A stretch of 64,000 nucleotides of DNA from Bacteroidota bacterium (GTDB taxonomy: Bacteria; Bacteroidota; Bacteroidia; Chitinophagales; Saprospiraceae): positions 1-64,000 of the forward strand of contig JAKOVW010000057.1 in assembly GCA_029781865.1 (NCBI GenBank). Reading direction: 5' to 3'. Numbering within the stretch: the stretch's first letter is position 1; every line of letters starts with the position of its first letter. Below, piece by piece: positions 1 to 64,000 of this stretch. The translations under genes were made by a program, and so were the position numbers. The notes under the pieces are model-generated. The model worked only from the letters and a program-made list of their open reading frames with translations. It was not told the origin of the DNA and ran no database searches.

Positions 1-1016
1 ACATAGGGCATATTATCACAGGTAATATAATAAACATCGGGAGGGTCCGGAACGGGTAATACCACAAAATCAACTACTGAATCATACTTGCAGCAATTCG
101 CATCCGTAAATTGCTCGCGATAGGTGCCGGAACTCGTGATATATTGTGAATGCCATTTATAACCTGGTGCCATAGTAAGTTCATTACATAGCGTACGCTT
201 CACACCCTTTTTATCTGCAATAGGTCTGACCTTAACTGTTGCACATTTTGGTCCTTCCTGTGAGCAGATCGATCCGCTTTGAGGATTACCGATATAGGCT
301 GTAACACAAATGACAAAATCACCCTCATCCGGAAAATCCAATTTAACTTCATTGCTATTTCCTCCAACTTCATTTCCATCCAGTGTCCATACATAGGTTG
401 GATCACAGCCTCCTGGTTGAGGATTTACAAAAAACTTGACATTGCATGCGCCCACACATACCGGTTGGATGATCCCACTTGGCAAATTATTGATAAAACC
501 TAATGGTGACAAAGTAGGTGCTGCACCACCAGTTGTTGTAAGTGTAAAATCACAGACATCTCCGCTACAACCATCCACCCATAAGTAATAGGTTTTGCAG
601 GCCGTTAAATTGGCAGAAGAAACTGTTACAGAATTTGGCGGAAGACAAGGAAGAGAATGACATATTACATCTTCTCCACATACACAATCTCCCCAAACAC
701 CATATTGCAAACCCTGATTAGTTGTACAACCGCCTATTGTAAGAGTAATAGTTACATTTCCTCCCTGACATACAAATCCCCACCAGCTTGTATTTTGCCC
801 GGCCCCTCCATTTGAACATAAAGGAGTACAAGGACTAGGAATGGTGCTATTGTTCTGACAGGTATAACCATTCATTTCATCCAGAGAACATAGTACTGAA
901 GCCTCATCACAGGTCTCTGCCATCGGCGGAGTACACTGAGCCATCATTGGCCCGATCTGAAATAAAAAAATGTCTAATACGATCAGTATTATAATATTCT
1001 GAATATAATTTTTCAT
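1..1016 (-). CDS. Cys-rich secreted surface protein, 3' end beyond window (paralogue of the next gene)
   Basis: Partial gene, 338 codons visible, starting at the ATG at 1014-1016 and running off the left edge. A hydrophobic signal peptide follows the start (MKNYIQNIIILIVLDIFL, ending near MMAQC). The mature part is very rich in Cys and Trp, with segments such as GQNTSWWGF, GVWGDCVCGE, YYLWVDGCSGD and PTYVWTLDGNEVGG, the last resembling a PKD-like beta domain. It aligns almost block for block with the gene at 1338-3584, so the two are tandem paralogues read in the same direction. Secretion through Sec is clear from the leader; T9SS export is inferred from the paralogue because the C-terminus is not in the window. 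Function is unknown; an adhesin or surface-layer role is only a guess. Confidence 0.85.
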   Translation of the reverse strand, partial: MKNYIQNIIILIVLDIFLFQIGPMMAQCTPPMAETCDEASVLCSLDEMNGYTCQNNSTIPSPCTPLCSNGGAGQNTSWWGFVCQGGNVTITLTIGGCTTNQGLQYGVWGDCVCGEDVICHSLPCLPPNSVTVSSANLTACKTYYLWVDGCSGDVCDFTLTTTGGAAPTLSPLGFINNLPSGIIQPVCVGACNVKFFVNPQPGGCDPTYVWTLDGNEVGGNSNEVKLDFPDEGDFVICVTAYIGNPQSGSICSQEGPKCATVKVRPIADKKGVKRTLCNELTMAPGYKWHSQYITSSGTYREQFTDANCCKYDSVVDFVVLPVPDPPDVYYITCDNMPY

Positions 1017-1337
1017 AAATATATGAGCTAAAAATCGGTGAATACGCTGCTTTGGCGTCCTTACATTTCAGCCTAAAATTAATGAATTGGCTTAATTTGG
1101 ATCAGAAATTGTTCTGCCAGGTAATTAACAGGTAATCAGAAATCAATAGAGTAAATAAAAAGGAGATTAATTTTCAAATCTTGCCTACCAAGAATAGTGC
1201 TTTTGAACACACGTTAAGCCTTTCCAGACATTTGTTAAAAACGGGTGTTACATATATCGTATTTTCAAATACTTTTACAAGGAATACATTAATGTCTTGA
1301 GTATTCATTCGACATTGATAGCAGCTAACCCACACAT

Positions 1338-3584
1338 TTAATTTATAACACAAATCTTTTTCATTATACGCACTCCATTTAAATCGAGATGCAAATAATA
1401 CATTCCTTCCTGCAACGGGGAGCGAATCACCAAACGGGATATTCCTGATTCAAAGCTCAATTTATCCGTAAGAATAATGTTTCCTAAATTGTTATACCAT
1501 GAATAGAGCAACAAACCATTCGACCATTCATCTATCAATACATAACTGTTGCCATCAGAAGAAATTAAATTCGGAGTAAATATTTCATTTGAGTTAATTC
1601 TACCATTATCTGAATCAGCGCTTCTGTCATCTAGTATGGTATGCGGAAAATCCGGAGTTGAAATTTTGATTTTATAAAATTCAATGCAGACCGTATCTTT
1701 TAAATTACAATTAAAATCACTTACAGACCATTCATAGCAATAACTGCCATATGCATCTACTCTGATTCTGCTTTTCGGATCTTTCGCATTTTGAAAAATT
1801 GTTTTTCCAGGTCCGGATATTTGTCTCCAATTACCACTTTGAGCCGGAGTTGAATTCAGTTTTGCAATAAGTCCTTTTTGTTTAAAATCCTTTCCGGCAA
1901 AATTTTTTAAAATGCCGACTTTGATACATTTCTCACAACTTTTTCCACAATCCGTATCATAAAAGGCACAAACCGTTCCAGTATCACCTGCAGGAATCAG
2001 CCATTTCACTTCAACGCCCTGTGAATCGGGATTAGAAACTATGAACCCACCATCAATTGTCCAGGTAAAAAAATTGACTTTTTGGGAGAAGAACGTATCT
2101 ATCCAATAATTGCCATTTCCATTAGCGCAAATCACCCGGTCCCCGTTGAGTGGAAAACATTGTGGTGCAAGATCGGATTCATGATAAGACTCACAGAACA
2201 TTCGATGACACAATACCGACTCCGTTTCAAGATCTACTTTAACATTTACCTCGAGACAATAGTCCTCGTCAACCGGATCAACTCTTAATATTTCATCTGA
2301 ACTAATTAACACTGCACCATTGCTTTTCTTATACCATCTATATTGAAATTCATAGGTTTCACCAACACTGCAGGGTTTATTGATTTTAATATTAGGAGCA
2401 ATTTCTACCTGGCCAGCTATACAACTAATTCGCCAGCTGGGAAAGTAATCAACATTAACTGCTGTAAGCTTAATGGAACTGTCGCAGCTAAAACGATCTG
2501 TGCTTTTAGGAAGACTAATTTCAAAATGATCTTTACACGGGCTCCAGCCCCGACCCAAAGCATCAATATAAGGTTCATTATTACAAGTAATATAATAGAC
2601 ATCTGGTGTACTCGGAACCGGCAAAACGTTATAATGTCCGGTTTCAATTGTTTTGCAGCATGTTGAATCTGTGAAAACGCATTTATACGTATGATCCAGA
2701 TAATAAGTGCAATTTGCATCACTGCCGAAACCGTTCTTTACCACTTCAGGACAGACCCATCTGGTCTGATTGGTCAATTCTTTGGATTTTATAACTTTTA
2801 CTGTAGCGCATTGCGGCCCTTCCTGTGAGCAGACAGAACCACTTTTCGGATTTCCAATATATGCTGTTACACAGAGTGTATATTGTCCAATAAGTGGAAA
2901 GTCCAATTTGATTTCGTTACTTCCACCATCAACTTCATTTCCATCAAGGGTCCAGACATAAGTCGGCTCACATCCACCCGGTTGCGGATTCAGATAAAAA
3001 GCTCCGTTGCAAAGACCTTCACAAACCGTAATCACTTTTCCCGGTTCATTATTAATAAATGATAGTGGTTTCAATACTGGACTGGTGTCAGTAGACGTAT
3101 TCGTATTTATCGTAAAATCACAAATATCACCACTACATCCATCCACCCACAAATAATAGGTCTTACATGGCTTTAAATCGACAATAATTACTGAAACTGA
3201 ATTAGGGGGAATACAAGGAATCGATTTACACGCAATTTCTTCTCCGCAATTACAATCACCCCAGATGCCATATTGCATTCCCTGATTTGAGGTGCAGCCT
3301 CCATTGGTAAGTGTTAATGTGGTCGCACCACCGTTTGTGACAAATGCCCACCAACTGGTATTATGTCCAACCCCTCCCTGGGAACACAAAGGAGAACATG
3401 GGCTGGGCACTGTACTTGGATTATTGCATTCATATCCATTGAGCTCTGCAAGCGAACAAAGCACATTTGCTTCATCGCAATTCTCAGATTGCGGAGGTGA
3501 GCATTGCCCATAAAGTTTAAAAAAACAAACCAATTGTAGAAACAGAGAAAAACCGATTGGGACAAATCTGGTGAGATTTTTCAT
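1338..3584 (-). CDS. Cys-rich secreted surface protein with PKD-like segments and T9SS-like tail
   Basis: 748 residues, starting at the ATG at 3582-3584. It has a signal peptide (about residues 1-26, ending at LYGQC) and a Cys-rich N-terminal domain (about 27-160, with NTSWWAF, GIWGDCNCGE and YYLWVDGCSGD). PKD-like beta segments follow (PTYVWTLDGNEVDGG near 210; further Cys-rich parts to about 600). The C-terminal 90 residues end with GMYYLHLDLNGVRIMKKICVIN, which resembles a T9SS type A sorting domain (GxYxL...G...KKixV). The upstream neighbour is a close paralogue, so the pair arose by tandem duplication. No enzymatic motif is visible. Best described as a secreted, probably cell-surface Saprospiraceae-type protein of unknown function. 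Confidence 0.85.
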   Translation of the reverse strand: MKNLTRFVPIGFSLFLQLVCFFKLYGQCSPPQSENCDEANVLCSLAELNGYECNNPSTVPSPCSPLCSQGGVGHNTSWWAFVTNGGATTLTLTNGGCTSNQGMQYGIWGDCNCGEEIACKSIPCIPPNSVSVIIVDLKPCKTYYLWVDGCSGDICDFTINTNTSTDTSPVLKPLSFINNEPGKVITVCEGLCNGAFYLNPQPGGCEPTYVWTLDGNEVDGGSNEIKLDFPLIGQYTLCVTAYIGNPKSGSVCSQEGPQCATVKVIKSKELTNQTRWVCPEVVKNGFGSDANCTYYLDHTYKCVFTDSTCCKTIETGHYNVLPVPSTPDVYYITCNNEPYIDALGRGWSPCKDHFEISLPKSTDRFSCDSSIKLTAVNVDYFPSWRISCIAGQVEIAPNIKINKPCSVGETYEFQYRWYKKSNGAVLISSDEILRVDPVDEDYCLEVNVKVDLETESVLCHRMFCESYHESDLAPQCFPLNGDRVICANGNGNYWIDTFFSQKVNFFTWTIDGGFIVSNPDSQGVEVKWLIPAGDTGTVCAFYDTDCGKSCEKCIKVGILKNFAGKDFKQKGLIAKLNSTPAQSGNWRQISGPGKTIFQNAKDPKSRIRVDAYGSYCYEWSVSDFNCNLKDTVCIEFYKIKISTPDFPHTILDDRSADSDNGRINSNEIFTPNLISSDGNSYVLIDEWSNGLLLYSWYNNLGNIILTDKLSFESGISRLVIRSPLQEGMYYLHLDLNGVRIMKKICVIN

Positions 3585-3810
3585 AATGCACTATTTTGGT
3601 GTTTACTGTTTTCGCTACTTAAAGCGTATACAATAGTAATTAATAATTTTCAGAATGCAAATTATTTCTTCCTAAAAAACAGAAGAACATCATATATCCA
3701 TAAAGATCAAAGCGCAAAGAATCAACACCAAGCTTTAATTTAGGCACAGGTCGTTGAAATTTTTTCTAAAAAAATATTTTTCATCAAATACTAAAATAGT
3801 TAAAGAAGTT

Positions 3811-3818
3811 TATCTTTG
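3811..3818 (+). promoter_or_regulatory. TAnnTTTG -7 promoter box
   Basis: The sequence TATCTTTG matches the Bacteroidota -7 consensus exactly. It lies 22 bases before the ATG at 3840. It overlaps the TTG that would give the longer reading frame, so that longer start would fall inside the promoter; this supports the ATG at 3840. Confidence 0.65.
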
Positions 3819-3839
3819 ACTGACACTAAAAACACCCTA

Positions 3840-6800
3840 ATGAGACACGCCATTATATTATTATTGGTTTGCTGCCGCATTTATGTAAATCCGCAGTGCC
3901 CAAAAATTACACAGACAACGACAGACCCAAATTGCAAAACGAATTGCGAATTATGCTCCGGCGATAAATTAACAATTCATGTATCGGGAAACGATTTACC
4001 TGACAATGGTGTCATAGCATTTTATGCAGACTCCATTTCCGGTTTTGATCCATATCATGGCCGGGGTACATTTATCGGTTCAGGTAAAATTAAAACTACA
4101 AATCCAAAATGCAGAATTTGTCCGCAACTGCTTGGCTTTATGATTGATGCCTGCGGAACAGAATCCAAAAATGAATTTTTAATTATTTGGACCGGAAGCG
4201 GATTCAATACTTCAGACTTCAATTTTGATTATGCCATTCAAAACAATATTTTCGGTGCACCCAATAATGACATAGGCCCCGGTGGTTGCGGGATCACCAA
4301 TGGAAACCCAGGTTTGATAAATGGTTGTTCAGCTATTTCAGTTGGCAACAATTACAATTTGCCACCCAATTCAATTTGGATTGTATTTACCAGTATATCT
4401 GCATTTACGAATTATGATTTTAGCAGTGTATGCGGTTTAAGTTGTAAGTTATTTGTTTCATCAAGTACCTGTGACCGCACTATAGGTGCGTTTTCAAATT
4501 TTGATGCAACACCGGGACCAAGAACACAACTCATGAATATTTCCTCGTGTAATTGCTCAACAATAGCAATTTACACCATTCCCGGTTCAATGACCGGACA
4601 GGGTGACTTCTGGGCAGAAGGCAGTGTAGTAAACAATGGTTGTGCTACTCCATCATTTAACTTACCGAACTACAATCCTGCAATGAGCACGGTAGATCCT
4701 TTTAATTATACTATTCCAAAAAATTGGTGCAACACAACTTATGAGATCGTAGGTATTGTTAATCCACAACCAGATCTTTCCTGTTGCACAGAAGAGTTTA
4801 CAGACTGGTTAACGGTATTTGTTAATTGTCCTGTTGCAAATTCCACAACACTGGAATCATGTGAAACCAATAACGGCAGAAGTGATTTTATTTTAGAAAA
4901 TGCAGATGCATTTATACTCACAGTTCCTGGAGGAACTGTAGACTATTTCAGGGATATCCAGGGCATTTTGAAATTAAATTCACCGTTCAATTCAGGCAGC
5001 ACCACTATCTATGCCCGCGTGACCAATGGCAACTGCAGTTCAGCTCTCGTTCCGGTAAAATTAAACGTTCTACTATTGCCAGTTGCAAAATCAATAACTG
5101 CAGAAATTTGTGACGACGGAAGTGGTTATGCTGATTTTGATTTATCACTACTCGAAACTGAAATTAAGAATGGCAATAAAAACGCTACGGTACTTTATTA
5201 TTTAGATCAAAGTAAAAGTATTCCACTTAGTTCGATTTACCACACCGGGTCCACTACGATATATGCCACAGTTTCTGACGCCAAATGCGAATCAAAACCA
5301 TCTCCGATTTATCTTAAAGTAATCAATAAACCACAAGCTTCAGATACGATATTGATTCAATGCTCCGAAATTGAGGACAAGGCAACTTTTATTCTTAATA
5401 ACCAGACTTTAAAGAAAGCCAATTCTCAACCCCTTCAGAATATTCGGTTTTTTAAAGAACCTTCATTGATCAATGAGATCAAATCACCTTATCTGAGCGT
5501 ATCAGATACCGTATACGCAATTATATCAAACACTAAATGCACTTCGGATCTGATTACTATTATTCTGAAGGTAATAACACCGGAGAAAGACTCAGTGATT
5601 TCGGAAACGAGCTGTGAAGATCAATCTGGCTTTGGAATATTTAAACTGGATCAAATAAAGAAAAAACTACAACTAGAAGACACGTCTGCTCTGGTGGAGT
5701 GGTTTAAAGACAGTACATCATTGATTCAGGTACAGCCACCAATAATCATTCAAGGCATGGACAGCATCTATGCGATCATTACTAAAAACGGATGTCCATC
5801 CAATCCCATAAAAATAAAACTCCAAACAACCGTCAAACCGATTGCAAAATCATTCATGTGGAATTTATGTTCATCAAACACTGATAGCACTGTACTTAAT
5901 CTGAATGAATTGGAAGATTCTATCCGGTCGAAACCAGGTCTAAAGGTGTTGTTTTCTAAAGACCGTTTTTTTACCCAACTAATAAATTTGAACTATTCAC
6001 CCGTTCAATTATTCGATACAATCTTTACTGCAGTTGAAGAAGGCGAATGCAGGAGTAATCCTGAACCGTTAATTGTTCACACTATCCAAACTCCAGTCTT
6101 CAAAAACAATAAAGACACAACTGCTTGTGCATTTTTTGTAGTTCCTTTCTTACAGGGTTTTGCTTTGTCCCCTTCAGCCCACTATTATTCTACAAAAGAT
6201 TTATATGGAAAGAAACTCAATACAGGAGATACCCTCATTCATTCAGGCATGATTTATCTGTATGACAATTCCGAAGGATGTACAGCACAGGACAGTACTT
6301 ATATCCATATCGCTAAAAAGCCAAGTGCAGGGAATGATCAAGCCATTTCGGTTTGTGAATATACCACAGTGCATTTAAACAGATACCTTAATGGATCAGA
6401 CCCTGGTGGAATTTTTATTAATTTGGATAACTGCACTGGCTTCTCCGACAGCGTTGTAAATATTAAAAGTCAAAACGGGAATTCATTCCGGTTTGCATAT
6501 CTCATTGCATCTGATCCTATTTGTCCTGCAGACACTTCCATAATTACCATCCAAGTGGTGAAAAATGTATTTGCAGGTAACGACAGTGCATTTTCGATTT
6601 GTGAAAATTCGAAACTAAATATAGATCCTGGATCTCTTCATGCAGATCCCGGTGGCCAATTCATTGATAGTTTACTCACGGGAGCATTAACTGAATTTAT
6701 CTGGGATGGAACCCGATCCGGTCCGGGAAACTTCATTTTAAAATATGAAATCGGTGACGACATTTCCTGCCCAAAAGATCAAGCCTATATTTTTATTCAT

Positions 6801-8378
6801 GTTAAGCCCTCAGTTGTCATTGACAAAATGAATAACTTTAAGTCGTGCGAATTCGTAACTCTACCTGAAATAACCGGAAAAAATACAAACAAAAGAACTT
6901 CATATTATTCAATGCGAAATGGCAAAGGCAAAATCTACTCACCCGGCGATAGCATTTTTCAGAATATCCGGCTTTATGTTTTTGCAAGAGATACCAGTTA
7001 CTGCAGTGCCGAGGATAGTACTGATGTCGAAGTTCTTCATGCTTCATATTCTACATTTTATCAAACGAATTTATGTCCGGATCAAGTCTACCAAATAGGC
7101 AATTCAAGCTTTGATATCCACCATCCATCCGGCCAGGAAATCATCCGCGGGGGAAATCAATTTGGATGCGATAGCAATATTCTTGTAAATTTAAACTATG
7201 AACAAATAAATACTTCCATTTATAATACCAGGTTGTGCAAAGGAGATCAACTTTTATTGCATGGCAAAGTCTATTCAGAATACAATATGAATGGAATTGA
7301 CACACTAAAACAATCAAGTGCATTTGGTTGCGATAGTATTGTCCAGGTCATTATAGAATCCGTCCCTCCTGCAATATTCAATTACAGCGCTGAATTATGT
7401 GAACCAGATTCGATTCAAATCGGAAACCTGCTATTTGATCGAATGCATTCCAAACTAAGAGATACCTTAAAAGGAATGGCCCAAAATGGCTGCGACAGTA
7501 TCCGAGATATTCAAATTAAAATTATTCCCGTAGCAATTGCTTATTTTAACAAAACACTTTGCAATGAAGAGTCGATATTCATTAATGGAACCCGGTATGA
7601 CACTTCGAAATCATCAGGCATCGAACTATTCCGGTCAGCCGCTGCGAATGGATGTGACAGTATGGTATCCATTCAACTTACATTTGCTCCAAATTACTGC
7701 GCTTATTATTCAGATACTTTATGTCCTGATGAATCAATATTAGTAAATGGAACTGAATATAATATTAAAAATAAATCCGGAACCGAACACCTGCTAAGCT
7801 ATTTGGGATGCGATTCTATAATTCATATTAATTTCCATTTTAATTCATTGAATCTAAGTTACAGTAAAGATGTTTACCTTTTTGCAGGTCAAAGCAGGCA
7901 GTTGATTATTTATCCGGAATTTAAACCCCAATCCATACAATGGTCGCCGGATAAAGACTTAAGTTGTGATGATTGCCTGAATCCAATTGCAAGTCCTAAA
8001 GAAAATACTACCTATACGTTGTTTTTGACTGATTCAATGGGTTGCAGTACTTCTGTGCAGATAAACATCCATGCAGACACAAGCAATTCAATATATTTAC
8101 CCAATGCATTCTCTCCAAACAATGATCTTATTAATGACATATTTAAACCTACAAGTCCAAACAGCAAACTGTTTATTTCCCAATTTATCATCTATGACCG
8201 CTGGGGAAATCTGATCTATTCGGAATCCAATAAACCGATTGACAATCTGATCGGCTGGGATGGCAGAACAATAAACCACACCCAATTGGATCCGGGAGTA
8301 TTTGTATACTACATTAAACTATTAACATCTGGTAAGGAATATAAAATAATTTCCGGGAACATTAGTCTAATCAGATAA
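3840..8378 (+). CDS. Giant T9SS type B substrate with two families of internal repeats
   Basis: 1512 residues from the ATG at 3840, which starts a signal peptide (MRHAIILLLVCCRIYVNPQC). An upstream in-frame TTG at 3816 lies in the promoter box and is rejected. After a Cys-rich N-terminal domain (to about residue 330) come five or so repeats of about 80 residues (pattern C-(D/E)-x-(G/N)-G...STTIYA-V....C.S.P). These are followed by PKD-like segments (AGNDQAISVCE, AGNDSAFSICE). Five repeats of about 47 residues with a GCDS core follow (about residues 1070-1340). The last 95 residues match the gliding-motility/T9SS type B C-terminal domain (YLPNAFSPNNDLINDIF, IYDRWGNLIY, WDGR, PGVFVYYIKL, SGNISLIR). 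It is therefore exported by T9SS. It converges with the next gene, which has the same GCDS repeats. Confidence 0.9.
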   Translation: MRHAIILLLVCCRIYVNPQCPKITQTTTDPNCKTNCELCSGDKLTIHVSGNDLPDNGVIAFYADSISGFDPYHGRGTFIGSGKIKTTNPKCRICPQLLGFMIDACGTESKNEFLIIWTGSGFNTSDFNFDYAIQNNIFGAPNNDIGPGGCGITNGNPGLINGCSAISVGNNYNLPPNSIWIVFTSISAFTNYDFSSVCGLSCKLFVSSSTCDRTIGAFSNFDATPGPRTQLMNISSCNCSTIAIYTIPGSMTGQGDFWAEGSVVNNGCATPSFNLPNYNPAMSTVDPFNYTIPKNWCNTTYEIVGIVNPQPDLSCCTEEFTDWLTVFVNCPVANSTTLESCETNNGRSDFILENADAFILTVPGGTVDYFRDIQGILKLNSPFNSGSTTIYARVTNGNCSSALVPVKLNVLLLPVAKSITAEICDDGSGYADFDLSLLETEIKNGNKNATVLYYLDQSKSIPLSSIYHTGSTTIYATVSDAKCESKPSPIYLKVINKPQASDTILIQCSEIEDKATFILNNQTLKKANSQPLQNIRFFKEPSLINEIKSPYLSVSDTVYAIISNTKCTSDLITIILKVITPEKDSVISETSCEDQSGFGIFKLDQIKKKLQLEDTSALVEWFKDSTSLIQVQPPIIIQGMDSIYAIITKNGCPSNPIKIKLQTTVKPIAKSFMWNLCSSNTDSTVLNLNELEDSIRSKPGLKVLFSKDRFFTQLINLNYSPVQLFDTIFTAVEEGECRSNPEPLIVHTIQTPVFKNNKDTTACAFFVVPFLQGFALSPSAHYYSTKDLYGKKLNTGDTLIHSGMIYLYDNSEGCTAQDSTYIHIAKKPSAGNDQAISVCEYTTVHLNRYLNGSDPGGIFINLDNCTGFSDSVVNIKSQNGNSFRFAYLIASDPICPADTSIITIQVVKNVFAGNDSAFSICENSKLNIDPGSLHADPGGQFIDSLLTGALTEFIWDGTRSGPGNFILKYEIGDDISCPKDQAYIFIHVKPSVVIDKMNNFKSCEFVTLPEITGKNTNKRTSYYSMRNGKGKIYSPGDSIFQNIRLYVFARDTSYCSAEDSTDVEVLHASYSTFYQTNLCPDQVYQIGNSSFDIHHPSGQEIIRGGNQFGCDSNILVNLNYEQINTSIYNTRLCKGDQLLLHGKVYSEYNMNGIDTLKQSSAFGCDSIVQVIIESVPPAIFNYSAELCEPDSIQIGNLLFDRMHSKLRDTLKGMAQNGCDSIRDIQIKIIPVAIAYFNKTLCNEESIFINGTRYDTSKSSGIELFRSAAANGCDSMVSIQLTFAPNYCAYYSDTLCPDESILVNGTEYNIKNKSGTEHLLSYLGCDSIIHINFHFNSLNLSYSKDVYLFAGQSRQLIIYPEFKPQSIQWSPDKDLSCDDCLNPIASPKENTTYTLFLTDSMGCSTSVQINIHADTSNSIYLPNAFSPNNDLINDIFKPTSPNSKLFISQFIIYDRWGNLIYSESNKPIDNLIGWDGRTINHTQLDPGVFVYYIKLLTSGKEYKIISGNISLIR

Positions 8379-8440
8379 CCATCCCGGTATATATTACTAC
8401 CAATGTGATCAAATTGAATGAGAATTGCGAAGCGATAAAC

Positions 8441-11400
8441 TTATCTGATTAGAGTGAGATTTCCACTCAATTGATGATTAATTCCTGCTTTGTCTTTGAA
8501 TACAAAGAGATAAACATATACCCCTGGTAATGCCTTTTGCGAATTCGCTTCCCCATTCCATGCACCTTCTACACCATTCGGCGGGAAATTTTTCCGTTCA
8601 TAAAGCTGATTTCCCCAGCGGTCATAAATGTGCAATTCTTCAATATTGTCAATGCTGCGATCTGTAATCAAATTGAAAAAGTCATTGATATTATCTCCAT
8701 TCGGTGAAAATACATTGGGCACATAAAAATTTTGTTTACTCTTTACATAAATAGACTCTTCATAAATACATCCGTTATTATCAGTGATCACGACTTTGAA
8801 ATCGCCACCAAAAGAATTGATGAATACGGAGGTGGACAGGCAATTTTTACAACTGATATAACCGGGGCCACTCCAGGTCACATTCGCAATTGAATCGATA
8901 TTATTCAAAAAGACTTCCAGATATACTGAATCACCCAAAATGACTGACAAGGAATCCGGTTGTAAATTAATATCTCCTCTCCTGGCAGGATCAATATTTA
9001 ATTGATAACTCACTTCACAACCATTGGAATCTTTTACAGTCACTTCATGAGCCCCCACTTCAGCAAATTCCTTTAAAGATGTAAAAGAAACGACTCTTCC
9101 ATCAAGTAAATAGCTGTAAGGTGGCTTACCACCATTTATTGCTTTTATCAAAATATCTCCTTTCAAAGGATCCATACAACTTGCATTTTTCACATCGAGT
9201 AGAAAAATTAGTTTTTCAGGAGATACAATTTCAACATCCTGTTCCACCATACAATTATAGCTGTCTGTGATAGATACTTTATAATTTCCTGCTGCAAGTT
9301 GATTCAAATCCGCTGTGTTTTGGCCATTGCTCCAGTTGTATTTATAAGGACCGTTAGTGCCGTTCACCTTTAATTTTATGGTTCCGCTTTTATCGCCAAA
9401 ACACAATAATGATTTTGATTCTATGGTCACTTCGGGTCTTTTTGTTTTCCTGATACGGACAGCAAGTGTACTATCACATCCATTTACTGTAGTATATTTT
9501 AAATAAAAATCCGATTCATCCGAATATACTTTACCATCTATTAGTATTTGTCCGTCAAAACAAATGACTGTGTCCAGTCGCGAATTAAACACAGGCTTTA
9601 CTTTGAGATTCATCGTAATTAAACTATCACATCCATTAGACGTTTTCAGTCCAATCTGATACATTCCCTGGCTGGAGTAATACTGCGATCCTATCTGGAC
9701 TGAATAACCCTGACAAACCGAGGTATCAATTAAACTTTGATAAGACTTGTAATTGCCCAGATTGATGTGTAAGATACTATCACATCCACCAATGCTGGTC
9801 AACTGTTGCGTGTAATTTCCGGCTACCGTGTAATCTGAATTCCCTATCCGGATACTTAGATTATCGCATATAGCAGTATCTAAATTCACATCGTATTTAT
9901 CGAGAACTTTAAGATTCAATATAAGCGTACTATCACATCCGAATGCATTCAACAGATCCACTTGATAAATTCCGCTGGAATCAAAATTTTTTCCTGCAAA
10001 TAAATAGGATTGACCTTTGCAGATACTTTTGTCAAAGTTAAATTGATGTACCGGAAATACATTTAGCTTTAGTTGCATATTGCTGTCACAACCTTCCACC
10101 GTCTTTAAATTTAAATTGTAAATACCTGTTTGATTATATATCTGTGAACCGAAAATCATTTGGTTACCCTCACAAAAACTGGTATCGATTGCTTTAAAGT
10201 AAACCGGATTGACCAGCAAATTCACATTCACTATACTATCGCATCCGTCCTTGCTGGTTAAGTTTAAGCTATACAGGCCGGTTTGATCCAATGTCAGGTT
10301 ACCAGCCTGAATGTTTTGCCCCTGGCAGATGGCAGTATCAATCTTCTGTGAAACATCTTTATTCACAACAAGGTGTATGGTCACTACACTATCACAACTT
10401 GCTATAGAACTATAATGCAACTGGTAATCACCACTCACGTAAAACGTATCCTGGCCAACTATATAATGTTCACCCTCGCAAATAGAAACATTAATCGGTG
10501 TATCGTAAATTTTATTCACCGTTAAATTTAAAATGCTCAGACTATCACATCCCTGTGCTGTTTTACTCAGCACCTGATAAACTCCCGAAGAATCATACAA
10601 AATTCCATTTATATCCAAGAATTCATTTTCACAAATGGTCGTATCCAATGCACCCTGTCCAGGTGTATTAACTATTAAATTCAAATGAACAATACTATCA
10701 CAACCATTAGCTGATGGAATGACTACTCGGTAATTTCCTGATTTTGTAAAAAAGTTATCTCCGACTTTAAAAATTTCACCTTTGCAAATTTGTTGTTTTA
10801 TATCTGATGTCAAACTGTCAATAGTATAATTGAATGTATTACTCAATTCACAATCTGCTCCGTCAATCGCTTTTAATACGTACTTTCCGACTTGTCCTTT
10901 CGGAATTAAATAATTCTGCATGGTGGCACCATTGATTGCAATGCCATTAAAATACCATTGATAATTAATCCTGGAAATTTTAGTAGGTGGTGAAGACAAT
11001 TGAATGGAATCAATGCAAGGATTTCCCTGCACACTTAAATAGATAGAATCGAATTTGGCAGATTCTTCAAGGATAAAATCATCACACCAAAAATAATAAT
11101 ATCCGTCAGCACGCGGACAGGCAGGTCCAACAACTATAGCTTCAACAGTCCTGGTCGGACGTATTTTGACTTTAACTTTAACCCATTTATTTGTCCCGCT
11201 GGCTGTGACACTGGTCAATAAAAACCAACCCGGATATGCTGTCGGGCAAGACCAACCACCGTTACCAAAAGGTAAATTACTGCAAACTGAAGTTCCGAAA
11301 ATACTCAAAGTAGTGATCGCTCTTGGGCCCCAAAATCCACCGGGTTTACCAAATCCGATCCAGAACGAAAGTGTATAATCCTTGCCCGGAAGCATGGAAC

Positions 11401-11848
11401 TGGTAAGACAGGCCCCTACATATTCTTTGTAGGTGGTATTTGTCCCTGGACGATCCTTTAAATCCAAAAAACCTACATAACCGTTTCCGGCCGGCAAAGG
11501 CTGAGGAGGATAACCCCGCATAGTCGGATCATCTTTAAATCCACACGTATTATAGTAATCTGAAGTAGCTGAAGAAGCTTGTATCCAGTTTTTAATATGA
11601 AAAGTATCGATTTGAGCCAAACCGGTAGGACATAATTTATAGTCTTCAAATGACGGATTCGGTATTAAAGAAGAAGGCACAAAAATAGTATCCTTGATTC
11701 CTTTGCATTTACAATCCGGATCATTGAGATCGATTAATCCATCACCATCATCATCCAATCCGTTGGCACAATCCTCTACAAGCATTTGACCATGGCCAAC
11801 CCATGCATAAAGGATTAATAAATTAAAGATAATGAACCGGTTAATCAT
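8441..11848 (-). CDS. Large T9SS type B substrate with nine GCDS repeats and SprB-like domains
   Basis: 1135 residues with a signal peptide (MINRFIIFNLLILYAWVGHG). Directly after it is an Asp-rich calcium-binding motif (NGLDDDGDGLIDLNDPDC, about residues 29-46). A lectin-like or carbohydrate-binding-like region follows (about 50-270). Nine tandem repeats of about 47 residues come next (about 350-785), with pattern D-x-x-(I/V/F)-C-x-(G/N)...G.Y...L....GCDS...(L/I).L.V. Two SprB-like domains follow (SGTIKLKVNGTNGPYKYNWSNGQ; KGDILIKAINGGKPPYSYLLDG). The end is a type B sorting domain (VPNVFSPNGDNINDFF, IYDRWGNQLYERKNF, GVYVYLFVF, LSGNLTLIR). It is predicted to be displayed on or released from the surface through T9SS. 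Repeats and the calcium motif suggest an adhesin; this role is inferred. Confidence 0.9.
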   Translation of the reverse strand: MINRFIIFNLLILYAWVGHGQMLVEDCANGLDDDGDGLIDLNDPDCKCKGIKDTIFVPSSLIPNPSFEDYKLCPTGLAQIDTFHIKNWIQASSATSDYYNTCGFKDDPTMRGYPPQPLPAGNGYVGFLDLKDRPGTNTTYKEYVGACLTSSMLPGKDYTLSFWIGFGKPGGFWGPRAITTLSIFGTSVCSNLPFGNGGWSCPTAYPGWFLLTSVTASGTNKWVKVKVKIRPTRTVEAIVVGPACPRADGYYYFWCDDFILEESAKFDSIYLSVQGNPCIDSIQLSSPPTKISRINYQWYFNGIAINGATMQNYLIPKGQVGKYVLKAIDGADCELSNTFNYTIDSLTSDIKQQICKGEIFKVGDNFFTKSGNYRVVIPSANGCDSIVHLNLIVNTPGQGALDTTICENEFLDINGILYDSSGVYQVLSKTAQGCDSLSILNLTVNKIYDTPINVSICEGEHYIVGQDTFYVSGDYQLHYSSIASCDSVVTIHLVVNKDVSQKIDTAICQGQNIQAGNLTLDQTGLYSLNLTSKDGCDSIVNVNLLVNPVYFKAIDTSFCEGNQMIFGSQIYNQTGIYNLNLKTVEGCDSNMQLKLNVFPVHQFNFDKSICKGQSYLFAGKNFDSSGIYQVDLLNAFGCDSTLILNLKVLDKYDVNLDTAICDNLSIRIGNSDYTVAGNYTQQLTSIGGCDSILHINLGNYKSYQSLIDTSVCQGYSVQIGSQYYSSQGMYQIGLKTSNGCDSLITMNLKVKPVFNSRLDTVICFDGQILIDGKVYSDESDFYLKYTTVNGCDSTLAVRIRKTKRPEVTIESKSLLCFGDKSGTIKLKVNGTNGPYKYNWSNGQNTADLNQLAAGNYKVSITDSYNCMVEQDVEIVSPEKLIFLLDVKNASCMDPLKGDILIKAINGGKPPYSYLLDGRVVSFTSLKEFAEVGAHEVTVKDSNGCEVSYQLNIDPARRGDINLQPDSLSVILGDSVYLEVFLNNIDSIANVTWSGPGYISCKNCLSTSVFINSFGGDFKVVITDNNGCIYEESIYVKSKQNFYVPNVFSPNGDNINDFFNLITDRSIDNIEELHIYDRWGNQLYERKNFPPNGVEGAWNGEANSQKALPGVYVYLFVFKDKAGINHQLSGNLTLIR

Positions 11849-11880
11849 TACAAATGGTGACGAGCCCTATGGAGAGCATA

Positions 11881-11888
11881 CAAATATA
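11881..11888 (-). promoter_or_regulatory. TAnnTTTG -7 promoter box
   Basis: CAAATATA on the plus strand reads TATATTTG on the minus strand, a perfect match, 33 bases before the start codon of the 1135-residue T9SS substrate. A second perfect box at 12009 faces the other way, so this is a divergent promoter region. Confidence 0.6.
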
Positions 11889-12008
11889 AGCCAAATGGAC
11901 TATAGTCATTAGCGTAAAAACCTCCAAAACGAAAATACAGAAGTCGTATTGAATCCATCACAAGCTACTGGAGCGAAAAGTCAGAACGTCTTGTGACTGA
12001 TGCTTTTC

Positions 12009-12016
12009 TATATTTG
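12009..12016 (+). promoter_or_regulatory. TAnnTTTG -7 promoter box
   Basis: TATATTTG lies 10 bases before the ATG at 12027. The in-frame alternative start near 12000 would lie upstream of this box, so the box decides the start of the DUF486 gene and implies a very short leader. Confidence 0.6.
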
Positions 12017-12026
12017 CAGAAAATCT

Positions 12027-12398
12027 ATGACCAGATATCTGCCAACCATATTACTTCTCCTCTTGGCAAATGTATTTATGACATTAGCCTGGTACGGACA
12101 TCTGAAATTCAAAGAATACAGTTGGGGACAATCTTTGAATCTATTCCATTTTATCCTGATCAGTTGGGGAATTGCATTTTTTGAATATTGCATCCAGGTA
12201 CCGGCTAACCGAATGGGATTTATTGGCATAAACGGACCTTATACACTCATTCAATTGAAAATCATACAGGAAGTAATCACATTGATTGTATTTTTTGCTT
12301 TTGCTTTTATTGCCTTCAAGCAAGAAACTTTCCGACTTAATCATTTTATTAGTGCCATTTGTTTAGTCTTCGCTGTTTACTTTGCTTTTAAGAAATAA
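12027..12398 (+). CDS. DMT/DUF486 family small membrane protein
   Basis: 123 residues, starting MTRYLPTILLLLLANVFMTLAWYGHLK. There are four predicted transmembrane segments (about 5-22, 36-53, 76-97 and 103-120). The segments AWYGHLKFK, SWGIAFFEYCIQVPANR and PYTLIQLKIIQEVITL are characteristic of the DUF486 (DMT superfamily-related) family, whose usual length is 110-120 residues. Function is unknown; a small-molecule exporter is suggested by the fold family only. The start was chosen from the promoter box at 12009. The gene ends 18 bases before priA and is probably co-transcribed with it. Confidence 0.85.
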   Translation: MTRYLPTILLLLLANVFMTLAWYGHLKFKEYSWGQSLNLFHFILISWGIAFFEYCIQVPANRMGFIGINGPYTLIQLKIIQEVITLIVFFAFAFIAFKQETFRLNHFISAICLVFAVYFAFKK

Positions 12399-12416
12399 TT
12401 CTTGAAAGTCACGACA

Positions 12417-14870
12417 ATGAATTTAAACCCATCGAAGAAATATGTAGAAGTTATTTTGCCACTTGCCCTGGCAGGTTCTTTTACCTATGAAGTCCCGGAA
12501 GAATTGTTGAATCAAATTCAAATAGGCATCCGGGTCGAAGTCGAATTTGGAAAAAGGAAACACTATGCAGCGCTGATAAAAGCCATCCATGATACAACCC
12601 ATTGGTCTAATCCTAAGCCTGTACTTGCGATCATTGATGATAAACCGCTGGTACATCATATTCAAATTGAGTTCTGGGAGTGGATGAGCCAGTATTATCT
12701 CTGCCATATCGGAGAAGTTATGGCTGCTGCATTGCCTTCAGCATTCAAACTGGAAAGCGAAACAAATCTGATTGGATTACTTGAACCCGAACAATTTCCG
12801 GAGGGTCTTGACGATGACGAATACCTTATCCTGGAAGCCCTTGACCTACGAAAAGAAATCAGCGTTTTTGAAGTTCAGAATATTCTGCAACGCAAGTCCG
12901 TATTGAAACTCATCAAACGAATGATCGAGAATAAATGGATTGCGAGCAAAGAGAAACTTGAAGAACGAAGCACTGTTCCAACTACAACATGGATCAGATT
13001 GGCCGAGCATATTCAATCCAGCAAAGAATTGTTTAACTCAATGCTCGATCTGGTCCAACGTTCTGAAAAACAAACGCGTTCATTATTACTTTATCTTCAA
13101 CTCAAAAAAGATTACTCCTGGATCAAAAAAAAGGAATTACAAAAACTCAGCAAAACAGAAACTGCTGTAACGGATGCCTTAATTAAAAAACAAATTTATG
13201 AGGAAATTATACTGGATAAATATGAGTATCCAAATCAATCCAAAGAGTTGATTGAGATTCAACTAAATGCTGAACAGGAAAGCAGTTATGAAGAAATTAA
13301 AAAATGTTTGAGCAATCAACAAACCGTCCTGTTGCACGGAATTACCGGAAGCGGTAAAACAATGATGTATCTCAAAATCATTCAGGAAACATTACTGCAA
13401 GGCAAACAAATTTTATATCTCGTTCCTGAAATTGCGTTAACCAGTCAATTGGTAATGCGTATCAAGCAATACCTCGGTGATGATTTACTGGAATATCATT
13501 CTGAGCTAAGTATGAAATCCAAAGAAGCGGTTTGGAATGCCGCATTAAAGCTAAACAGGGTATTCATTGGCGCCAGGTCATCTATATTTCTGCCGTTTTA
13601 CAATCTCGGATTAATACTGGTGGATGAAGAACACGATGCCTCATACAAACAAACAGATCCGGCACCCAGATATAATGCCAGAGATTCCGCTATAGTTTTG
13701 GCCAAAGCGTTTAAAGCAAAAGTGCTTTTAGGCACTGCTACTCCATCCATAGAATCCTATTACAATGCACAGCAAGGCAAATATGGATTAAGTATATTAA
13801 ATACGCGATATGGAGATAGCGAATTGCCAAAAATTGAAACCATTTCGATGAAAGAAGCCCAGCAATTTGGAAAGCTGAAAGGATATTTCACACAACAAAT
13901 GCTGGATGAAATTCAAAATCAGCTGGATCTTCAGAAACAAGTTATCATTTTTAGAAACCGCAGAGGCTATAGCCCATTATTACAATGCAGTAATTGCAAT
14001 TGGGAATCTACCTGTGACCGTTGCGATATTCGCATGACCATTCACAAACATCAATTAAAATTAAAATGTCATATCTGTGGAAATCACAGACCTATTCCGG
14101 AACGATGTCCAAATTGTGGTCAATTTACTTTGAAAGAACTTGGATTTGGCACAGAAAAGATTGAAGAAGAATTACAGGCTTTCTTTCCGGATATCAAAAT
14201 ACACCGGTTGGATCTGGACATTGCACGCAGCCGGAAAATGCAACAAACCATTATCGAAGATTTCCAGGATAAAGAAATTGATGTATTGGTGGGGACTCAA
14301 ATGGTGACCAAGGGATTAGATTTTGAACATGTAGGATTAGTCGGTATCATGCAAGCAGACCAGATTTTGTTTTATCCGGATTTCAGGTCCCAGGAACGGG
14401 CATTTCAACTGTTTACACAAGTAAGTGGACGTGCAGGCAGAAGAAAAGACAAAGGAAAAGTGCTGATACAAGGATATAATATTTATCATCCTGTCATTTC
14501 CGATGTTATCAATCATGACTATACCGCTTTTTATGATCGCGAATTATTTGAACGAAAGAAATTCAATTATCCTCCATATGTCCGTTTGATAAAAATTCAG
14601 ATGCTGCATTTAAAAATCGATGTTCTGGATGAAGGCATTAAAAAATTTGCAGACGAATTAAAAAAAATATATGGGAAAAGAATATTAGGACCGGCAGAAC
14701 CGCATGTATCAAGAATTAAAGGTTCATACATCCGTGAACTATTAATTAAAATAGAAAAAGACGCAGATATACTCACTAAAGTTAAAATGGACATTATGAG
14801 ATTGACGCAAGAATTAAAGAGTCATAAACCCTATTCCAGTATCAGGATTCAAATCGATGTGGATCCCTGA
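12417..14870 (+). CDS. priA: Primosomal protein N' (replication restart helicase PriA)
   Basis: 817 residues from the ATG at 12417 (MNLNPSKKYVEVILPLAL). An in-frame TTG at 12402 adds only five residues and is less likely. PriA is a 3'-5' superfamily 2 DNA helicase that reloads the replisome at stalled forks. Visible features are: the N-terminal 3'BD domain (ALAGSFTYEVPEEL); Walker A GITGSGKT; Walker B/motif II DEEHD; motif III GTATPS; a zinc-binding insertion with eight Cys (CSNCNWESTCDRC...CHICG...CPNCG); motif V GTQMVTKGLDF; and motif VI QVSGRAGR. Length and order of motifs are normal for the Bacteroidota form. It acts in the cytoplasm on forked DNA with the primosome. Confidence 0.97.
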   Translation: MNLNPSKKYVEVILPLALAGSFTYEVPEELLNQIQIGIRVEVEFGKRKHYAALIKAIHDTTHWSNPKPVLAIIDDKPLVHHIQIEFWEWMSQYYLCHIGEVMAAALPSAFKLESETNLIGLLEPEQFPEGLDDDEYLILEALDLRKEISVFEVQNILQRKSVLKLIKRMIENKWIASKEKLEERSTVPTTTWIRLAEHIQSSKELFNSMLDLVQRSEKQTRSLLLYLQLKKDYSWIKKKELQKLSKTETAVTDALIKKQIYEEIILDKYEYPNQSKELIEIQLNAEQESSYEEIKKCLSNQQTVLLHGITGSGKTMMYLKIIQETLLQGKQILYLVPEIALTSQLVMRIKQYLGDDLLEYHSELSMKSKEAVWNAALKLNRVFIGARSSIFLPFYNLGLILVDEEHDASYKQTDPAPRYNARDSAIVLAKAFKAKVLLGTATPSIESYYNAQQGKYGLSILNTRYGDSELPKIETISMKEAQQFGKLKGYFTQQMLDEIQNQLDLQKQVIIFRNRRGYSPLLQCSNCNWESTCDRCDIRMTIHKHQLKLKCHICGNHRPIPERCPNCGQFTLKELGFGTEKIEEELQAFFPDIKIHRLDLDIARSRKMQQTIIEDFQDKEIDVLVGTQMVTKGLDFEHVGLVGIMQADQILFYPDFRSQERAFQLFTQVSGRAGRRKDKGKVLIQGYNIYHPVISDVINHDYTAFYDRELFERKKFNYPPYVRLIKIQMLHLKIDVLDEGIKKFADELKKIYGKRILGPAEPHVSRIKGSYIRELLIKIEKDADILTKVKMDIMRLTQELKSHKPYSSIRIQIDVDP

Positions 14871-15015
14871 GAAAGAAGTTATGGTTGAATTCAGATTAAT
14901 ACAGTGATTTGCAACTAACCGGAATGGAAATGGTTAAAGATGTATTAATCCTTTATAAATTTTTATTTATTGGCACTTATACAAAAAAATTACTGCGTTG
15001 ATTCCTGAACCAAAC

Positions 15016-15023
15016 TATCTTTG
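15016..15023 (+). promoter_or_regulatory. TAnnTTTG -7 promoter box of the tRNA-Ala unit
   Basis: TATCTTTG, a perfect match, lies 78 bases before the mature tRNA 5' end. A TTG at 14998-15000 is a plausible -33 element. It probably drives the tRNA and the LysM gene behind it. Confidence 0.55.
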
Positions 15024-15100
15024 CAAGCAAGCTTTTACACACGTAAAACCATGTTCATACACACACATGACCACTCTCAAACTCACACTCACTTCAGATT

Positions 15101-15174
15101 GGGGATGTAGCTCAGTTGGCTAGAGCACTTGCATGGCATGCAAGGGGTCAGGGGTTCGAGTCCCCTTATCTCCA
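15101..15174 (+). tRNA. tRNA-Ala (anticodon GGC)
   Basis: A complete 74-base cloverleaf. The acceptor strand GGGGATG pairs with TATCTCC (with G-U pairs). The D arm is GCTCAGTTGGCTAGAGC, the anticodon stem is CTTGC/GCAAG with loop ATGGCAT, and the T arm is AGGGG-TTCGAGT-CCCCT, followed by discriminator A. The anticodon is GGC, reading GCC and GCU alanine codons. CCA is not encoded and must be added; a CCA-adding enzyme gene lies at 23746-25179. The reading frame of the following LysM gene can be extended back through this tRNA, which shows that the extension is not real. Confidence 0.96.
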
Positions 15175-15228
15175 CTTCATTTTGAGAATAAACTGTCACA
15201 ATCTTTTTTCACCTATAAATTAATTATT

Positions 15229-15609
15229 ATGAGTTTACAAGATAAATACCGCGAAGTGCTCAACCTGGGTGAGCAATTGGGAATCAAAGACGGTTTTGTC
15301 AATGAGGAAGCAGGAATGCTTAAAATTGGCGGTTTGGCAGAGGATCAATACCAAAAAGATCAACTTTGGGACCTGATTAAAGAAATTGGTGGCAGCAGTC
15401 CATCTGACCTAATAGCAGATATTAAGGTCGCCAATACGGACTACTATACCAAGCATACCGTAAAATCAGGTGAAAGCCTGAGCAAAATTGCCAAACATTA
15501 TTACAAAGATGCTTCCAAATACCCAAGGATATTTGAAGCCAACACAGACATCCTTAAAAATCCGGATCTCATTCATCCGGGTCAGGTATTGACTATTCCA
15601 AATGCCTGA
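15229..15609 (+). CDS. BON/LysM domain protein, Kbp (YgaU)-like
   Basis: 126 residues from the ATG at 15229 (MSLQDKYREVLNLGEQLG). The N-terminal part (about 1-70) resembles a BON-like domain. The C-terminal part (about 75-126) is a LysM domain: HTVKSGESLSKIAKHYY, FEANTDILKNPDLIHPGQVLTIP. Order, length and the LysM sequence match the cytoplasmic potassium-binding protein Kbp/YgaU of Enterobacteria, so binding of K+ is possible by homology. There is no signal peptide, which fits a cytoplasmic location rather than a peptidoglycan-binding role. Longer in-frame starts would overlap the tRNA gene and are rejected. A strong terminator follows. Confidence 0.88.
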   Translation: MSLQDKYREVLNLGEQLGIKDGFVNEEAGMLKIGGLAEDQYQKDQLWDLIKEIGGSSPSDLIADIKVANTDYYTKHTVKSGESLSKIAKHYYKDASKYPRIFEANTDILKNPDLIHPGQVLTIPNA

Positions 15610-15625
15610 TTTTAAAAGATTCAAC

Positions 15626-15656
15626 TAAAAAGGCTGCTTTATTGGCAGCCTTTTTT
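15626..15656 (+). terminator. Rho-independent terminator after the LysM gene
   Basis: A hairpin AAGGCTGC-TTTATTG-GCAGCCTT followed by a T run, 17 bases after the stop codon at 15609. The 5' A run pairs with the T run, as is usual for intrinsic terminators. Confidence 0.85.
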
Positions 15657-15930
15657 ATTTCAAAAATTGAATCCGTAAGGATTAAGTTAACTAACCTGGA
15701 ATCCGAAGGACAGACCAAATATTAAATGACCCAAATTCCCGGAATACGCATTCTCAATCCCTTTAAATCCCTGATTCTTAGGGAATCCGAGGGCCAATTC
15801 TCAATTTAATAAAATATATATATATTTTATGTACATTTGACCCCGAAATTGATTTTTCAGCATTTAAGTGGCGCCTGACATATCATTTTTCAAATTATTT
15901 GCGATTAAACTTTATTAGACCGAATACATT
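15657..15930. other. Intergenic region before exbB
   Basis: About 270 bases without a credible ORF. It holds an AT-alternating tract (TATATATATATATTTTAT, near 15814-15831) and one perfect promoter box at 15832-15839. Several imperfect copies of a GGGAATCCGAGG-like motif occur between 15690 and 15795; no clear structure was made out. Confidence 0.5.
15832..15839 (+). promoter_or_regulatory. TAnnTTTG -7 promoter box for exbB-exbD
   Basis: TACATTTG, a perfect consensus match, lies 92 bases before the exbB start, giving a leader of about 85 bases. Confidence 0.55.
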
Positions 15931-16620
15931 ATGCTTTTATATTCCATTTTAATGGTGGCTAAAACCACCGAACCAATTGCAGAAGAGACCAGGCAGAGTA
16001 TCATTGACATTATCTTGTCCAGTGGCCCGATAGGAGTTGGCATTATATCCATTCAGATCGTGCTGTCCTTTGTAGCCGTCTATTTATTCATTGAGCGTTA
16101 CCTCAGCTTTAAATCACTTGCCAAAGAAGACGAAAGGGTAATGCAAAATCTAAGGGCCAATATTGGAAGTGGTAACATTCAAACCATTCAAAGTATTTGC
16201 GCGAATAGCGAAACTCCATTGGCCAGAATGGTTGAAAAAGGATTATCCAGATTAGGACGGCCGATGCCTGAAATTGAATCTGCAATTGAAAACGTAGGTC
16301 GCGTGGAAACCTTCCGTCTCGAAAAGAAGGTTACTTATTTATCTCTTATTGCACGTATTGCTCCTATGTTTGGATTCTTAGGAACCATTATGGGGGTTAT
16401 CAAAATATTTTATGACATTTCTCTGACAGACAATCTTTCAGTTGGCGTCATTTCGGGAGGACTTTATACCAAAATGCTTACCTCAGCCGGCGGATTGCTG
16501 GTGGGTATAATTGCTTTTCTCGGATATTACTTCCTCACGATGATGCTGGATGAACTGGTCAACAAATTAGAAAAAAGAAGTATCGAGTTTATGGATCTTC
16601 TGCATGCACCTGTTAGATAA
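15931..16620 (+). CDS. exbB: MotA/TolQ/ExbB proton channel family protein
   Basis: 229 residues. Three transmembrane segments are visible (about 27-52, 133-160 and 180-205), as in ExbB/TolQ. Family-typical stretches are: SSGPIGVGIISIQIVLSFVAVYLFIERYLS; the cytoplasmic helix region LARMVEKGLSRLGRP; and LIARIAPMFGFLGTIMGVIKIF with SAGGLLVGIIAFLGYY. It forms the proton-driven inner-membrane motor with ExbD that energises TonB-dependent outer-membrane transport or related systems. exbD follows after 18 bases. A later ATG (MVAKTTEP) at residue 8 is a possible alternative start. Whether it works with TonB, Tol or a gliding-type system cannot be told from sequence. Confidence 0.93.
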   Translation: MLLYSILMVAKTTEPIAEETRQSIIDIILSSGPIGVGIISIQIVLSFVAVYLFIERYLSFKSLAKEDERVMQNLRANIGSGNIQTIQSICANSETPLARMVEKGLSRLGRPMPEIESAIENVGRVETFRLEKKVTYLSLIARIAPMFGFLGTIMGVIKIFYDISLTDNLSVGVISGGLYTKMLTSAGGLLVGIIAFLGYYFLTMMLDELVNKLEKRSIEFMDLLHAPVR

Positions 16621-16638
16621 TCTCTTTAAGCATTTTAT

Positions 16639-17037
16639 ATGAATATACGCGGCAGAAGAAGAGAAGGAGCTGAATTAAGCGTTGAGTCTCTGAATGATAT
16701 CATGTTCTTTTTGCTATTATTCTTTCTCATCGTTTCTACTTTGGCCAATCCCAATGTCATTAAACTTTTATTGCCATCGTCCAAACAAAACGAGCAAACT
16801 TCTACTAAACCGATCAGCATATCGGTGACTGCCGACAAGCGTTATTATGTGGAAAAAGAAGAAGTTCCATATGCTCAATTGGAATCCAAACTAAAAAGCT
16901 ATATGACCAAAGTACCGGAACTCACTTGTGTCATACGTATGGATCAAAGCCTTACCGTTCAGGATCTGGTTGGTGTACTTCAGATTGGAGTCAACCTGAA
17001 AGTCAAGATGGTACTTGCTACGGAACAGGCCAAGTGA
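16639..17037 (+). CDS. exbD: Biopolymer transport protein ExbD/TolR
   Basis: 132 residues with the ExbD layout. A short cytoplasmic N-terminus (MNIRGRRREGAELSVESLND) leads into one transmembrane helix (IMFFLLLFFLIVSTLANP, about 21-38). The conserved Asp is present just before the helix (SLNDIMFF), as needed for proton coupling. A periplasmic domain of about 90 residues follows (PISISVTADKRYYVEKEEVPYAQL ... VVGVLQIGVNLKVKMVLAT-like end). It pairs with the ExbB-like channel encoded 18 bases upstream. The protein is at the normal family length. Confidence 0.92.
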   Translation: MNIRGRRREGAELSVESLNDIMFFLLLFFLIVSTLANPNVIKLLLPSSKQNEQTSTKPISISVTADKRYYVEKEEVPYAQLESKLKSYMTKVPELTCVIRMDQSLTVQDLVGVLQIGVNLKVKMVLATEQAK

Positions 17038-17505
17038 TCTGAAAGCCTGATCAATTTTAGCTTTCTTGTTGAATTTTATTGTCTATATTGATTTTTGCAA
17101 CAATATCATTTGACCAATGATATATACTTATCCCTAAATCAATTTCTCCAAATAATTACTAATTAGTTTAATTCGTTCTCCAGATTTGATATTTCATCAA
17201 ATAGGAATCCAGTTTGTTTTTCAAATTCGATTACAGATGTTTGCAGGATCTGCAAATCAATCAAGGATCATTATTGATATCTGATTGTGAACAAATGCCA
17301 GATGGAATTTCATTTTTACAACACCGCATACATATATTTTCCTCATCTTTTAACCAAGGAATAAATCAATATTTAATTCAGCATTCTGTTTTTTCAGATA
17401 GCTTTTATGTTCTATTCCGGAAGAACTACGGCTTACAGTGTATCATGAATATATTCTGTTACCAATTAAATTCCTTCGACTATATTTAAGCTTCAAAACA
17501 AAACC
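17038..17505. other. Intergenic region after exbD, no credible gene
   Basis: 468 bases. A weak hairpin GAAAGC...GCTTTC followed by TTGTTG (17040-17071) may end the exbB-exbD transcript. A 91-codon open frame at 17214-17489 starts only with TTG, has no signal, no family motif and no ribosome-binding site; it is not called. A TATATTTA near-match to the promoter box lies about 20 bases before the permease gene. Confidence 0.45.
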
Positions 17506-18960
17506 ATGAAAAACAAACTTAGTCTCCTCGATGCAATATTGATCGTTTCCGGCTCAATGATTGGCTCTGGTATATTCCGGGTAAGTGCAGACATGGCCAG
17601 AACTGTTGGAGGCCCGGGTTGGCTACTATTGATTTGGGGATTAGCCGGCGTTATTACTGTCCTTGGTGCACTTAGCCTCGGAGAACTGGCTTCAATGTTT
17701 CCCAAAGCCGGAGGCCCTTATGTGTTTCTGAAAGAAGCATTTAATCCATTAACCGGATTCCTTTATGGATGGACTATTTTTCTGGTGGTTCAATGCGGAA
17801 CAATAGCTGCTGTTGCAGTAGCCTTTGCCTCTTATTTTGGAGAATTGGTTCCCATGTTTAATGAAGATCATGTGGTTTTGAATTTAGGCTTCATCAGTAT
17901 TAAATCAACTCAACTATTGGGAATATTTATCATTGGTTTGCTCACATACCTGAATAGCCGTGGACTTCAATATGGTAAATTCATTTTGCGCTTATTTACA
18001 TTTGCCAAATTGTTTTCATTGCTCGGCCTGGTGATACTGGGCATTATCATTTTTGGAAACTGGGAAATATTTCAAAACAACTGGAACCATTTTTGGTCCT
18101 TAAGTCCGAGCTACACAACAGATATCGATGGAAAATACATTTTGAAAACATTAACGGGTGTTGCTTTATGGTCGGCCATTGGTGCAGCCTTAGTAGGATC
18201 CTTGTTTTCATGCGACGCCTGGAATAATGTAACCTTTATTGCGGGTGAAATAGAAGAGCCTCATAAAAACTTACCGAAAAGTTTATTCATTGGAGTAATG
18301 ATTGTGGTATTACTTTATATACTTGCCAATGTTGCCTATTTGTTTTTACTACCCTTCTATGGAAATCCGGCGGGAACAGATGTCATGAGCAGAGGTATAC
18401 AATTCGCAACTGACAATCGGGTCGCCACCGCAGCCGCATCAATGATGTTTGGGAATACTGCTATTATCATCATGGCCGTATTAATTATGGTGTCTACTTT
18501 CGGCTGCAACAACAGTATTATTTTTTCAAGCGCCAGAGTTTATCAGGCTATGGCTTTGGATGGCTTGTTTTTTAAAAGCATGCGTGACAATAATAAATTC
18601 GGAGTACCCGGAAATGCCCTTTGGATACAATTCATATGGGCTTCGATACTCTGCTTGTCCGGCAAATATGGAAATTTGTTGGATTATGTAATGTTTGCTG
18701 TAATGTTTTTTGCCATCATCACGATAGTTGGATTATTTAAATTGAGAAAAGACAAACCTGAACTGGACAGGCCATACAAAGCATGGGGATATCCAATAGT
18801 GCCTGGCTTGTATATTTTTCTGGCGATTTTGTTTTGCATTAATCTGTTGATTGAAAAACCGATGTATTCGTTTCCCGGATTATTTATAGTTGCAATGGGT
18901 ATACCGGTCTATTATTTCTGGAGAAATAAAGGAATTGAAATAGTTGAAGATAAAAAATAA
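17506..18960 (+). CDS. APC-superfamily amino-acid permease (LAT-like)
   Basis: 484 residues, 12 predicted transmembrane segments. The first helix has the APC signature LLDAILIVSGSMIGSGIFRVSADMA, with the unwound GSGIF substrate motif. The stretch GELASMFPKAGGPYVFLKEAFN and the later FSCDAWNNVTFIAGEIEEPHKNLP are typical of the LAT/y+LAT-like branch of the APC family. It is likely to import or exchange amino acids at the inner membrane; the substrate cannot be told. The start ATG at 17506 gives a short N-terminal tail before TM1, as expected. The GNAT gene follows 54 bases downstream of the stop in the same direction. Confidence 0.92.
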   Translation: MKNKLSLLDAILIVSGSMIGSGIFRVSADMARTVGGPGWLLLIWGLAGVITVLGALSLGELASMFPKAGGPYVFLKEAFNPLTGFLYGWTIFLVVQCGTIAAVAVAFASYFGELVPMFNEDHVVLNLGFISIKSTQLLGIFIIGLLTYLNSRGLQYGKFILRLFTFAKLFSLLGLVILGIIIFGNWEIFQNNWNHFWSLSPSYTTDIDGKYILKTLTGVALWSAIGAALVGSLFSCDAWNNVTFIAGEIEEPHKNLPKSLFIGVMIVVLLYILANVAYLFLLPFYGNPAGTDVMSRGIQFATDNRVATAAASMMFGNTAIIIMAVLIMVSTFGCNNSIIFSSARVYQAMALDGLFFKSMRDNNKFGVPGNALWIQFIWASILCLSGKYGNLLDYVMFAVMFFAIITIVGLFKLRKDKPELDRPYKAWGYPIVPGLYIFLAILFCINLLIEKPMYSFPGLFIVAMGIPVYYFWRNKGIEIVEDKK

Positions 18961-19014
18961 TGAACCCGGAGGTCACCAGACTTGCAATTTGATCTACTTA
19001 AAACTGAAGTAGAA

Positions 19015-19542
19015 ATGTTGGATCATTTAACATTACAACCGATTAACGCGGACGAACTTGATGTGCTCCAAGAAATTTCACTACAGACCTTTTACGATGC
19101 TTTTTATCATCTCAATACACCAAAGTTCTTTAATGAATATACAGATCGTGCATTTTCAAAAATACAATTGAAATCCGAACTTCAGAATCCGGATTCCCAA
19201 TTTTATTTCTTAAAATCTCAAACCCAAACTTTTGGTTACTTCAAATTAAATTACCATTCAGCACAAACAGATATTCGCGACTCCAACTCTTTAGAAATTG
19301 AACGAATTTATATATTGAAAGAGTTTCAAAATTTGCATTTAGGATCTTACTTACTGGACAGAATAAAAGAAATGGCTACCAAAAAAAATCTAGAATACAT
19401 TTGGTTAGGTGTTTGGGAGCACAATACTCAGGCTATTCGATTCTATGAACGAAATGGTTTTCGGATCTTTGGCTCGCATGACTTTTATATGGGCAGCGAA
19501 TTACAAACCGATTTATTAATGCGGTGGGATGTTCATGAATAG
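19015..19542 (+). CDS. GNAT family N-acetyltransferase
   Basis: 175 residues from the ATG at 19015 (MLDHLTLQPINADELD); an upstream TTG at 18982 would add 11 unsupported residues. The GNAT fold is shown by the N-terminal strand LTLQPINADELDVLQEIS, the motif A region IERIYILKEFQNLHLGSYLLDRIKEMA (acetyl-CoA binding loop Q-N-L-H-L-G-S in place of Q/R-x-x-G-x-G/A), and the motif B region LGVWEHNTQAIRFYERNGF. This last element is typical of small-molecule or protein N-acetyltransferases close to the RimI/PaiA-type group. The acceptor substrate is unknown. It acts in the cytoplasm. Confidence 0.9.
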   Translation: MLDHLTLQPINADELDVLQEISLQTFYDAFYHLNTPKFFNEYTDRAFSKIQLKSELQNPDSQFYFLKSQTQTFGYFKLNYHSAQTDIRDSNSLEIERIYILKEFQNLHLGSYLLDRIKEMATKKNLEYIWLGVWEHNTQAIRFYERNGFRIFGSHDFYMGSELQTDLLMRWDVHE

Positions 19543-19698
19543 ATTACAGGTGTTTAAGGAAAAGAAATCCCGGTCTTTTGCAAATTTGTATTCCAATTAT
19601 CATGAATTAGAAATTCATTTCTAACCATACGGAATGGACGAATGATCTTCTATAAAATGAATGCAATTCTCTTACCTCAACTCGCAGCGGTTTAAGCA

Positions 19699-21228
19699 CT
19701 ATAACTTCCTTACTTTGCTATGCTTCATCCCGTAAAAATAGTAAATCACAAATCCGATGAGCATCCAAATGATTAAACGCAACCAGGTATCTGCTGGCAG
19801 TCCAAGCATTTGAAGGAAACAAATCAATGCCCCTAAAATCGGAACGAAAGGAACCCAGGGCGTTTTGAATGGTCTGTGCAATTCCGGTTTGGAACGGCGC
19901 AATGCAATGATTCCTATACACACAATAACAAATGCCATTAACGTACCAATAGAAACCAATTCGCCCAAAATATTAATTGGAAGAATGCCTGCAAAAAAAG
20001 CAGCTACAACACCAGTTAAGATGGTTGTAATATAAGGGGTTTTAAACTTTGGGTGTACACGTGAAAATACTTCCGGCAATAATCCGTCTTTAGCCATGGA
20101 AAAGAAAATCCTTGGCTGTCCCATGAGCATGACTAAAATAACTGAACTCAACCCGGCAATAGCTCCTAATTTCACCGGAAAGCGTAACCAGGCTAATGCA
20201 GCTCCTGTTTTATCTATTGCCAAAGCGATTGGAGCAGGAACATTGAGCTCTTTGTAATTGACAATACCTGTCATAACCAATGCCACAAGAATATAGAGCA
20301 CTGTACAAATAACAAGAGAACCTAAAATTCCGGTAGGCATATCTTTTTGCGGGTTCTTTGCTTCCTGTGCCAGCGTGGAAACGGCATCAAAACCAATATA
20401 AGCAAAGAAAATAACACCTGCTGCAGAAACAATACCAAACCAGCCATAATGGCCATGTCCATTTACATCAATAATGCGTTCCGGTATAAACGGAACCCAA
20501 TTCGCTGATGAAATATAACTGAATCCAAAAATTATAAATGCAATAATGACCACTAATTTGACCAGCACAATAATGTTATTAAAATTTGCTGACTCTTTTA
20601 TCCCGATAACCAAAAGTGTAGTCAACAATCCAATGATCAATACGGCTGGAAGATTAAACAATGCAGTTACAGTCTGAAGGCCATTGATATCAACATGAGT
20701 AGATGATAATCGCTCCGTAAGCACCGTGGTTAACGTTTGCCATCCTTCATTGGGCACATTGATCAATTTCGTCCCCGTAGATGCTGTGTACTCCGGTGGT
20801 AAGTAAATTCCAAAATCCTTTAGTATGCTTATGAAGTATCCTGACCAGCCAACTGCCACAGTAGAAGCTCCGAATAAATATTCCAGAACCAGGTCCCATC
20901 CGATTATCCATGCAACAAATTCGCCTAAAGTAGCATAAGAATAGGCATAGGCAGATCCTGAAATCGGAATCATCGATGCGAATTCTGCATAACACAAACC
21001 GGCTAATGCACAACCTACACCGGAAAGAATAAATGCCAATACAATGGCCGGTCCTGCGTGTATAGCTGCAGCCGTTCCGGTTAAGACAAATATTCCGGTG
21101 CCAATGATGGCCCCTATCCCGAGACTTATGAGGTTAGTTGCTGTTAACGTCCGTTTTAACCCCTTTTCATCATCATTTGCTTCATCGTGAAGATGTTGTA
21201 ATGGCTTGACTTTTAATAGTTTTTTCAT
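19699..21228 (-). CDS. APC-superfamily amino-acid permease (cationic amino-acid transporter-like)
   Basis: 509 residues with a soluble N-terminal tail of about 25 residues, then 12 or more transmembrane segments. Signature stretches are LTATNLISLGIGAIIGTGIFVLTGTAAA (TM1 with GTGIF), CYAEFASMIPISGSAYAYSYATLGEF, FFAYIGFDAVSTLAQEAKNPQKDMP (TM6 and the following loop) and GQPRIFFSMAKDGLLPEVFSRVHPKFKTPYITT. These match the YfnA/CAT-like branch of the APC family. It is a different branch from the permease at 17506-18960. The predicted role is amino-acid uptake across the inner membrane. The start is at the ATG at 21226-21228; no perfect promoter box was seen upstream. Confidence 0.93.
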   Translation of the reverse strand: MKKLLKVKPLQHLHDEANDDEKGLKRTLTATNLISLGIGAIIGTGIFVLTGTAAAIHAGPAIVLAFILSGVGCALAGLCYAEFASMIPISGSAYAYSYATLGEFVAWIIGWDLVLEYLFGASTVAVGWSGYFISILKDFGIYLPPEYTASTGTKLINVPNEGWQTLTTVLTERLSSTHVDINGLQTVTALFNLPAVLIIGLLTTLLVIGIKESANFNNIIVLVKLVVIIAFIIFGFSYISSANWVPFIPERIIDVNGHGHYGWFGIVSAAGVIFFAYIGFDAVSTLAQEAKNPQKDMPTGILGSLVICTVLYILVALVMTGIVNYKELNVPAPIALAIDKTGAALAWLRFPVKLGAIAGLSSVILVMLMGQPRIFFSMAKDGLLPEVFSRVHPKFKTPYITTILTGVVAAFFAGILPINILGELVSIGTLMAFVIVCIGIIALRRSKPELHRPFKTPWVPFVPILGALICFLQMLGLPADTWLRLIIWMLIGFVIYYFYGMKHSKVRKL

Positions 21229-21937
21229 TTTGCTGATTATCGGGCTAAAATAAGATTAATTTAATAGGTATTATAAAATGCTTTTACTTTTTATTCAAAG
21301 TGCCTTTATTATGCGATACTATTGTTTTGCTTTGCAAGCATTCCCGGAGCTGTTAAATTAAACCTGGTCATTTTTAGTAACCATGACAATTGCTACTGAC
21401 TATTTAAAACTGAACGATTAAAAATGTGAGTTATCAATTTAGCCATATGAACTGACCATCGGGATTATAAACCACAAATTATTTTCAACAGAAATTTTAA
21501 ACTGATATAATTTTATTACTAATCAATCTCACTTGAGCATCAATTCGCAAACAATAAAAATCTAATTGAATTATTCTGCCAGGTAATTAGTGCTTGCATG
21601 AATCTTCATAAATACATTTAGTTCCAACACAAACTTAACATAGTGGGATAAATAATGAAAATACTGTTTGCTAGATCACAGACCAGAAATTATAAAATCA
21701 GTTCAAGCCATTCTTTTTATCACTATACATTTGTCAGATAGTTCAATTCTATAAAGCTTCACCTGTTTATCTTTTCGAACTAAATTACATTTAGTAAAAA
21801 ACCAATTCAAAATCAATTATATTGCATTGGACCGATTGAACTTCAAGCTGAAATTGCCTAATGAGTTGTTCATTTTAACAAACTAAATTAACCAATTACT
21901 TCGTTAGGTCCTATGTTTTCAATTACTTTGCATTATT
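21229..21937. other. 709-base divergent intergenic region without a gene
   Basis: AT-rich region between the divergent permease and propeller genes. No open frame with family features and no stable hairpin with a T run was found. A near-match to the promoter box (TTACTTTG, one mismatch) lies at 21924-21931, seven bases before the propeller gene. The length is unusual for this otherwise compact region and may hold regulatory sites or an undetected RNA, but nothing specific can be supported. Confidence 0.4.
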
Positions 21938-23719
21938 ATGAATAGACCGAATTTAATCCTATTAATCCATATTTTATTTATTTCATTTCTCCATTCGCAA
22001 CTACAAAAAAGCAATTTCGGCGTGGAGAATTATCAAAAGATTGGATCAGATGAGGCTGTGCGTTGCATTTTTATTGATAAACAAAATTATAAGTGGCTGG
22101 GCACAGACAGAGGCCTGTATCGCATGATTTCAATGGAAATGGATCCTGAAATTATCAGCAAGGATTCGATTATGGGACTTACGGAAGACAAAAAAGAAAC
22201 GTTATGGTACGGAAACAGAAACCAGCAACTGCAAACGGAAGACCGGTCTCAGACTATTGTGATGGAACAGACCAAAGCCCAGATTTCAGGAATGGCTTAT
22301 TATAAAGGGGATCTTTGGGTCGGCACCAATGAAGGATTATTCCGCGTTTCAGATGATCAAAGCAAAATCCTGAATCATTATACGATAAAAAATTCCAAGC
22401 TAAATTCCAACGTGATCAATTTTGTCTATGTGGATAAAAATGACCGATTGTGGATAGGCACAGATGCCGGAATTGCCAAAATTGAAAAAAAATCCTGGGA
22501 CAGCTATGAAAAGCAGTCCCGTTTTACAGGAGCCATAGCCACCATTGAAGGCGTTTGGTTACTCGCCGAAGACCGCATGTGGCTGGTCTACCAGGAAGAT
22601 GGCAGAGAACGCTGGCAGGATGTCGCCGTTAAACGAGGTTTGAGCCAGGGGCCTGTCCGCGCTTTGACTTCTGACAGTAAAGGCAGAATATACGTAGCTT
22701 CTGAAATCCTGGTGCAATTTGATCCTGTCAAAGACCAGGCGGTAAATATTGATGCAGATTATGGCTTTGTTTCTGCCCAAACTCTTTCTTTGGCCTGTGA
22801 TAAAAACGATGATTTATGGGTAGGCACAGCTGACAGAGGATTGTTCAGAATCGATGTAATTGATGGAGAAGAAGAAAAATTCAATGTTATCGCTTACAGC
22901 AAAGGCGAAATTCGTTGTCCAGGAGCTAAAACTGCAGAAATTGTAGTGATTGCCAAAGGAGGAAAGACGCCTTATTCGTATAAGTGGAGTGTACCCGGTT
23001 TGAAAGGAAATAAAAATGACAGCCTCGGTGCAGGTGAATACAAAATCGTGGTGACGGATGCCGATGGCGAAGATTATGAATCTAAAATTGTCATACGAGA
23101 ACCGGAAGCCTTAAAAATTGATTTGATTTCGAAATCACCCGTATCTGAAATACATAGAAAGGATGGCAAAGCAAGTATTGCCATTTCCGGAGGAACACCA
23201 CCCTACCGGATTCTATGGTCGAATGGTAAAACCTCATTAAATGCAACCAATCTGGCTGCAGGCAAACAAACAGTAAAAGTAATCGATGATAATAATTGCC
23301 CGATAAGCAAAGACATAACCATAGAACAACCTAAAGTGATTGCCGATCTGGAGAGAAGCAAAATAACGATCGGACAAACTTTACAAATCAATCAACTCTA
23401 TTTTACAGCTGACTCGACCATGATCAATCCCGAATCGTATGCGGTATTAGATGAGATCTATGCCTTTCTTTCAACCAATAAAGACGTTGTGGTTGAAATT
23501 GGTGGACATACAAATGGAATTCCACCACATGAATATTGCGATAAACTAAGCACCGCTAGAGCAAAAAATGTAGCTGAATATCTGAATGAAAAAGGTATCC
23601 CCGTATCACAGGTTCAATATAAAGGTTATGGCAAACGCGTACCATTGGCCAGCAATGAAACTGTTGCGGGAAGACAAAAAAACCAGCGTGTTGAATTGAA
23701 GATCATCAGCATGAAGTAA
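21938..23719 (+). CDS. Beta-propeller / SprB-like / OmpA fusion protein
   Basis: 593 residues. A signal peptide (MNRPNLILLIHILFISFLHSQ) is followed by a beta-propeller of two-component-regulator type (about 30-310), shown by repeated blades YKWLGTDRGLYRM, LWVGTNEGLFRV, LWIGTDAGIAKI and LWVGTADRGLFRI. Two SprB-like repeats follow (about 320-465: AEIVVIAKGGKTPYSYKW; KASIAISGGTPPYRILWSNGKTS). The C-terminus (about 475-593) is an OmpA domain: YFTADSTMINPESYAVLDEI, VEIGGHTNG, YCDKLSTARAKNVAEYL, KGYGKRVPL and RQKNQRVEL. The conserved Asp and Arg for diaminopimelate binding are present. It is probably a periplasmic or outer-membrane-associated protein tethered to peptidoglycan. Propellers of this kind usually sit on hybrid two-component sensors; no kinase is present here. 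Confidence 0.9.
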   Translation: MNRPNLILLIHILFISFLHSQLQKSNFGVENYQKIGSDEAVRCIFIDKQNYKWLGTDRGLYRMISMEMDPEIISKDSIMGLTEDKKETLWYGNRNQQLQTEDRSQTIVMEQTKAQISGMAYYKGDLWVGTNEGLFRVSDDQSKILNHYTIKNSKLNSNVINFVYVDKNDRLWIGTDAGIAKIEKKSWDSYEKQSRFTGAIATIEGVWLLAEDRMWLVYQEDGRERWQDVAVKRGLSQGPVRALTSDSKGRIYVASEILVQFDPVKDQAVNIDADYGFVSAQTLSLACDKNDDLWVGTADRGLFRIDVIDGEEEKFNVIAYSKGEIRCPGAKTAEIVVIAKGGKTPYSYKWSVPGLKGNKNDSLGAGEYKIVVTDADGEDYESKIVIREPEALKIDLISKSPVSEIHRKDGKASIAISGGTPPYRILWSNGKTSLNATNLAAGKQTVKVIDDNNCPISKDITIEQPKVIADLERSKITIGQTLQINQLYFTADSTMINPESYAVLDEIYAFLSTNKDVVVEIGGHTNGIPPHEYCDKLSTARAKNVAEYLNEKGIPVSQVQYKGYGKRVPLASNETVAGRQKNQRVELKIISMK

Positions 23720-23745
23720 CTCGAATCAGGTAGAATGGAATCCGA

Positions 23746-25179
23746 TTAAATAGTCTGCTTTTTCAAACCAAGTTCTTCTGCTTTAGCAAACATTAATTTT
23801 AAAGCTGCATCCCGGTCATTGGGAATATTTCCTTCCAGAATTGCTTCGCGAATGCAATTTTTAAGAATGCCGATTTCCTTACCCGGCCCAATTCCAAAAA
23901 TTTTCATTATATCTTCTCCGGTAACCGGCGGTTGCCAATTGCGTATCCGGTCTCTCTCTTCCAGTTCATATAATTTCTCACGAACCGTTGCGTAATTATT
24001 GAGAAAGCGATTGACTTTATCTTGATTCTTGGACGTAATATCCGCTTCACAAAGCATCAACAAATCTTCAAGGTCTTCACCGGCTTCGAATAGCAATCTT
24101 CTCAACGCAGAATCTGTAATAATTTCCTGTGTCAATGCAATTGGTCTTAAATGAAGCCTGACCAGTTTTTGAACATACTTCATTTTATGATCCAGCGGCA
24201 ATCGCAGGTTTTTAAATATACGGGGAACCATATTCGCCCCAACTGCATCATGACCATGAAATGTCCATCCAGCTTCAGGATCATATCTTTTCGTTTGCGG
24301 TTTTGCGATATCATGAAACACGGCAGACCAGCGACACCAGATATTGTCTGTTTTCTGGCAAAGATTGTCCAATACCTGGAGGGTATGATAAAAATTGTCT
24401 TTATGCCCTCTGCCATTTTGATATTCAACTCCATGCAGCAAAACCATTTCAGGTAAGATATACTCGAGTAAACCAGTTTTAAAAAGCAAATCAAATCCTA
24501 TTGACGGTTTTGAGCATTGCATGATTTTTTCCAGTTCTGCAGTAATTCGTTCTTTAGAAACAATTTTAATTCTGCTTTTAGATTGAATAATACCCTGATA
24601 CGTTGATTCTTCTATCTTATAAGACAATTGATTTGCAAATCGGATAGCACGCATCATGCGCAATGGATCATCCGAAAATGTTTGCTCAGGATTTGCCGGA
24701 GTCCGGATTATTTTATTTTCGATATCCTTCATTCCATCAAAAGGATCAATGATCTCTCCGAAATTTTCTTCATTTAAACTGATTGAAATAGCGTTCATAG
24801 TAAAATCACGACGCAGCTGATCATCTTCCAAAGTACCGGACGCAACCAAAGGCTTACGCGAATCCATGCGATAAGATTCTTTACGCGCTCCCACGAATTC
24901 GATTTCCATTTCCTTGTGTTTGATCATTGCTGTACCAAAACGACTGTACACATTGACAGAAGGACGAGGAATAAAGCGGCTTGCCACCAATTCAGCTAAT
25001 TGAATTCCGTCACCAAGACAAACAATATCAATATCCTTGGATGAACGGCCGATAATTTTATCACGGATGTATCCACCTATAGCAAACACTTTCACTCCCA
25101 TTTCTTTTCCGCATTCAGAAATGATTGAGAGAATTTTTTTCTCTGATGGATCCAGATTAAAAATAAGTGACTGATTCAT
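23746..25179 (-). CDS. cca: CCA tRNA nucleotidyltransferase / poly(A) polymerase family, HD domain
   Basis: 477 residues. The nucleotidyltransferase head has the class II motif A: GGYIRDKIIGRSSKDIDIVCLG (G-G-x-x-R-D and the catalytic D-x-D). Motif B follows (RDFTMNAISISLNE), then the nucleotide-selection motif region (EDPLRMMRAIRFANQL-like, here SDDPLRMMRAIRF). A C-terminal HD domain has FHDIAKPQTKRYD and the preceding H. It adds or repairs the 3' CCA of tRNAs, which the nearby tRNA-Ala lacks in its gene. Start and dusB stop overlap by four bases (ATGA), showing translational coupling. Whether it does the whole CCA or only part cannot be told by eye. Confidence 0.93.
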   Translation of the reverse strand: MNQSLIFNLDPSEKKILSIISECGKEMGVKVFAIGGYIRDKIIGRSSKDIDIVCLGDGIQLAELVASRFIPRPSVNVYSRFGTAMIKHKEMEIEFVGARKESYRMDSRKPLVASGTLEDDQLRRDFTMNAISISLNEENFGEIIDPFDGMKDIENKIIRTPANPEQTFSDDPLRMMRAIRFANQLSYKIEESTYQGIIQSKSRIKIVSKERITAELEKIMQCSKPSIGFDLLFKTGLLEYILPEMVLLHGVEYQNGRGHKDNFYHTLQVLDNLCQKTDNIWCRWSAVFHDIAKPQTKRYDPEAGWTFHGHDAVGANMVPRIFKNLRLPLDHKMKYVQKLVRLHLRPIALTQEIITDSALRRLLFEAGEDLEDLLMLCEADITSKNQDKVNRFLNNYATVREKLYELEERDRIRNWQPPVTGEDIMKIFGIGPGKEIGILKNCIREAILEGNIPNDRDAALKLMFAKAEELGLKKQTI

Positions 25180-26189
25180 GAAGCAAAAGCGAACGAAGCC
25201 TCTGGAGTATAATCCGCTTCGATCTGTGCAAGTATGTTATATAAATTTTCAGGATTGGATTCTGTAACCAATTGAGACCTGAACTCCTTAATATTCGCAA
25301 GTCCTTTAAAATAATTGGTATAATGTCTTCTCATTTCAAGTATTCCTAATTTTTCTCCTTTCCATTTAATGGAATTCATCAAATGACTTCTTGCAGCATT
25401 GACCCGTTCATGTATATCCGGCGGATCCAAAAGCTCACCCGTTTCAAAATAATGTTTGATCTCGCGGAATATCCAGGGATAACCTATGCTTGCACGACCA
25501 ATCATTATGCCATCGACATCATATCTGTTTTTATATTCCAATGCCTTAACCGGATGATCAATATCTCCATTTCCAAAAATGGGTATATGAATCCGCGGAT
25601 TGTTTTTTACTTTGGAAATCCAGCTCCAATCCGCTTCGCCCTTGTACATTTGAGACCGGGTGCGTGCATGAATAGTAAGTGCTTTTATACCTATATCCTG
25701 TAACCGCTCTGCGACTTCTTCAATGAATATCATATGGTCATCCCAGCCCAGCCTTGTTTTTACGGTAACAGGTAGTTTTGTTGATTTGATGACTGCTTCC
25801 GTGAGCTTGATCATTTTGGGAACATCCTTCAGAATCCCCGCACCGGCCATTTTACACACTACTTTTTGCACCGGGCAACCATAGTTGATGTCAAGAATCT
25901 CAGGATTAGCCGCTTCCACAATTTCTGCGGCCCTCATCATTGAGTCATATTCCGCACCGAAGATTTGAATTCCGATTGGCCGCTCCTCATCATAAATATC
26001 GAGTTTGCGGACGGATTTAGTGGCATCCCTGATTAACCCTTCCACGGAAACAAACTCTGTAAACATAAGATCACAGCCCTGTTCCTTACATAATGCCCGG
26101 AATGGCGGATCACTCACGTCTTCCATAGGTGCCAGTAATAGTGGAAATTGCGGCAAAATAACGTTGCCAATTTTAACCGAATCCTTCAT
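25176..26189 (-). CDS. dusB: tRNA-dihydrouridine synthase, DusB-type
   Basis: 337 residues from the ATG at 26187-26189 (MKDSVKIGNVILPQFPLLLAPMEDVSD). A longer frame to 26261 would start upstream of the promoter box at 26197-26204 and is rejected. FMN-dependent Dus enzymes reduce uridine in tRNA D-loops. Family marks are APMEDVSDPPFR, the active-site stretch DINYGCPVQKVVCKMAGAG with its catalytic Cys, TVKTRLGWD, IHARTRSQMYKG, GNGDI and GIMIGRASIGYPWIF. The gene overlaps cca by four bases, so the two tRNA-modification genes form one operon. Confidence 0.94.
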   Translation of the reverse strand: MKDSVKIGNVILPQFPLLLAPMEDVSDPPFRALCKEQGCDLMFTEFVSVEGLIRDATKSVRKLDIYDEERPIGIQIFGAEYDSMMRAAEIVEAANPEILDINYGCPVQKVVCKMAGAGILKDVPKMIKLTEAVIKSTKLPVTVKTRLGWDDHMIFIEEVAERLQDIGIKALTIHARTRSQMYKGEADWSWISKVKNNPRIHIPIFGNGDIDHPVKALEYKNRYDVDGIMIGRASIGYPWIFREIKHYFETGELLDPPDIHERVNAARSHLMNSIKWKGEKLGILEMRRHYTNYFKGLANIKEFRSQLVTESNPENLYNILAQIEADYTPEASFAFAS

Positions 26190-26196
26190 TTCGCCG

Positions 26197-26204
26197 CAAA
26201 AATA
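26197..26204 (-). promoter_or_regulatory. TAnnTTTG -7 promoter box for dusB-cca
   Basis: CAAAAATA on the plus strand is TATTTTTG on the minus strand, a perfect match, eight bases before the dusB ATG. A start site about seven bases downstream would give an almost leaderless transcript. Confidence 0.5.
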
Positions 26205-26313
26205 GCAAAGAAGTTGGAGAATAGGACCTAAGCTCAAAGCTGCAGGCAATTGGGTATGCATATCCCGAATGGTCTTTCAAAATTTAATATCTTGCTTCAT
26301 AATTGAAAATTCT

Positions 26314-27573
26314 ATGGTAGCATTTATTACCCTACTGTTTGTTACAGGTTATTTATTTATCATATTTGAGCACCGTGTAAAAATCGATAAGGCAGTAACA
26401 GCAATTTTGACAGGAATTATTTTGTGGACTCTAATTGCTTTAAATCAGGATCAATTCGATCCAAATCATCCTTTGAATCTCACACCTGTTTTAGGTGATA
26501 TTTCTGCTATACTTTTTTTTCTGCTAGGCGCAATGACTATCGTAGAATTGGTTGACTTACATCAGGGATTTAAAATTATTTCTCAATGGATAAGGGCAAA
26601 ACATAAAATGAGCTTGCTACTCATAATATGTATTATCAGCTTTTTCTTATCCGCAATTCTCGACAACCTGACTACCACGATTGTAATGATATCTATTGTC
26701 CGGAAAATAATTATTGATCAGGAAGACCGGTTTTGGTTTGCAAGTTTGATTGTCATCGCTGCAAATTCAGGGGGTGCCTGGTCGCCTATAGGAGATATTA
26801 CTACAACCATGTTGTGGATTGACAACAAAGTCAGTTCTTTTCATTTAATACGGCATCTCTTTATACCATCCGTTTTAACAGTTGCAGTGCCCTTGGTATT
26901 TATTTCACAAATGAAACGATTCAAAAGCAAAGTAACAGAATTGGAAAATCAGGTAACTCACAATCAGGCTACTTCTGTTTTTTATTTGAGTCTTGGCATT
27001 GGTCTTCTGGTTATGGTTCCGGTTTTTAAATCGATTACGCATTTACCTCCATTTATGGGAATGATGGGTGCATTGGGAATCATCTGGTTTGTATCTGAAA
27101 TTGATCACCCTTTCCAGAATCCAGCCAGTACTGGGCTCAACAGGCCAACGATAAGACAAGCACTTAGCAGGATCGAAATACCCAGTATCCTTTTCTTTTT
27201 TGGAATCTTGCTGTGCATTTCAGCTCTCGAACATATAGGCCAATTGAAACAACTTGGTGAAATTCTGGAACAACATATCAGCGATTCTTCCTTTGTGGCT
27301 TTAGTCCTGGGTCTGCTTTCTGCTGTAATTGACAATGTACCATTAGTTGCCGGTGCAATTGGAATGTATACCTACCCTCTTGATCATCTTTTCTGGCACG
27401 AAATAGCTTTTGCAGCAGGTACCGGAGGTAGTATTTTGATTATCGGATCTGCAGCAGGAGTTACTGCAATGGGTCTTGAAAAAATATCCTATCCATGGTA
27501 TTTCAGAAATATTACTGTACTTGCACTACTGGGATATCTCGCAGGCTGGGTTTACCTCTATTTTATTTATTAA
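26314..27573 (+). CDS. nhaD: NhaD-type sodium/proton antiporter
   Basis: 419 residues from the ATG at 26314 (MVAFITLLFVTGYLFIIFEHRVKIDKA); an in-frame ATG at 26269 would add 15 residues and cannot be excluded. There are about 12 transmembrane segments. NhaD/ArsB-superfamily marks include FLLGAMTIVELVDLHQGF, SAILDNLTTTIVM, IVIAANSGGAWSPIGDITTTMLW and the C-terminal SAVIDNVPLVAGAIGM with TGGSILIIGSAAG. These are the re-entrant, ion-binding regions of the family. It would exchange cytoplasmic Na+ (or Li+) for H+ at the inner membrane. It is divergent from dusB, with a weak box-like TATCTTGC near 26288. Confidence 0.88.
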   Translation: MVAFITLLFVTGYLFIIFEHRVKIDKAVTAILTGIILWTLIALNQDQFDPNHPLNLTPVLGDISAILFFLLGAMTIVELVDLHQGFKIISQWIRAKHKMSLLLIICIISFFLSAILDNLTTTIVMISIVRKIIIDQEDRFWFASLIVIAANSGGAWSPIGDITTTMLWIDNKVSSFHLIRHLFIPSVLTVAVPLVFISQMKRFKSKVTELENQVTHNQATSVFYLSLGIGLLVMVPVFKSITHLPPFMGMMGALGIIWFVSEIDHPFQNPASTGLNRPTIRQALSRIEIPSILFFFGILLCISALEHIGQLKQLGEILEQHISDSSFVALVLGLLSAVIDNVPLVAGAIGMYTYPLDHLFWHEIAFAAGTGGSILIIGSAAGVTAMGLEKISYPWYFRNITVLALLGYLAGWVYLYFIY

Positions 27574-27690
27574 TTGCATGATTCAATACAATATGACTAT
27601 GAATGCAATACAAACCTTTATCCTTTTCATAAAGTGTATTTATTGAAAACATTCTTATCCAATTAATCCTGATTATACAAAAAGATAGTT

Positions 27691-30600
27691 ATGAAAATCT
27701 ACTTCACCTTCTTTATCTTATTTCTCTTATCTGTGGAATCCTTTGGACAGGATCGCTATGATGAAAAATATTATAAGTCAATGGAATGGCGACATATCGG
27801 ACCTTATCGCGGGGGACGCTCATGTGCTGTGACGGGGGTAGAAAGCAGACCCAAAGAATTTTATATGGGAACCACAGGAGGAGGTGTATGGAAAACAGTA
27901 GATGCCGGTACTAGCTGGACTAATATTTCAGATGGTTTTTTCGGAGGCAGCATTGGAGCAGTCGAAGTCGCTGCTGCAGATCCGAATGTCATTTATGTTG
28001 GAGAAGGCGAAGAAACCATCAGGGGAAACATGAGTCCGGGACGAGGTCTTTGGAAAACCGAAGATGGCGGAAAAACCTGGGTTAAATCCGGACTCGAAAA
28101 CACAAAGCATATAGTTCGCATCAGGACACATCCTAAAAATGCAGACATTGTAATTGTTGCTGCATTGGGAAATATATTTAAATCAGGCCCGGATCGGGGA
28201 ATTTACAAATCCGTTGATGGAGCGAAAACATTTAAAAAAGTTCTCTTTGTAAATGACAGTACCGGGGCAATCGATCTTGTCTATGATCCTGTTAATCCCA
28301 GAATCTTATTTGCAACAACCTGGAATGTGCAGCGCAATGCATTTAAATTATCGAGCGGTGGACCAGGATCTGCATTATGGAGAAGTTCTGACGGCGGAGA
28401 AACCTGGAAGGACATATCCAAAAACAAAGGATTGCCGGAAGGAATCTGGGGGAAGTGCACCGTTGTAGTTTGTAACTCTAATCACGACCGTGTATATGCA
28501 ATGATTGAAAATGAAAATGGCGGTTTATACCGTTCTGATGATGGAGGACTAAGCTGGAATCTGATGAATTCTGGAAGAGAATTAAGACAACGCGCCTGGT
28601 ATTTCTCGCGGCTTTGCGCTGATCCCGCCAATGACAATATCATTTTTGTTCAGAATGTTTCTATGCACAAATCGCTAGATGGCGGCAAAACATTTACCAC
28701 CTTTCCTACAAATCATGGAGATCATCACGATATGTGGATCAATCCCTCAGATTATAAACTAATGATTGTAGCTGATGACGGTGGTGGTGTAGTCAGTGAA
28801 GATGGAGGCAAACATTGGTCTTCCCAAAACAACCAACCAACTGCACAATTCTACAGAATTACAACTGACAACTATTATCCATTCAGGATCTATGCGGCAC
28901 AACAAGACAATAGCACTGTTCGCATATCCCATCGCACTTACGGTTATTCAATTGGCAAAAATGATTGGGAAGCAACCGCCGGAGGCGAATCCGGTCATAT
29001 TGCAGTCGACCCTCTGAATCCGGAAATTGTTTATGGTGGATCTTACGGTGGCTATTTAATCCGGTTTGATCATCAAAAAATGATTAATCGAAGTGTTCAT
29101 GTCTGGCCTGATAATCCAATCGGACATGGTGCAGTAAATCTGAAATACCGCTTTCAATGGAATTTTCCAATTTTCTTTTCTCCGCATAATCCTAAAAAAT
29201 TGTACTGTGCTTCAAATCATTTGCACGTCACTGAAAACGAAGGTCAGTCCTGGAAAACCATAAGTCCGGATCTAACCAGAAATGATTCAACTAAATTACA
29301 AGCATCCGGCGGACCAATTACAAAAGACAATACTTCTGTAGAATACTATTGCACCATTTTTGCAGCTGCAGAATCTCCGCGGGTTAAAGATTTATTGTGG
29401 GTAGGATCAGATGATGGACTTGTGCACATAAGTAAAGACGGAGGTATGCACTGGACGAATGTAACCCCACCTACTCTGCCGCAATGGACAATAATAAACT
29501 GTATCGAACCGGATCCGCATATAGACGGAGGATGTTATATAACTGCAACAGCATACAAAAATGGTGACTTTAATCCCTATCTTTTTAAAACGGAAGACTT
29601 TGGAAAATCATGGACAAAAATTACCAAAGGGATTCCAAATGATTATTTTACGAGAACATTAAGAGCAGACCCGGTTACTAAAGGTTTATTGTTTGCAGGA
29701 ACAGAATACGGAATGTTTGTTTCTTTTGATGACGGTAAAAACTGGAAACCATTTCAACTTAATTTACCTGTTGTACCAGTTACGGATCTGCTCATCAAAA
29801 ATGAGTTTCTCATTGCAGCTACACAAGGAAGGAGTATATGGATGATTGATGATTTGGGTCCTCTGAGACAGCTCGGATCAATCACAAACAACAAGAAAAC
29901 TATTTTATTTAAGCCCAAACCTTCCATTCGCATGGATGGTGGCTCATTTGATTCAAAGTCAGAAGGGATCAACCATCCCAATGGTTTAATCGTAAGTTTT
30001 TATACAGATACATTAAATTCAAAAGACACTACAAAATTTATTTGCCTGGATCAGGCTGCGGATACACTTGCCATTTACTCTACTCATCCAACGGACAACG
30101 AAAACAAAATTGAATTAAAATCCGGTAGTAACCGGCTCATCTTAAATCCACGTATGAAACCTGCTCAGGATTTCCCTGGCATGGTGTTGTGGTGGGCGAA
30201 TCTTTCAGGTCCTAAAGCGCTACCGGGTAAATATAAACTTATCCTTAGCGGAAAGAATATTTCTGAAAATACAGAATTTGAAATTGTAGCGGACCAGAAA
30301 TACCCTTTTAGCGAAGAAGATGTAAAAAAGCAATACGCCTTTATTAAAAAAATAAGAGACCGGCTTGATCAGGCCAATAAAGCCATCATACAAATTCGCG
30401 ACATACGCAATCAACTTAGTGATTTTACATCTAAAATGGATAAATCGGAAATCACCGATACGCTCTTTAAAATAAAGACCATCATTGACAGCACCCTGAA
30501 TGGAATTGAAAATGAACTTTATCAAACCAAAAATAAAAGCAATCAGGATCCTATAAATTATCCGATAAAACTGACCAACAAATTAGCCCATCTGACTTCT

Positions 30601-30783
30601 TTATTTGAACAAGGCTCCTTTCCTCCTACTGATCAGGCAGAGGAATACAGACTTGAAATCGATGCTTTAATCGAACAACAACTAAAATCATTTGAAAATG
30701 TTAGACAAAATGAATTAAAGCAATTCAATACAATTGTCAACAAATTGAACTTAGAAGTCATAAAGCCAAAAAAAATAAAGTAG
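27691..30783 (+). CDS. BNR/sortilin (VPS10-like) beta-propeller protein, 1030 residues
   Basis: The signal peptide (MKIYFTFFILFLLSVESFGQ) is followed by a long array of BNR/Asp-box repeats (about 25-720). Typical Asp boxes are VDAGTSWTN, EDGGKTWVK, SDGGETWKD, SDDGGLSWN, EDGGKHWS and KDGGMHWTN. The family is often called glycosyl-hydrolase-like or WD40/YVTN/BNR protein and has about 1000-1080 residues in Bacteroidota; no catalytic residues for hydrolysis can be named here. After the propellers comes a beta-domain (about 740-870) and a helical C-terminal part (about 875-1030, rich in Lys, Glu and Ile). No T9SS tail is visible, so it may stay in the periplasm. The function is unknown. It ends three bases before the TonB-like gene. 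Confidence 0.88.
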   Translation: MKIYFTFFILFLLSVESFGQDRYDEKYYKSMEWRHIGPYRGGRSCAVTGVESRPKEFYMGTTGGGVWKTVDAGTSWTNISDGFFGGSIGAVEVAAADPNVIYVGEGEETIRGNMSPGRGLWKTEDGGKTWVKSGLENTKHIVRIRTHPKNADIVIVAALGNIFKSGPDRGIYKSVDGAKTFKKVLFVNDSTGAIDLVYDPVNPRILFATTWNVQRNAFKLSSGGPGSALWRSSDGGETWKDISKNKGLPEGIWGKCTVVVCNSNHDRVYAMIENENGGLYRSDDGGLSWNLMNSGRELRQRAWYFSRLCADPANDNIIFVQNVSMHKSLDGGKTFTTFPTNHGDHHDMWINPSDYKLMIVADDGGGVVSEDGGKHWSSQNNQPTAQFYRITTDNYYPFRIYAAQQDNSTVRISHRTYGYSIGKNDWEATAGGESGHIAVDPLNPEIVYGGSYGGYLIRFDHQKMINRSVHVWPDNPIGHGAVNLKYRFQWNFPIFFSPHNPKKLYCASNHLHVTENEGQSWKTISPDLTRNDSTKLQASGGPITKDNTSVEYYCTIFAAAESPRVKDLLWVGSDDGLVHISKDGGMHWTNVTPPTLPQWTIINCIEPDPHIDGGCYITATAYKNGDFNPYLFKTEDFGKSWTKITKGIPNDYFTRTLRADPVTKGLLFAGTEYGMFVSFDDGKNWKPFQLNLPVVPVTDLLIKNEFLIAATQGRSIWMIDDLGPLRQLGSITNNKKTILFKPKPSIRMDGGSFDSKSEGINHPNGLIVSFYTDTLNSKDTTKFICLDQAADTLAIYSTHPTDNENKIELKSGSNRLILNPRMKPAQDFPGMVLWWANLSGPKALPGKYKLILSGKNISENTEFEIVADQKYPFSEEDVKKQYAFIKKIRDRLDQANKAIIQIRDIRNQLSDFTSKMDKSEITDTLFKIKTIIDSTLNGIENELYQTKNKSNQDPINYPIKLTNKLAHLTSLFEQGSFPPTDQAEEYRLEIDALIEQQLKSFENVRQNELKQFNTIVNKLNLEVIKPKKIK

Positions 30784-30786
30784 ACC

Positions 30787-31221
30787 GTGAAAAAAGAAAT
30801 AAAACAAAAAAATTTCATTCCTCAACCTGAGTATTCCGGTGGACCTAAAGCAATGGCAAAGTTTATCCAGGAAAACTTAAAATATCCATCCAATGCATTG
30901 GAAAATAAAATCGAAGGTACTGTAGTATTAAAATCCGAAATCAATTTCAAGGGTGAGGTCATACATACTAAAGTAATTTCCGGGATTGGCTTTGGTTGTG
31001 ACGAAGAAGCAGAACGCGTTGTCAGCTTACTTAAATTTCATGTAGACAAGGTGCGCAACATTAAAATTACGTATTTCAAAACATTTAATATTCACTTTAA
31101 ACTTCCTGCACCCGTCCAAACAAATATTAACTATGTATTGGTAGACACACCCAAGAAAAACATACCTGCCGAAAATACAGCTCAAAAAGAAGGATATACC
31201 ATTACAATAAACTTTAATTAA
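30787..31221 (+). CDS. TonB C-terminal-domain protein without a membrane anchor
   Basis: 144 residues starting with GTG at 30787. About residues 12-100 resemble the TonB C-terminal (energy-transducer) domain: PEYSGGPKAMAKFIQENLKYPSNAL, KIEGTVVLKSEINFKGEVIHTKVISGIGFGCDEEAERVV. A normal TonB has an N-terminal membrane helix and a Pro-rich linker; both are missing here and there is no signal peptide. The last 40 residues are low in features. The gene sits three bases behind the BNR gene and is surely in the same transcript. Such isolated domains occur in Bacteroidota as parts of larger proteins; the role of this free form is unknown. Confidence 0.8.
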   Translation: MKKEIKQKNFIPQPEYSGGPKAMAKFIQENLKYPSNALENKIEGTVVLKSEINFKGEVIHTKVISGIGFGCDEEAERVVSLLKFHVDKVRNIKITYFKTFNIHFKLPAPVQTNINYVLVDTPKKNIPAENTAQKEGYTITINFN

Positions 31222-31329
31222 TCCGATGCATTTCTTAATTTAGCACTGTTTTTCTAAGCCCATTTTAAGGAATAGACCGGTTACGCTCAGAACTCCCATA
31301 TTTATCGCGTTCTTACTTACTTTTACAAT

Positions 31330-32997
31330 ATGAAAACACATCCGTTTTTAAGTTTCGCTAGTTGTATTTTATTTCAATTACTGGCATTCCAGGGTCTGAC
31401 ACTTGGTACGTATTCATCGCTTGAGTTTAATAGAACACAACCGGTTCAAGACACTACCCCTCCTGTGGTGAATTGCAATACAGGTGCGAATATCCTATCT
31501 CTTCCGGCATCCGGTTGTATTCTGATCTGGGCAAAGGATCTCGATCGGGGGAGCATTGATGACATTACTCCCGGAAACAAACTTAAATTCTATCTGAATG
31601 GAGACCCGGGCAAACCTAACATTCAAATTTGCTGCAGTGATTTTCTTAGTGCAGGTGCCTGTGACGAGTATACTTTAAATCTTGAAATGTGGGTTGAAGA
31701 TGAAGCAGGAAACAAATCCGTTTGTAAAACGACAGTCTTTATTCAGGATGATCTTGACGCATGCAGCTGCCAGAGCTCCGGTTTTTCCATAAAAGGATTT
31801 ATTGGAAATCGTTGCAATACGCGCTCTGAAGCAAATCTGAAATTAACCGGACCGAACAATTATTCACGCACGTCCTTTGGACCCTATATCCGCTATTATG
31901 AATTATTAACTGGCCCTTATCAATTATGCCTGGAACGAAATGATTATCCGCTAAATGGAGTTTCCACCGCTGATATCGTAAAAATCCAAAGACACATATT
32001 GGGAATTGAATACTTCAATCAATCGACTCAGATCCTGGCAGCAGACGTCAATAATAGCTCAACTATCACTACAGCCGATATCACTGAAATCAGAAAGTTA
32101 ATTCTGGGAGTCAAATCTGCATTCTCTAAAGTACCCAGTTGGATATTTGTTCCTTCTGATTCTTTGCTGAATCCGGCCAGGTTGCCACATGTCAATGATT
32201 ACAAAGACGGTTGCTGGAATTTTGAATTAAAAAATACTTCACTTGACAGTCTTAACTTTACCAGTATTAAAATGGGCGATGTCAATTGCACCGCAAAACT
32301 TACCGAACAATCTAAAATTGAATTAAGAAATAAGCCTGATTCATATTTATTGACCTACTCTTCCAGATCAGAAAACAACCAATTCGTTTCAACAGATTTT
32401 AAATTTGATCAGAATATAGATATCCAGGCATTGCAACTAACTCTGCTATTTGATGCAAGTCAGTTTGAATTCGAAACTATAAAAGCCGGACAAATATCAC
32501 TTAGCGAAGAGCACATTTCATTAGAAGATATTGGCAATGGAAAAATTCATATTGCCTGGAATAAAGATCAGAATAACAGGATACCCATACATTCCGGAAT
32601 TTTATTTTCCGTGAGATTAAAGACTAAATCGAATTCCAACCATGAACCTTTGTTCTATTTCGATCCGCTGGGAATAAAACCACTCCTGACTGATCCTGAA
32701 TTGAATGAACTCGATATAACTTTAAAAGAATTAACATCTCATGGTTTATTCATCAAAAGCATAGCACAAAACCGGAACATTCTCTATATCAATTACACAT
32801 CAGGTTACAATGTGGATTCAAACTATTCATTAACTGACCTCAATGGCCGAAATGTTGCCAATGGCAATATTCGGTTTCAAAAGGAGCGTCAGATAGAAAG
32901 CATTCCATTAAATAGTAATCTTTCTGCCGGTATCTATCTGCTCCAAATACACTCCAAATTGTATTCAGCTACTTTTAAAGTTATCATCCTTGGTTGA
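31330..32997 (+). CDS. Dockerin-like/cohesin-like T9SS type A surface protein, paralogue 1
   Basis: 555 residues. The signal peptide is at about 1-27. An N-terminal domain of HYR-like type (about 40-140) begins DTTPPVVNC and ends WVEDEAGNKSVCKTTVFIQDD. A carboxypeptidase-regulatory-like strand region follows (150-200). Next is a type I dockerin-like pair (about 203-262): NDYPLNGVSTADIVKIQRHILG and ADVNNSSTITTADITEIRKLILG, with Asp/Asn at the calcium-loop positions. A cohesin-like beta domain comes next (about 345-470: QALQLTLLFDASQFEFETI, GKIHIAWNK, SGILFSVRLKTK). The end is a T9SS type A sorting domain (SLTDLNGRNVANG, LSAGIYLLQI, ATFKVI). Domain names are by eye. It is the first of four tandem paralogues. 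Confidence 0.88.
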   Translation: MKTHPFLSFASCILFQLLAFQGLTLGTYSSLEFNRTQPVQDTTPPVVNCNTGANILSLPASGCILIWAKDLDRGSIDDITPGNKLKFYLNGDPGKPNIQICCSDFLSAGACDEYTLNLEMWVEDEAGNKSVCKTTVFIQDDLDACSCQSSGFSIKGFIGNRCNTRSEANLKLTGPNNYSRTSFGPYIRYYELLTGPYQLCLERNDYPLNGVSTADIVKIQRHILGIEYFNQSTQILAADVNNSSTITTADITEIRKLILGVKSAFSKVPSWIFVPSDSLLNPARLPHVNDYKDGCWNFELKNTSLDSLNFTSIKMGDVNCTAKLTEQSKIELRNKPDSYLLTYSSRSENNQFVSTDFKFDQNIDIQALQLTLLFDASQFEFETIKAGQISLSEEHISLEDIGNGKIHIAWNKDQNNRIPIHSGILFSVRLKTKSNSNHEPLFYFDPLGIKPLLTDPELNELDITLKELTSHGLFIKSIAQNRNILYINYTSGYNVDSNYSLTDLNGRNVANGNIRFQKERQIESIPLNSNLSAGIYLLQIHSKLYSATFKVIILG

Positions 32998-33151
32998 TAA
33001 CACTTGAAGTATATAAAATCGGTTAGAAAATTTATTTAACCGCAATTTAGTGGGAAAGTCGTATATTGGTTTCCGGTTTCAGGCAATCGTCACCCAATTT
33101 TTGTTTAATTCTCTGAATTAGAACGTTTTAGAACACTAATAAAATATTGTC

Positions 33152-34117
33152 ATGAAACTATGCACGCGATTCTGTTTTTACTGCTTCACCCTGTTGCTGT
33201 TACCATTTTGGGTCTTTTCCGAACATGTAACTGCGGAGCCAATTCGACCAATAATTCTAATTAATAATGACACTACACGACCCACAGTATATTGCCTGAC
33301 GGGTATAGTTACTGTTCCTTTACCTGCTACCGGGTGCATAACCATCTTTGCAAAAGATCTTGATCGCGGTAGTTTCGACAATGTTACTGCCTATGAAAAC
33401 CTAAAATTTTACTTCAATGGTGATCGCTCGAAATCATCTCTAACCATTTGTTGCGATGATTTTGTTGCTGCAAGAGTAAACGACGAATTACTTGTAAAGG
33501 TCCATATGTGGGTTGAAGACGAAGCCGGCAATACCGACTCTTGTGAAACGACTCTAATCATACAGGACATACTTGACATCTGTCCTTACGAACTTCCCTT
33601 TTATTCAATAAAAGGAAACATTCCGTACTATGGCTCACTATTGGGAGCTACAAATACAATATTAACCGGCCCAAATGGAATGCATCTTGAATCGGATAAG
33701 AATCCCTATAGTTTTAATGATCTTCCAAATGGCAGCTATACCGTTTGTGTCGAAAGAAATGATGATCCATTAAATGGGGTGTCAACAGCAGACATTGTAA
33801 TGATCCGAAGGCATATACTGGGTACTGTGCCTTTGACTTCACCGTATCAATTGATAGCTGCAGATGTAAACCTTTCTAAATCTACAACCGCTTCGGATTT
33901 ATCAGAAATAAAAAAATTAATTTTAGGTGTTACTACTAAATTTAATAAAGTGCCAAGCTGGATTTTCATTACCTCTGATTTTACTTTTACTTCGAATGTT
34001 TTTACAAATATTCCATCCTGCAAAACTTTGGAAATAAAAGACAATTCTAATGATAAAGTAGATTTTATTGGCGTAAAAATGGGCGATGTGAATGGATCCG
34101 CAAGAGGTCACAATTAA
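33152..34117 (+). CDS. Dockerin-like protein, truncated paralogue 2 (no cohesin-like domain, no T9SS tail)
   Basis: 321 residues. The signal peptide (MKLCTRFCFYCFTLLLLPFWVFS) and HYR-like domain (about 40-145, DDTTRPTVYC-like start, WVEDEAGNTDSCETT end) are followed by a dockerin-like pair (about 205-265: DDPLNGVSTADIVMIRRHILG; ADVNLSKSTTASDLSEIKKLILG). The frame then ends in GVKMGDVNGSARGHN, exactly where paralogue 4 (GDVTDNAAGHN) goes on into its cohesin-like domain. No remnant of the missing 240 residues follows; the next gene starts within 45 bases. The product has a Sec leader but no T9SS tail, so it is expected to stay in the periplasm unless carried by a partner. A decayed copy is the other possibility. 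Confidence 0.85.
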   Translation: MKLCTRFCFYCFTLLLLPFWVFSEHVTAEPIRPIILINNDTTRPTVYCLTGIVTVPLPATGCITIFAKDLDRGSFDNVTAYENLKFYFNGDRSKSSLTICCDDFVAARVNDELLVKVHMWVEDEAGNTDSCETTLIIQDILDICPYELPFYSIKGNIPYYGSLLGATNTILTGPNGMHLESDKNPYSFNDLPNGSYTVCVERNDDPLNGVSTADIVMIRRHILGTVPLTSPYQLIAADVNLSKSTTASDLSEIKKLILGVTTKFNKVPSWIFITSDFTFTSNVFTNIPSCKTLEIKDNSNDKVDFIGVKMGDVNGSARGHN

Positions 34118-34161
34118 ATTTAATGTGCCAAGTTGATATTTTGACATCAAATTTTTTTTTA

Positions 34162-35823
34162 ATGAAATCCATTTCGTTTCATTTCAACATGCATAGGGCT
34201 TACATTATAATGATTTTGAGTCTATTTCTGTTTGCAACCGGAAAAGCAAAGCAATTTCAAGACAGAAACCTGATACAAGATACTATTCCACCAACAGCAA
34301 TATGCAACCCAGGAGTAGATACCATCAATATGTTTGCTTCCGGATATATCACCATATATGCGCGCGATTTTGCAGGAAGCAGCTTTGACAATGTAAGTTC
34401 ATTTAAAAAATTAAAATTTTATTTCAACGGCCTTAAGAATGCCGACACCCTGCAAATACGATGCATTGATTTAACGAACGGCACACCGGATGGTTATGCA
34501 GTTCAATTTGAAATTTGGGTAGAGGATGAAGCCGGTAACACAGATCATTGCTCCAAAGAATTCTTTTTCGTTGACTACTCGGATTTTTGTCAAATTGATT
34601 GGATTCAAATTCATATTAAAGGAAAAATTGAAACGATATCCGGAGACTTAATAATCGCCCACCAATCATTAATGGATCACTTGAAACTTATAAATGAAAA
34701 CACTTCGAGTACAATCCATTTTGATAATCTCAGAAGTAATTTTTATACGCTTTGTTTGGACAAAAATGAAAATCATCTCAATGGAGTTAGCACGGCAGAT
34801 ATAGTAAGAATACAGAGACACATTTTAGGAATAGAGCTATTAAATTCGCCATATAAATTACTTGCCGCTGATGTGAATTATTCAAACACGATATCGGCTG
34901 CAGATATCACTGAAATCAGAAGATTGATCCTGGGTTTTAAAAGTAAATTCAGTAAAGTGCCATCCTGGATATTTATTCCTAAGCGTGCTGAATTCAAGAA
35001 TGATTCTGATCTTAATCTGCATAAATATATACCCTCTTGTTTTGATTTGGAAATCAAGCAATATAAATCCATTGACGATTTAGACTATTTCGCCATAAAA
35101 ATGGGAGATATCAACAATACTGCAAGAAATCTTATTCAAACCGAAACATTTTCACGCCAAAAAGAGATTTCATTGTTTTACCGAACCACTGACTTGTCGG
35201 ATGAATTTAGCGTCACTTCATTCGAATTAAGCAATAATATTAACTTGTCCAGTTTACAGTTCAGCCTGATCTTCGATCCTCTTGAAGTTACTCCGGTTAA
35301 AATTCAGAATGCCGCTATCAAATTTGAAGTCGAACAATATTCCTTTTTGGATGCCCCGTTGGGTAAAATTCATGTTGCCTGGGACAAATCTCCATTGGAA
35401 AATACAAACATCAATACAGGCACATTATTTTCAATTCTGTGGAAAAAGAAAACAACAGTAAAAACTGCACCGATAATTTACTTTGATTCAGAAAGAATAA
35501 CTCCTCTGGTTTCAGATGAAAATTTAAACGAATTCTATTTAAGACTTCAAAATAAAATAACAAATTCATCAGATCATATTTCCGCCTTCCAGGACTTTCA
35601 AAAGCAAACCATAGAAATTGAAACCATAAATTCTAATGAATCTTTAATAAATTATACAATACACGATATCTCCGGACACTTCATAAGCCAAAAGACAATC
35701 CGAATGGCTCCGGGAAATCTGCAAATCAGCATCCCATTACAAATACTACCTGTGAATGGTATATATTTGTTCAAACTCCAATCCGGTCAATATACCCAAA
35801 CATTTAAACTAGTTAAGTTATGA
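34162..35823 (+). CDS. Dockerin-like/cohesin-like T9SS type A surface protein, paralogue 3
   Basis: 553 residues from the ATG at 34162 (MKSISFHFNMHRAYIIMILSLFLF), which places a hydrophobic leader near the start; an in-frame ATG at 34123 would give a poorer leader. The HYR-like domain is at about 40-140 (DTIPPTAIC ... WVEDEAGNTDHCSKEF). The dockerin-like pair is at about 200-260 (HLNGVSTADIVRIQRHILG; ADVNYSNTISAADITEIRRLILG). The cohesin-like domain is at about 345-465 (LSSLQFSLIFDPLEVTPV; GKIHVAWDK; NTGTLFSILWKKK) and the T9SS type A tail is at the end (YTIHDISGHFISQKT, VNGIYLFKLQSGQYTQTFKLVKL). Its stop overlaps the next start by four bases (ATGA), so translation of paralogue 4 is coupled to it. 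Confidence 0.87.
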   Translation: MKSISFHFNMHRAYIIMILSLFLFATGKAKQFQDRNLIQDTIPPTAICNPGVDTINMFASGYITIYARDFAGSSFDNVSSFKKLKFYFNGLKNADTLQIRCIDLTNGTPDGYAVQFEIWVEDEAGNTDHCSKEFFFVDYSDFCQIDWIQIHIKGKIETISGDLIIAHQSLMDHLKLINENTSSTIHFDNLRSNFYTLCLDKNENHLNGVSTADIVRIQRHILGIELLNSPYKLLAADVNYSNTISAADITEIRRLILGFKSKFSKVPSWIFIPKRAEFKNDSDLNLHKYIPSCFDLEIKQYKSIDDLDYFAIKMGDINNTARNLIQTETFSRQKEISLFYRTTDLSDEFSVTSFELSNNINLSSLQFSLIFDPLEVTPVKIQNAAIKFEVEQYSFLDAPLGKIHVAWDKSPLENTNINTGTLFSILWKKKTTVKTAPIIYFDSERITPLVSDENLNEFYLRLQNKITNSSDHISAFQDFQKQTIEIETINSNESLINYTIHDISGHFISQKTIRMAPGNLQISIPLQILPVNGIYLFKLQSGQYTQTFKLVKL

Positions 35824-37157
35824 TTATTAATGTGCTCAATCGACTGACCAGGTTCTATTTAATCGTGCTCTTATTACTTGTTCTGACTTCCTTCGAACTC
35901 ATAATAGCACAAGTTTTTATATCACATAAAAACATCTTGTCCTCTAATGATCAATTAGCTGAAGTCACCGGTTCCATTAGAAACCGAAAAGGATTGCCGG
36001 TGGAAGCCGGTATTAAACTTGGCAATGATTCCGTCTTTTCTAGCGACTTCCAATTTGCACTGCTTCCGGGAATTTATCAAATATGTCCACGCAGGGACGA
36101 CAATCCATTAACAGGTATAACGACCGCAGATATAGTAAAAATTCAGAGACACATTCTGGGAATAGAATCCTTCACCAATTCCTATGCTTATATGGCTGCT
36201 GATGTGAACCAATCCAATACCCTGACAGCTGCAGACGTGACTGAAATCAGACGTTTGGTGCTTGGTGTCATTGCCGATTATACCAAAGTTCCCAGTTGGA
36301 TATTTGTTCCAAAAGACAGCACTTTCCCTGATATCGTTTTTCCAAGTGTCTCTTATTTTAAAACCTATTGCAGACATTTCGAAATAGGAGCCATATCCAA
36401 TCAAAAAATTGATTTTATTGCAATTAAAATGGGAGATGTAACCGATAATGCTGCCGGACATAATTACACCAATACGGAAAATCGAACTATTTACTCCACC
36501 ATGCTATCTTATAGCACAGAAAAAATCAATCCATCGCTTTTAAGTACAACTTTTAAACTTGCAAAAGAAATTGATTTAGCGGGACTGCAATTCACTTTAA
36601 CCTTTAACCCTGATGAATTTGATTTTTATCAAATCAACAATGGCAACATACAGCTCACTGATGATCAATACACATTAAAGGATTTAGCACAAGGCAAAAT
36701 TCATATCGCCTGGGACCAATATCCATTGAACAAAACAGATGGGGTTACCGGAAATTTGTTTTCGATTATATGGAAAAAGAAAAATTCTTCTGTTTTACGT
36801 CCTGTTCTGAATTTAGATCCGAAAGGTATTCCTCCATTGCTCATCGATCAAAATCTTCACGAATTAGATCTGAGTCTGAAAAGCGAAACGCAAGATATTT
36901 CAGAATCGAACAGGATTTCTATCAATCAGGACAATGATTACATTTATTTTCACGGACAACAGAAGCTAAATTCTACTGCCTTTATTTCCATAACGGATAT
37001 TTCAGGACGCGTTCTTTCACAAGAAACCATTGAACTGAATGAAGGAATTTTCAATAAGAAAATAAAAATCCCGGAATCTTTAAATGGCGAATTGTATTTC
37101 ATAAACGTACACACGGAAACGTTTTACAAAACGTTTAAATTCATCAAATTAAATTGA
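35820..37157 (+). CDS. Dockerin-like/cohesin-like T9SS type A surface protein, paralogue 4 (short N-terminus)
   Basis: 445 residues. The signal peptide (about 1-31, RFYLIVLLLLVLTSFELIIAQ) leads almost directly into a small carboxypeptidase-regulatory-like region (EVTGSIRNRKGLPVEAGIKL). The HYR-like domain of paralogues 1-3 is missing. The dockerin-like pair follows at about 93-152 (DDNPLTGITTADIVKIQRHILG; ADVNQSNTLTAADVTEIRRLVLG). Then come the cohesin-like domain (about 235-360: LAGLQFTLTFNPDEFDFYQI; GKIHIAWDQ; GNLFSIIWKKK) and the T9SS type A tail (ISITDISGRVLSQETI; YFINVHTETFYKTFKFIKL). Start and upstream stop overlap as ATGA. The consistent linkage of dockerin, cohesin-like domain and tail in three of four paralogues suggests one shared structural role. 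Confidence 0.88.
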   Translation: MIINVLNRLTRFYLIVLLLLVLTSFELIIAQVFISHKNILSSNDQLAEVTGSIRNRKGLPVEAGIKLGNDSVFSSDFQFALLPGIYQICPRRDDNPLTGITTADIVKIQRHILGIESFTNSYAYMAADVNQSNTLTAADVTEIRRLVLGVIADYTKVPSWIFVPKDSTFPDIVFPSVSYFKTYCRHFEIGAISNQKIDFIAIKMGDVTDNAAGHNYTNTENRTIYSTMLSYSTEKINPSLLSTTFKLAKEIDLAGLQFTLTFNPDEFDFYQINNGNIQLTDDQYTLKDLAQGKIHIAWDQYPLNKTDGVTGNLFSIIWKKKNSSVLRPVLNLDPKGIPPLLIDQNLHELDLSLKSETQDISESNRISINQDNDYIYFHGQQKLNSTAFISITDISGRVLSQETIELNEGIFNKKIKIPESLNGELYFINVHTETFYKTFKFIKLN

Positions 37158-37269
37158 AGTCAAGGCGTGGTGAATTCCTCATTGGAAATGAATAATCCTG
37201 TATTGAGAATACAATTCATATAGAAGACATTATTTCTACCATATTCTGAAAGTGCAACTTTTCGATTCT

Positions 37270-38004
37270 TCACTTTATTTTATTTTCCGAAATTCTTTCC
37301 TGCCACCACCAAACCGGCAAATAATACAAGAGAAAAGAAGCGAGCATGACTACCTGACCGGTTAATAAATACCATGGCCAGGGTCCGAGAAAATCCAGTA
37401 ACGTAGCAGCATCCGGTTTATGCATGGTAAAGAAATAATTGCCACCGGTCATCAGATTGACAAGTATTGAAAAAACCAAATAGATATTGGCACCAATAAT
37501 TGCATTTTTAATATCGCTAAAATAGATTTTCCATTTAAACACCAGTAAACAATAAATCACAATGCTAATCATACCGCAATGTATCCACCAGTAACGCAAA
37601 TACATATAATGAGGAAATGGTTGCTTTAAATCAGGTGTAAGCACAGCCTGCATGGTACCCGCAAGCACCCAAAAATACAGAATGGCAAAAAACCATCTGG
37701 ATTTAAAATGCAGTGCAATTGGAATCACCAGAGTCAGGATATTACACAAATGAAATGGCAGATCTTCCTTGATATCGAATTGGCCAATAAAGGCTCTGTA
37801 AATCATCCACCATAAAACCGCAAAAGCCAAAGTCCAGGAAAACACGATCGCAGATTGATACTGCCTGGATTTACTCCATGATGCTGCAAATCGAATCCAC
37901 AATATTGTTGAAATAATAAAAACAAGCACAGGAACTCCATGTTCGATGGTGAATGGCCGGAAACCGGTTTGATTTCCGAATAATTGGTCCTGCCAGAAAC
38001 TCAT
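37270..38004 (-). CDS. TIGR02206-family (YwaF-like) integral membrane protein
   Basis: 244 residues with seven predicted transmembrane segments. The stretches FTIEHGVPVLVFIIS, DLPFHLCNILTLVIPIAL, LYFWVLAGTMQAVLTPDL, YLRYWWIHCGMI, NYFFTMHKPDAATLLDFLGPWPWYLLTGQ are the marks of the TIGR02206/YwaF family. The family is of normal length and has no established function. It is at the inner membrane. It is read towards the dockerin cluster (convergent with paralogue 4), with a 112-base gap between stops. A TATCTTGC box (one position off the consensus) lies just before the start. Confidence 0.88.
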   Translation of the reverse strand: MSFWQDQLFGNQTGFRPFTIEHGVPVLVFIISTILWIRFAASWSKSRQYQSAIVFSWTLAFAVLWWMIYRAFIGQFDIKEDLPFHLCNILTLVIPIALHFKSRWFFAILYFWVLAGTMQAVLTPDLKQPFPHYMYLRYWWIHCGMISIVIYCLLVFKWKIYFSDIKNAIIGANIYLVFSILVNLMTGGNYFFTMHKPDAATLLDFLGPWPWYLLTGQVVMLASFLLYYLPVWWWQERISENKIK

Positions 38005-38138
38005 GAACAGGCAAGATACTAATTTACTTTTAATCTAAATTTTAAGAGACAGACCAGGTATTAACCTAAGTCAAGCCTATCTGAAATTATCAGCATAGGC
38101 CATCGGTTTATATAAACGAACTTTAATGATTAGCGACT

Positions 38139-38819
38139 CTATTCATTGGTCAGCAAATCAGGTCGCCTGATCCTGGTTCTATTTAAGGCTTGTTCATACC
38201 GCCAATCTTCAATTTTAGCCTGATGCCCACTCAGTAATATTTCCGGAACTTTCAGATCCCTGAATTCAGCCGGACGGGTGTAAACTGGCGGAGACAAAAG
38301 ATTATCCTGAAACGAATCCGTTAATGCCGATGATTCATCATTCAATACACCTGGAATCAATCGTCCGATTGCATCAGTTAATACACAGGCTGCTAATTCG
38401 CCTCCCGAAAGTACATAATCACCTATGGAAATTTCTTTGGTAATCCAATGGTCGCGTATACGCTGATCAATCCCCTTATAATGTCCGCAGATTAAAAGCA
38501 AATTTGCTTTTAAAGACAACTGATTGGCTAAGGGTTGCGTCAACAATTCGCCATCCGGTGTTAAATAAATGATTTCGTCGTATTGGGTTTTGGCCGTAAG
38601 TGATTCTATGCAATTGACCAAAGGCTCGATCATCATCACCATACCCGCACCGCCTCCAAATTGATAATCATCCAATTGTTTATGAACTCCTAAACCAAAA
38701 TTTCTCAGATCGATGATTTGAATATCCAGTAAGGATTTATCTCTAGCTCTCCGGATTATGGAATGATTCAAGGGGCTTTCTAAAAGCTCCGGAAGCAGAC
38801 TGATGATGCTGATATTCAT
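38139..38819 (-). CDS. trmD: tRNA (guanine37-N1)-methyltransferase TrmD
   Basis: 226 residues from the ATG at 38817-38819 (MNISIISLLPELLESPLNHSI), the usual TrmD start. The longer frame beginning with TTG at 38873 adds 18 residues not seen in the family. TrmD transfers methyl from S-adenosylmethionine to G37 of tRNAs. The SPOUT knot is shown by CGHYKGIDQRIRDHWITKEISIGDYVLSGGELAACVLTDAIGRLIPGVL. Other marks are DYQFGGGAGMVM, ALTDSFQDNLLSPPVYTRPAEF and the C-terminal basic part with LNRTRIRRPDL. It is cytoplasmic, dimeric by family. It stands alone here rather than with rpsP/rimM/rplS. Confidence 0.95.
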   Translation of the reverse strand: MNISIISLLPELLESPLNHSIIRRARDKSLLDIQIIDLRNFGLGVHKQLDDYQFGGGAGMVMMIEPLVNCIESLTAKTQYDEIIYLTPDGELLTQPLANQLSLKANLLLICGHYKGIDQRIRDHWITKEISIGDYVLSGGELAACVLTDAIGRLIPGVLNDESSALTDSFQDNLLSPPVYTRPAEFRDLKVPEILLSGHQAKIEDWRYEQALNRTRIRRPDLLTNE

Positions 38820-39000
38820 AAGACTTAGGATATAGCTTGTGGAATGAAGTACTTTGACCCTGACAAATTGCAAAACAGTAAAATAATAAAAATCGATACC
38901 AGGTACAAGACTTTACAAAGACTTGACTCGTATTTTTTCATTATCCATTTTTGATTTTGTTATTCAACAAGCTATATCTGAGTTCAAAAAACCTGACTGC

Positions 39001-39663
39001 TTATTCAATTGCCAGTAACTCCACTTCAAATATCAATGCAGAGTATGGCTTAATATCTGCACCTGCGCCACGCTCGCCATAAGCGAGATTATATGGAATA
39101 AATAATTTAAACTTTGATCCGACCGGCATTAATTGCAACGCTTCCTGCCATCCCTGAATCACGCCATTCACCTGAAAGGATATCGGCTCTCCTCTTTGTA
39201 CGCTGCTGTCAAACACTTTACCATTGATCAATGTGCCATGATAATGCGTCTTTACCTTTGAGGTAGGTCCGGGTTTTGCACCATCACCCATTTTTATCAC
39301 TTCATATTGCAAACCACTGGCGGTTGTCATTACCCCACTGCGTTTCTTATTTTCTGCTAAAAACTTCTCCCCTTCTTCTTTTACACCTGCGCTTTGCTTC
39401 ATTGCTAATTCGCCCATTAGTTTGGAATAAATAGATGTAGCTTGTTCTTTGGTAATCTTTGTTTGCTGATTATTCATAACCGCATCCAATGCTTCTGCCA
39501 AATCTTTTGAATTGATTTTGTCCAAACCTTGTTGCTTCAAACTGTTTCCAAATAATATTCCAATGCTGTAACTCAAAGAATCCATTTTCATTTGATTTTG
39601 TTGTGCATGCATAAGCCCGGAGCAAAGCAGACACAGGTTGATAAATAGAATTGTTTTTTTCAT
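39001..39663 (-). CDS. FKBP-type peptidyl-prolyl cis-trans isomerase, Mip/FkpA-like
   Basis: 220 residues. The signal peptide is at about 1-20 (MKKTILFINLCLLCSGLMHAQ). A helical N-terminal dimerisation domain (FKBP_N, about 25-110, DSLSYSIGILFGNSLKQQGL) precedes the FKBP domain (about 115-220). The FKBP marks are SGLQYEVIKMGDGAKPGPTSKVKTHYHGTLINGKVFDSS, QVNGVIQGWQEALQLMPVGSKFKLFIPYNLAYGERG and IKPYSALIFEVELL. It folds secreted proteins in the periplasm. It starts 13 bases after the M20 peptidase stop and is the last gene of the S9-M20-FKBP unit. Confidence 0.93.
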   Translation of the reverse strand: MKKTILFINLCLLCSGLMHAQQNQMKMDSLSYSIGILFGNSLKQQGLDKINSKDLAEALDAVMNNQQTKITKEQATSIYSKLMGELAMKQSAGVKEEGEKFLAENKKRSGVMTTASGLQYEVIKMGDGAKPGPTSKVKTHYHGTLINGKVFDSSVQRGEPISFQVNGVIQGWQEALQLMPVGSKFKLFIPYNLAYGERGAGADIKPYSALIFEVELLAIE

Positions 39664-39676
39664 GTTTCTGTAAAAT

Positions 39677-41053
39677 TTATTTTGATTTTTGTTTTAGCTC
39701 GGTATAATTCTTCAGAAAATGAGGTATCGTTTCAATACCCTTGTAATAATTAAACAAACCATAATGCTCATTCGGAGAATGAATATTATCGGAATCCAAT
39801 CCGAATCCCATTAAAACACTTTTAATTCCCAATACTCTTTCGAACAGTGCTATAATAGGAATACTACCACCACCGCGTGTCGGAATCGGCTTTTTCCCAA
39901 ACGTGGTTTCAATAGCTTTTGCTGCAGCCAGGTAGGCTTCACTGTTTGTAGGGGTCACTACGGGTTCCCCACCATGATGTTCAGTCACTTTTACTTTTAC
40001 ATAAGGCGGAGCAATTTTCATCAGATGTTTTTCAAACAATTTGGCTATTTTTTTAGATTTTTGATTGGGCACCAATCGCATCGAAATTTTTGCCGTTGCT
40101 TTAGAAGGCAATACCGTTTTAGCACCTTCGCCTGTATAACCGCCCCAGATTCCATTTAATTCCAGTGTTGGTCTAACCCCTGTCCTTTCTAATGTTGTGT
40201 AACCCTCTTCTCCCCAGATATCAGAAATATCCAGATCCTTTTTATATGCTTCCAAATCGAATGGCGCCTTGTTCAGTGCTACACGCTCTTCCGGAGTCAA
40301 TTCAACCACATCCTTGTAAAAGCCTTTTACTTTAACCTTATTTTTTTTGTCGTGCAAGGATGCAATCATTTCCGCCAAAACAGTAATTGGATTTGGCACC
40401 GCTCCACCAAATACACCGGAGTGTAAATCGCGATTGGGACCTGTCACTTCAACTTCCATATAAGTCAATCCACGCAATCCTGATTCAATGGATGGAGTCT
40501 CCATGCTGATCATTGAAGTATCGCTTACCAATACGATATCAGCTTCCAGTCTTTTTTTATTTGATTTCAAAAAGGCTTCGAGATTTGCTGACCCAACTTC
40601 TTCTTCACCTTCAATAATAAATTTCAAATTGCATGGTAATGAATTTGTTTTTACCATGGATTCCAATGCTTTAATATGCATGAACACCTGGCCTTTATCA
40701 TCGCAAGCACCACGTGCATAAATCTTTCCATCTTTCACCACCGGTTCAAAAGGCGGACTCGTCCAAAGATCTAAAGGATCGGGTGGCTGTACGTCATAAT
40801 GCCCATAGGTCAAAACAGTCGGCAAATTCGGATCAATGATCAATTCACCCAATACACATGGATGCCCTTTAGTCGGACACACTTCCGCTTTTTGACAGCC
40901 TGCATCCAGCAATGCTTTTTTTACCGCTTCAGCGCAACGCTTGGTGTCTTCATTGTGTCTTGAATCCGCACTGACTGATGGGATGCGTAACAATTCAATC
41001 AGTTCGTCGAGGAATCTCTGTTTATTGGATTCCAGATATTGGCTTGCATTCAT
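39677..41053 (-). CDS. M20 family dipeptidase/metallopeptidase
   Basis: 458 residues with no signal peptide, so cytoplasmic. M20 family zinc ligands and active-site residues are visible: YGHYDVQPPDP (His and catalytic Asp), RGACDDKGQ (bridging Asp), IEGEEEVGSANLE (catalytic Glu and zinc Glu), VSDTSMISMETP and the C-terminal DNIHSPNEHY (His). The lid domain is at about 200-350 (GLRGLTYMEVEVTGPNRDLHSGVFGG). These features are closest to the carnosinase-like/CNDP dipeptidases (dipeptidase of the M20A/M20F group). It cleaves short peptides. It lies in an operon with the S9 peptidase upstream (58-base gap) and the FKBP downstream (13-base gap). Confidence 0.92.
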   Translation of the reverse strand: MNASQYLESNKQRFLDELIELLRIPSVSADSRHNEDTKRCAEAVKKALLDAGCQKAEVCPTKGHPCVLGELIIDPNLPTVLTYGHYDVQPPDPLDLWTSPPFEPVVKDGKIYARGACDDKGQVFMHIKALESMVKTNSLPCNLKFIIEGEEEVGSANLEAFLKSNKKRLEADIVLVSDTSMISMETPSIESGLRGLTYMEVEVTGPNRDLHSGVFGGAVPNPITVLAEMIASLHDKKNKVKVKGFYKDVVELTPEERVALNKAPFDLEAYKKDLDISDIWGEEGYTTLERTGVRPTLELNGIWGGYTGEGAKTVLPSKATAKISMRLVPNQKSKKIAKLFEKHLMKIAPPYVKVKVTEHHGGEPVVTPTNSEAYLAAAKAIETTFGKKPIPTRGGGSIPIIALFERVLGIKSVLMGFGLDSDNIHSPNEHYGLFNYYKGIETIPHFLKNYTELKQKSK

Positions 41054-41111
41054 AAAATTACTTTTTATTAAAATTTAAAATCAAATTCATTCAAACGGAT
41101 ACGAATATGAA

Positions 41112-43271
41112 TTATTTTACAATAGGATCTATCCCCATATTAAAAAACATAAAACTCAATACATCTGCTGCTTCATCTATTCTTTTTGAAGTTGGCTTGC
41201 CGGCACCATGCCCGGCACTTACATCAATGCGTATCAGCATAGGATTGTTTCCCTGCTGCGCAATTTGCATGGCGGAAGCAAATTTAAAGGAATGTGCAGG
41301 CACCACCCGATCATCATGATCCGCAGTAGTGATCATAGTAGCCGGATAAGCTGCTTTTCGTGCATTGTGCACCGGAGAGTATTTAATCAAATATTCAAAT
41401 CCTTCTTTAGTATCGCTGGTTCCGTAATCTGATGCCCAGGCCCAACCAATTGTAAATTTGTGATAACGCAGCATATCCAACACACCTACAGCCGGAAATG
41501 CTACCTTACAGATATCCGGTCTTTCCGTAATCGTTGCGCCAATTAACAGTCCACCATTGGATCCTCCCTGAATGGCCAGATGATCCCGGTCTGTATATTT
41601 TTCATTGACCAGATAATCTGCTGCTGCTGCAAAATCGTCAAACACATTTTGTTTGCGCTCTTTCGTACCCGCCATATGCCAATCTTTTCCAAACTCGCCA
41701 CCACCCCTGAGATTGGCAACTGCATAGATTCCATTATTTTCAATTATCGGCAATCTGGATACTGCGAATGATGGCATAATGGAAACATCAAACCCTCCAT
41801 AAGCATACAATAAAGTAGGAGCCTGTTTCCCTTTTGGTAAATCCTTTTTATGTGTGAGAAACATAGGAACTTTTGTTCCATCTTTACTCGTATACCAGAC
41901 TTGTTCCGTGGTATATAAATCAGGATTGTATCCTTCAATTTTTGGTGTAAAGAATACTTCTGACTTATAATCATTTAAATCCAATCTGTAGATAGTATTC
42001 GGACGCAGGAAAGAAGAAAAAGAATAAAATGCCTCTGAATCATGATGCTTTCCGGTAAACCCGCCAACGGTACCCAGTTCAGGAAAATCAAGCGTTTTCA
42101 AGGGTTTTCCCTGCAAGTCAAATAGTTTGACCACATTTGAAGCATTGTGCATGTATGTAGCAATCAATTTTCCTCCAATCAAACTCACACTTTGCAAAAC
42201 ATCGCTACCTTCCGGAATGAGATCCACCCAATTTTCAACTTGTGGTTTTTTTATGTCTACCAACAACAACTTCCAGTTTGGACTATTTTTGTTGGTATGA
42301 ATAAAAATGCTGTCTCCTGAATTGCCTATGACATTGTAATCACTTTCAAAAGTTTTCACCAACCAGTTCCACTCCCCTTTCCCGGAATTCAGATCTTTAA
42401 TCGCCAATGCATTTCCACTCGTCGACTCTGAAGTGCCCAGTATTAGAAAACGCTCATCTTCAGTTACCGAAGCAGATGCATTGCGCAAAGGATTCTTTGC
42501 ATCCTTATAGATCAATTGATCCTGTGATTGCGGAGTGCCTACCTGGTGATAATATACCGTATGAAACTCATTCTTTGCAGACAACTCACCGGTGCCTTTA
42601 GGCTCAGGAAATCTGCTGTAATAAAACCCATTCTTTTTCCAGGAAGCACCACTGAATTTCACCCAACGTATCGTATCATTTAAATCCTTGTTTGTGGACA
42701 AATCTCGCAACATAATTTTATTCCAGTCGGAACCACCTTCAGAGGTAAGAAATGCCATATACTTTCCATCTTTTGAAAAGGAATAACCGCTCAACGAAGT
42801 CGTCCCATCTTTGGAAAATGTGTTCGGATCAATGACCAGACGAGCTGAATCTTTTAATTGACTTTTTACAAACAACACGTCCTGGTTTTGCAAACCATTA
42901 TTTTTGAAATAATAGTATTTACCTGCTTCCTTAAATGGCGTACTGCACTTTTCATAATTGAATAACTTTTCAATTCTGTTTCTTAAATCTTTACGGAATG
43001 GAATTCTGTCCAGATAAGAAAAGGTGAGTTTGTTTTGAACGGTTACCCAGGCTTTTGTTTCTTCAGAATGATCATCCTCCAGCCAACGATATGGATCCGG
43101 AATATTGGTTCCAAAATAATTGTCTGATATCGTGTCTTTACGCGTAACCGGATAGATAATTGCAGTATCAATTGCAGAAACATTTATAATCTCCTTCGCA
43201 GGACTTTTTTTACAAGCGATGAATTGATACAATAAAATCATCAATAAGAGTAAGCCAAGACCTTTTAACAT
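41112..43271 (-). CDS. Prolyl oligopeptidase family serine peptidase (S9A), probable lipoprotein
   Basis: 719 residues. The leader MLKGLGLLLLMILLYQFIAC ends in a plausible lipobox (FIAC), so the enzyme is likely anchored as a lipoprotein in the periplasm. An N-terminal strand segment (YPVTRKDTISDNYFGTNIPDPYRWLEDDHSEETKAWVTVQN) and a seven-blade propeller (about 75-440) come before the alpha/beta hydrolase domain. The catalytic Ser lies in GGSNGGLL, the Asp in DHDDRVVPAH, the His in GHGAG. It cuts after proline in peptides up to about 30 residues. It heads an apparent operon for peptide breakdown and folding. A divergent promoter box lies at 43304-43311. Confidence 0.94.
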   Translation of the reverse strand: MLKGLGLLLLMILLYQFIACKKSPAKEIINVSAIDTAIIYPVTRKDTISDNYFGTNIPDPYRWLEDDHSEETKAWVTVQNKLTFSYLDRIPFRKDLRNRIEKLFNYEKCSTPFKEAGKYYYFKNNGLQNQDVLFVKSQLKDSARLVIDPNTFSKDGTTSLSGYSFSKDGKYMAFLTSEGGSDWNKIMLRDLSTNKDLNDTIRWVKFSGASWKKNGFYYSRFPEPKGTGELSAKNEFHTVYYHQVGTPQSQDQLIYKDAKNPLRNASASVTEDERFLILGTSESTSGNALAIKDLNSGKGEWNWLVKTFESDYNVIGNSGDSIFIHTNKNSPNWKLLLVDIKKPQVENWVDLIPEGSDVLQSVSLIGGKLIATYMHNASNVVKLFDLQGKPLKTLDFPELGTVGGFTGKHHDSEAFYSFSSFLRPNTIYRLDLNDYKSEVFFTPKIEGYNPDLYTTEQVWYTSKDGTKVPMFLTHKKDLPKGKQAPTLLYAYGGFDVSIMPSFAVSRLPIIENNGIYAVANLRGGGEFGKDWHMAGTKERKQNVFDDFAAAADYLVNEKYTDRDHLAIQGGSNGGLLIGATITERPDICKVAFPAVGVLDMLRYHKFTIGWAWASDYGTSDTKEGFEYLIKYSPVHNARKAAYPATMITTADHDDRVVPAHSFKFASAMQIAQQGNNPMLIRIDVSAGHGAGKPTSKRIDEAADVLSFMFFNMGIDPIVK

Positions 43272-43303
43272 ATTGGAGGATTAAAGTGTTTTATTTGAGA
43301 GGC

Positions 43304-43311
43304 CAAAATTA
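43304..43311 (-). promoter_or_regulatory. TAnnTTTG -7 promoter box for the S9 peptidase unit
   Basis: CAAAATTA on the plus strand reads TAATTTTG on the minus strand, 33 bases before the ATG of the S9 peptidase. It faces away from the box at 43335, making a compact divergent promoter. Confidence 0.55.
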
Positions 43312-43334
43312 CTCATTTCACTACTATATTTTAG

Positions 43335-43342
43335 TATTTTTG
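43335..43342 (+). promoter_or_regulatory. TAnnTTTG -7 promoter box for the 328-residue protein and miaE
   Basis: TATTTTTG, a perfect match, lies 30 bases before the GTG start at 43372. Confidence 0.55.
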
Positions 43343-43371
43343 CCTATAAAATAGGATTTGACAGCTAATTT

Positions 43372-44358
43372 GTGAAATTATCCTTTATCATAAGCTTTTT
43401 CATTGTTCACGGGATGTCCCATCCTGCTTATAGTGAATTGATAAGTCTCCCGAATACCTCCGGCGATACGATCAGCAGAATGGAGAAACGGGTAGAAATG
43501 AATCTGAATCTTCTTTATTCGATGCTGGAAATTGAATACAAATCTCTCGATTCATTGCAACATGAAATGACATTAACCGGAATAGATAATAAGCAATTAA
43601 AAAAAATAAAGCATACGATTGAATCTATACAAAATAACGCACAACTTCACCTAAAAAAACAAAATGCATACCGGTTATTATTAGGCATGATTCATCAATT
43701 AAAATTTAAGAAAACTGAGCAAGCACTTAATCAATTAAAAGAAATAGATAAATCATTAAGTGTATTGGACAAAAACAAAATACCCACTATTTCTCACATC
43801 AAAGAAATTCCCGCAACGCCATATTTGAGGGTCAGTACAAACGTCTATGATCAGGAGATTGCAGCCTGGTGTAATCTGACTAAAAATGCCGATGGTAAAA
43901 CTATAGCCAATGAATTTGAGCATTTTTTTGACTATACGGATCCTAAAATCGCATCCCATTTTAAAGAAAATGATTTTCTTCAATGTCAGACCCGTTTTAT
44001 CAAAACAACTGATGCCTATTTTCTTGAATTTAAATTCACATTGAATTCACCTAAAGCCTCATCTCTATATGGCAATATTGATCCTTCGATTCCGGTAAAA
44101 ATTGATTTTATCGATGGCGATTTCAGTTATCTTGAAGTCTATGCTTTAACTTCCGGAATTCTCGATCCGGAAACAGGAAGTACAGTATACAATGTCCAAT
44201 TCAAATTAGACCGAGAAGATATGAGACGATTAAGCAAAAAAGATGTAGACAAAGTAACCATAATATGGACTTCCGGAGCAGATCAATTCGAAATCAGCAA
44301 ATTAGATTTATTAAGAAACTTATTTGAATGCATTCAAAAAAGGAAATTACAAAATTAG
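43372..44358 (+). CDS. Secreted protein of unknown function, coiled coil plus beta-rich domain
   Basis: 328 residues with a GTG start at 43372. The signal peptide is MKLSFIISFFIVHGMSHPAYS. Residues about 35-150 are helical and charged (MEKRVEMNLNLLYSMLEIEYKSLDSLQ ... QALNQLKEIDKSLSVLD), probably coiled coil. Residues about 170-325 look like a beta-rich domain (YLRVSTNVYDQEIAAWCNL; FLEFKFTLNSPKASSLYG; KIDFIDGDFSYLEVY; KVTIIWTSGADQFEISKLDLL). I do not recognise a family. It overlaps the miaE start by 31 bases, so the two genes are co-transcribed, though a shared function is not implied. Periplasmic location is inferred. Confidence 0.8.
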   Translation: MKLSFIISFFIVHGMSHPAYSELISLPNTSGDTISRMEKRVEMNLNLLYSMLEIEYKSLDSLQHEMTLTGIDNKQLKKIKHTIESIQNNAQLHLKKQNAYRLLLGMIHQLKFKKTEQALNQLKEIDKSLSVLDKNKIPTISHIKEIPATPYLRVSTNVYDQEIAAWCNLTKNADGKTIANEFEHFFDYTDPKIASHFKENDFLQCQTRFIKTTDAYFLEFKFTLNSPKASSLYGNIDPSIPVKIDFIDGDFSYLEVYALTSGILDPETGSTVYNVQFKLDREDMRRLSKKDVDKVTIIWTSGADQFEISKLDLLRNLFECIQKRKLQN

Positions 44359-44933
44359 GATTGCATTTGCCAACAGATCCGCGATGGGTTGATCTGGCAT
44401 CAATTTCATTGCAGGACATACTTTCGGATCATGCTTACTGCGAACAAAAAGCAGCAAGTTCATGTATTTCATTAATTCAACAATATCCGGATAAAAAAGA
44501 AATGGTCGAACAAGTGTCTCCTGTTGTAACAGAAGAATGGGGCCACTTCAGAATGGTACTTGCAGAATTAAAAAAAAGAAATTTACAATTGGGTTTTCAA
44601 CGCAAAGACGAATATGTCAAAGCGCTACTCTCGTTTCAACAAAAGGGTGGCTCCAGAAATGATCGCCTGATTGAACAATTGCTATGCTGTGCATTGATAG
44701 AAGCCCGCAGCTGCGAACGATTTCGCTTACTGTCATTATATCTTAAAGAGGAAGGTTTGCAGGATTTCTATCATCAATTTATGGTTTCAGAAGCAGGACA
44801 CTACAGAATGTTCCTGGATCTTGCTGAACTGTATTCAACCAAAGAGCAGGTCCGTAAAAGATGGCAGGAATATCTGAATCATGAAGCTGAAATCATGAAG
44901 TCTCTTGAAATCCGTGGAGATCGAATGCATTGA
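44328..44933 (+). CDS. miaE: tRNA-(ms2io6A)-hydroxylase MiaE
   Basis: 201 residues. MiaE is a di-iron hydroxylase that turns 2-methylthio-N6-isopentenyl-adenosine at tRNA position 37 into the hydroxylated form. The opening LGLHLPTDPRWVDLA, the segment ILSDHAYCEQKAASSCISLI and the helix EEWGHFRMVLAELKKR hold ferritin-like metal ligands (Glu and E-x-x-H). The second half has LIEARSCERFRLLS and SEAGHYRMFLDLAE with the matching E-x-x-H. Length is normal for the Bacteroidota form. The start at 44328 lies inside the upstream gene. MiaA and MiaB would be needed for its substrate and are not in this window. Confidence 0.93.
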   Translation: MHSKKEITKLGLHLPTDPRWVDLASISLQDILSDHAYCEQKAASSCISLIQQYPDKKEMVEQVSPVVTEEWGHFRMVLAELKKRNLQLGFQRKDEYVKALLSFQQKGGSRNDRLIEQLLCCALIEARSCERFRLLSLYLKEEGLQDFYHQFMVSEAGHYRMFLDLAELYSTKEQVRKRWQEYLNHEAEIMKSLEIRGDRMH

Positions 44934-45019
44934 TTCAGACGCATTCTACTATCGTTATTCACAATGATATGAAACTTTTTATCCGCAATCAGAAACGCTG
45001 ACTCAACTCGAAATGAAAA

Positions 45020-45574
45020 TCATTTCTTTTGAATGCCCTCTTTATTTGGTTGCGTTTCTTTGGTGAGTTCGATTAACTTCGTCATGATATCCACACAGGT
45101 TTGTACAATGGGTCGGATGATTTTTGCCTGCTCTTCTTTGGGTTTTTCCATCCATTGTGTATATTCATCCGGAGTCATCGCCTGGGAAATTTGGTCTGTT
45201 GCACATTTACAATAATCTTTTACCAGTTCCGGATATTCCTCTGCTGTGCGCTTACCATTTTCAAGACATTGCTGGGTTATTATTCCTTTTAATTCTTCAC
45301 TCCAAACCCTGATATCTCCTTTCGCAGCGGCCCCGGAAGCAACGCCAGAACCAGACGACTGAGAAGGCAATTTATCAGATGAATTCGGCCATATCATATA
45401 AATTCCAATTAAACAAAGAATTACTGATGCAATTCGTATCAGCAGATTATCAATTTTTTTTGCTTCAATGGGTTGGTTTGTTTGTTCTTCCGATTTTTTG
45501 CCGATCACTTTAAAATTTGACAATAAAAAGTAAATCCCTCCTAGTATACAAATCAACCCGAGATAAAATATCAT
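45020..45574 (-). CDS. Small two-helix membrane protein with Cys-containing soluble domain
   Basis: 184 residues. There are two transmembrane helices (about 2-18 and 47-63: MIFYLGLICILGGIYFLLS; IRIASVILCLIGIYMIW). A Ser/Gly/Ala linker follows, then a soluble helical domain (about 88-184) with three Cys in a C-x20-CKC layout (QQCLENGKRTAEEYPELVKDYCKCATDQI) and one more Cys later. The pattern resembles small helical Cys domains found in Bacteroidota membrane proteins, but I cannot name a family. It lies 52 bases behind the PspA-like gene and probably shares its transcript. Confidence 0.78.
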   Translation of the reverse strand: MIFYLGLICILGGIYFLLSNFKVIGKKSEEQTNQPIEAKKIDNLLIRIASVILCLIGIYMIWPNSSDKLPSQSSGSGVASGAAAKGDIRVWSEELKGIITQQCLENGKRTAEEYPELVKDYCKCATDQISQAMTPDEYTQWMEKPKEEQAKIIRPIVQTCVDIMTKLIELTKETQPNKEGIQKK

Positions 45575-45626
45575 GTAATTATTATTAAATAAATTAAGAA
45601 CAAATCAGATTTAAAAACGAATATTA

Positions 45627-46646
45627 TTATTCTTTAAACAAGCCGTCATAACTGCTACTTTGATTCGGAGCCTTATCCGCCAATTGCCTTTCGGGAACAC
45701 TGCTGTCTAACTTCATTTTATCCGGCTTCCCACCCATGAGTAACAATTTGCTTTTTTCTTCATAATCCTGCAACATTTTCAATCCTTCCTCTTCAAAAAC
45801 GCCATTTTGCAAATCAACAGAATTCATAAAATTTTCAGACAACTCCATAAAGCGTTCCATCTCTCCTACTTTATAAGCAACATCATCTGCAATGTGTTCC
45901 AGCGCCTGATCAAATAATACGCGCTGATCGGTATTCCCACTGATGACGTTCATGGCTGATTTCATTGCACTATGTGAAGCACGAATGGCTTTTCTTTCCT
46001 GCTCTTTTAAGGCAACCTGGTCTTTCGTATCTTCCAGAAGTATTTCTGAATTCTGATACATCTTGGTCAACACCTTGCTGAGAATATCCATTTTGCTTAG
46101 CAGGTGATTGTATTTTTCATTGGTCTCCTGAAGCCGGGCCGCTTTTCTTGTTGCCAATACCATTTGCGCTTCCTGGTTTTGTGTTTTTGCCACCTGCGCC
46201 ATTTTGAGCTGCGTTTCGATCTCTCTTGAATTATCGCTTACATTGGTTTGGAGTTTGCGAATCTGCCCTTTTAGTACGCCGATCTGCTCACTCATTTTGG
46301 AAAGATTATTTTCCAAATCAGAAATGTAGTTTTTAAGAATCCCGATTGGATCAATAGTAACAAAGATTCCCGTAATCCATCGCATTATGCTTTTGTACAT
46401 ATAGCCGATCAGGGTACGCATTCTCGGATCCAAAACCATATAAATGATGGCACCCAAAACCAACAACATGCCGGCGAGGTAAATCAGATTTGAAGTCAGG
46501 CTTATCAGGTAAGGAAGGTACTTATAAAGTAGAAAACCACCTCCGAGTAAAAGACCACCGAGTACTACAGAACCAGTGACTCCTTCTGGTTTACTCCAAA
46601 AGCCTCTGGGCTTTTCCATTCCGGGACCAGGATTTAATGTTGCCAT
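45627..46646 (-). CDS. Membrane-anchored coiled-coil protein, PspA/IM30-like
   Basis: 339 residues. Two close transmembrane helices are at about 25-45 and 51-72 (VVLGGLLLGGGFLLYKYLPYLISL; NLIYLAGMLLVLGAIIYMVL). After them comes a long helical region (about 95-300) with heptad spacing: GILKNYISDLENNLSKMSEQIGVLKGQIRKLQTNV; REIETQLKMAQVAKTQNQEAQMVLATRKAARLQETNEKYNHLL. The general look, with an alternating charged and Ala/Gln-rich coiled coil, is that of PspA/Vipp1-type membrane-remodelling proteins, but with an added membrane anchor. The end is polar and unstructured. The role in membrane stress is inferred from resemblance only. Confidence 0.75.
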   Translation of the reverse strand: MATLNPGPGMEKPRGFWSKPEGVTGSVVLGGLLLGGGFLLYKYLPYLISLTSNLIYLAGMLLVLGAIIYMVLDPRMRTLIGYMYKSIMRWITGIFVTIDPIGILKNYISDLENNLSKMSEQIGVLKGQIRKLQTNVSDNSREIETQLKMAQVAKTQNQEAQMVLATRKAARLQETNEKYNHLLSKMDILSKVLTKMYQNSEILLEDTKDQVALKEQERKAIRASHSAMKSAMNVISGNTDQRVLFDQALEHIADDVAYKVGEMERFMELSENFMNSVDLQNGVFEEEGLKMLQDYEEKSKLLLMGGKPDKMKLDSSVPERQLADKAPNQSSSYDGLFKE

Positions 46647-46692
46647 TTGATAAAATTTTTAAATCGAATGATATAAAATTGATAATAAGCCA

Positions 46693-46700
46693 CAAAAGTA
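46693..46700 (-). promoter_or_regulatory. TAnnTTTG -7 promoter box for the PspA-like gene
   Basis: CAAAAGTA on the plus strand reads TACTTTTG on the minus strand, a perfect match 47 bases before the start codon. Confidence 0.55.
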
Positions 46701-46835
46701 TAGTTAAAGTCGCTAAAATTCAGGTTTTTCGACCAAGCCCTGATGTTCATGCTAAAACCTTGGAACAATACCGATAATCGACAAAGTTACCCCCTGGAGT
46801 GGCAATACGAATAAACCATTAAACCCGTCAAGCCA

Positions 46836-47879
46836 TTAAATAAAGTCTACATCCGGCAAATAGGGATACCGCATCAGAAATTGGATTGCTTTTTCGAGCT
46901 CAAGTTTTTCAAAAACAACACTGTAGATCATATTGATTATCGGCAAGCGAAGATGGTAATGCTTTGCGAGCTGATTGGCAATCCGCACAGTCCTGACCCC
47001 CTCAACTACCTCATCCACGGATGCAATGATATCATCCATTTTTTCACCCTTGCCCAGTCTGTATCCAAAGTTGAAATTTCGGCTCTTGTTACTTGTGGCC
47101 GTGGCAATTAAATCGCCTATTCCGGCAGTGCCTAAAAAGGAGTGCGATGTGGCGCCTACGCTTCTTCCTAATTCAATCATTTCCCGTAAGCCACGGGTAA
47201 TCAGCATTGCTTCGAGATTTTTACCCAGGCCTCTGCCGGCTAACATACCTGATCCCAGTGCAATGATATTTTTTAAAGCACCCGCCATTTCAGCTCCAAC
47301 TATATCATAAGAGCCAAAGACAAAAAAGAAACGGCTGGAAAGCACTTCCGATCCGGCTTTTATAACCTCATCAAATTCGCTCGCAATCACTGATGCCGCC
47401 GGTTGTTTATCGAGTATCTCCCTGTACAGGTTTGGGCCTGCCATACATCCAACCCTGATTACTGAAGTCTCCTGACGAATGACCTCACTCATCGTATGTA
47501 TGTTCTTCCTAGAAATATTCACTTTGGTGATCTCTGACATTTTGATGCCCGCAATATCGAGTCCTTTGGTAGCATGGATGAGGATATGTGCCGGTGACAA
47601 ATACGGCGACATTGCTTTCAGGGTCTCTCTGAAGTTCTCAGATGGAACAACGGGAAATATTAAATTACAGGTGTTGCAAATTTCTTCCAGTGAGCGTGTG
47701 GCTCTAATTTTTGGACTTAAAGTAATATTGATATTTTGGTGTTCATTGTTAATGCGGTCGACTACTTCCTGTTGTCTTGAAAAAATCAACACGTTTGTAT
47801 TGTGAGCCAATAAGGTCGCAATGGTTGTACCAAAACTTCCCGCACCTACAACACCTATTACTTTTTGCGTCTTGTTCAT
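46836..47879 (-). CDS. gpsA: NAD(P)H-dependent glycerol-3-phosphate dehydrogenase GpsA
   Basis: 347 residues from the ATG at 47877-47879 (MNKTQKVIGVVGAGSFGTTIATLLAHN). The TTG at 47900 that lengthens the frame overlaps the promoter box and is rejected. The N-terminal Rossmann motif is GVVGAGSFGTTIA. Other family marks are LIFPVVPSENFRETL, ILIHATKGLDI, GAEMAGALKNIIALGSGM (catalytic Lys), RGLREMIELGRSVGATSHSFLGTAGIGDLIATATSNKSRNFNFG and EGVRTVRIANQLA. It reduces dihydroxyacetone phosphate to sn-glycerol-3-phosphate for phospholipid synthesis. It is cytoplasmic and at normal length. Confidence 0.95.
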   Translation of the reverse strand: MNKTQKVIGVVGAGSFGTTIATLLAHNTNVLIFSRQQEVVDRINNEHQNINITLSPKIRATRSLEEICNTCNLIFPVVPSENFRETLKAMSPYLSPAHILIHATKGLDIAGIKMSEITKVNISRKNIHTMSEVIRQETSVIRVGCMAGPNLYREILDKQPAASVIASEFDEVIKAGSEVLSSRFFFVFGSYDIVGAEMAGALKNIIALGSGMLAGRGLGKNLEAMLITRGLREMIELGRSVGATSHSFLGTAGIGDLIATATSNKSRNFNFGYRLGKGEKMDDIIASVDEVVEGVRTVRIANQLAKHYHLRLPIINMIYSVVFEKLELEKAIQFLMRYPYLPDVDFI

Positions 47880-47897
47880 CCGCCTGAAATGGGGAAA

Positions 47898-47905
47898 CAA
47901 AGATA
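47898..47905 (-). promoter_or_regulatory. TAnnTTTG -7 promoter box for gpsA
   Basis: CAAAGATA on the plus strand reads TATCTTTG on the minus strand. It lies 18 bases before the gpsA ATG and covers the false TTG start. Confidence 0.6.
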
Positions 47906-48078
47906 ATGAAAACGACCAAAGAATCAGGAACTATAACGTGTCGAACCAGAACGACCTGATTACAGCTAACTGAAAGCAGTTCATGTGAAATATTCTGATC
48001 ACGACTTCCAGGCTAAAAAATCTATTCAAACGATTTCATCACTTCAAGAAATGGCAATGCTCAATTACCAAAGAGGCA

Positions 48079-48633
48079 TTACTTTTCTTTAATAAAATGA
48101 AACTCGTTGAATTTTGCTTCTAAAAAAAATTCAAAATCCTTTAATGCTTTAGGTGCATCGTGATTATCTGTAATCGATTTACGCTTCCCCAAGTCTTTGA
48201 CTATAATAATGGTATTTGGCAAATCGGGTATGTACATTTTTTCATCCAGGGGATAGACATTAGCCAATTCAAAGAAGTTTATCTTTTGAATTTGTAAAGC
48301 AACTTCCTTCCACCAGTTTTCTGAAATCAAATCATACCGGCTGCCCAATGGCTCAATATGCTGCACGCCATTATATTTAATCATCCCATTTTGATAGACG
48401 ATAAAATTATACGTAGGGCAAAAACCAAAACAAGCTGATTTTTGATAATACAATAAAGTGTCTGTATTTAATGCAAGTGTGTCTACGTCAGAAATTTTCT
48501 TTTGAAATCTTGGCAATTCCGGAATGGATTTATCCTTTGCACTATTTTCAGAAGTGTCAGAGCCTGTCTTTCGATTACATTGATTGCAAAAGAATGCTAT
48601 AGTCAATAATGCGAATATCCAATTATTTTTCAT
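48079..48633 (-). CDS. DUF6438-like probable lipoprotein
   Basis: 184 residues. A leader (MKNNWIFALLTIAFFCNQC) holds two Cys that could serve for lipidation, though neither is a textbook lipobox. The mature part has YYQKSACFGFCPTYNFIVYQNGMIKYNG, which is the mark of the DUF6438 family (C-F-G-x-C-P-x-Y-x-(L/F)-x-(I/V)), and a C-terminal part (PNTIIIVKDLGKRKSITDN) also typical. The function of the family is unknown. The start overlaps the yidC stop by four bases (ATGA), so it is translated with yidC. Confidence 0.83.
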   Translation of the reverse strand: MKNNWIFALLTIAFFCNQCNRKTGSDTSENSAKDKSIPELPRFQKKISDVDTLALNTDTLLYYQKSACFGFCPTYNFIVYQNGMIKYNGVQHIEPLGSRYDLISENWWKEVALQIQKINFFELANVYPLDEKMYIPDLPNTIIIVKDLGKRKSITDNHDAPKALKDFEFFLEAKFNEFHFIKEK

Positions 48634-50447
48634 TTACCGGATTTTTTTGCATTTTCCTGCTGAATCCGTTGCTGTTCCTTCATCATTTTTTCCAATCTAT
48701 CGCGAAAGCCACCTTGTTTCTTGGGCTTGGATTTATTCAATTCCAGGCTTGCACGGATTTTATCATTATCAAACAGCAATCGCTTGCCCATTATTGTCTG
48801 AAGGATATTCAGCAAATTACTAAAAAACATATAACAGGTCAATCCTGCCGCTGTTTTATTAAACATAAACCAGAAAATGACCGGCATTAGATACTGCATG
48901 TACTTCATCGCAGGATTAGCTGAAAAATCCATGGTTTGCGATGAATAATATGAAAAAATCAAGGTAGATACCATCCATAAGAAAGCAAACAAGGACATGG
49001 TATTTCCGAATAAAGGTAAATTAAATGGCAGATGCAAGAACTCGTCGAATGAAGTGAGATCGGTGGCCCATAAAAATGAAGCCTGCCTAAACTCAATGGA
49101 AGCCGGAAAGAAACGGTACAACGCAATCCATATAGGCATTTGCAATAAAAGCGGAAAACATCCACCGAGCGGATTCACTCCAAACTCATTGTACATTTTC
49201 ATCGTTTCAACCTGGGTCTTTTGGGTATCGTCTTTATACTTACTGCGCACTTTTTCTATTTCAGGCTTTAAGGCCGTCATCTTTGCTTGTGACTGAAGCA
49301 TTTTATAGGCCAATGGAAACACCAACAATTTCACCACAAGTGTCATCAATAAAATGATCAGACCTTTACTTCCAACCAAACCAGAAAGAAATACAAATAA
49401 CGGACGAATAGCATACCGGTTGATGCTACCGAAAATGCTCCAGCCATAAGGAATGATGTCCTGGAGTTTTACATTGAAGGCCTTTAGTCTCTTAAATTCG
49501 TTAGGACCAATATACCATTTCATTTTAAACTCACCTTCTTTCAATTGCTGAGCTGAAATACTTAAGTCTGTAACTAATTTTTTGAGATCTTCTGAATCGT
49601 CGGGAAGCACTATGGTTTCATAAATCCCTTTATTGAATCCGGTCTCCGAAATTAAACTGCTATTGAAGAATTGATTAGAATGCGAAACCCAGTTGACTTT
49701 CTTTCCTGAACTTTGTACACGGTCGTTTGATCTGCAGGAACAATAATCCGGTGAAGCATCCAACTCGCGGTAATAGACGCTGCTATTAAATTTTTCGTAT
49801 GCATAATTTTTTTCTAACCGGTCCAGATTGTTTTCCCAGTGCAATTGAATATCATCATTATTCTGGAGACCTATTGTTTTTATTGAATAGTCTATCGTAT
49901 AATCATCGTCATGCAAATGATAGGTTTGAATAAACTGTACGGTAGCATCTAGGTGACCAATAAATTCAATTGTTTTTGCATCAATTTGCTTTGCTTCGAA
50001 AACAAGATTTTTTGTGGAAATTTCATTCATTCCGTTTTTAATCCTGTAGTCGAAAATATTTTTTGAATCTTCAAGCAATTTCAATGGGACCTTTTTTTCG
50101 GGCTCATTCGAATTTGAAATTAACTTGCTATGACTTTTGATGGTAGCTTCTTTTATTACCCCGCCTCTTGAATTGAAATCCAGTTTTATCAATGCATTTT
50201 CAAGAGTCAGGATTTTTTCCGGGAATTGGCTGGACGTATCTTGCGTGAGGGTGGAGTCCTTTACCGGTATTGCAGGAGATGTTGTTTCCTGTTTTGGTAC
50301 AACCGGTGTTTTCTGGATTAATTCAATAGAGTCTCGTTCTCTTTTTTTTCTGGCCTGTTCCTGCATTTCAGGCTGAAAAAAATACTGATTCCATAAAAAC
50401 AAAACGGCAATAATTAAAATAACACCAATGATCTGATTCCGCTCCAT
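48630..50447 (-). CDS. yidC: Membrane protein insertase YidC
   Basis: 605 residues from the ATG at 50445-50447 (MERNQIIGVILIIAVLFLWNQYFFQPEM). The longer frame to 50510 would start upstream of the promoter box at 50475-50482 and is rejected. The first transmembrane helix is at about 6-22. A periplasmic beta-domain follows (about 60-355: LIKLDFNSRGGVIKEATI; FNSSVYYRELDASPDYC). The conserved insertase core is at about 360-575 (GLIILLMTLVVKLLVFPLAYKMLQSQAKM, ALKPEIEKVRSKY, GGCFPLLLQMPIWIALYRFF, LTCYMFFSNLLNILQT). The end is a basic tail. It inserts membrane proteins alone or with SecYEG. Confidence 0.96.
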   Translation of the reverse strand: MERNQIIGVILIIAVLFLWNQYFFQPEMQEQARKKRERDSIELIQKTPVVPKQETTSPAIPVKDSTLTQDTSSQFPEKILTLENALIKLDFNSRGGVIKEATIKSHSKLISNSNEPEKKVPLKLLEDSKNIFDYRIKNGMNEISTKNLVFEAKQIDAKTIEFIGHLDATVQFIQTYHLHDDDYTIDYSIKTIGLQNNDDIQLHWENNLDRLEKNYAYEKFNSSVYYRELDASPDYCSCRSNDRVQSSGKKVNWVSHSNQFFNSSLISETGFNKGIYETIVLPDDSEDLKKLVTDLSISAQQLKEGEFKMKWYIGPNEFKRLKAFNVKLQDIIPYGWSIFGSINRYAIRPLFVFLSGLVGSKGLIILLMTLVVKLLVFPLAYKMLQSQAKMTALKPEIEKVRSKYKDDTQKTQVETMKMYNEFGVNPLGGCFPLLLQMPIWIALYRFFPASIEFRQASFLWATDLTSFDEFLHLPFNLPLFGNTMSLFAFLWMVSTLIFSYYSSQTMDFSANPAMKYMQYLMPVIFWFMFNKTAAGLTCYMFFSNLLNILQTIMGKRLLFDNDKIRASLELNKSKPKKQGGFRDRLEKMMKEQQRIQQENAKKSGK

Positions 50448-50474
50448 GTGTAGGTTATAAAATGTTGAGGCTGG

Positions 50475-50482
50475 CAAAGGTA
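50475..50482 (-). promoter_or_regulatory. TAnnTTTG -7 promoter box for yidC
   Basis: CAAAGGTA on the plus strand reads TACCTTTG on the minus strand, 28 bases before the yidC ATG. It decides between the two possible yidC starts. Confidence 0.6.
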
Positions 50483-50578
50483 CAATTTTAGCAAGTATTG
50501 GCTGTAGCAATCGACCAAACGGACTTTAACCGTGCTTAATGGAAAACAGGAACTCGTTAGAGAGATAAAAGAGGCTCC

Positions 50579-50614
50579 AAAAAAAAACTACCCGACCTGA
50601 CGGACGGATAGTTT
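50579..50614 (-). terminator. Intrinsic terminator on the minus strand, not following any known gene
   Basis: Read on the minus strand: AAACTATCCGTCC, loop GTCA, GGTCGGGTAGTTT, then a T run that with the stem makes nine T in a row. The 13-base stem has two mismatches. On the plus strand there is no T run after the hairpin, so it works only for minus-strand transcription. No annotated minus-strand gene lies upstream of it. Confidence 0.7.
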
Positions 50615-50752
50615 CTAAGACAGTAGTAGGTAATGTATAACTATTTCAATAAAATCCAATTTGTCATGAATGCTTCAATACCCGGGATATTGAAGCTAAC
50701 CTTACCTATCACTACCTTTTTAATACAGTAAATGATAGAGGAGGTACATTTC
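50579..50752 (-). ncRNA. Candidate small RNA between yidC and typA
   Basis: The terminator at 50579-50614 implies a minus-strand transcript that no coding gene explains. Within about 140 bases upstream of it lie two further pairings: a perfect 9-base stem GCTTCAATA/TATTGAAGC with a 7-base GC-rich loop (50672-50696), enclosed by an outer stem of GTAGT + AGGTAA (50623-50633) pairing with TTACCT + ACTAC (50702-50715, with a 3-base bulge). The 5' end is not fixed; ATTGTTTG on the minus strand around 50757-50764 is a one-mismatch promoter box and would give about 175 bases. Size and long-hairpin shape recall 6S-like RNAs, but I cannot match a known family. Confidence 0.45.
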
Positions 50753-51108
50753 ATTTATTCAAACAATTCCACTTTTTAACAGCCGACTGTTACATATAAG
50801 ACATCTTTGATTTGCAAAATGCTGCCTGAATATGATTTTTTTTTAAATAAAAGGCGATAAGATTTATAACCATTTGATTTATAATAATTTAAATGCTATA
50901 AATTTTACTAAAAAATTTGATTTTTCGGATGCAAGTCTAAAAAAAAGTGAATTATTCCGGGTGTATAAAAAATCATATTATAAATATATAAATATATAAT
51001 CAATTTATTATTAAATGTAAACAATATGTTATCCACTCAGATAAGGGCTTTTTAACGAGGGAAATGAGCTAAATTTGTACTTTCTTTTATATTTTTATTC
51101 AATACCAC
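50753..51108. other. AT-rich upstream region of typA
   Basis: About 350 bases with no ORF of note. It carries long A and T runs, a TATAAATATATAAATATATAA stretch near 50978-50998, and the typA promoter box at 51070-51077. Confidence 0.5.
51070..51077 (+). promoter_or_regulatory. TAnnTTTG -7 promoter box for typA
   Basis: TAAATTTG, a perfect match, lies 32 bases before the typA ATG. Confidence 0.55.
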
Positions 51109-52926
51109 ATGCAAGCTATTCGAAATATTGCCATAATCGCTCACGTAGATCACGGGAAAACTACCCTGGTAGATAAGATTTTACATCAAACCAAATTATT
51201 CAGAGATAATCAGGAAACTGGAGAATTGATCTTGGATAACAATGAACTGGAAAGAGAACGTGGCATAACCATTTTGGCTAAAAATGTTTCGGTTAATTAT
51301 AAAGGCATAAAAATCAACATAATAGATACTCCGGGCCACGCAGATTTTGGAGGTGAAGTGGAGCGGGTCCTGAACATGGCTGATGGCGTTTTATTACTCG
51401 TAGATGCTTTTGAAGGTCCTATGCCTCAAACACGCTTTGTCTTACAAAAGGCATTGAGTTTAGGGAAAAAGCCCATCGTAGTCATTAATAAGGTAGATAA
51501 ACCCAATTGCAGGCCTGAAGAGGTTCACGACCATGTTTTTGAATTGTTTTTCAACCTCGAAGCAAATGAAGAGCAATTGAATTTTCCGACTATCTATGGC
51601 TCTTCCAAGCAAGGTTGGATGAGCACGGATTGGAAAAAACCTACGGAGGACATCACCCCGCTTCTGGATGCAATTATCGAACATATTCCGGTACCGGTAA
51701 TTCCGGAAGGCAATCTACAAATGATGATCAGCAGTTTGGATTATTCCGCATATATAGGCAGAATTGCCATCGGAAGAATATTAAGAAGTAATATCCGGAT
51801 TAATCAGCCTGTTTCATTGGTGAAACGAGACGGAAGTATCCTGAAATCCAGAATAAAAGAGCTTTTTACGTTTGAAGGGCTTGGAAAAATAAAGGTGGAA
51901 GAAGTAGGGGCTGGCGATATCTGTGCTGTATTCGGACTGGAAGATTTTGAAATCGGCGATACCGTTGCAGACTTTGATCTTCCGGAAGGACTCACCCCAA
52001 TTCAGGTGGATGAACCAACAATTTCCATGCTGTTCACTATCAACAATTCCCCATTCTTCGGCAAAGAAGGAAAATTCGTTACTTCAAGGCATATTCGTGA
52101 GCGACTGGAAAAAGAGCTCGAAAAGAACCTGGCCATGCGAATTGAGGATACTGAATCTCCGGATTCCATTTTGGTTTATGGCAGAGGGATTCTCCATCTT
52201 TCCATTCTGATTGAAACCATGCGAAGAGAGGGATATGAATTACAAGTAGGCCAACCCAGAGTCATCGTCAAAGAAGTTGATGGTGTCAAATGCGAGCCTA
52301 TCGAGGTAATGACCGTTGATGTACCCGAGCAATTTTCAGGCAGAGTTATAGAATTAGTAAGTCAGCGCAAAGGTGAAATGCTGGTCATGGAAACACGCGG
52401 TGATTTCATTCATATTGAATTTCAAATTCCTTCAAGAGGATTGATCGGTTTAAGAAACAGTCTTTTAACCGCATCTGCCGGTGAAGCCATCATAGCACAT
52501 CGCTTTAAAGAATTCCAGGCATGGAAAGGAAGTATACCTGCAAGATCAAACGGGGTACTGGTTTCCAAATTAGCAGGAATGGCTACGGCCTATTCCATAG
52601 CCTATCTTCAAGATCGCGGCCGCTTCTTTATTGAGCCCGGTGAGCAAGTATACATCGGACAAATTCTAGGCGAACAAATTCGTCCTGGAGATTTGGTAGT
52701 GAATATTGTGGAAGGTAAGAAACTGACTAACATGCGCGCTTCCGGCTCTGATGGTACGGTGCATATTGTACCAAAAGTGAATTTTTCACTGGAAGAGGCA
52801 TTGGAGTATATTCAGGAAGATGAATATGTTGAAGTAACACCAAAATCAATTCGTTTGCGTAAAATCATTCTCGATGAAAATGATCGTAAGAAAGCGCAGA
52901 GAAAAGCAGAATTGGTGGATGCATAA
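51109..52926 (+). CDS. typA: Translational GTPase TypA/BipA
   Basis: 605 residues. The G-domain motifs are G1 [10 protein letters not shown]2 region [12 protein letters not shown]3 [17 protein letters not shown]4 NKVDKPNCR and G5 GSSKQGW. Domains II, III and V follow ([72 protein letters not shown]-like). The C-terminal domain unique to this family has [41 protein letters not shown]. It binds the ribosome, with roles in 50S assembly and stress growth. It is cytoplasmic and full-length. It has its own promoter box at 51070. Confidence 0.96.
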
Positions 52927-53023
52927 GCAATTGCAACCCTGTATTAAAATTCAAAACATTTAAATATTATTCTGATCCCGGAGCTTTTTAAGGATAAGGA
53001 TCAACTATTCCATGTAAAACAGC

Positions 53024-53713
53024 TTAAGGTGTTTTATGCGTCTTTACACTGACTTTTGAATTAAGCTCTTTAATCACCAACTTTCTTTCGTAAACCATTT
53101 GAGTAAAGTTAATTGCCAACGTATCGCCCGGAAGCAGACTTTGACTGGTTACTAAATACTCAATGGATTTTGATTTATCCGGCGAATAACAACCATTCAG
53201 ATAAAGCCTTGGATACATGGGACTATTGCTCGCATTTGAATAGGTATAAGCTCCCAGGTTTAAACTAAAACTGGTTTTATCTTTATTAAACGACCCGAGG
53301 TATCCGGATGATTTGATATAAAGATCTTTGTCATTTTCAATGTAATATTCATTGTTTTCCACTACACTGCTATCCTTATACACAATAGTCAATTTGTCAT
53401 TACCAGCAAACCGAATTTCCTTAAATGGTAGAGAATGATCATCTTTTATAGATGATTTGAGCAGATTTTTTGAATATCTCATGTAATATGGCTCAGTGAT
53501 TTTTTGCTGCCCTTTTTGCATTACCTGGTAATACTCCGTTTCCGGAATTACTGTATTCTTGAAAACATAGGAAGCGGGATAGCTCAAATTGGATGGGTTC
53601 AATCCGGTATCCGGGTTTTTGGATACAGAAACCAGCGTATCAGTTTCTGAGCAGGAACTCAGTATTGCGATCAGGCCACATATTGCGCCAAGGCTGAAAA
53701 ATTTGTTACTCAT
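53024..53713 (-). CDS. Lipoprotein of unknown function
   Basis: 229 residues. The lipoprotein leader is MSNKFFSLGAICGLIAILSSC, with a clean lipobox (LSSC). The mature part is polar and beta-rich, with Tyr/Ser/Lys-rich strands (YYQVMQKGQQKITEPYYMRY; KLTIVYKDSSVVENNEYYIEN; TSFSLNLGAYTYSNAS). No family is recognised. It has its own promoter box at 53740-53747 and is convergent with typA. An outer-membrane or periplasmic location is expected. Confidence 0.8.
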   Translation of the reverse strand: MSNKFFSLGAICGLIAILSSCSETDTLVSVSKNPDTGLNPSNLSYPASYVFKNTVIPETEYYQVMQKGQQKITEPYYMRYSKNLLKSSIKDDHSLPFKEIRFAGNDKLTIVYKDSSVVENNEYYIENDKDLYIKSSGYLGSFNKDKTSFSLNLGAYTYSNASNSPMYPRLYLNGCYSPDKSKSIEYLVTSQSLLPGDTLAINFTQMVYERKLVIKELNSKVSVKTHKTP

Positions 53714-53739
53714 TTTTGGGAATTTTATTGAATTTAAGG

Positions 53740-53747
53740 CAAATATA
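53740..53747 (-). promoter_or_regulatory. TAnnTTTG -7 promoter box for the 229-residue lipoprotein
   Basis: CAAATATA on the plus strand reads TATATTTG on the minus strand, 27 bases before the ATG. Confidence 0.55.
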
Positions 53748-53788
53748 TATTATACTTTATTATAATGCAACTATATTTTTTTTAAAAT

Positions 53789-53914
53789 CTATATCTTTTT
53801 GAATGTCAATCCTATTGAATAGATATTGAAATTATAGGCTTTGTAGAACTCGTTATCCGGGTTAAAGACTTTTCGAAACAGCACCAGGAGATGATCTCTT
53901 CCTTTCTTAAGAAC
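53789..53914 (-). pseudogene. Possible remnant: C-terminal piece of a lost membrane or surface protein
   Basis: An open stretch of 41 codons before TAG reads VLKKGRDHLLVLFRKVFN... and ends with YNFNIYSIGLTFKKI. Its alternating polar/hydrophobic end looks like the last strand of a Bacteroidota outer-membrane beta-barrel. There is no start codon, and the frame is closed by TAA at 53915-53917 just upstream, so it cannot be an intact gene. A 53-codon frame from an ATG overlaps it in another frame and looks less protein-like. The call rests on a short stretch and is tentative. Confidence 0.3.
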
Positions 53915-54116
53915 TTATTGGCGCTTACTATTTTTGAGGTAAATGACTTTAAAGCAATTTGACCTTGATCCATTAATTCGATTACCGGACATTGTTCTAA
54001 AGACTTATTTAATTTAACTTTTAAAAGTGGAATCCCGATGCGATTTCAGCTTATATTACATGTTATTATTTTTACAATAATGGGGAAACAGGTTCATATT
54101 AAAATTATTAAAACAA

Positions 54117-56645
54117 ATGCCACCCGTACCAACTTCCAATTTGAAAAATTTTTGGCAATACGATTCAAATTATTGGTATCAGAAACTAAATAGTTCGAAT
54201 TCAGGAATATCACAGGTATTCGCAACCAGGTTGCTTCAGCAATCCGGAAAGCAAATTCAAAATGAATCCAGGTTAAAAAAAGATATTCAGCTGTTTTTTA
54301 ATCAATTTAAAAGTCCGTTAATGTTGCTCCTGATCGGAGCCGTTATTTTATCTGCATTTTTAGGAGACACTTCAGATGTATTTATTATTTTATTCATCGT
54401 GTTATCCACAGGATTGCTCAGTTTTATTCAGGAAAGAAATGCAGGCCGGGTTATAGAAAAACTTCAATCCATGATTGCATTAAAAAGTAATGTCATCAGG
54501 GATGGAAAAGAAAAGGAAATTCTTTCATCCGAATTGATTCCCGGCGACGTGATACTATTTAATGCCGGAGATATGATTCCTGCTGATTGCCTGATTCTGG
54601 AGGCCACGGAATTACATGCCAATGAAGCAAGTCTAACCGGTGAATCCTATCCTGTACGAAAATCTGCAGGAGCTATCGATGAATCAACGGAATTGACTAA
54701 GCGGTTCAACTGTCTTTGGGAAGGTACTAACATTGTCAGTGGCACTGCCAAAGCCCTGGTTATCTACACAGGGGCAGATACCCTGTTTGGCAGCATATCC
54801 AAAAGTGCCGGCACAAATGTCGAAACGGCATTTGAAAAGGGAATCAAAGACTTTGGGTTCTTTTTAATGAAAATCACATTAGTTCTTTCCATCGTCATCC
54901 TTGTTGTCAATTTACTGAATCATGAAAGCGCCATTCAATCTGCTTTGTTTGCACTGGCAATAGCTGTTGGTATGGCACCAGAACTGCTGCCAGCGATAAC
55001 TACCATCGCCATGAGTGCTGGAGCCAAAAGACTAATTGCCAAAAAAGTTATTGTCAAAAAATTAGACTCCATACAAAATTTAGGTGAGGTCAATTTGCTA
55101 TGTACAGATAAAACGGGCACCATTACAGAAGGTGCGATCAAAATTTCAGCTGTTGTAAATTTTTCCGGACAAGAAGATGACTTTGTAAAACAACTTGCAG
55201 TCTGGAATGCTAAGTTGGAATCGGGATATACGAATCCTATTGATGAAGCCTTAAAGCAATTATCTGTTCCGAATGAACCGTTGCCCAAAAAACTGGGTGA
55301 AGTCCCTTATGACTTTATACGGAAACGATTGAGCATTGCCTTAGCAACTGAATCGGGAAATATGATGATCAGTAAAGGCTCGTTTGAAAACATTCTGAAC
55401 ATTTGTACCTTAATCCGTTTGAATTCGAATACCACTGAGGGCATTCAAAATCACCAGGACGCGATAAAAAAACAATTCGAATCATTCGGCACACAAGGTT
55501 TACGGGTCATTGCAGTAAGCTACAAAGTGGTGCAATCCGAAATGATCTCCAAAGACAATGAAACGGAAATGATCTTTGCCGGATTTGTGTTACTGCAGGA
55601 TCCGATTAAATCCGGCATTAGAGAAACCATAAATGAACTCAACAAATTAAAGGTCAATTTAAAGATCATTACCGGTGATAATAAGAAAGTGGCTGAAACC
55701 ATTGCATCACAAATAGGCATAGAACAACCATTGGTCATTACCGGACAAGACTTACTCAATACCAGTCCCGAGGCACTTCGACAACTTGTAAAACGCGTCC
55801 ATATTTTTGCTGAAGTTGAACCACAACAAAAAGAACGAATTATCCAGGCGCTACGAAAATCATATACAGTGGCATATATGGGCGATGGAATCAATGATGT
55901 ATCTGCGATCACTGCCGCTGACGTCGGAATATCTGTTGAAAACGCTGTTGATGTGGCCCGCGAAGCTGCAGATTTTGTTTTGATGGAAAAAGACCTTATG
56001 GTGCTGGTGGATGGAATCAAAGAAGGACGACGGACATTTGCAAACACTTTAAAGTATCTATACATTAGCACCGGATCAACCTTCGGTAATATGTGCAGTA
56101 TGGCTGCTGCTTCTCTCATTTTGCCTTTCCTGCCGATGTTGCCTAAACAAATTCTATTAACTAATTTTCTTACAGACTTTCCTTTTCTGACTGTTGCTTC
56201 CGACAATGTAGATCCTGAACAAGTTGAAAAGCCCGGTAAATGGAATTTAAAATTGATACGTAATTACATGGTCATCTTTGGCATACACAGTTCATTATTT
56301 GATATCATTACTTTTCTGACCCTGCTCTATGTATTAAAAGCAAATGAGTCGGAATTTCAATCCGGTTGGTTTATTGAATCCATACTTTCTGAATTATTTA
56401 TACTTTTTATTATCAGGACGCATAAAAACTTTTTCAAAAGCAAGCCTTCCAGATATTTACTATTATTGAGTCTGGTTGGAATGATACTTACCATTGGACT
56501 GCCCTATACTCCGTTTGCACAGGATATTGGATTGGTTCCATTACCATTAATCAACCTCGGCATTATGATCTTCATTGTTTTGGTTTATCTGATTACAGCT
56601 GATTTGCTGAAAGTTTGGTTTTTCAAAAAATACAGAACGGCATAA
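54117..56645 (+). CDS. mgtA: Magnesium-translocating P-type ATPase, MgtA-type
   Basis: 842 residues, slightly short of the about 900 usual for MgtA. P-type ATPase motifs are: TGES (EASLTGESYPVRK) for dephosphorylation; the phosphorylation site DKTGTIT; the MgtA/type III-like membrane motif AVGMAPELLPAITTIAMSAGAKRLI; the nucleotide-domain region MMISKGSFENIL; and the hinge GDGINDVSAITAADVGISV. Six C-terminal membrane helices are at about 640-840. The early segment NPLMLLLIGAVILS-like (KSPLMLLLIGAVILSAFLG) also fits. By family it moves Mg2+ into the cytoplasm. No M-box riboswitch could be recognised in the upstream region. The MFS transporter follows after 60 bases. Confidence 0.92.
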   Translation: MPPVPTSNLKNFWQYDSNYWYQKLNSSNSGISQVFATRLLQQSGKQIQNESRLKKDIQLFFNQFKSPLMLLLIGAVILSAFLGDTSDVFIILFIVLSTGLLSFIQERNAGRVIEKLQSMIALKSNVIRDGKEKEILSSELIPGDVILFNAGDMIPADCLILEATELHANEASLTGESYPVRKSAGAIDESTELTKRFNCLWEGTNIVSGTAKALVIYTGADTLFGSISKSAGTNVETAFEKGIKDFGFFLMKITLVLSIVILVVNLLNHESAIQSALFALAIAVGMAPELLPAITTIAMSAGAKRLIAKKVIVKKLDSIQNLGEVNLLCTDKTGTITEGAIKISAVVNFSGQEDDFVKQLAVWNAKLESGYTNPIDEALKQLSVPNEPLPKKLGEVPYDFIRKRLSIALATESGNMMISKGSFENILNICTLIRLNSNTTEGIQNHQDAIKKQFESFGTQGLRVIAVSYKVVQSEMISKDNETEMIFAGFVLLQDPIKSGIRETINELNKLKVNLKIITGDNKKVAETIASQIGIEQPLVITGQDLLNTSPEALRQLVKRVHIFAEVEPQQKERIIQALRKSYTVAYMGDGINDVSAITAADVGISVENAVDVAREAADFVLMEKDLMVLVDGIKEGRRTFANTLKYLYISTGSTFGNMCSMAAASLILPFLPMLPKQILLTNFLTDFPFLTVASDNVDPEQVEKPGKWNLKLIRNYMVIFGIHSSLFDIITFLTLLYVLKANESEFQSGWFIESILSELFILFIIRTHKNFFKSKPSRYLLLLSLVGMILTIGLPYTPFAQDIGLVPLPLINLGIMIFIVLVYLITADLLKVWFFKKYRTA

Positions 56646-56705
56646 TGTCATTCATTACATCGCTGGTTTAACATACAGAATTAATAAACTCATAAGAATT
56701 CAAAT

Positions 56706-57875
56706 TTGAAGTACATCACTAAGACAGTTTGGACCCTTTCCCTGATCAGCTTATTTACGGATACTGCAAGTGAAATGTTATATCCCATCCTTCCGGTTTA
56801 TTTAAAGACAATCGGCTTTTCAGTTTTTCTGATTGGCATTCTGGAGGGATTAGCAGAAGCCATTGCAGGAATAAGCAAAGGATATTTTGGCAAACAATCC
56901 GATTTGTCCGGTAAAAGAGTTCCATTTGTTCAGCTGGGCTATACACTTAGTGCTCTATCCAAACCTATGATGGCCATGTTTGTATTTCCTGTCTGGATAT
57001 TTCTTTCGAGAGCTATTGACCGTATTGGAAAAGGCATTCGCACAGGTGCCCGGGATGCCCTTTTATCTGATGAAGCCAAACCTGAAACCAAAGGCAGCAT
57101 ATTTGGTTTCCATCGTTCAATGGATACAATTGGTGCCGTAATAGGTCCTTCTATTGCTTTATTGTACTTGTATTTTTATCCACAACATTACATAACGCTT
57201 TTTTACATTGCATTCATCCCGGGGATTCTAGCCATTCTTGCTTCTTTGTTTCTCCAGGAGCATTCAGATAAAAAACAAAATGTACCAGCAAAACAGAATA
57301 AATCATTCTTTTCATTTCTATCTTACTGGCAGGAGAGTCCGGCCGTGTACCGCAAAGTGGTAATCGGATTGCTTGCTTTCTCGTTATTAAATAGTTCAGA
57401 TGTTTTCTTATTGCTTAAAGTCAAACAATCCGGACTGTCCGATTCGGTTGTCGTTGGAATATACATTTTTTACAATCTGGTGTACGCCCTCTTTGCGTAT
57501 CAAATAGGAAAATTAGCGGACTTTATCGGATTAAAAAAAATGTTTATAACCGGAATCATCATTTTTACAATCGTGTATCTATGTATGAGTTTTGAATGGG
57601 GTTTGTACACTACCCTGTTATTGTTTTTTTTATATGGAATTTATGCTGCCGCTACAGAAGGAATATCGAAAGCCTGGATTAGTAATATTACAAATAACAA
57701 AGACACAGCCACTGCGATTGGAACTTATACCGGATTTCAAACACTATGCAGCCTGTTTGCCAGTTCATTTACGGGTTATATATGGTACCGCTATGGTGCT
57801 TATTATGCGTTTATGATAACCGGTTTCTGGACTTTATTGGTCGTTATTTATTTTCTTACCATTAAAATGGATTAG
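56706..57875 (+). CDS. Major facilitator superfamily transporter
   Basis: 389 residues with 12 transmembrane segments. The start is TTG at 56706, chosen because the first helix (VWTLSLISLFTDTASEMLYPILPVYL) needs it and no ATG exists before residue 24. Signature stretches are GLAEAIAGISKGYFGKQSDLSGKRVPFVQLGYTLSALSKP (MFS motif A between TM2 and TM3), RAIDRIGKGIRTGARDALLSDE (typical of a Bacteroidota/Proteobacteria MFS subgroup) and FGFHRSMDTIGAVIGPSIALL. The substrate is unknown. It follows the mgtA gene in the same direction. Confidence 0.88.
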   Translation: MKYITKTVWTLSLISLFTDTASEMLYPILPVYLKTIGFSVFLIGILEGLAEAIAGISKGYFGKQSDLSGKRVPFVQLGYTLSALSKPMMAMFVFPVWIFLSRAIDRIGKGIRTGARDALLSDEAKPETKGSIFGFHRSMDTIGAVIGPSIALLYLYFYPQHYITLFYIAFIPGILAILASLFLQEHSDKKQNVPAKQNKSFFSFLSYWQESPAVYRKVVIGLLAFSLLNSSDVFLLLKVKQSGLSDSVVVGIYIFYNLVYALFAYQIGKLADFIGLKKMFITGIIIFTIVYLCMSFEWGLYTTLLLFFLYGIYAAATEGISKAWISNITNNKDTATAIGTYTGFQTLCSLFASSFTGYIWYRYGAYYAFMITGFWTLLVVIYFLTIKMD

Positions 57876-57930
57876 CCGAAACCGGAGCGAAGAAACCAAA
57901 CCGTATGACTATCCATTTATCAGGAAGATT

Positions 57931-57938
57931 TATCTTTG
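57931..57938 (+). promoter_or_regulatory. TAnnTTTG -7 promoter box for the LtaS-like gene
   Basis: TATCTTTG, a perfect match, 119 bases before the ATG at 58058. The leader would hold a 16-residue open frame (57945-57995). Confidence 0.55.
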
Positions 57939-58057
57939 CAAGTCATGATTTCCTGGCTGGATCAATCCGGGAATTTCACTTTCCTGACTAATTAGATAAA
58001 AATATAATCCTATTTATCCTTAAACACATTTAAACCAAAAGCGACGCCTTAGAAGGG

Positions 58058-59989
58058 ATGATGGACAGAAGTAAAAACAGAATAACTCCATTGGCATATC
58101 GCATCTGCCTGCTCATTGTAATTTATGAAGTATGCCGGTTAATGTTTATTTTATTCAACAAGGAAGAATTTCACACAGGCTTAAGCGTCTCAACTTTTCT
58201 ATTATTTATTTATGGCCTGCGATTCGATCTGTCTGCCATAGCCATGACCAACTTTGTTTTTATCGTTCTTTCACTATGGCCTGCACAATTTGCAGATCAC
58301 AGATACTATCAGAAATTTCTTCTTTTCATCTATCTGGTTACAAATGGCATTTTCGTGTTACTCAATTTTATTGACATTGCATATTATCCATATATTCATA
58401 AACGAATGCAATATGATGCACTTTTATTTCTTTCCGGAGAAAAGGGAAAAGAGTTTGCACATCTGTTACCTGGATTCATGATCCAATATTGGTATATCTG
58501 GTTAACCTATGCCTTATTCCTGTTTTTCTTATACCGATTGTATTTACGAACATCATCAGCCGGTGAAGCAAAAGCACCGGTAAGCTTTTCATTTTACTGG
58601 CAATTAAGCCTTGCAATGATAGTGGCAACAGGGCTTTCTGTTTTGGCTATTCGCGGTGGATTTCAGTTAAAACCGGTTAACATTATTCACGCTTCGGAAA
58701 TGACCGCAGTAAGTAATGTCCCGATTGTATTGAATACTCCGTTTACGATAATCAAAACCTACAAAAAAAACAGTCTGACACCAATTGAATATGTCCCGGA
58801 TGATCAATTGACAGATTGCAACCGCGGCATTCACTTTCCGCAAAATAAAAATAATTTCAACAAACTAAATGTAGTCATCATCATTGTCGAAAGTCTATCA
58901 AAAGAGTACATTCACTATTTCAATGGCTCCGCCAAAACACCTTTTCTGGACTCGCTTTTCTCAAAGAGCATGGTGTTCCCTAACGCTTTCGCCAATGCAA
59001 AGGAATCGATCCAGGGCATACCGGCAATTGTAGCTTCTATCCCCTCGTTACAGGACGAGCCTTTTATCTTTTCTTTATATGCGACAAACAGAATTAGTTC
59101 TATTGCCAATATTTTACATAAAGAAGGTTATCAGACATCCTTCTTTCATGGAGGTACAAATGGCACAATGGGTTTCAACGCATTTAGCAAGCTTGCCGGA
59201 TTTGATGACTATTATGGTCGGACAGAATACAACAATGAAAAAGATTTTGATGGTAACTGGGGGATTTGGGACGAACCCTTCCTGCAGTTTATGGCAAATA
59301 AATTATCCGGTTTCCAACAGCCTTTTGTCTCAACCGTTTTTACATTAAACACACATCATCCATTCAAGGTGCCTGAAGCCTATAAAGACACTTTTAAAAC
59401 AGAAGGCCACCCCATGTTAACTTGCATAAGGTATTTAGACTTTGCTTTGTTCCGGTTTTTTGAACAGGCTAAAAACACTTCATGGTATCCGAATACCATA
59501 TTTGTTATCACTGCAGATCATACCGGGCCGAAATTAAACGAAGACAAAAAAAGCCCAATGGACGATTATCGCATCCCGATCGTTATTTTTAAGCCAGACG
59601 GCTCACTGAAAGGTATCAATAACCTTATTGCCAACCAGATCGACATACTTCCCTCCATATTGCATCTATTAAATTACCCGTATAACTATTTTTCCCTGGG
59701 TAAAGATTTATTTGATTATGATTGCGAACATTGTTCAGTCAATTACAACGCTGGCATATACCAGTACATTGATTCCACTTATTGTTATCAGTTTAATGGT
59801 TTGAATGGAATTGGACTTTATAATTGGAATTCCGATCCTTTATTTACCAATAATTTGTTTCGCGCTAACGACTCACTTAATTCCAGGAAACAAGACGAGC
59901 ATTTAAAAATTCTAATACAGGTATTTAACAATGCATTGATTAATGACCAAATGAATATTCACACTCCTGCTGTTCCACCCAAAAAATGA
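58058..59989 (+). CDS. LtaS-like membrane phosphoglycerol/sulfatase-fold transferase
   Basis: 643 residues. Five transmembrane helices are at about 12-185 (AYRICLLIVIYEVCRLMFIL; STFLLFIYGLRFDLSAIAM). The extracytoplasmic sulfatase-like domain is at about 265-560: LNVVIIIVESLSKEYIHYF (metal-binding Glu in VES), AKTPFLDSLFSKSMVFPNAFAN, the nucleophile region ESIQGIPAIVASIPS, FFHGGTNGTMGFNAFSKLAGFDDYYGRTEY, TLNTHHPF and ITADHTG. In LtaS the nucleophile is Thr; a Ser stands here. The enzyme would transfer a phospho-alcohol headgroup on the periplasmic side of the inner membrane. Substrate unknown; Gram-negative members are often linked to glycans or lipids. RBS AGAAGGG precedes the ATG. Confidence 0.9.
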   Translation: MMDRSKNRITPLAYRICLLIVIYEVCRLMFILFNKEEFHTGLSVSTFLLFIYGLRFDLSAIAMTNFVFIVLSLWPAQFADHRYYQKFLLFIYLVTNGIFVLLNFIDIAYYPYIHKRMQYDALLFLSGEKGKEFAHLLPGFMIQYWYIWLTYALFLFFLYRLYLRTSSAGEAKAPVSFSFYWQLSLAMIVATGLSVLAIRGGFQLKPVNIIHASEMTAVSNVPIVLNTPFTIIKTYKKNSLTPIEYVPDDQLTDCNRGIHFPQNKNNFNKLNVVIIIVESLSKEYIHYFNGSAKTPFLDSLFSKSMVFPNAFANAKESIQGIPAIVASIPSLQDEPFIFSLYATNRISSIANILHKEGYQTSFFHGGTNGTMGFNAFSKLAGFDDYYGRTEYNNEKDFDGNWGIWDEPFLQFMANKLSGFQQPFVSTVFTLNTHHPFKVPEAYKDTFKTEGHPMLTCIRYLDFALFRFFEQAKNTSWYPNTIFVITADHTGPKLNEDKKSPMDDYRIPIVIFKPDGSLKGINNLIANQIDILPSILHLLNYPYNYFSLGKDLFDYDCEHCSVNYNAGIYQYIDSTYCYQFNGLNGIGLYNWNSDPLFTNNLFRANDSLNSRKQDEHLKILIQVFNNALINDQMNIHTPAVPPKK

Positions 59990-60099
59990 CCTTACAATAA
60001 TTTCATTATACGTTCCTTTAAAATGAAATGTCAACACCCGAAACGTTTATCCTTTTTTAATCTTTGCATTTTATAAGTATGCACTCTGTATTTTATCTG

Positions 60100-60107
60100 T
60101 ACCTTTG
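60100..60107 (+). promoter_or_regulatory. TAnnTTTG -7 promoter box for the TlpA-like gene
   Basis: TACCTTTG, a perfect match, only five bases before the ATG at 60113. Transcription would start at or next to the start codon, giving a leaderless mRNA. Confidence 0.5.
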
Positions 60108-60112
60108 AAACA

Positions 60113-60709
60113 ATGAACTGGTGTATATTACTAATCGGACTAACTTCCGTCACTTGTTTTGGCCAAACAAAATCCTATGAGCAGGCTATGAATGAATGCG
60201 ATAAAAAAATGCAGGAAATGAATTCATTAGCCAATAAAGCTTCCACAAATTTATATCCCTACTGCCTCCAGGGAGCAAATATACCCGCCTTCACTGCTTA
60301 TACAACAGATCATAAACTCATCGACACCAGTTATTTTAAAGGAAAAATTACAGTGTTAAATTTCTGGTTAACCACTTGCCCACCCTGTGCTGCAGAAATT
60401 CCGGGTCTGAACAAAATCAAAGATAAATTCTCCGGAAAAAAAATTAATTTTCTGGCAGTTGGCAAAGGACCAGAGAAAGACAAGATCAGCTTTTTAAAGT
60501 TGCATCCCTGGAACTTTGATCAATTGCAAAACGGAGACGAAGTGATCCAAAATATCTTTAAATTTAAATGGGGTTATCCTACGACGCTCATCATTGACAA
60601 TAGAATGAAAATAATTCAGGTACTACATGGTGGTTTTCACGATTCAAGAGCTGCAGAAGATATTCAAAATAAAATAATTCCTCTACTTGATCACGAACTG
60701 AACAAATAA
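60113..60709 (+). CDS. TlpA-like periplasmic thioredoxin-fold protein
   Basis: 198 residues. The signal peptide (MNWCILLIGLTSVTCFGQT) is followed by a short helical part and the AhpC-TSA/redoxin domain (about 55-195). The active site is NFWLTTCPPCAAEIPGLNKI with a CPPC motif. The cis-Pro loop is GYPTTLIIDN. The segment GVP-like is replaced by WGYPTTL, as is usual in the TlpA/ResA family. It would reduce disulfides or act in cytochrome c maturation or stress response in the periplasm. It has its own promoter box at 60100. Confidence 0.9.
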   Translation: MNWCILLIGLTSVTCFGQTKSYEQAMNECDKKMQEMNSLANKASTNLYPYCLQGANIPAFTAYTTDHKLIDTSYFKGKITVLNFWLTTCPPCAAEIPGLNKIKDKFSGKKINFLAVGKGPEKDKISFLKLHPWNFDQLQNGDEVIQNIFKFKWGYPTTLIIDNRMKIIQVLHGGFHDSRAAEDIQNKIIPLLDHELNK

Positions 60710-60778
60710 TGCTATAATATTTATCATCATATCGGGTGCTGTCATTACATCATACGCGCAAAGTTCAATTGAATTTTC

Positions 60779-60946
60779 ATGAAACAACCAGATTGGATAA
60801 ACTGTAAATTTTCAACCAATGAAGATAACGGATTACTCACCGGTATACTGGAAACGCTGGAAGGCACACCGTACAGAATTCCATCAGGACTAAAATTAGT
60901 TTCATCGAATCCATATATAAAATTGAGTTCAAATAACAGCATATGA
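60779..60946 (+). CDS. Short ORF resembling a truncated DinB-like protein
   Basis: 55 codons from the ATG at 60779: opening MKQPDWINCKFSTNEDNG and then LLTGILETLEGTPYRI. These resemble the N-terminus of small DinB-family proteins, which read W..(R/K)xFxF...GL(F/L)...LERL.GTP.R(L/I). The full family is about 150-170 residues; here the frame ends in a TGA that overlaps the cupin start (ATGA). Translational coupling hints at use, but the missing two thirds, including the metal-binding His residues, suggest a decayed gene. Confidence 0.4.
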   Translation: MKQPDWINCKFSTNEDNGLLTGILETLEGTPYRIPSGLKLVSSNPYIKLSSNNSI

Positions 60947-61284
60947 CTATTCCATTTCAAACTATCGACTGGTCAGGTATTCCAATTGAAGAACACAAAG
61001 GAGAATCAGGAACCTCCTATTGGAAGGTTATCGAAATCTCCGGACTGCGAATCCGATTGGTTGAATATACGGCAGGATACCTGGCCGATCATTGGTGCAG
61101 CAAAGGACACATTGTATTTTGCTTAAAAGGTGAATTCTATAGTGAATTGAGCGGTGGAAAATTGATTAAACTTGGTACAAATATGAGCTATATCGTTTCA
61201 AATGAAGCAAGCTTGCACCGCTCCTATTCTATAGATGGAGCAACTCTTTTTATTATTGATGGTGATTTCCTGCAAATGGATTAA
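60943..61284 (+). CDS. DHCW-motif cupin-fold protein
   Basis: 113 residues, cupin fold. The defining motif ADHWCSKGHIVFCLKGEF fits the family named for a Asp-His-Cys-Trp-type signature (here D-H-W-C). It opens with IPFQTIDWSGIPIEEHKGESGTSYW, which is also family-typical. The family has unknown function. It overlaps the truncated DinB-like ORF by four bases. Confidence 0.85.
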   Translation: MTIPFQTIDWSGIPIEEHKGESGTSYWKVIEISGLRIRLVEYTAGYLADHWCSKGHIVFCLKGEFYSELSGGKLIKLGTNMSYIVSNEASLHRSYSIDGATLFIIDGDFLQMD

Positions 61285-61399
61285 TCGGTATATCAGGCCA
61301 TTTTTGTACTCCACTTTAAAAACTTCAGACCAGTTCTTGCTGAACTACATACAAATCAATATCTTTCGGTATACTTTATTCATCATGTAAAAAGTATTT

Positions 61400-61747
61400 A
61401 TGCAAATAATAGATTCTAATTTGAGTTTAATGATTCAGAATATGGAGCAATCCATTGCCTTTTATCTGTCCTTAGGCTTCGTCTTAAAACAAAGATGGGG
61501 CAATTACTATGCTCAACTATCCGCTCCGGGTATTGTCATCGGATTGCATCCGGCCAGCAAAGAAAATCTTCACGGAAATTCAGGAAATGCTTCATTAGGA
61601 TTTGTTACGAATAATCTGGAAGAAACCAAAAATCAACTGGAAATTCTTCACATTCCATTTCAGGAAAGAACAGAAGAAGGCGGTCGTTTTTTACATTTTA
61701 ATGATCCGGATGGCACTGCATTATACTTTATTAAACCAAAATGGTAG
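61400..61747 (+). CDS. VOC superfamily (glyoxalase-like) protein
   Basis: 115 residues, one VOC domain of two beta-alpha-beta-beta-beta units. The marks are MEQSIAFYLSLGFVLKQRWGNYYAQL, GIVIGLHPASK, LGFVTNNLEETKNQLEILHIPF and the end EEGGRFLHFNDPDGTALYFIKPKW. Such proteins include glyoxalases, dioxygenases and antibiotic-resistance binding proteins. A His metal ligand is visible in GLHPA and an acidic residue near the end (DPDGT). The substrate is unknown. It is cytoplasmic. Confidence 0.88.
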   Translation: MQIIDSNLSLMIQNMEQSIAFYLSLGFVLKQRWGNYYAQLSAPGIVIGLHPASKENLHGNSGNASLGFVTNNLEETKNQLEILHIPFQERTEEGGRFLHFNDPDGTALYFIKPKW

Positions 61748-61798
61748 TCCTTTCTTATTTGACAAAGGAATAAATAATGAAGTCAGGAACAAACCCAT

Positions 61799-62443
61799 TT
61801 AATTAATATAAAATAAGTTATTTAACTTCCGTTCATGCACTTCGCCTACTTCGTCACCATAGCCTAAAATAACTGCAAGTTTAACTTCTTCATTATCCTT
61901 TACATTTAATTTTGAATAGATTTCTGTATCCATAACAAATTTACCGATCCCTACCGGACACGAGTCAAGTCCTATTGATTTTGCAGCCAACATCATATTT
62001 TGTGCACAAGCCCCAATGTCAAGTCCAGCCCAAACATTATCTTTTCTTGAAGTTATAAAAATAACTACCGGTGCCCCATGAAAAACAAAATCATTTCCCT
62101 TGAAAAAAAGAAGATTTTCCGGATGCAATATCGCAGAAGCAATTGTCTTTGCAACTTGCTTAACTCCCATTTTTGCCACACCTTTAACCGTTGCCCTTCC
62201 AATTTGACGTGAAAATTGCCTGATCAACTCCACATTGGATAAAACATAAAATTTCCATGGTTGCGCATTCATAGCAGATGGTGCCATCCTTCCTGCATCA
62301 ATAATTTTCTCGATCCATTTCTTCTCTACCGGAATATCCTTATACTTTCGAATAGCTCTTCTTGAATAAATAACCCGAAGAGTTTCATTGTTTTGAATAC
62401 CACAACCGGGTTCCAAATTTGTTTTACCAATTTCTACGTCCAT
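61799..62443 (-). CDS. Nitroreductase family protein
   Basis: 214 residues. FMN-dependent nitroreductase marks are IYSRRAIRKYKDIPVEKKWIEKIIDAGRMAPSAMNAQPWKFYVLSN, then FHGAPVVIFITSRKDN, WAGLDIGACAQNMMLAAKSIGLDSCPVGI and the C-terminal VILGYGDE. The R-R-x-I-R-x-(Y/F) opening and the APSAMNxQPW motif bind FMN. Reduction of nitro- or quinone-like compounds with NAD(P)H is expected. The start at 62443 gives a short N-terminal extension. It is convergent with the VOC gene, with a 51-base gap. Confidence 0.92.
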   Translation of the reverse strand: MDVEIGKTNLEPGCGIQNNETLRVIYSRRAIRKYKDIPVEKKWIEKIIDAGRMAPSAMNAQPWKFYVLSNVELIRQFSRQIGRATVKGVAKMGVKQVAKTIASAILHPENLLFFKGNDFVFHGAPVVIFITSRKDNVWAGLDIGACAQNMMLAAKSIGLDSCPVGIGKFVMDTEIYSKLNVKDNEEVKLAVILGYGDEVGEVHERKLNNLFYIN

Positions 62444-62695
62444 AATTCACGGTTTAGCGACCATACTTCGGAAACACATCTATTAAAAAACCTTTAATCT
62501 ATTATTTTGGAAGCATAATCCGGAATGACAGCAGTTAAAGTCTGTGATGATACAGATCAGGTAATTAATCCTAAACCTCGTTTAGTTATCCCTATTTTCC
62601 AGCGAAGACAGTACGAATCCTAGAAAAAAAACATTTTTACACATTCGCTTAATACTAATTACTAAATTTAGGATTTAACCCGGATTCCAGTTCAG

Positions 62696-63634
62696 ATGAC
62701 CACATCTACCAGACCAGATATAAGTCGACCATGGCAATCATTTATTCGCTTTTTCTTTTTTGGTAACTATTTTTATGGCATATGTGCAGTAGCTTTATCC
62801 ATTGAGGCCTCCCTGCAACAGCAATCAGGGATTAATCCATTTTTATATTATTGCCTCATTTTTTTTTCAACCATAGTATTCTATACCAAAGCGTACTTGT
62901 CGGAAACAAATTCTATTAATGCCAACCCGAGAATACAGTGGTATGCAAAGCATTCGTCATTCATTGGGTTCAGCCAGATTATCTACTTCTTTTGTGCGCT
63001 CATTTGTGCTGTTTACCTTGTTTCAATGTATTCCATTTCGTTATTTTCATTGAAAGCCCGTGAATGGCTAATTATTCTCATTTTTCCGGTAGTGGCATAC
63101 TTGTACTATGGACTGGATATCAAAATTTATGATAAAATCAGCTTGCGAAATATTGGTTGGTTAAAACCCTTTGTTATTGGATTTGTCTGGGCAGGTATTG
63201 CTACCATTTACCCGGTTCTATTTAATAATTTAATTCATGCTTCGTCATACATCCCTACAGAATATGGCGTATTGCTGTTTATTAAAAACATGATGTTTGT
63301 CACTATGCTTTGCGTACTCTTTGATATCAAAGACTATGCTGCCGATGGCAATCAGCAAATCAAAACCTTCGTTGTTAAATTCGGTTTGCGAAAAACTATT
63401 TTCTCATTTGTTATCCCATTAACCTCAATTGGCCTGGGTTCGTTCATGCTGTATGGGTATTTTCATCATTTCCATCCGGTCAAAATTATGCTGAATATGA
63501 TCCCGTTTTTATCGCTCATTTGCTTTGCATATCTTCTTCACAAACCAAAATCTATCCTGTTTTACCTGATTATGATTGATGGTCTCATGCTCGCAAAGGC
63601 CATCTGTGGAAGCATTGCTATGATTTATTTTTAA
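62696..63634 (+). CDS. UbiA-like integral membrane protein with degenerate first Asp motif
   Basis: 312 residues with about nine transmembrane segments. The second prenyltransferase motif is present as LFDIKDYAADGNQQIKTFVVKFG (D-x-x-D-x-x-x-D and K-T). The first motif, normally N-D-x-x-D-x-x-x-D before a N-x-P-x-R, appears as AYLSETNSINANPRI, without the Asp residues. GNYFYGICAVALSIEASL marks the first helix. It is therefore a member of the UbiA superfamily or a descendant, but normal prenyltransfer with Mg2+-pyrophosphate at the first motif is doubtful. Confidence 0.8.
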   Translation: MTTSTRPDISRPWQSFIRFFFFGNYFYGICAVALSIEASLQQQSGINPFLYYCLIFFSTIVFYTKAYLSETNSINANPRIQWYAKHSSFIGFSQIIYFFCALICAVYLVSMYSISLFSLKAREWLIILIFPVVAYLYYGLDIKIYDKISLRNIGWLKPFVIGFVWAGIATIYPVLFNNLIHASSYIPTEYGVLLFIKNMMFVTMLCVLFDIKDYAADGNQQIKTFVVKFGLRKTIFSFVIPLTSIGLGSFMLYGYFHHFHPVKIMLNMIPFLSLICFAYLLHKPKSILFYLIMIDGLMLAKAICGSIAMIYF

Positions 63635-63787
63635 TTCCCTTAGCCTATCTGATTTTTATCAATTAGATCTGGTCATTCAACCATTATAAATATCATTTCA
63701 TACACCAAACGTATACTCTGCATGATGCCATTTAATCCATAAATAGAGCACTTACTTATTTCGGTTTTCATTAACCTAAATTGCTTT

Positions 63788-63821
63788 TTGTCATAATTTA
63801 AATTGACGCTTGTCATTATTT
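63788..63821 (+). promoter_or_regulatory. Direct repeat TTGTCATwATTT upstream of hsp20
   Basis: Two near-identical copies, TTGTCATAATTT (63788-63799) and TTGTCATTATTT (63810-63821), differ at one base and are offset by 22 bases, about two helical turns. A GTCA...TGAC inverted pair overlaps the first copy. This fits a two-site operator or activator site. It sits 66-99 bases before the hsp20 start. Confidence 0.45.
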
Positions 63822-63886
63822 TAGAGCTCACTCCATGATACAATTGCTTTTGAAAATTTTATTATTAACCACTAAAAATTACATAT

Positions 63887-64000
63887 ATGTCTGCATTAAC
63901 AATGGCTAATCGAAATTTACTTTCACCATTTTCAAGAAGTTTATTTGGAAATGGCGGAATGCTAAATCCACGCATTTGGGATTTTGAAGGCGATCTGTTT
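63887..64000 (+). CDS. Small heat-shock protein Hsp20, 5' part only
   Basis: 38 codons visible, cut by the window end. The start ATG at 63887 gives MSALTMANRNLLSPFSRSLFGNG, then NPRIWDFEGDLF. Such an N-terminus, with an LxxPF...LF and W-(D/E) segment leading into the alpha-crystallin domain, is typical of Bacteroidota Hsp20 proteins. The alpha-crystallin domain itself is outside the window. The protein would hold unfolded proteins under stress. Confidence 0.6.
   Translation, partial: MSALTMANRNLLSPFSRSLFGNGGMLNPRIWDFEGDLF

Follow-up and report, generated by a model that had tools for sequence, protein, structure and literature searches.

Introduction

The locus described here raises the question of what dockerins and cohesins bind when they are carried side by side on the same exported chains of a Saprospiraceae bacterium. 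Cohesin-dockerin pairs are chiefly known as enzyme assemblers in anaerobes. In the window, by which we mean the whole analysed DNA stretch of 64,000 nucleotides, four consecutive open reading frames on the + strand encode dockerin proteins (Table 1). The initial annotation had described them as four tandem exported dockerin-like proteins, of which three also have a cohesin-like domain and a tail of T9SS type A, which Pfam, TIGR04183 and structure modelling bore out. It had also suggested that such chains may assemble into a lattice, a putative structure which we still regard as plausible.

Results

Organization of the locus

Gene 1 has a hydrophobic N-terminus, called a signal peptide by eye, and its N-terminal domain gives a weak HYR match (E 0.07). 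Gene 2 has neither a cohesin nor a T9SS tail according to Pfam and TIGR04183; two such dockerin-only genes stand in tandem in the same-genus genome L168. The start of gene 4 overlaps the stop of gene 3. With TIGR04183 (NCBIfam, T9SS type A; cut-off 23), genes 1 and 3 score above the cut-off (26.4 and 31.4) and gene 4 at 22.6. The four genes form a lineage-specific island with atypical cohesins, and they are atypical small members of a system found family-wide in Saprospiraceae.

Table 1. Coordinates of the four genes and of their parts within the window
Feature	Position	Strand	Description or evidence
Gene 1	31330..32997	+	555 aa: N-terminal domain, TTR-like domain, dockerin, cohesin, T9SS type A tail
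Gene 1 TTR-like/dockerin composite	31765..32319	+	Co-varying pairs TTR-post and Doc-post; gene 2 model
Gene 1 dockerin, two repeats	31936..32115	+	Pfam Dockerin_1, residues 211-258
Gene 1 cohesin domain	32335..32697	+	Foldseek PDB cohesins; Pfam Cohesin 8.5e-5
Gene 1 T9SS type A sorting tail	32776..32988	+	TIGR04183 5e-6; Pfam Por_Secre_tail
Gene 2	33152..34117	+	321 aa: dockerin-only protein, stops soon after KMGDVN
Gene 2 dockerin	33779..33925	+	Pfam Dockerin_1 2e-5, over cut-off
Gene 3	34123..35823	+	566 aa: N-terminal domain, TTR-like, dockerin, cohesin-like, T9SS type A tail
Gene 3 dockerin	34786..34932	+	Pfam Dockerin_1
Gene 3 cohesin-like domain	35161..35523	+	Aligned to gene 1; Pfam itself gives no match
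Gene 3 T9SS type A sorting tail	35602..35811	+	TIGR04183 1.4e-7; Pfam span
Gene 4	35820..37157	+	445 aa: hydrophobic N-terminus, TTR-like, dockerin, cohesin, T9SS type A tail
Gene 4 dockerin	36117..36260	+	Pfam Dockerin_1
Gene 4 cohesin domain	36501..36890	+	Pfam Cohesin 0.03; alignment
Gene 4 T9SS type A tail	36939..37142	+	TIGR04183 22.6 bits, cut-off 23

Dockerin module

Pfam Dockerin_1 matched genes 1-4 with E-values of 0.0021, 2e-5, 4.5e-4 and 0.0069; the curated cut-off was passed by gene 2 only at the protein level and by genes 1-3, with gene 4 below it, in a whole-genome search. Since 9 of 14 control genomes also matched the dockerin family at E 1 (two over the cut-off), its weakest matches mean little; the cohesin family matched in two of the 14, in one over the cut-off. 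The module has two tandem F-hand repeats with the conserved D at position 12 of type I dockerins (Pfam, profile), and D84, D108 and D119 are present in 306/306 relatives. Compared with the residue frequencies of these relatives, loop 1 of gene 1, NDYPLNGVSTAD, is degenerate and loop 2, DVNNSSTITTAD, canonical. Across the family the calcium-ligand position 5 of loop 1 is L, M, I or V in 250 of the 306 chains (194+23+20+13), which leaves this loop one ligand position short of a complete set, while loop 2 is canonical.

The dockerin is embedded in a TTR-like domain. The profile of this composite finds the A. cellulolyticus ScaB dockerin (4uyp_B, 9e-8) as its best PDB match, and the corresponding region of gene 2 was modelled confidently (pTM 0.88). 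In gene 1 the composite ends with a conserved FxxxKxGDVN segment, and this GDVN (post) segment co-varies with both the dockerin and the TTR-like domain. An XDoc (X-module-dockerin) identity of the composite was considered and rejected, as the 50 matches listed comprised no XDoc and included TTR/CNA_B-like domains among others.

Cohesin module

The cohesin family PF00963 matched gene 1 with an E-value of 8.5e-5 (cut-off 24.1 bits; 23.2 bits as a protein, 24.8 when the genome was searched) and gene 4 below the cut-off (E 0.03), and gave no match for gene 3 in the Pfam scan; genome-wide, 15 of 20 matches exceeded the gathering cut-off. The initial annotation had proposed structure prediction on the first protein as a check of the fold. 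The predicted structure of the gene 1 cassette (pLDDT 90, pTM 0.81) confirms the cohesin beta-sandwich: its nine best PDB matches in Foldseek are cohesin-containing chains (e.g. 5nrk, TMt 0.70, and 4ums, TMt 0.60), with Ig-like proteins weaker and further down. The third PDB match of the cohesin profile is 4uyp_A (2.6e-5), the partner of 4uyp_B.

The whole domain is variable (23% mean identity), and the window cohesins of genes 1, 3 and 4 are without the family-conserved S278, E321 and Y323. A description of the cohesin as simply variable holds for the domain but fails for its canonical contact face, which reaches 2.98 bits vs 1.14 on the opposite face, a comparison that is partly post hoc because its eight positions were picked by the alternation of strand residues, by contacts from the literature and by a bulge at 321 that was placed with the help of covariation. 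An excerpt of PMC5772552 gives N37, D39 and A125 as cohesin contact positions.

A near-constant cassette in Saprospiraceae

The C-terminal order TTR-like/dockerin/cohesin/T9SS-A is near-constant and was strongly matched in 108 of 120 Saprospiraceae genomes; gene 4 has 18-31 matches in every one of the eight genomes of the same genus whose completeness is 97% or more. In 306 of 313 unique dockerin chains with a complete C-terminus the dockerin is followed by 260-305 aa, and this common spacing argues that the arrangement is not due to chance. None of the 393 dockerin ORFs has more than one dockerin, and 376 of the 378 ORFs with both modules have one cohesin each. Passengers are of the HYR/DUF11/lectin type, and no enzyme domain was found in the 10 cassette proteins scanned, of about 30 in the window's own genome.

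This one-to-one stoichiometry would suit an intramolecular clamp, in which the dockerin packs on the cohesin of its own chain and the pair makes a rigid stalk. The spacer between them is as constant as the loops within domains (K183-R202, sd 0.93), and the pTM of 0.81 for the gene 1 model suggests a defined overall arrangement. We nevertheless consider the clamp quite improbable: dockerin-only and cohesin-only proteins occur, and mean-field DCA (Meff 273) revealed no dockerin-cohesin coupling above background within 306 cassettes, such pairs making up 6 of the top 200 at 0.89 per 1000 vs 0.56-1.45 for other distant domain pairs. Intramolecular docking was thus rejected as the main reading.

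Genome-specific dockerin code

At matched divergence, the residues at 15 of the 60 dockerin positions resemble each other more within a genome than between genera, and the same test found 0 of 120 positions in the cassette cohesin. Pairs more than 34% identical in the rest of the cassette were left out, and each genome known by accession alone was counted as its own genus. In none of 100 label shuffles, which do not keep relatedness, did any dockerin position pass. The code is enriched at the 8 recognition positions compared with the other 40 variable positions of the dockerin (p=1.7e-4); eight of its 15 positions, including the core-like position 13 of both halves, lie outside the recognition set. 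Apart from its Ser/Thr positions, this set is the one we take to be the recognition surface of dockerins. The Ser/Thr positions follow an excerpt of PMC5772552. Saturation of the fast domains could mask relatedness; slow positions outside the dockerin have hardly any excess.

Gene conversion was rejected as the source of the alike dockerins because synonymous codons stay near their expected identity, with a ratio of 1.095 in the recognition segments vs 1.045-1.075 elsewhere, at most slightly raised. A code common to the dockerins of a genome and absent from its cassette cohesins is an argument for a shared trans partner and against self-clamping, and so the purely intramolecular binding that the initial annotation had allowed for is weakened.

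A code at several recognition positions, together with the conserved cohesin face, would also be unexpected if both modules were inert structural beads of an adhesin stalk that do not bind each other. We hold this to be very unlikely, despite the HYR/DUF11/lectin-type passengers, the degenerate loop 1 and a dockerin that belongs to a TTR-like composite and co-varies with its post segment.

Multi-cohesin proteins as candidate partners

This analysis adds a new type of protein, in which several cohesins are combined with SprB repeats and a T9SS type B tail and the dockerin is absent. Our cohesin profile detected 2-6 cohesins in each of 18 dockerin-less ORFs, located at the N-terminal end. Five dockerin-less proteins scanned with Pfam all had SprB and CHU_C, with 1, 1, 4, 2 and 1 cohesin stretches (best E 1e-12, 6e-16, 4e-22, 3e-15 and 6e-4), and no carbohydrate-binding module at E 0.05. 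Among 57 cohesins of dockerin-less ORFs, at least three of which are cut ends of cassette ORFs, Q238 is kept in 51 and W279 in 53. These separate proteins lay outside what the initial annotation could see.

For 20 multi-cohesin genes, chosen in order of E-value, the same-strand upstream neighbour is a dockerin-cohesin gene in 9, a single-cohesin T9SS-A gene in 7 and neither in 4. Multi-cohesin genes often stand directly downstream of a cassette gene. With scaffolds counted strictly, by matches over at least two cohesins only, 61 family genomes divide into 45 with cassette and scaffold, 9 with the cassette only, 0 with the scaffold only and 7 with neither (Fisher p=2.6e-5, phylogeny uncorrected); several of the 9 among 54 cassette genomes without a match over two cohesins are fragmented assemblies. 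A looser count of 52 of 61 genomes (p 8e-8) was discarded as too loose, because single cohesins and, weakly, cassette cohesins match the scaffold profile; seven of the 52 had single-cohesin matches only.

Over 31 genomes the dockerin code did not track the scaffold-cohesin face (r 0.04, p 0.28); per domain, r was -0.04, 0.17 and 0.11 (p 0.75, 0.012 and 0.054), which is weak after three tests. With no clear covariation over these genomes, the scaffold cohesin is a candidate dockerin partner and not a proven one.

Discussion

The genome-wide code suggests a common partner, yet the scaffold cohesins do not convincingly covary with it and the cassette cohesins follow it at no position, so that the common receptor might be a non-cohesin, e.g. 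a surface or T9SS-linked protein, the cohesins doing something else. To our knowledge, dockerin partners have so far been cohesins. Cohesin-rich genes, moreover, co-occur with and adjoin cassette genes, and the cassette cohesins retain a conserved face at the canonical contact positions, which makes such a receptor unlikely in our opinion, if a serious alternative.

The explanation that we favour, and to which we give slightly better than an even chance, is docking in trans by a T9SS-delivered cohesin-dockerin surface system. Its cargo end would be the near-constant cassette, whose T9SS tail should export and anchor each protein. Dockerins of one genome would dock on a common partner, most likely the cohesins of the surface-anchored multi-cohesin proteins. 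Because a docked cargo brings its own cohesin, it could receive more dockerin proteins, among them those without a cohesin such as the product of gene 2. What would result at the outer membrane is an adhesive network of proteins and not an enzyme complex.

In a bolder version, which we find rather doubtful, the cassette is a universal self-propagating connector: SprB-type multi-cohesin proteins would nucleate, each docked cargo would offer a new cohesin, and dockerin-only proteins would cap or decorate the ends. If true, it would give a calcium-dependent, enzyme-free, species-coded coat or matrix that each cell makes from about 20-30 interchangeable adhesins.

This protein family seems to be a hitherto undescribed docking system of the Saprospiraceae surface. 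If it is one, its family-wide presence on adhesin-like T9SS surface proteins would provide a molecular basis for the surface organisation of Saprospiraceae and would be a source from which new orthogonal binding pairs could be drawn, and the genome-specific code makes the partner question directly testable.

Relative to the cellulosome (C. thermocellum; A. cellulolyticus ScaB dockerin-ScaC cohesin, 4UYP), both modules are homologous by sequence and the cohesin also by fold, many dockerin proteins occur per genome, and the scaffoldin with several cohesins has its counterpart in the dockerin-less multi-cohesin proteins. Unlike in the cellulosome, nearly every dockerin protein has a cohesin beside its own anchor, export relies on T9SS, the dockerin is embedded in a TTR-like domain, and none of the 10 passengers scanned has an enzyme domain, carbohydrate-active or other.

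The arrangement had been thought undescribed for T9SS organisms. This stands for Saprospiraceae, for which no cohesin-dockerin system was found in the literature searched, but must be qualified by Ca. Stygibacter (Cloacimonadota), for which an excerpt of PMC8542988 infers from the genome a cellulosome-like scaffoldin that has its cohesins in tandem and a domain for surface attachment at the C-terminus. There, homologues of chitinases, amylases and peptidases bear the dockerins, and CBM2/CBM3 are part of the scaffoldin; the excerpt mentions neither a dockerin-cohesin cassette nor SprB repeats nor a gene pair. The archaeal ANME proteins are non-cellulosomal, some chains having a dockerin and several cohesins, but they have other passengers, and the excerpted description mentions neither T9SS nor a 1:1 cassette (PMC9012536). 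Cohesins of secreted C. perfringens hydrolases are similar too (2W1N is the top structural match, 2JH2 a sequence match) and also non-cellulosomal; they differ in that a Gram-positive carries them on a glycoside hydrolase. SprB-type T9SS type B adhesins have SprB repeats and a CHU_C tail. The multi-cohesin proteins share both, with the N-terminal cohesins as their added feature.

Domain content of the four genes

The four tandem ORFs with dockerin-like regions proposed by the initial annotation are present as described, each with a Dockerin_1 match. Three of them were also said to carry a cohesin-like domain and a T9SS type A tail: Pfam detects the cohesin weakly in genes 1 and 4 and not in gene 3, which despite this can be aligned throughout with both, while the tail is clear in genes 1 and 3, only borderline in gene 4 and absent from gene 2.

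The fold was checked on an AlphaFold2 model of gene 1 that begins just ahead of the TTR-like domain and extends to the C-terminus, based on an alignment of 114 sequences, 3 of them window sequences and 111 taken from related loci. The nine best-ranked PDB matches of this model (mean pLDDT 90.4, pTM 0.81) are cohesin-containing chains, among them 2w1n (E 1.4e-8), which bears out the suggested cohesin; 5nrk ranks lower (TMt 0.70 over 139 columns), and Ig-like proteins also occur among the 198 PDB matches (E 0.001). The model of the gene 2 composite (pLDDT 93.8, pTM 0.88) has weak PDB matches, one of them at E 0.001, with TTR and CNA_B-like folds among them.

Location of the genes and proteins considered
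Feature	Location	Strand	Remarks
Gene 1	window 31330-32997	+	
Gene 2	window 33152-34117	+	
Gene 3	window 34123-35823	+	
Gene 4	window 35820-37157	+	
Flanks	window 27691-31221, with 37273-38004		VPS10/sortilin-like, TonB_C and TMEM164-like genes
Large T9SS type B (CHU_C) protein	window 8444-11848	-	SprB repeat in one of the two
Large T9SS type B (CHU_C) protein	window 3816-8375	+	
Own-genome cohesin protein	C51:14927		no dockerin; T9SS type B (CHU_C) domain at end
Own-genome cohesin protein	C75:103124		no dockerin; T9SS type B (CHU_C) domain at end
Cassette protein	L067:1994-7930	-	N-terminal ice-binding-like domain, plus C-type lectin domain
Two tandem proteins	L068 (G000:C80:74000-84500)		degenerate dockerin-like region; T9SS-A-like tail by eye; no cohesin seen
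1008-aa ORF	L229 (G086:C139), at 1628		stops directly behind the dockerin composite (KMGDVNGSW); neither cohesin nor T9SS tail

Anatomy and spread of the cassette

We call cassette the C-terminal TTR-like domain, dockerin, post segment, cohesin and type A tail (CTD), and passenger the remainder of the protein. Of the two calcium loops of the dockerin, compared across 306 cassettes, the second is canonical; most cassettes have a first loop missing the position-5 ligand. The FxxxKxGDVN segment past the dockerin is nearly invariant (K in 304, G in 301 and D in 304 of 306). Since residue pairs link this segment by covariation to the TTR strand (L70-F179, L68-N178) as well as to the dockerin (I88-V187, F98-V187, S81-T190), we read the dockerin, from these alignments, as part of a TTR-dockerin composite, in which GDVN would complete the first calcium site.

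No paper on this system in Saprospiraceae was found in the literature, as far as the sources were available; the Peer 2009 survey, reportedly of non-cellulosomal modules, lay outside the search and may list some of the proteins. In the related-locus search 77 loci were kept (from the best 80 of 262), with titles naming Saprospiraceae, Saprospirales, Chitinophagales, Bacteroidetes/Bacteroidota or Aureispira. Exactly one dockerin is found in each of the 393 dockerin ORFs used from the fetched loci, and 306 of 313 unique ORFs with a complete C-terminus continue for 260-305 aa after it (exceptions: 46, 48, 54, 54, 165, 205 and 448 aa). For the L229 ORF, a cohesin frame was sought in the 900 bases past the stop and none was seen.

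Of 120 family genomes, 108 match the cassette profile strongly (E 2.6e-40 or better); in the remaining 12 the matches reach only E 8e-13 to 5e-19 and are probably to the tail. With gene 4 as query, each of the eight same-genus genomes with a completeness of 97% or more gave 18-31 matches, and seven genomes from other families of the order gave 0-1. Phylum-wide, the TTR-dockerin profile (E 1e-12) matches in 9 of 247 genomes: five are of the same family, and each of the remaining four has a single match; a sixth same-family genome of that set, G021, gave no match at this threshold. The nearest precedents, judging from the accessible parts of these papers, are PMC8542988 and PMC9012536; other Bacteroidetes MAGs are the subject of PMC8547425.

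The window's own genome has 36 dockerin and 20 cohesin matches (E 1), of which 25 and 15 respectively exceed the cut-off; among 14 control genomes weak dockerin matches occurred in 9 (2 over the cut-off) and cohesin matches in 2 (1 over). Eighteen of the 20 cohesin matches directly follow a dockerin in the same frame, and the other two are in the dockerin-less proteins at C51:14927 and C75:103124. Ten of the genome's cassette proteins were scanned for passenger domains: HYR, DUF11, SdrD_B, CarboxypepD_reg, C-type lectin, ice-binding-like, Ig-like or SprB domains are present, and none of the ten showed an enzyme domain. Same-genus genomes repeatedly encode giant cassette proteins, about 4100-5500 aa long (L061, L064 and similar ORFs); the one scanned, of 4280 aa, has DUF11 and SdrD_B.

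Genome-specific dockerin code

Residues were compared in 700 within-genome and 28,475 between-genera cassette pairs, matched for their identity over the remainder of the cassette (18-34%). At 15 of the 60 dockerin positions identity is more frequent within genomes by over 0.15, against 1/57 in TTR, 0/65 in the post segment, 0/120 in the cohesin and 1/86 in the CTD; outside the window's genus (132 within-genome pairs) the counts are 16/60 for dockerin, 2/65 for post segment and 0/120 for cohesin. In 100 label shuffles no dockerin position passes, and synonymous sites are near expectation everywhere. Recognition positions account for seven of the 15 (11, 17, 18 and 22 of the first dockerin repeat; 10, 11 and 22 of the second), and core-like position 13 of each repeat is among the remaining eight; recognition positions (8) and other variable dockerin positions (40) have medians of 0.31 vs 0.05 (p 1.7e-4).

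We read this code as selection by one common partner per genome. The cohesin in cis does not look like that partner. The cohesins of the multi-cohesin (scaffold) proteins are not confirmed as the partner: comparison with the code over 31 genomes gave Mantel r 0.04, p 0.28, the per-domain values being p 0.75, 0.012 and 0.054.

Cohesin face and cohesins without dockerin

Mean identity between cassettes is 59% for the dockerin and 23% for the cohesin, in which nonetheless Q238 (302 of 306), G236 (271), S278 (271), Y323 (269) and E321 (268; missing from 38) are conserved. By alignment, G236 and Q238 correspond to N37 and D39 of the C. thermocellum cohesin, positions 236-238 being backed by profile alignments via related cohesins, and E321, whose placement we infer, probably to about A125. 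The three C. thermocellum residues contact the dockerin Ser/Thr motif, according to PMC5772552. Eight outward positions on the G236/Q238/E321 face average 2.98 bits vs 1.14 for eight on the other. In the window cohesins the residues are A/S/G236, Q238, H276, A278 and W279, with E321 and Y323 missing.

With our cohesin profile, 411 ORFs with a cohesin and 389 with a dockerin were found; 378 have both, 33 only a cohesin and 11 only a dockerin. Loci that overlap and ORFs truncated at the end of a locus are included, so these tallies are not gene counts. Eighteen of the 33 have 2-6 cohesins and 15 have one; all five scanned with Pfam carry SprB and CHU_C, with 1, 1, 4, 2 and 1 cohesin stretches. 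Of 61 family genomes, 52 gave at least one match (E 1e-15) to a profile built from three N-terminal cohesins; in seven of the 52 the matches cover a single cohesin only, and in 45 a match spans at least 235 of 434 positions. Among the 16 without such a multi-cohesin match, 7 also lack the cassette, and no genome has a scaffold without a cassette (Fisher p 2.6e-5 over the 61 genomes, not corrected for phylogeny).

Twenty multi-cohesin genes were picked down the E-value list, leaving out those of the own genome, a gene at a contig start and another with a neighbour already known; for a few of the 20 (G002) the neighbour was likewise known beforehand. A same-strand dockerin-cohesin gene lies in the upstream 1.2-4.1 kb in 9, a single-cohesin type A gene of 262-283 aa in 7, and neither in 4.

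Locus and flanks

In three same-genus genomes (G004, G005, G007) the flanking genes are adjacent with no cluster between them, an empty site, so the four-gene island either belongs to the window's lineage alone or was lost in these three. The other five (G001, G002, G003, G006, G008) are uninformative on the island, as the flanks did not turn up together there. Neither of the two large type B proteins elsewhere in the window shows a match to cohesin or dockerin at E 1e-4. G006 has dockerin-only proteins resembling gene 2 in tandem.
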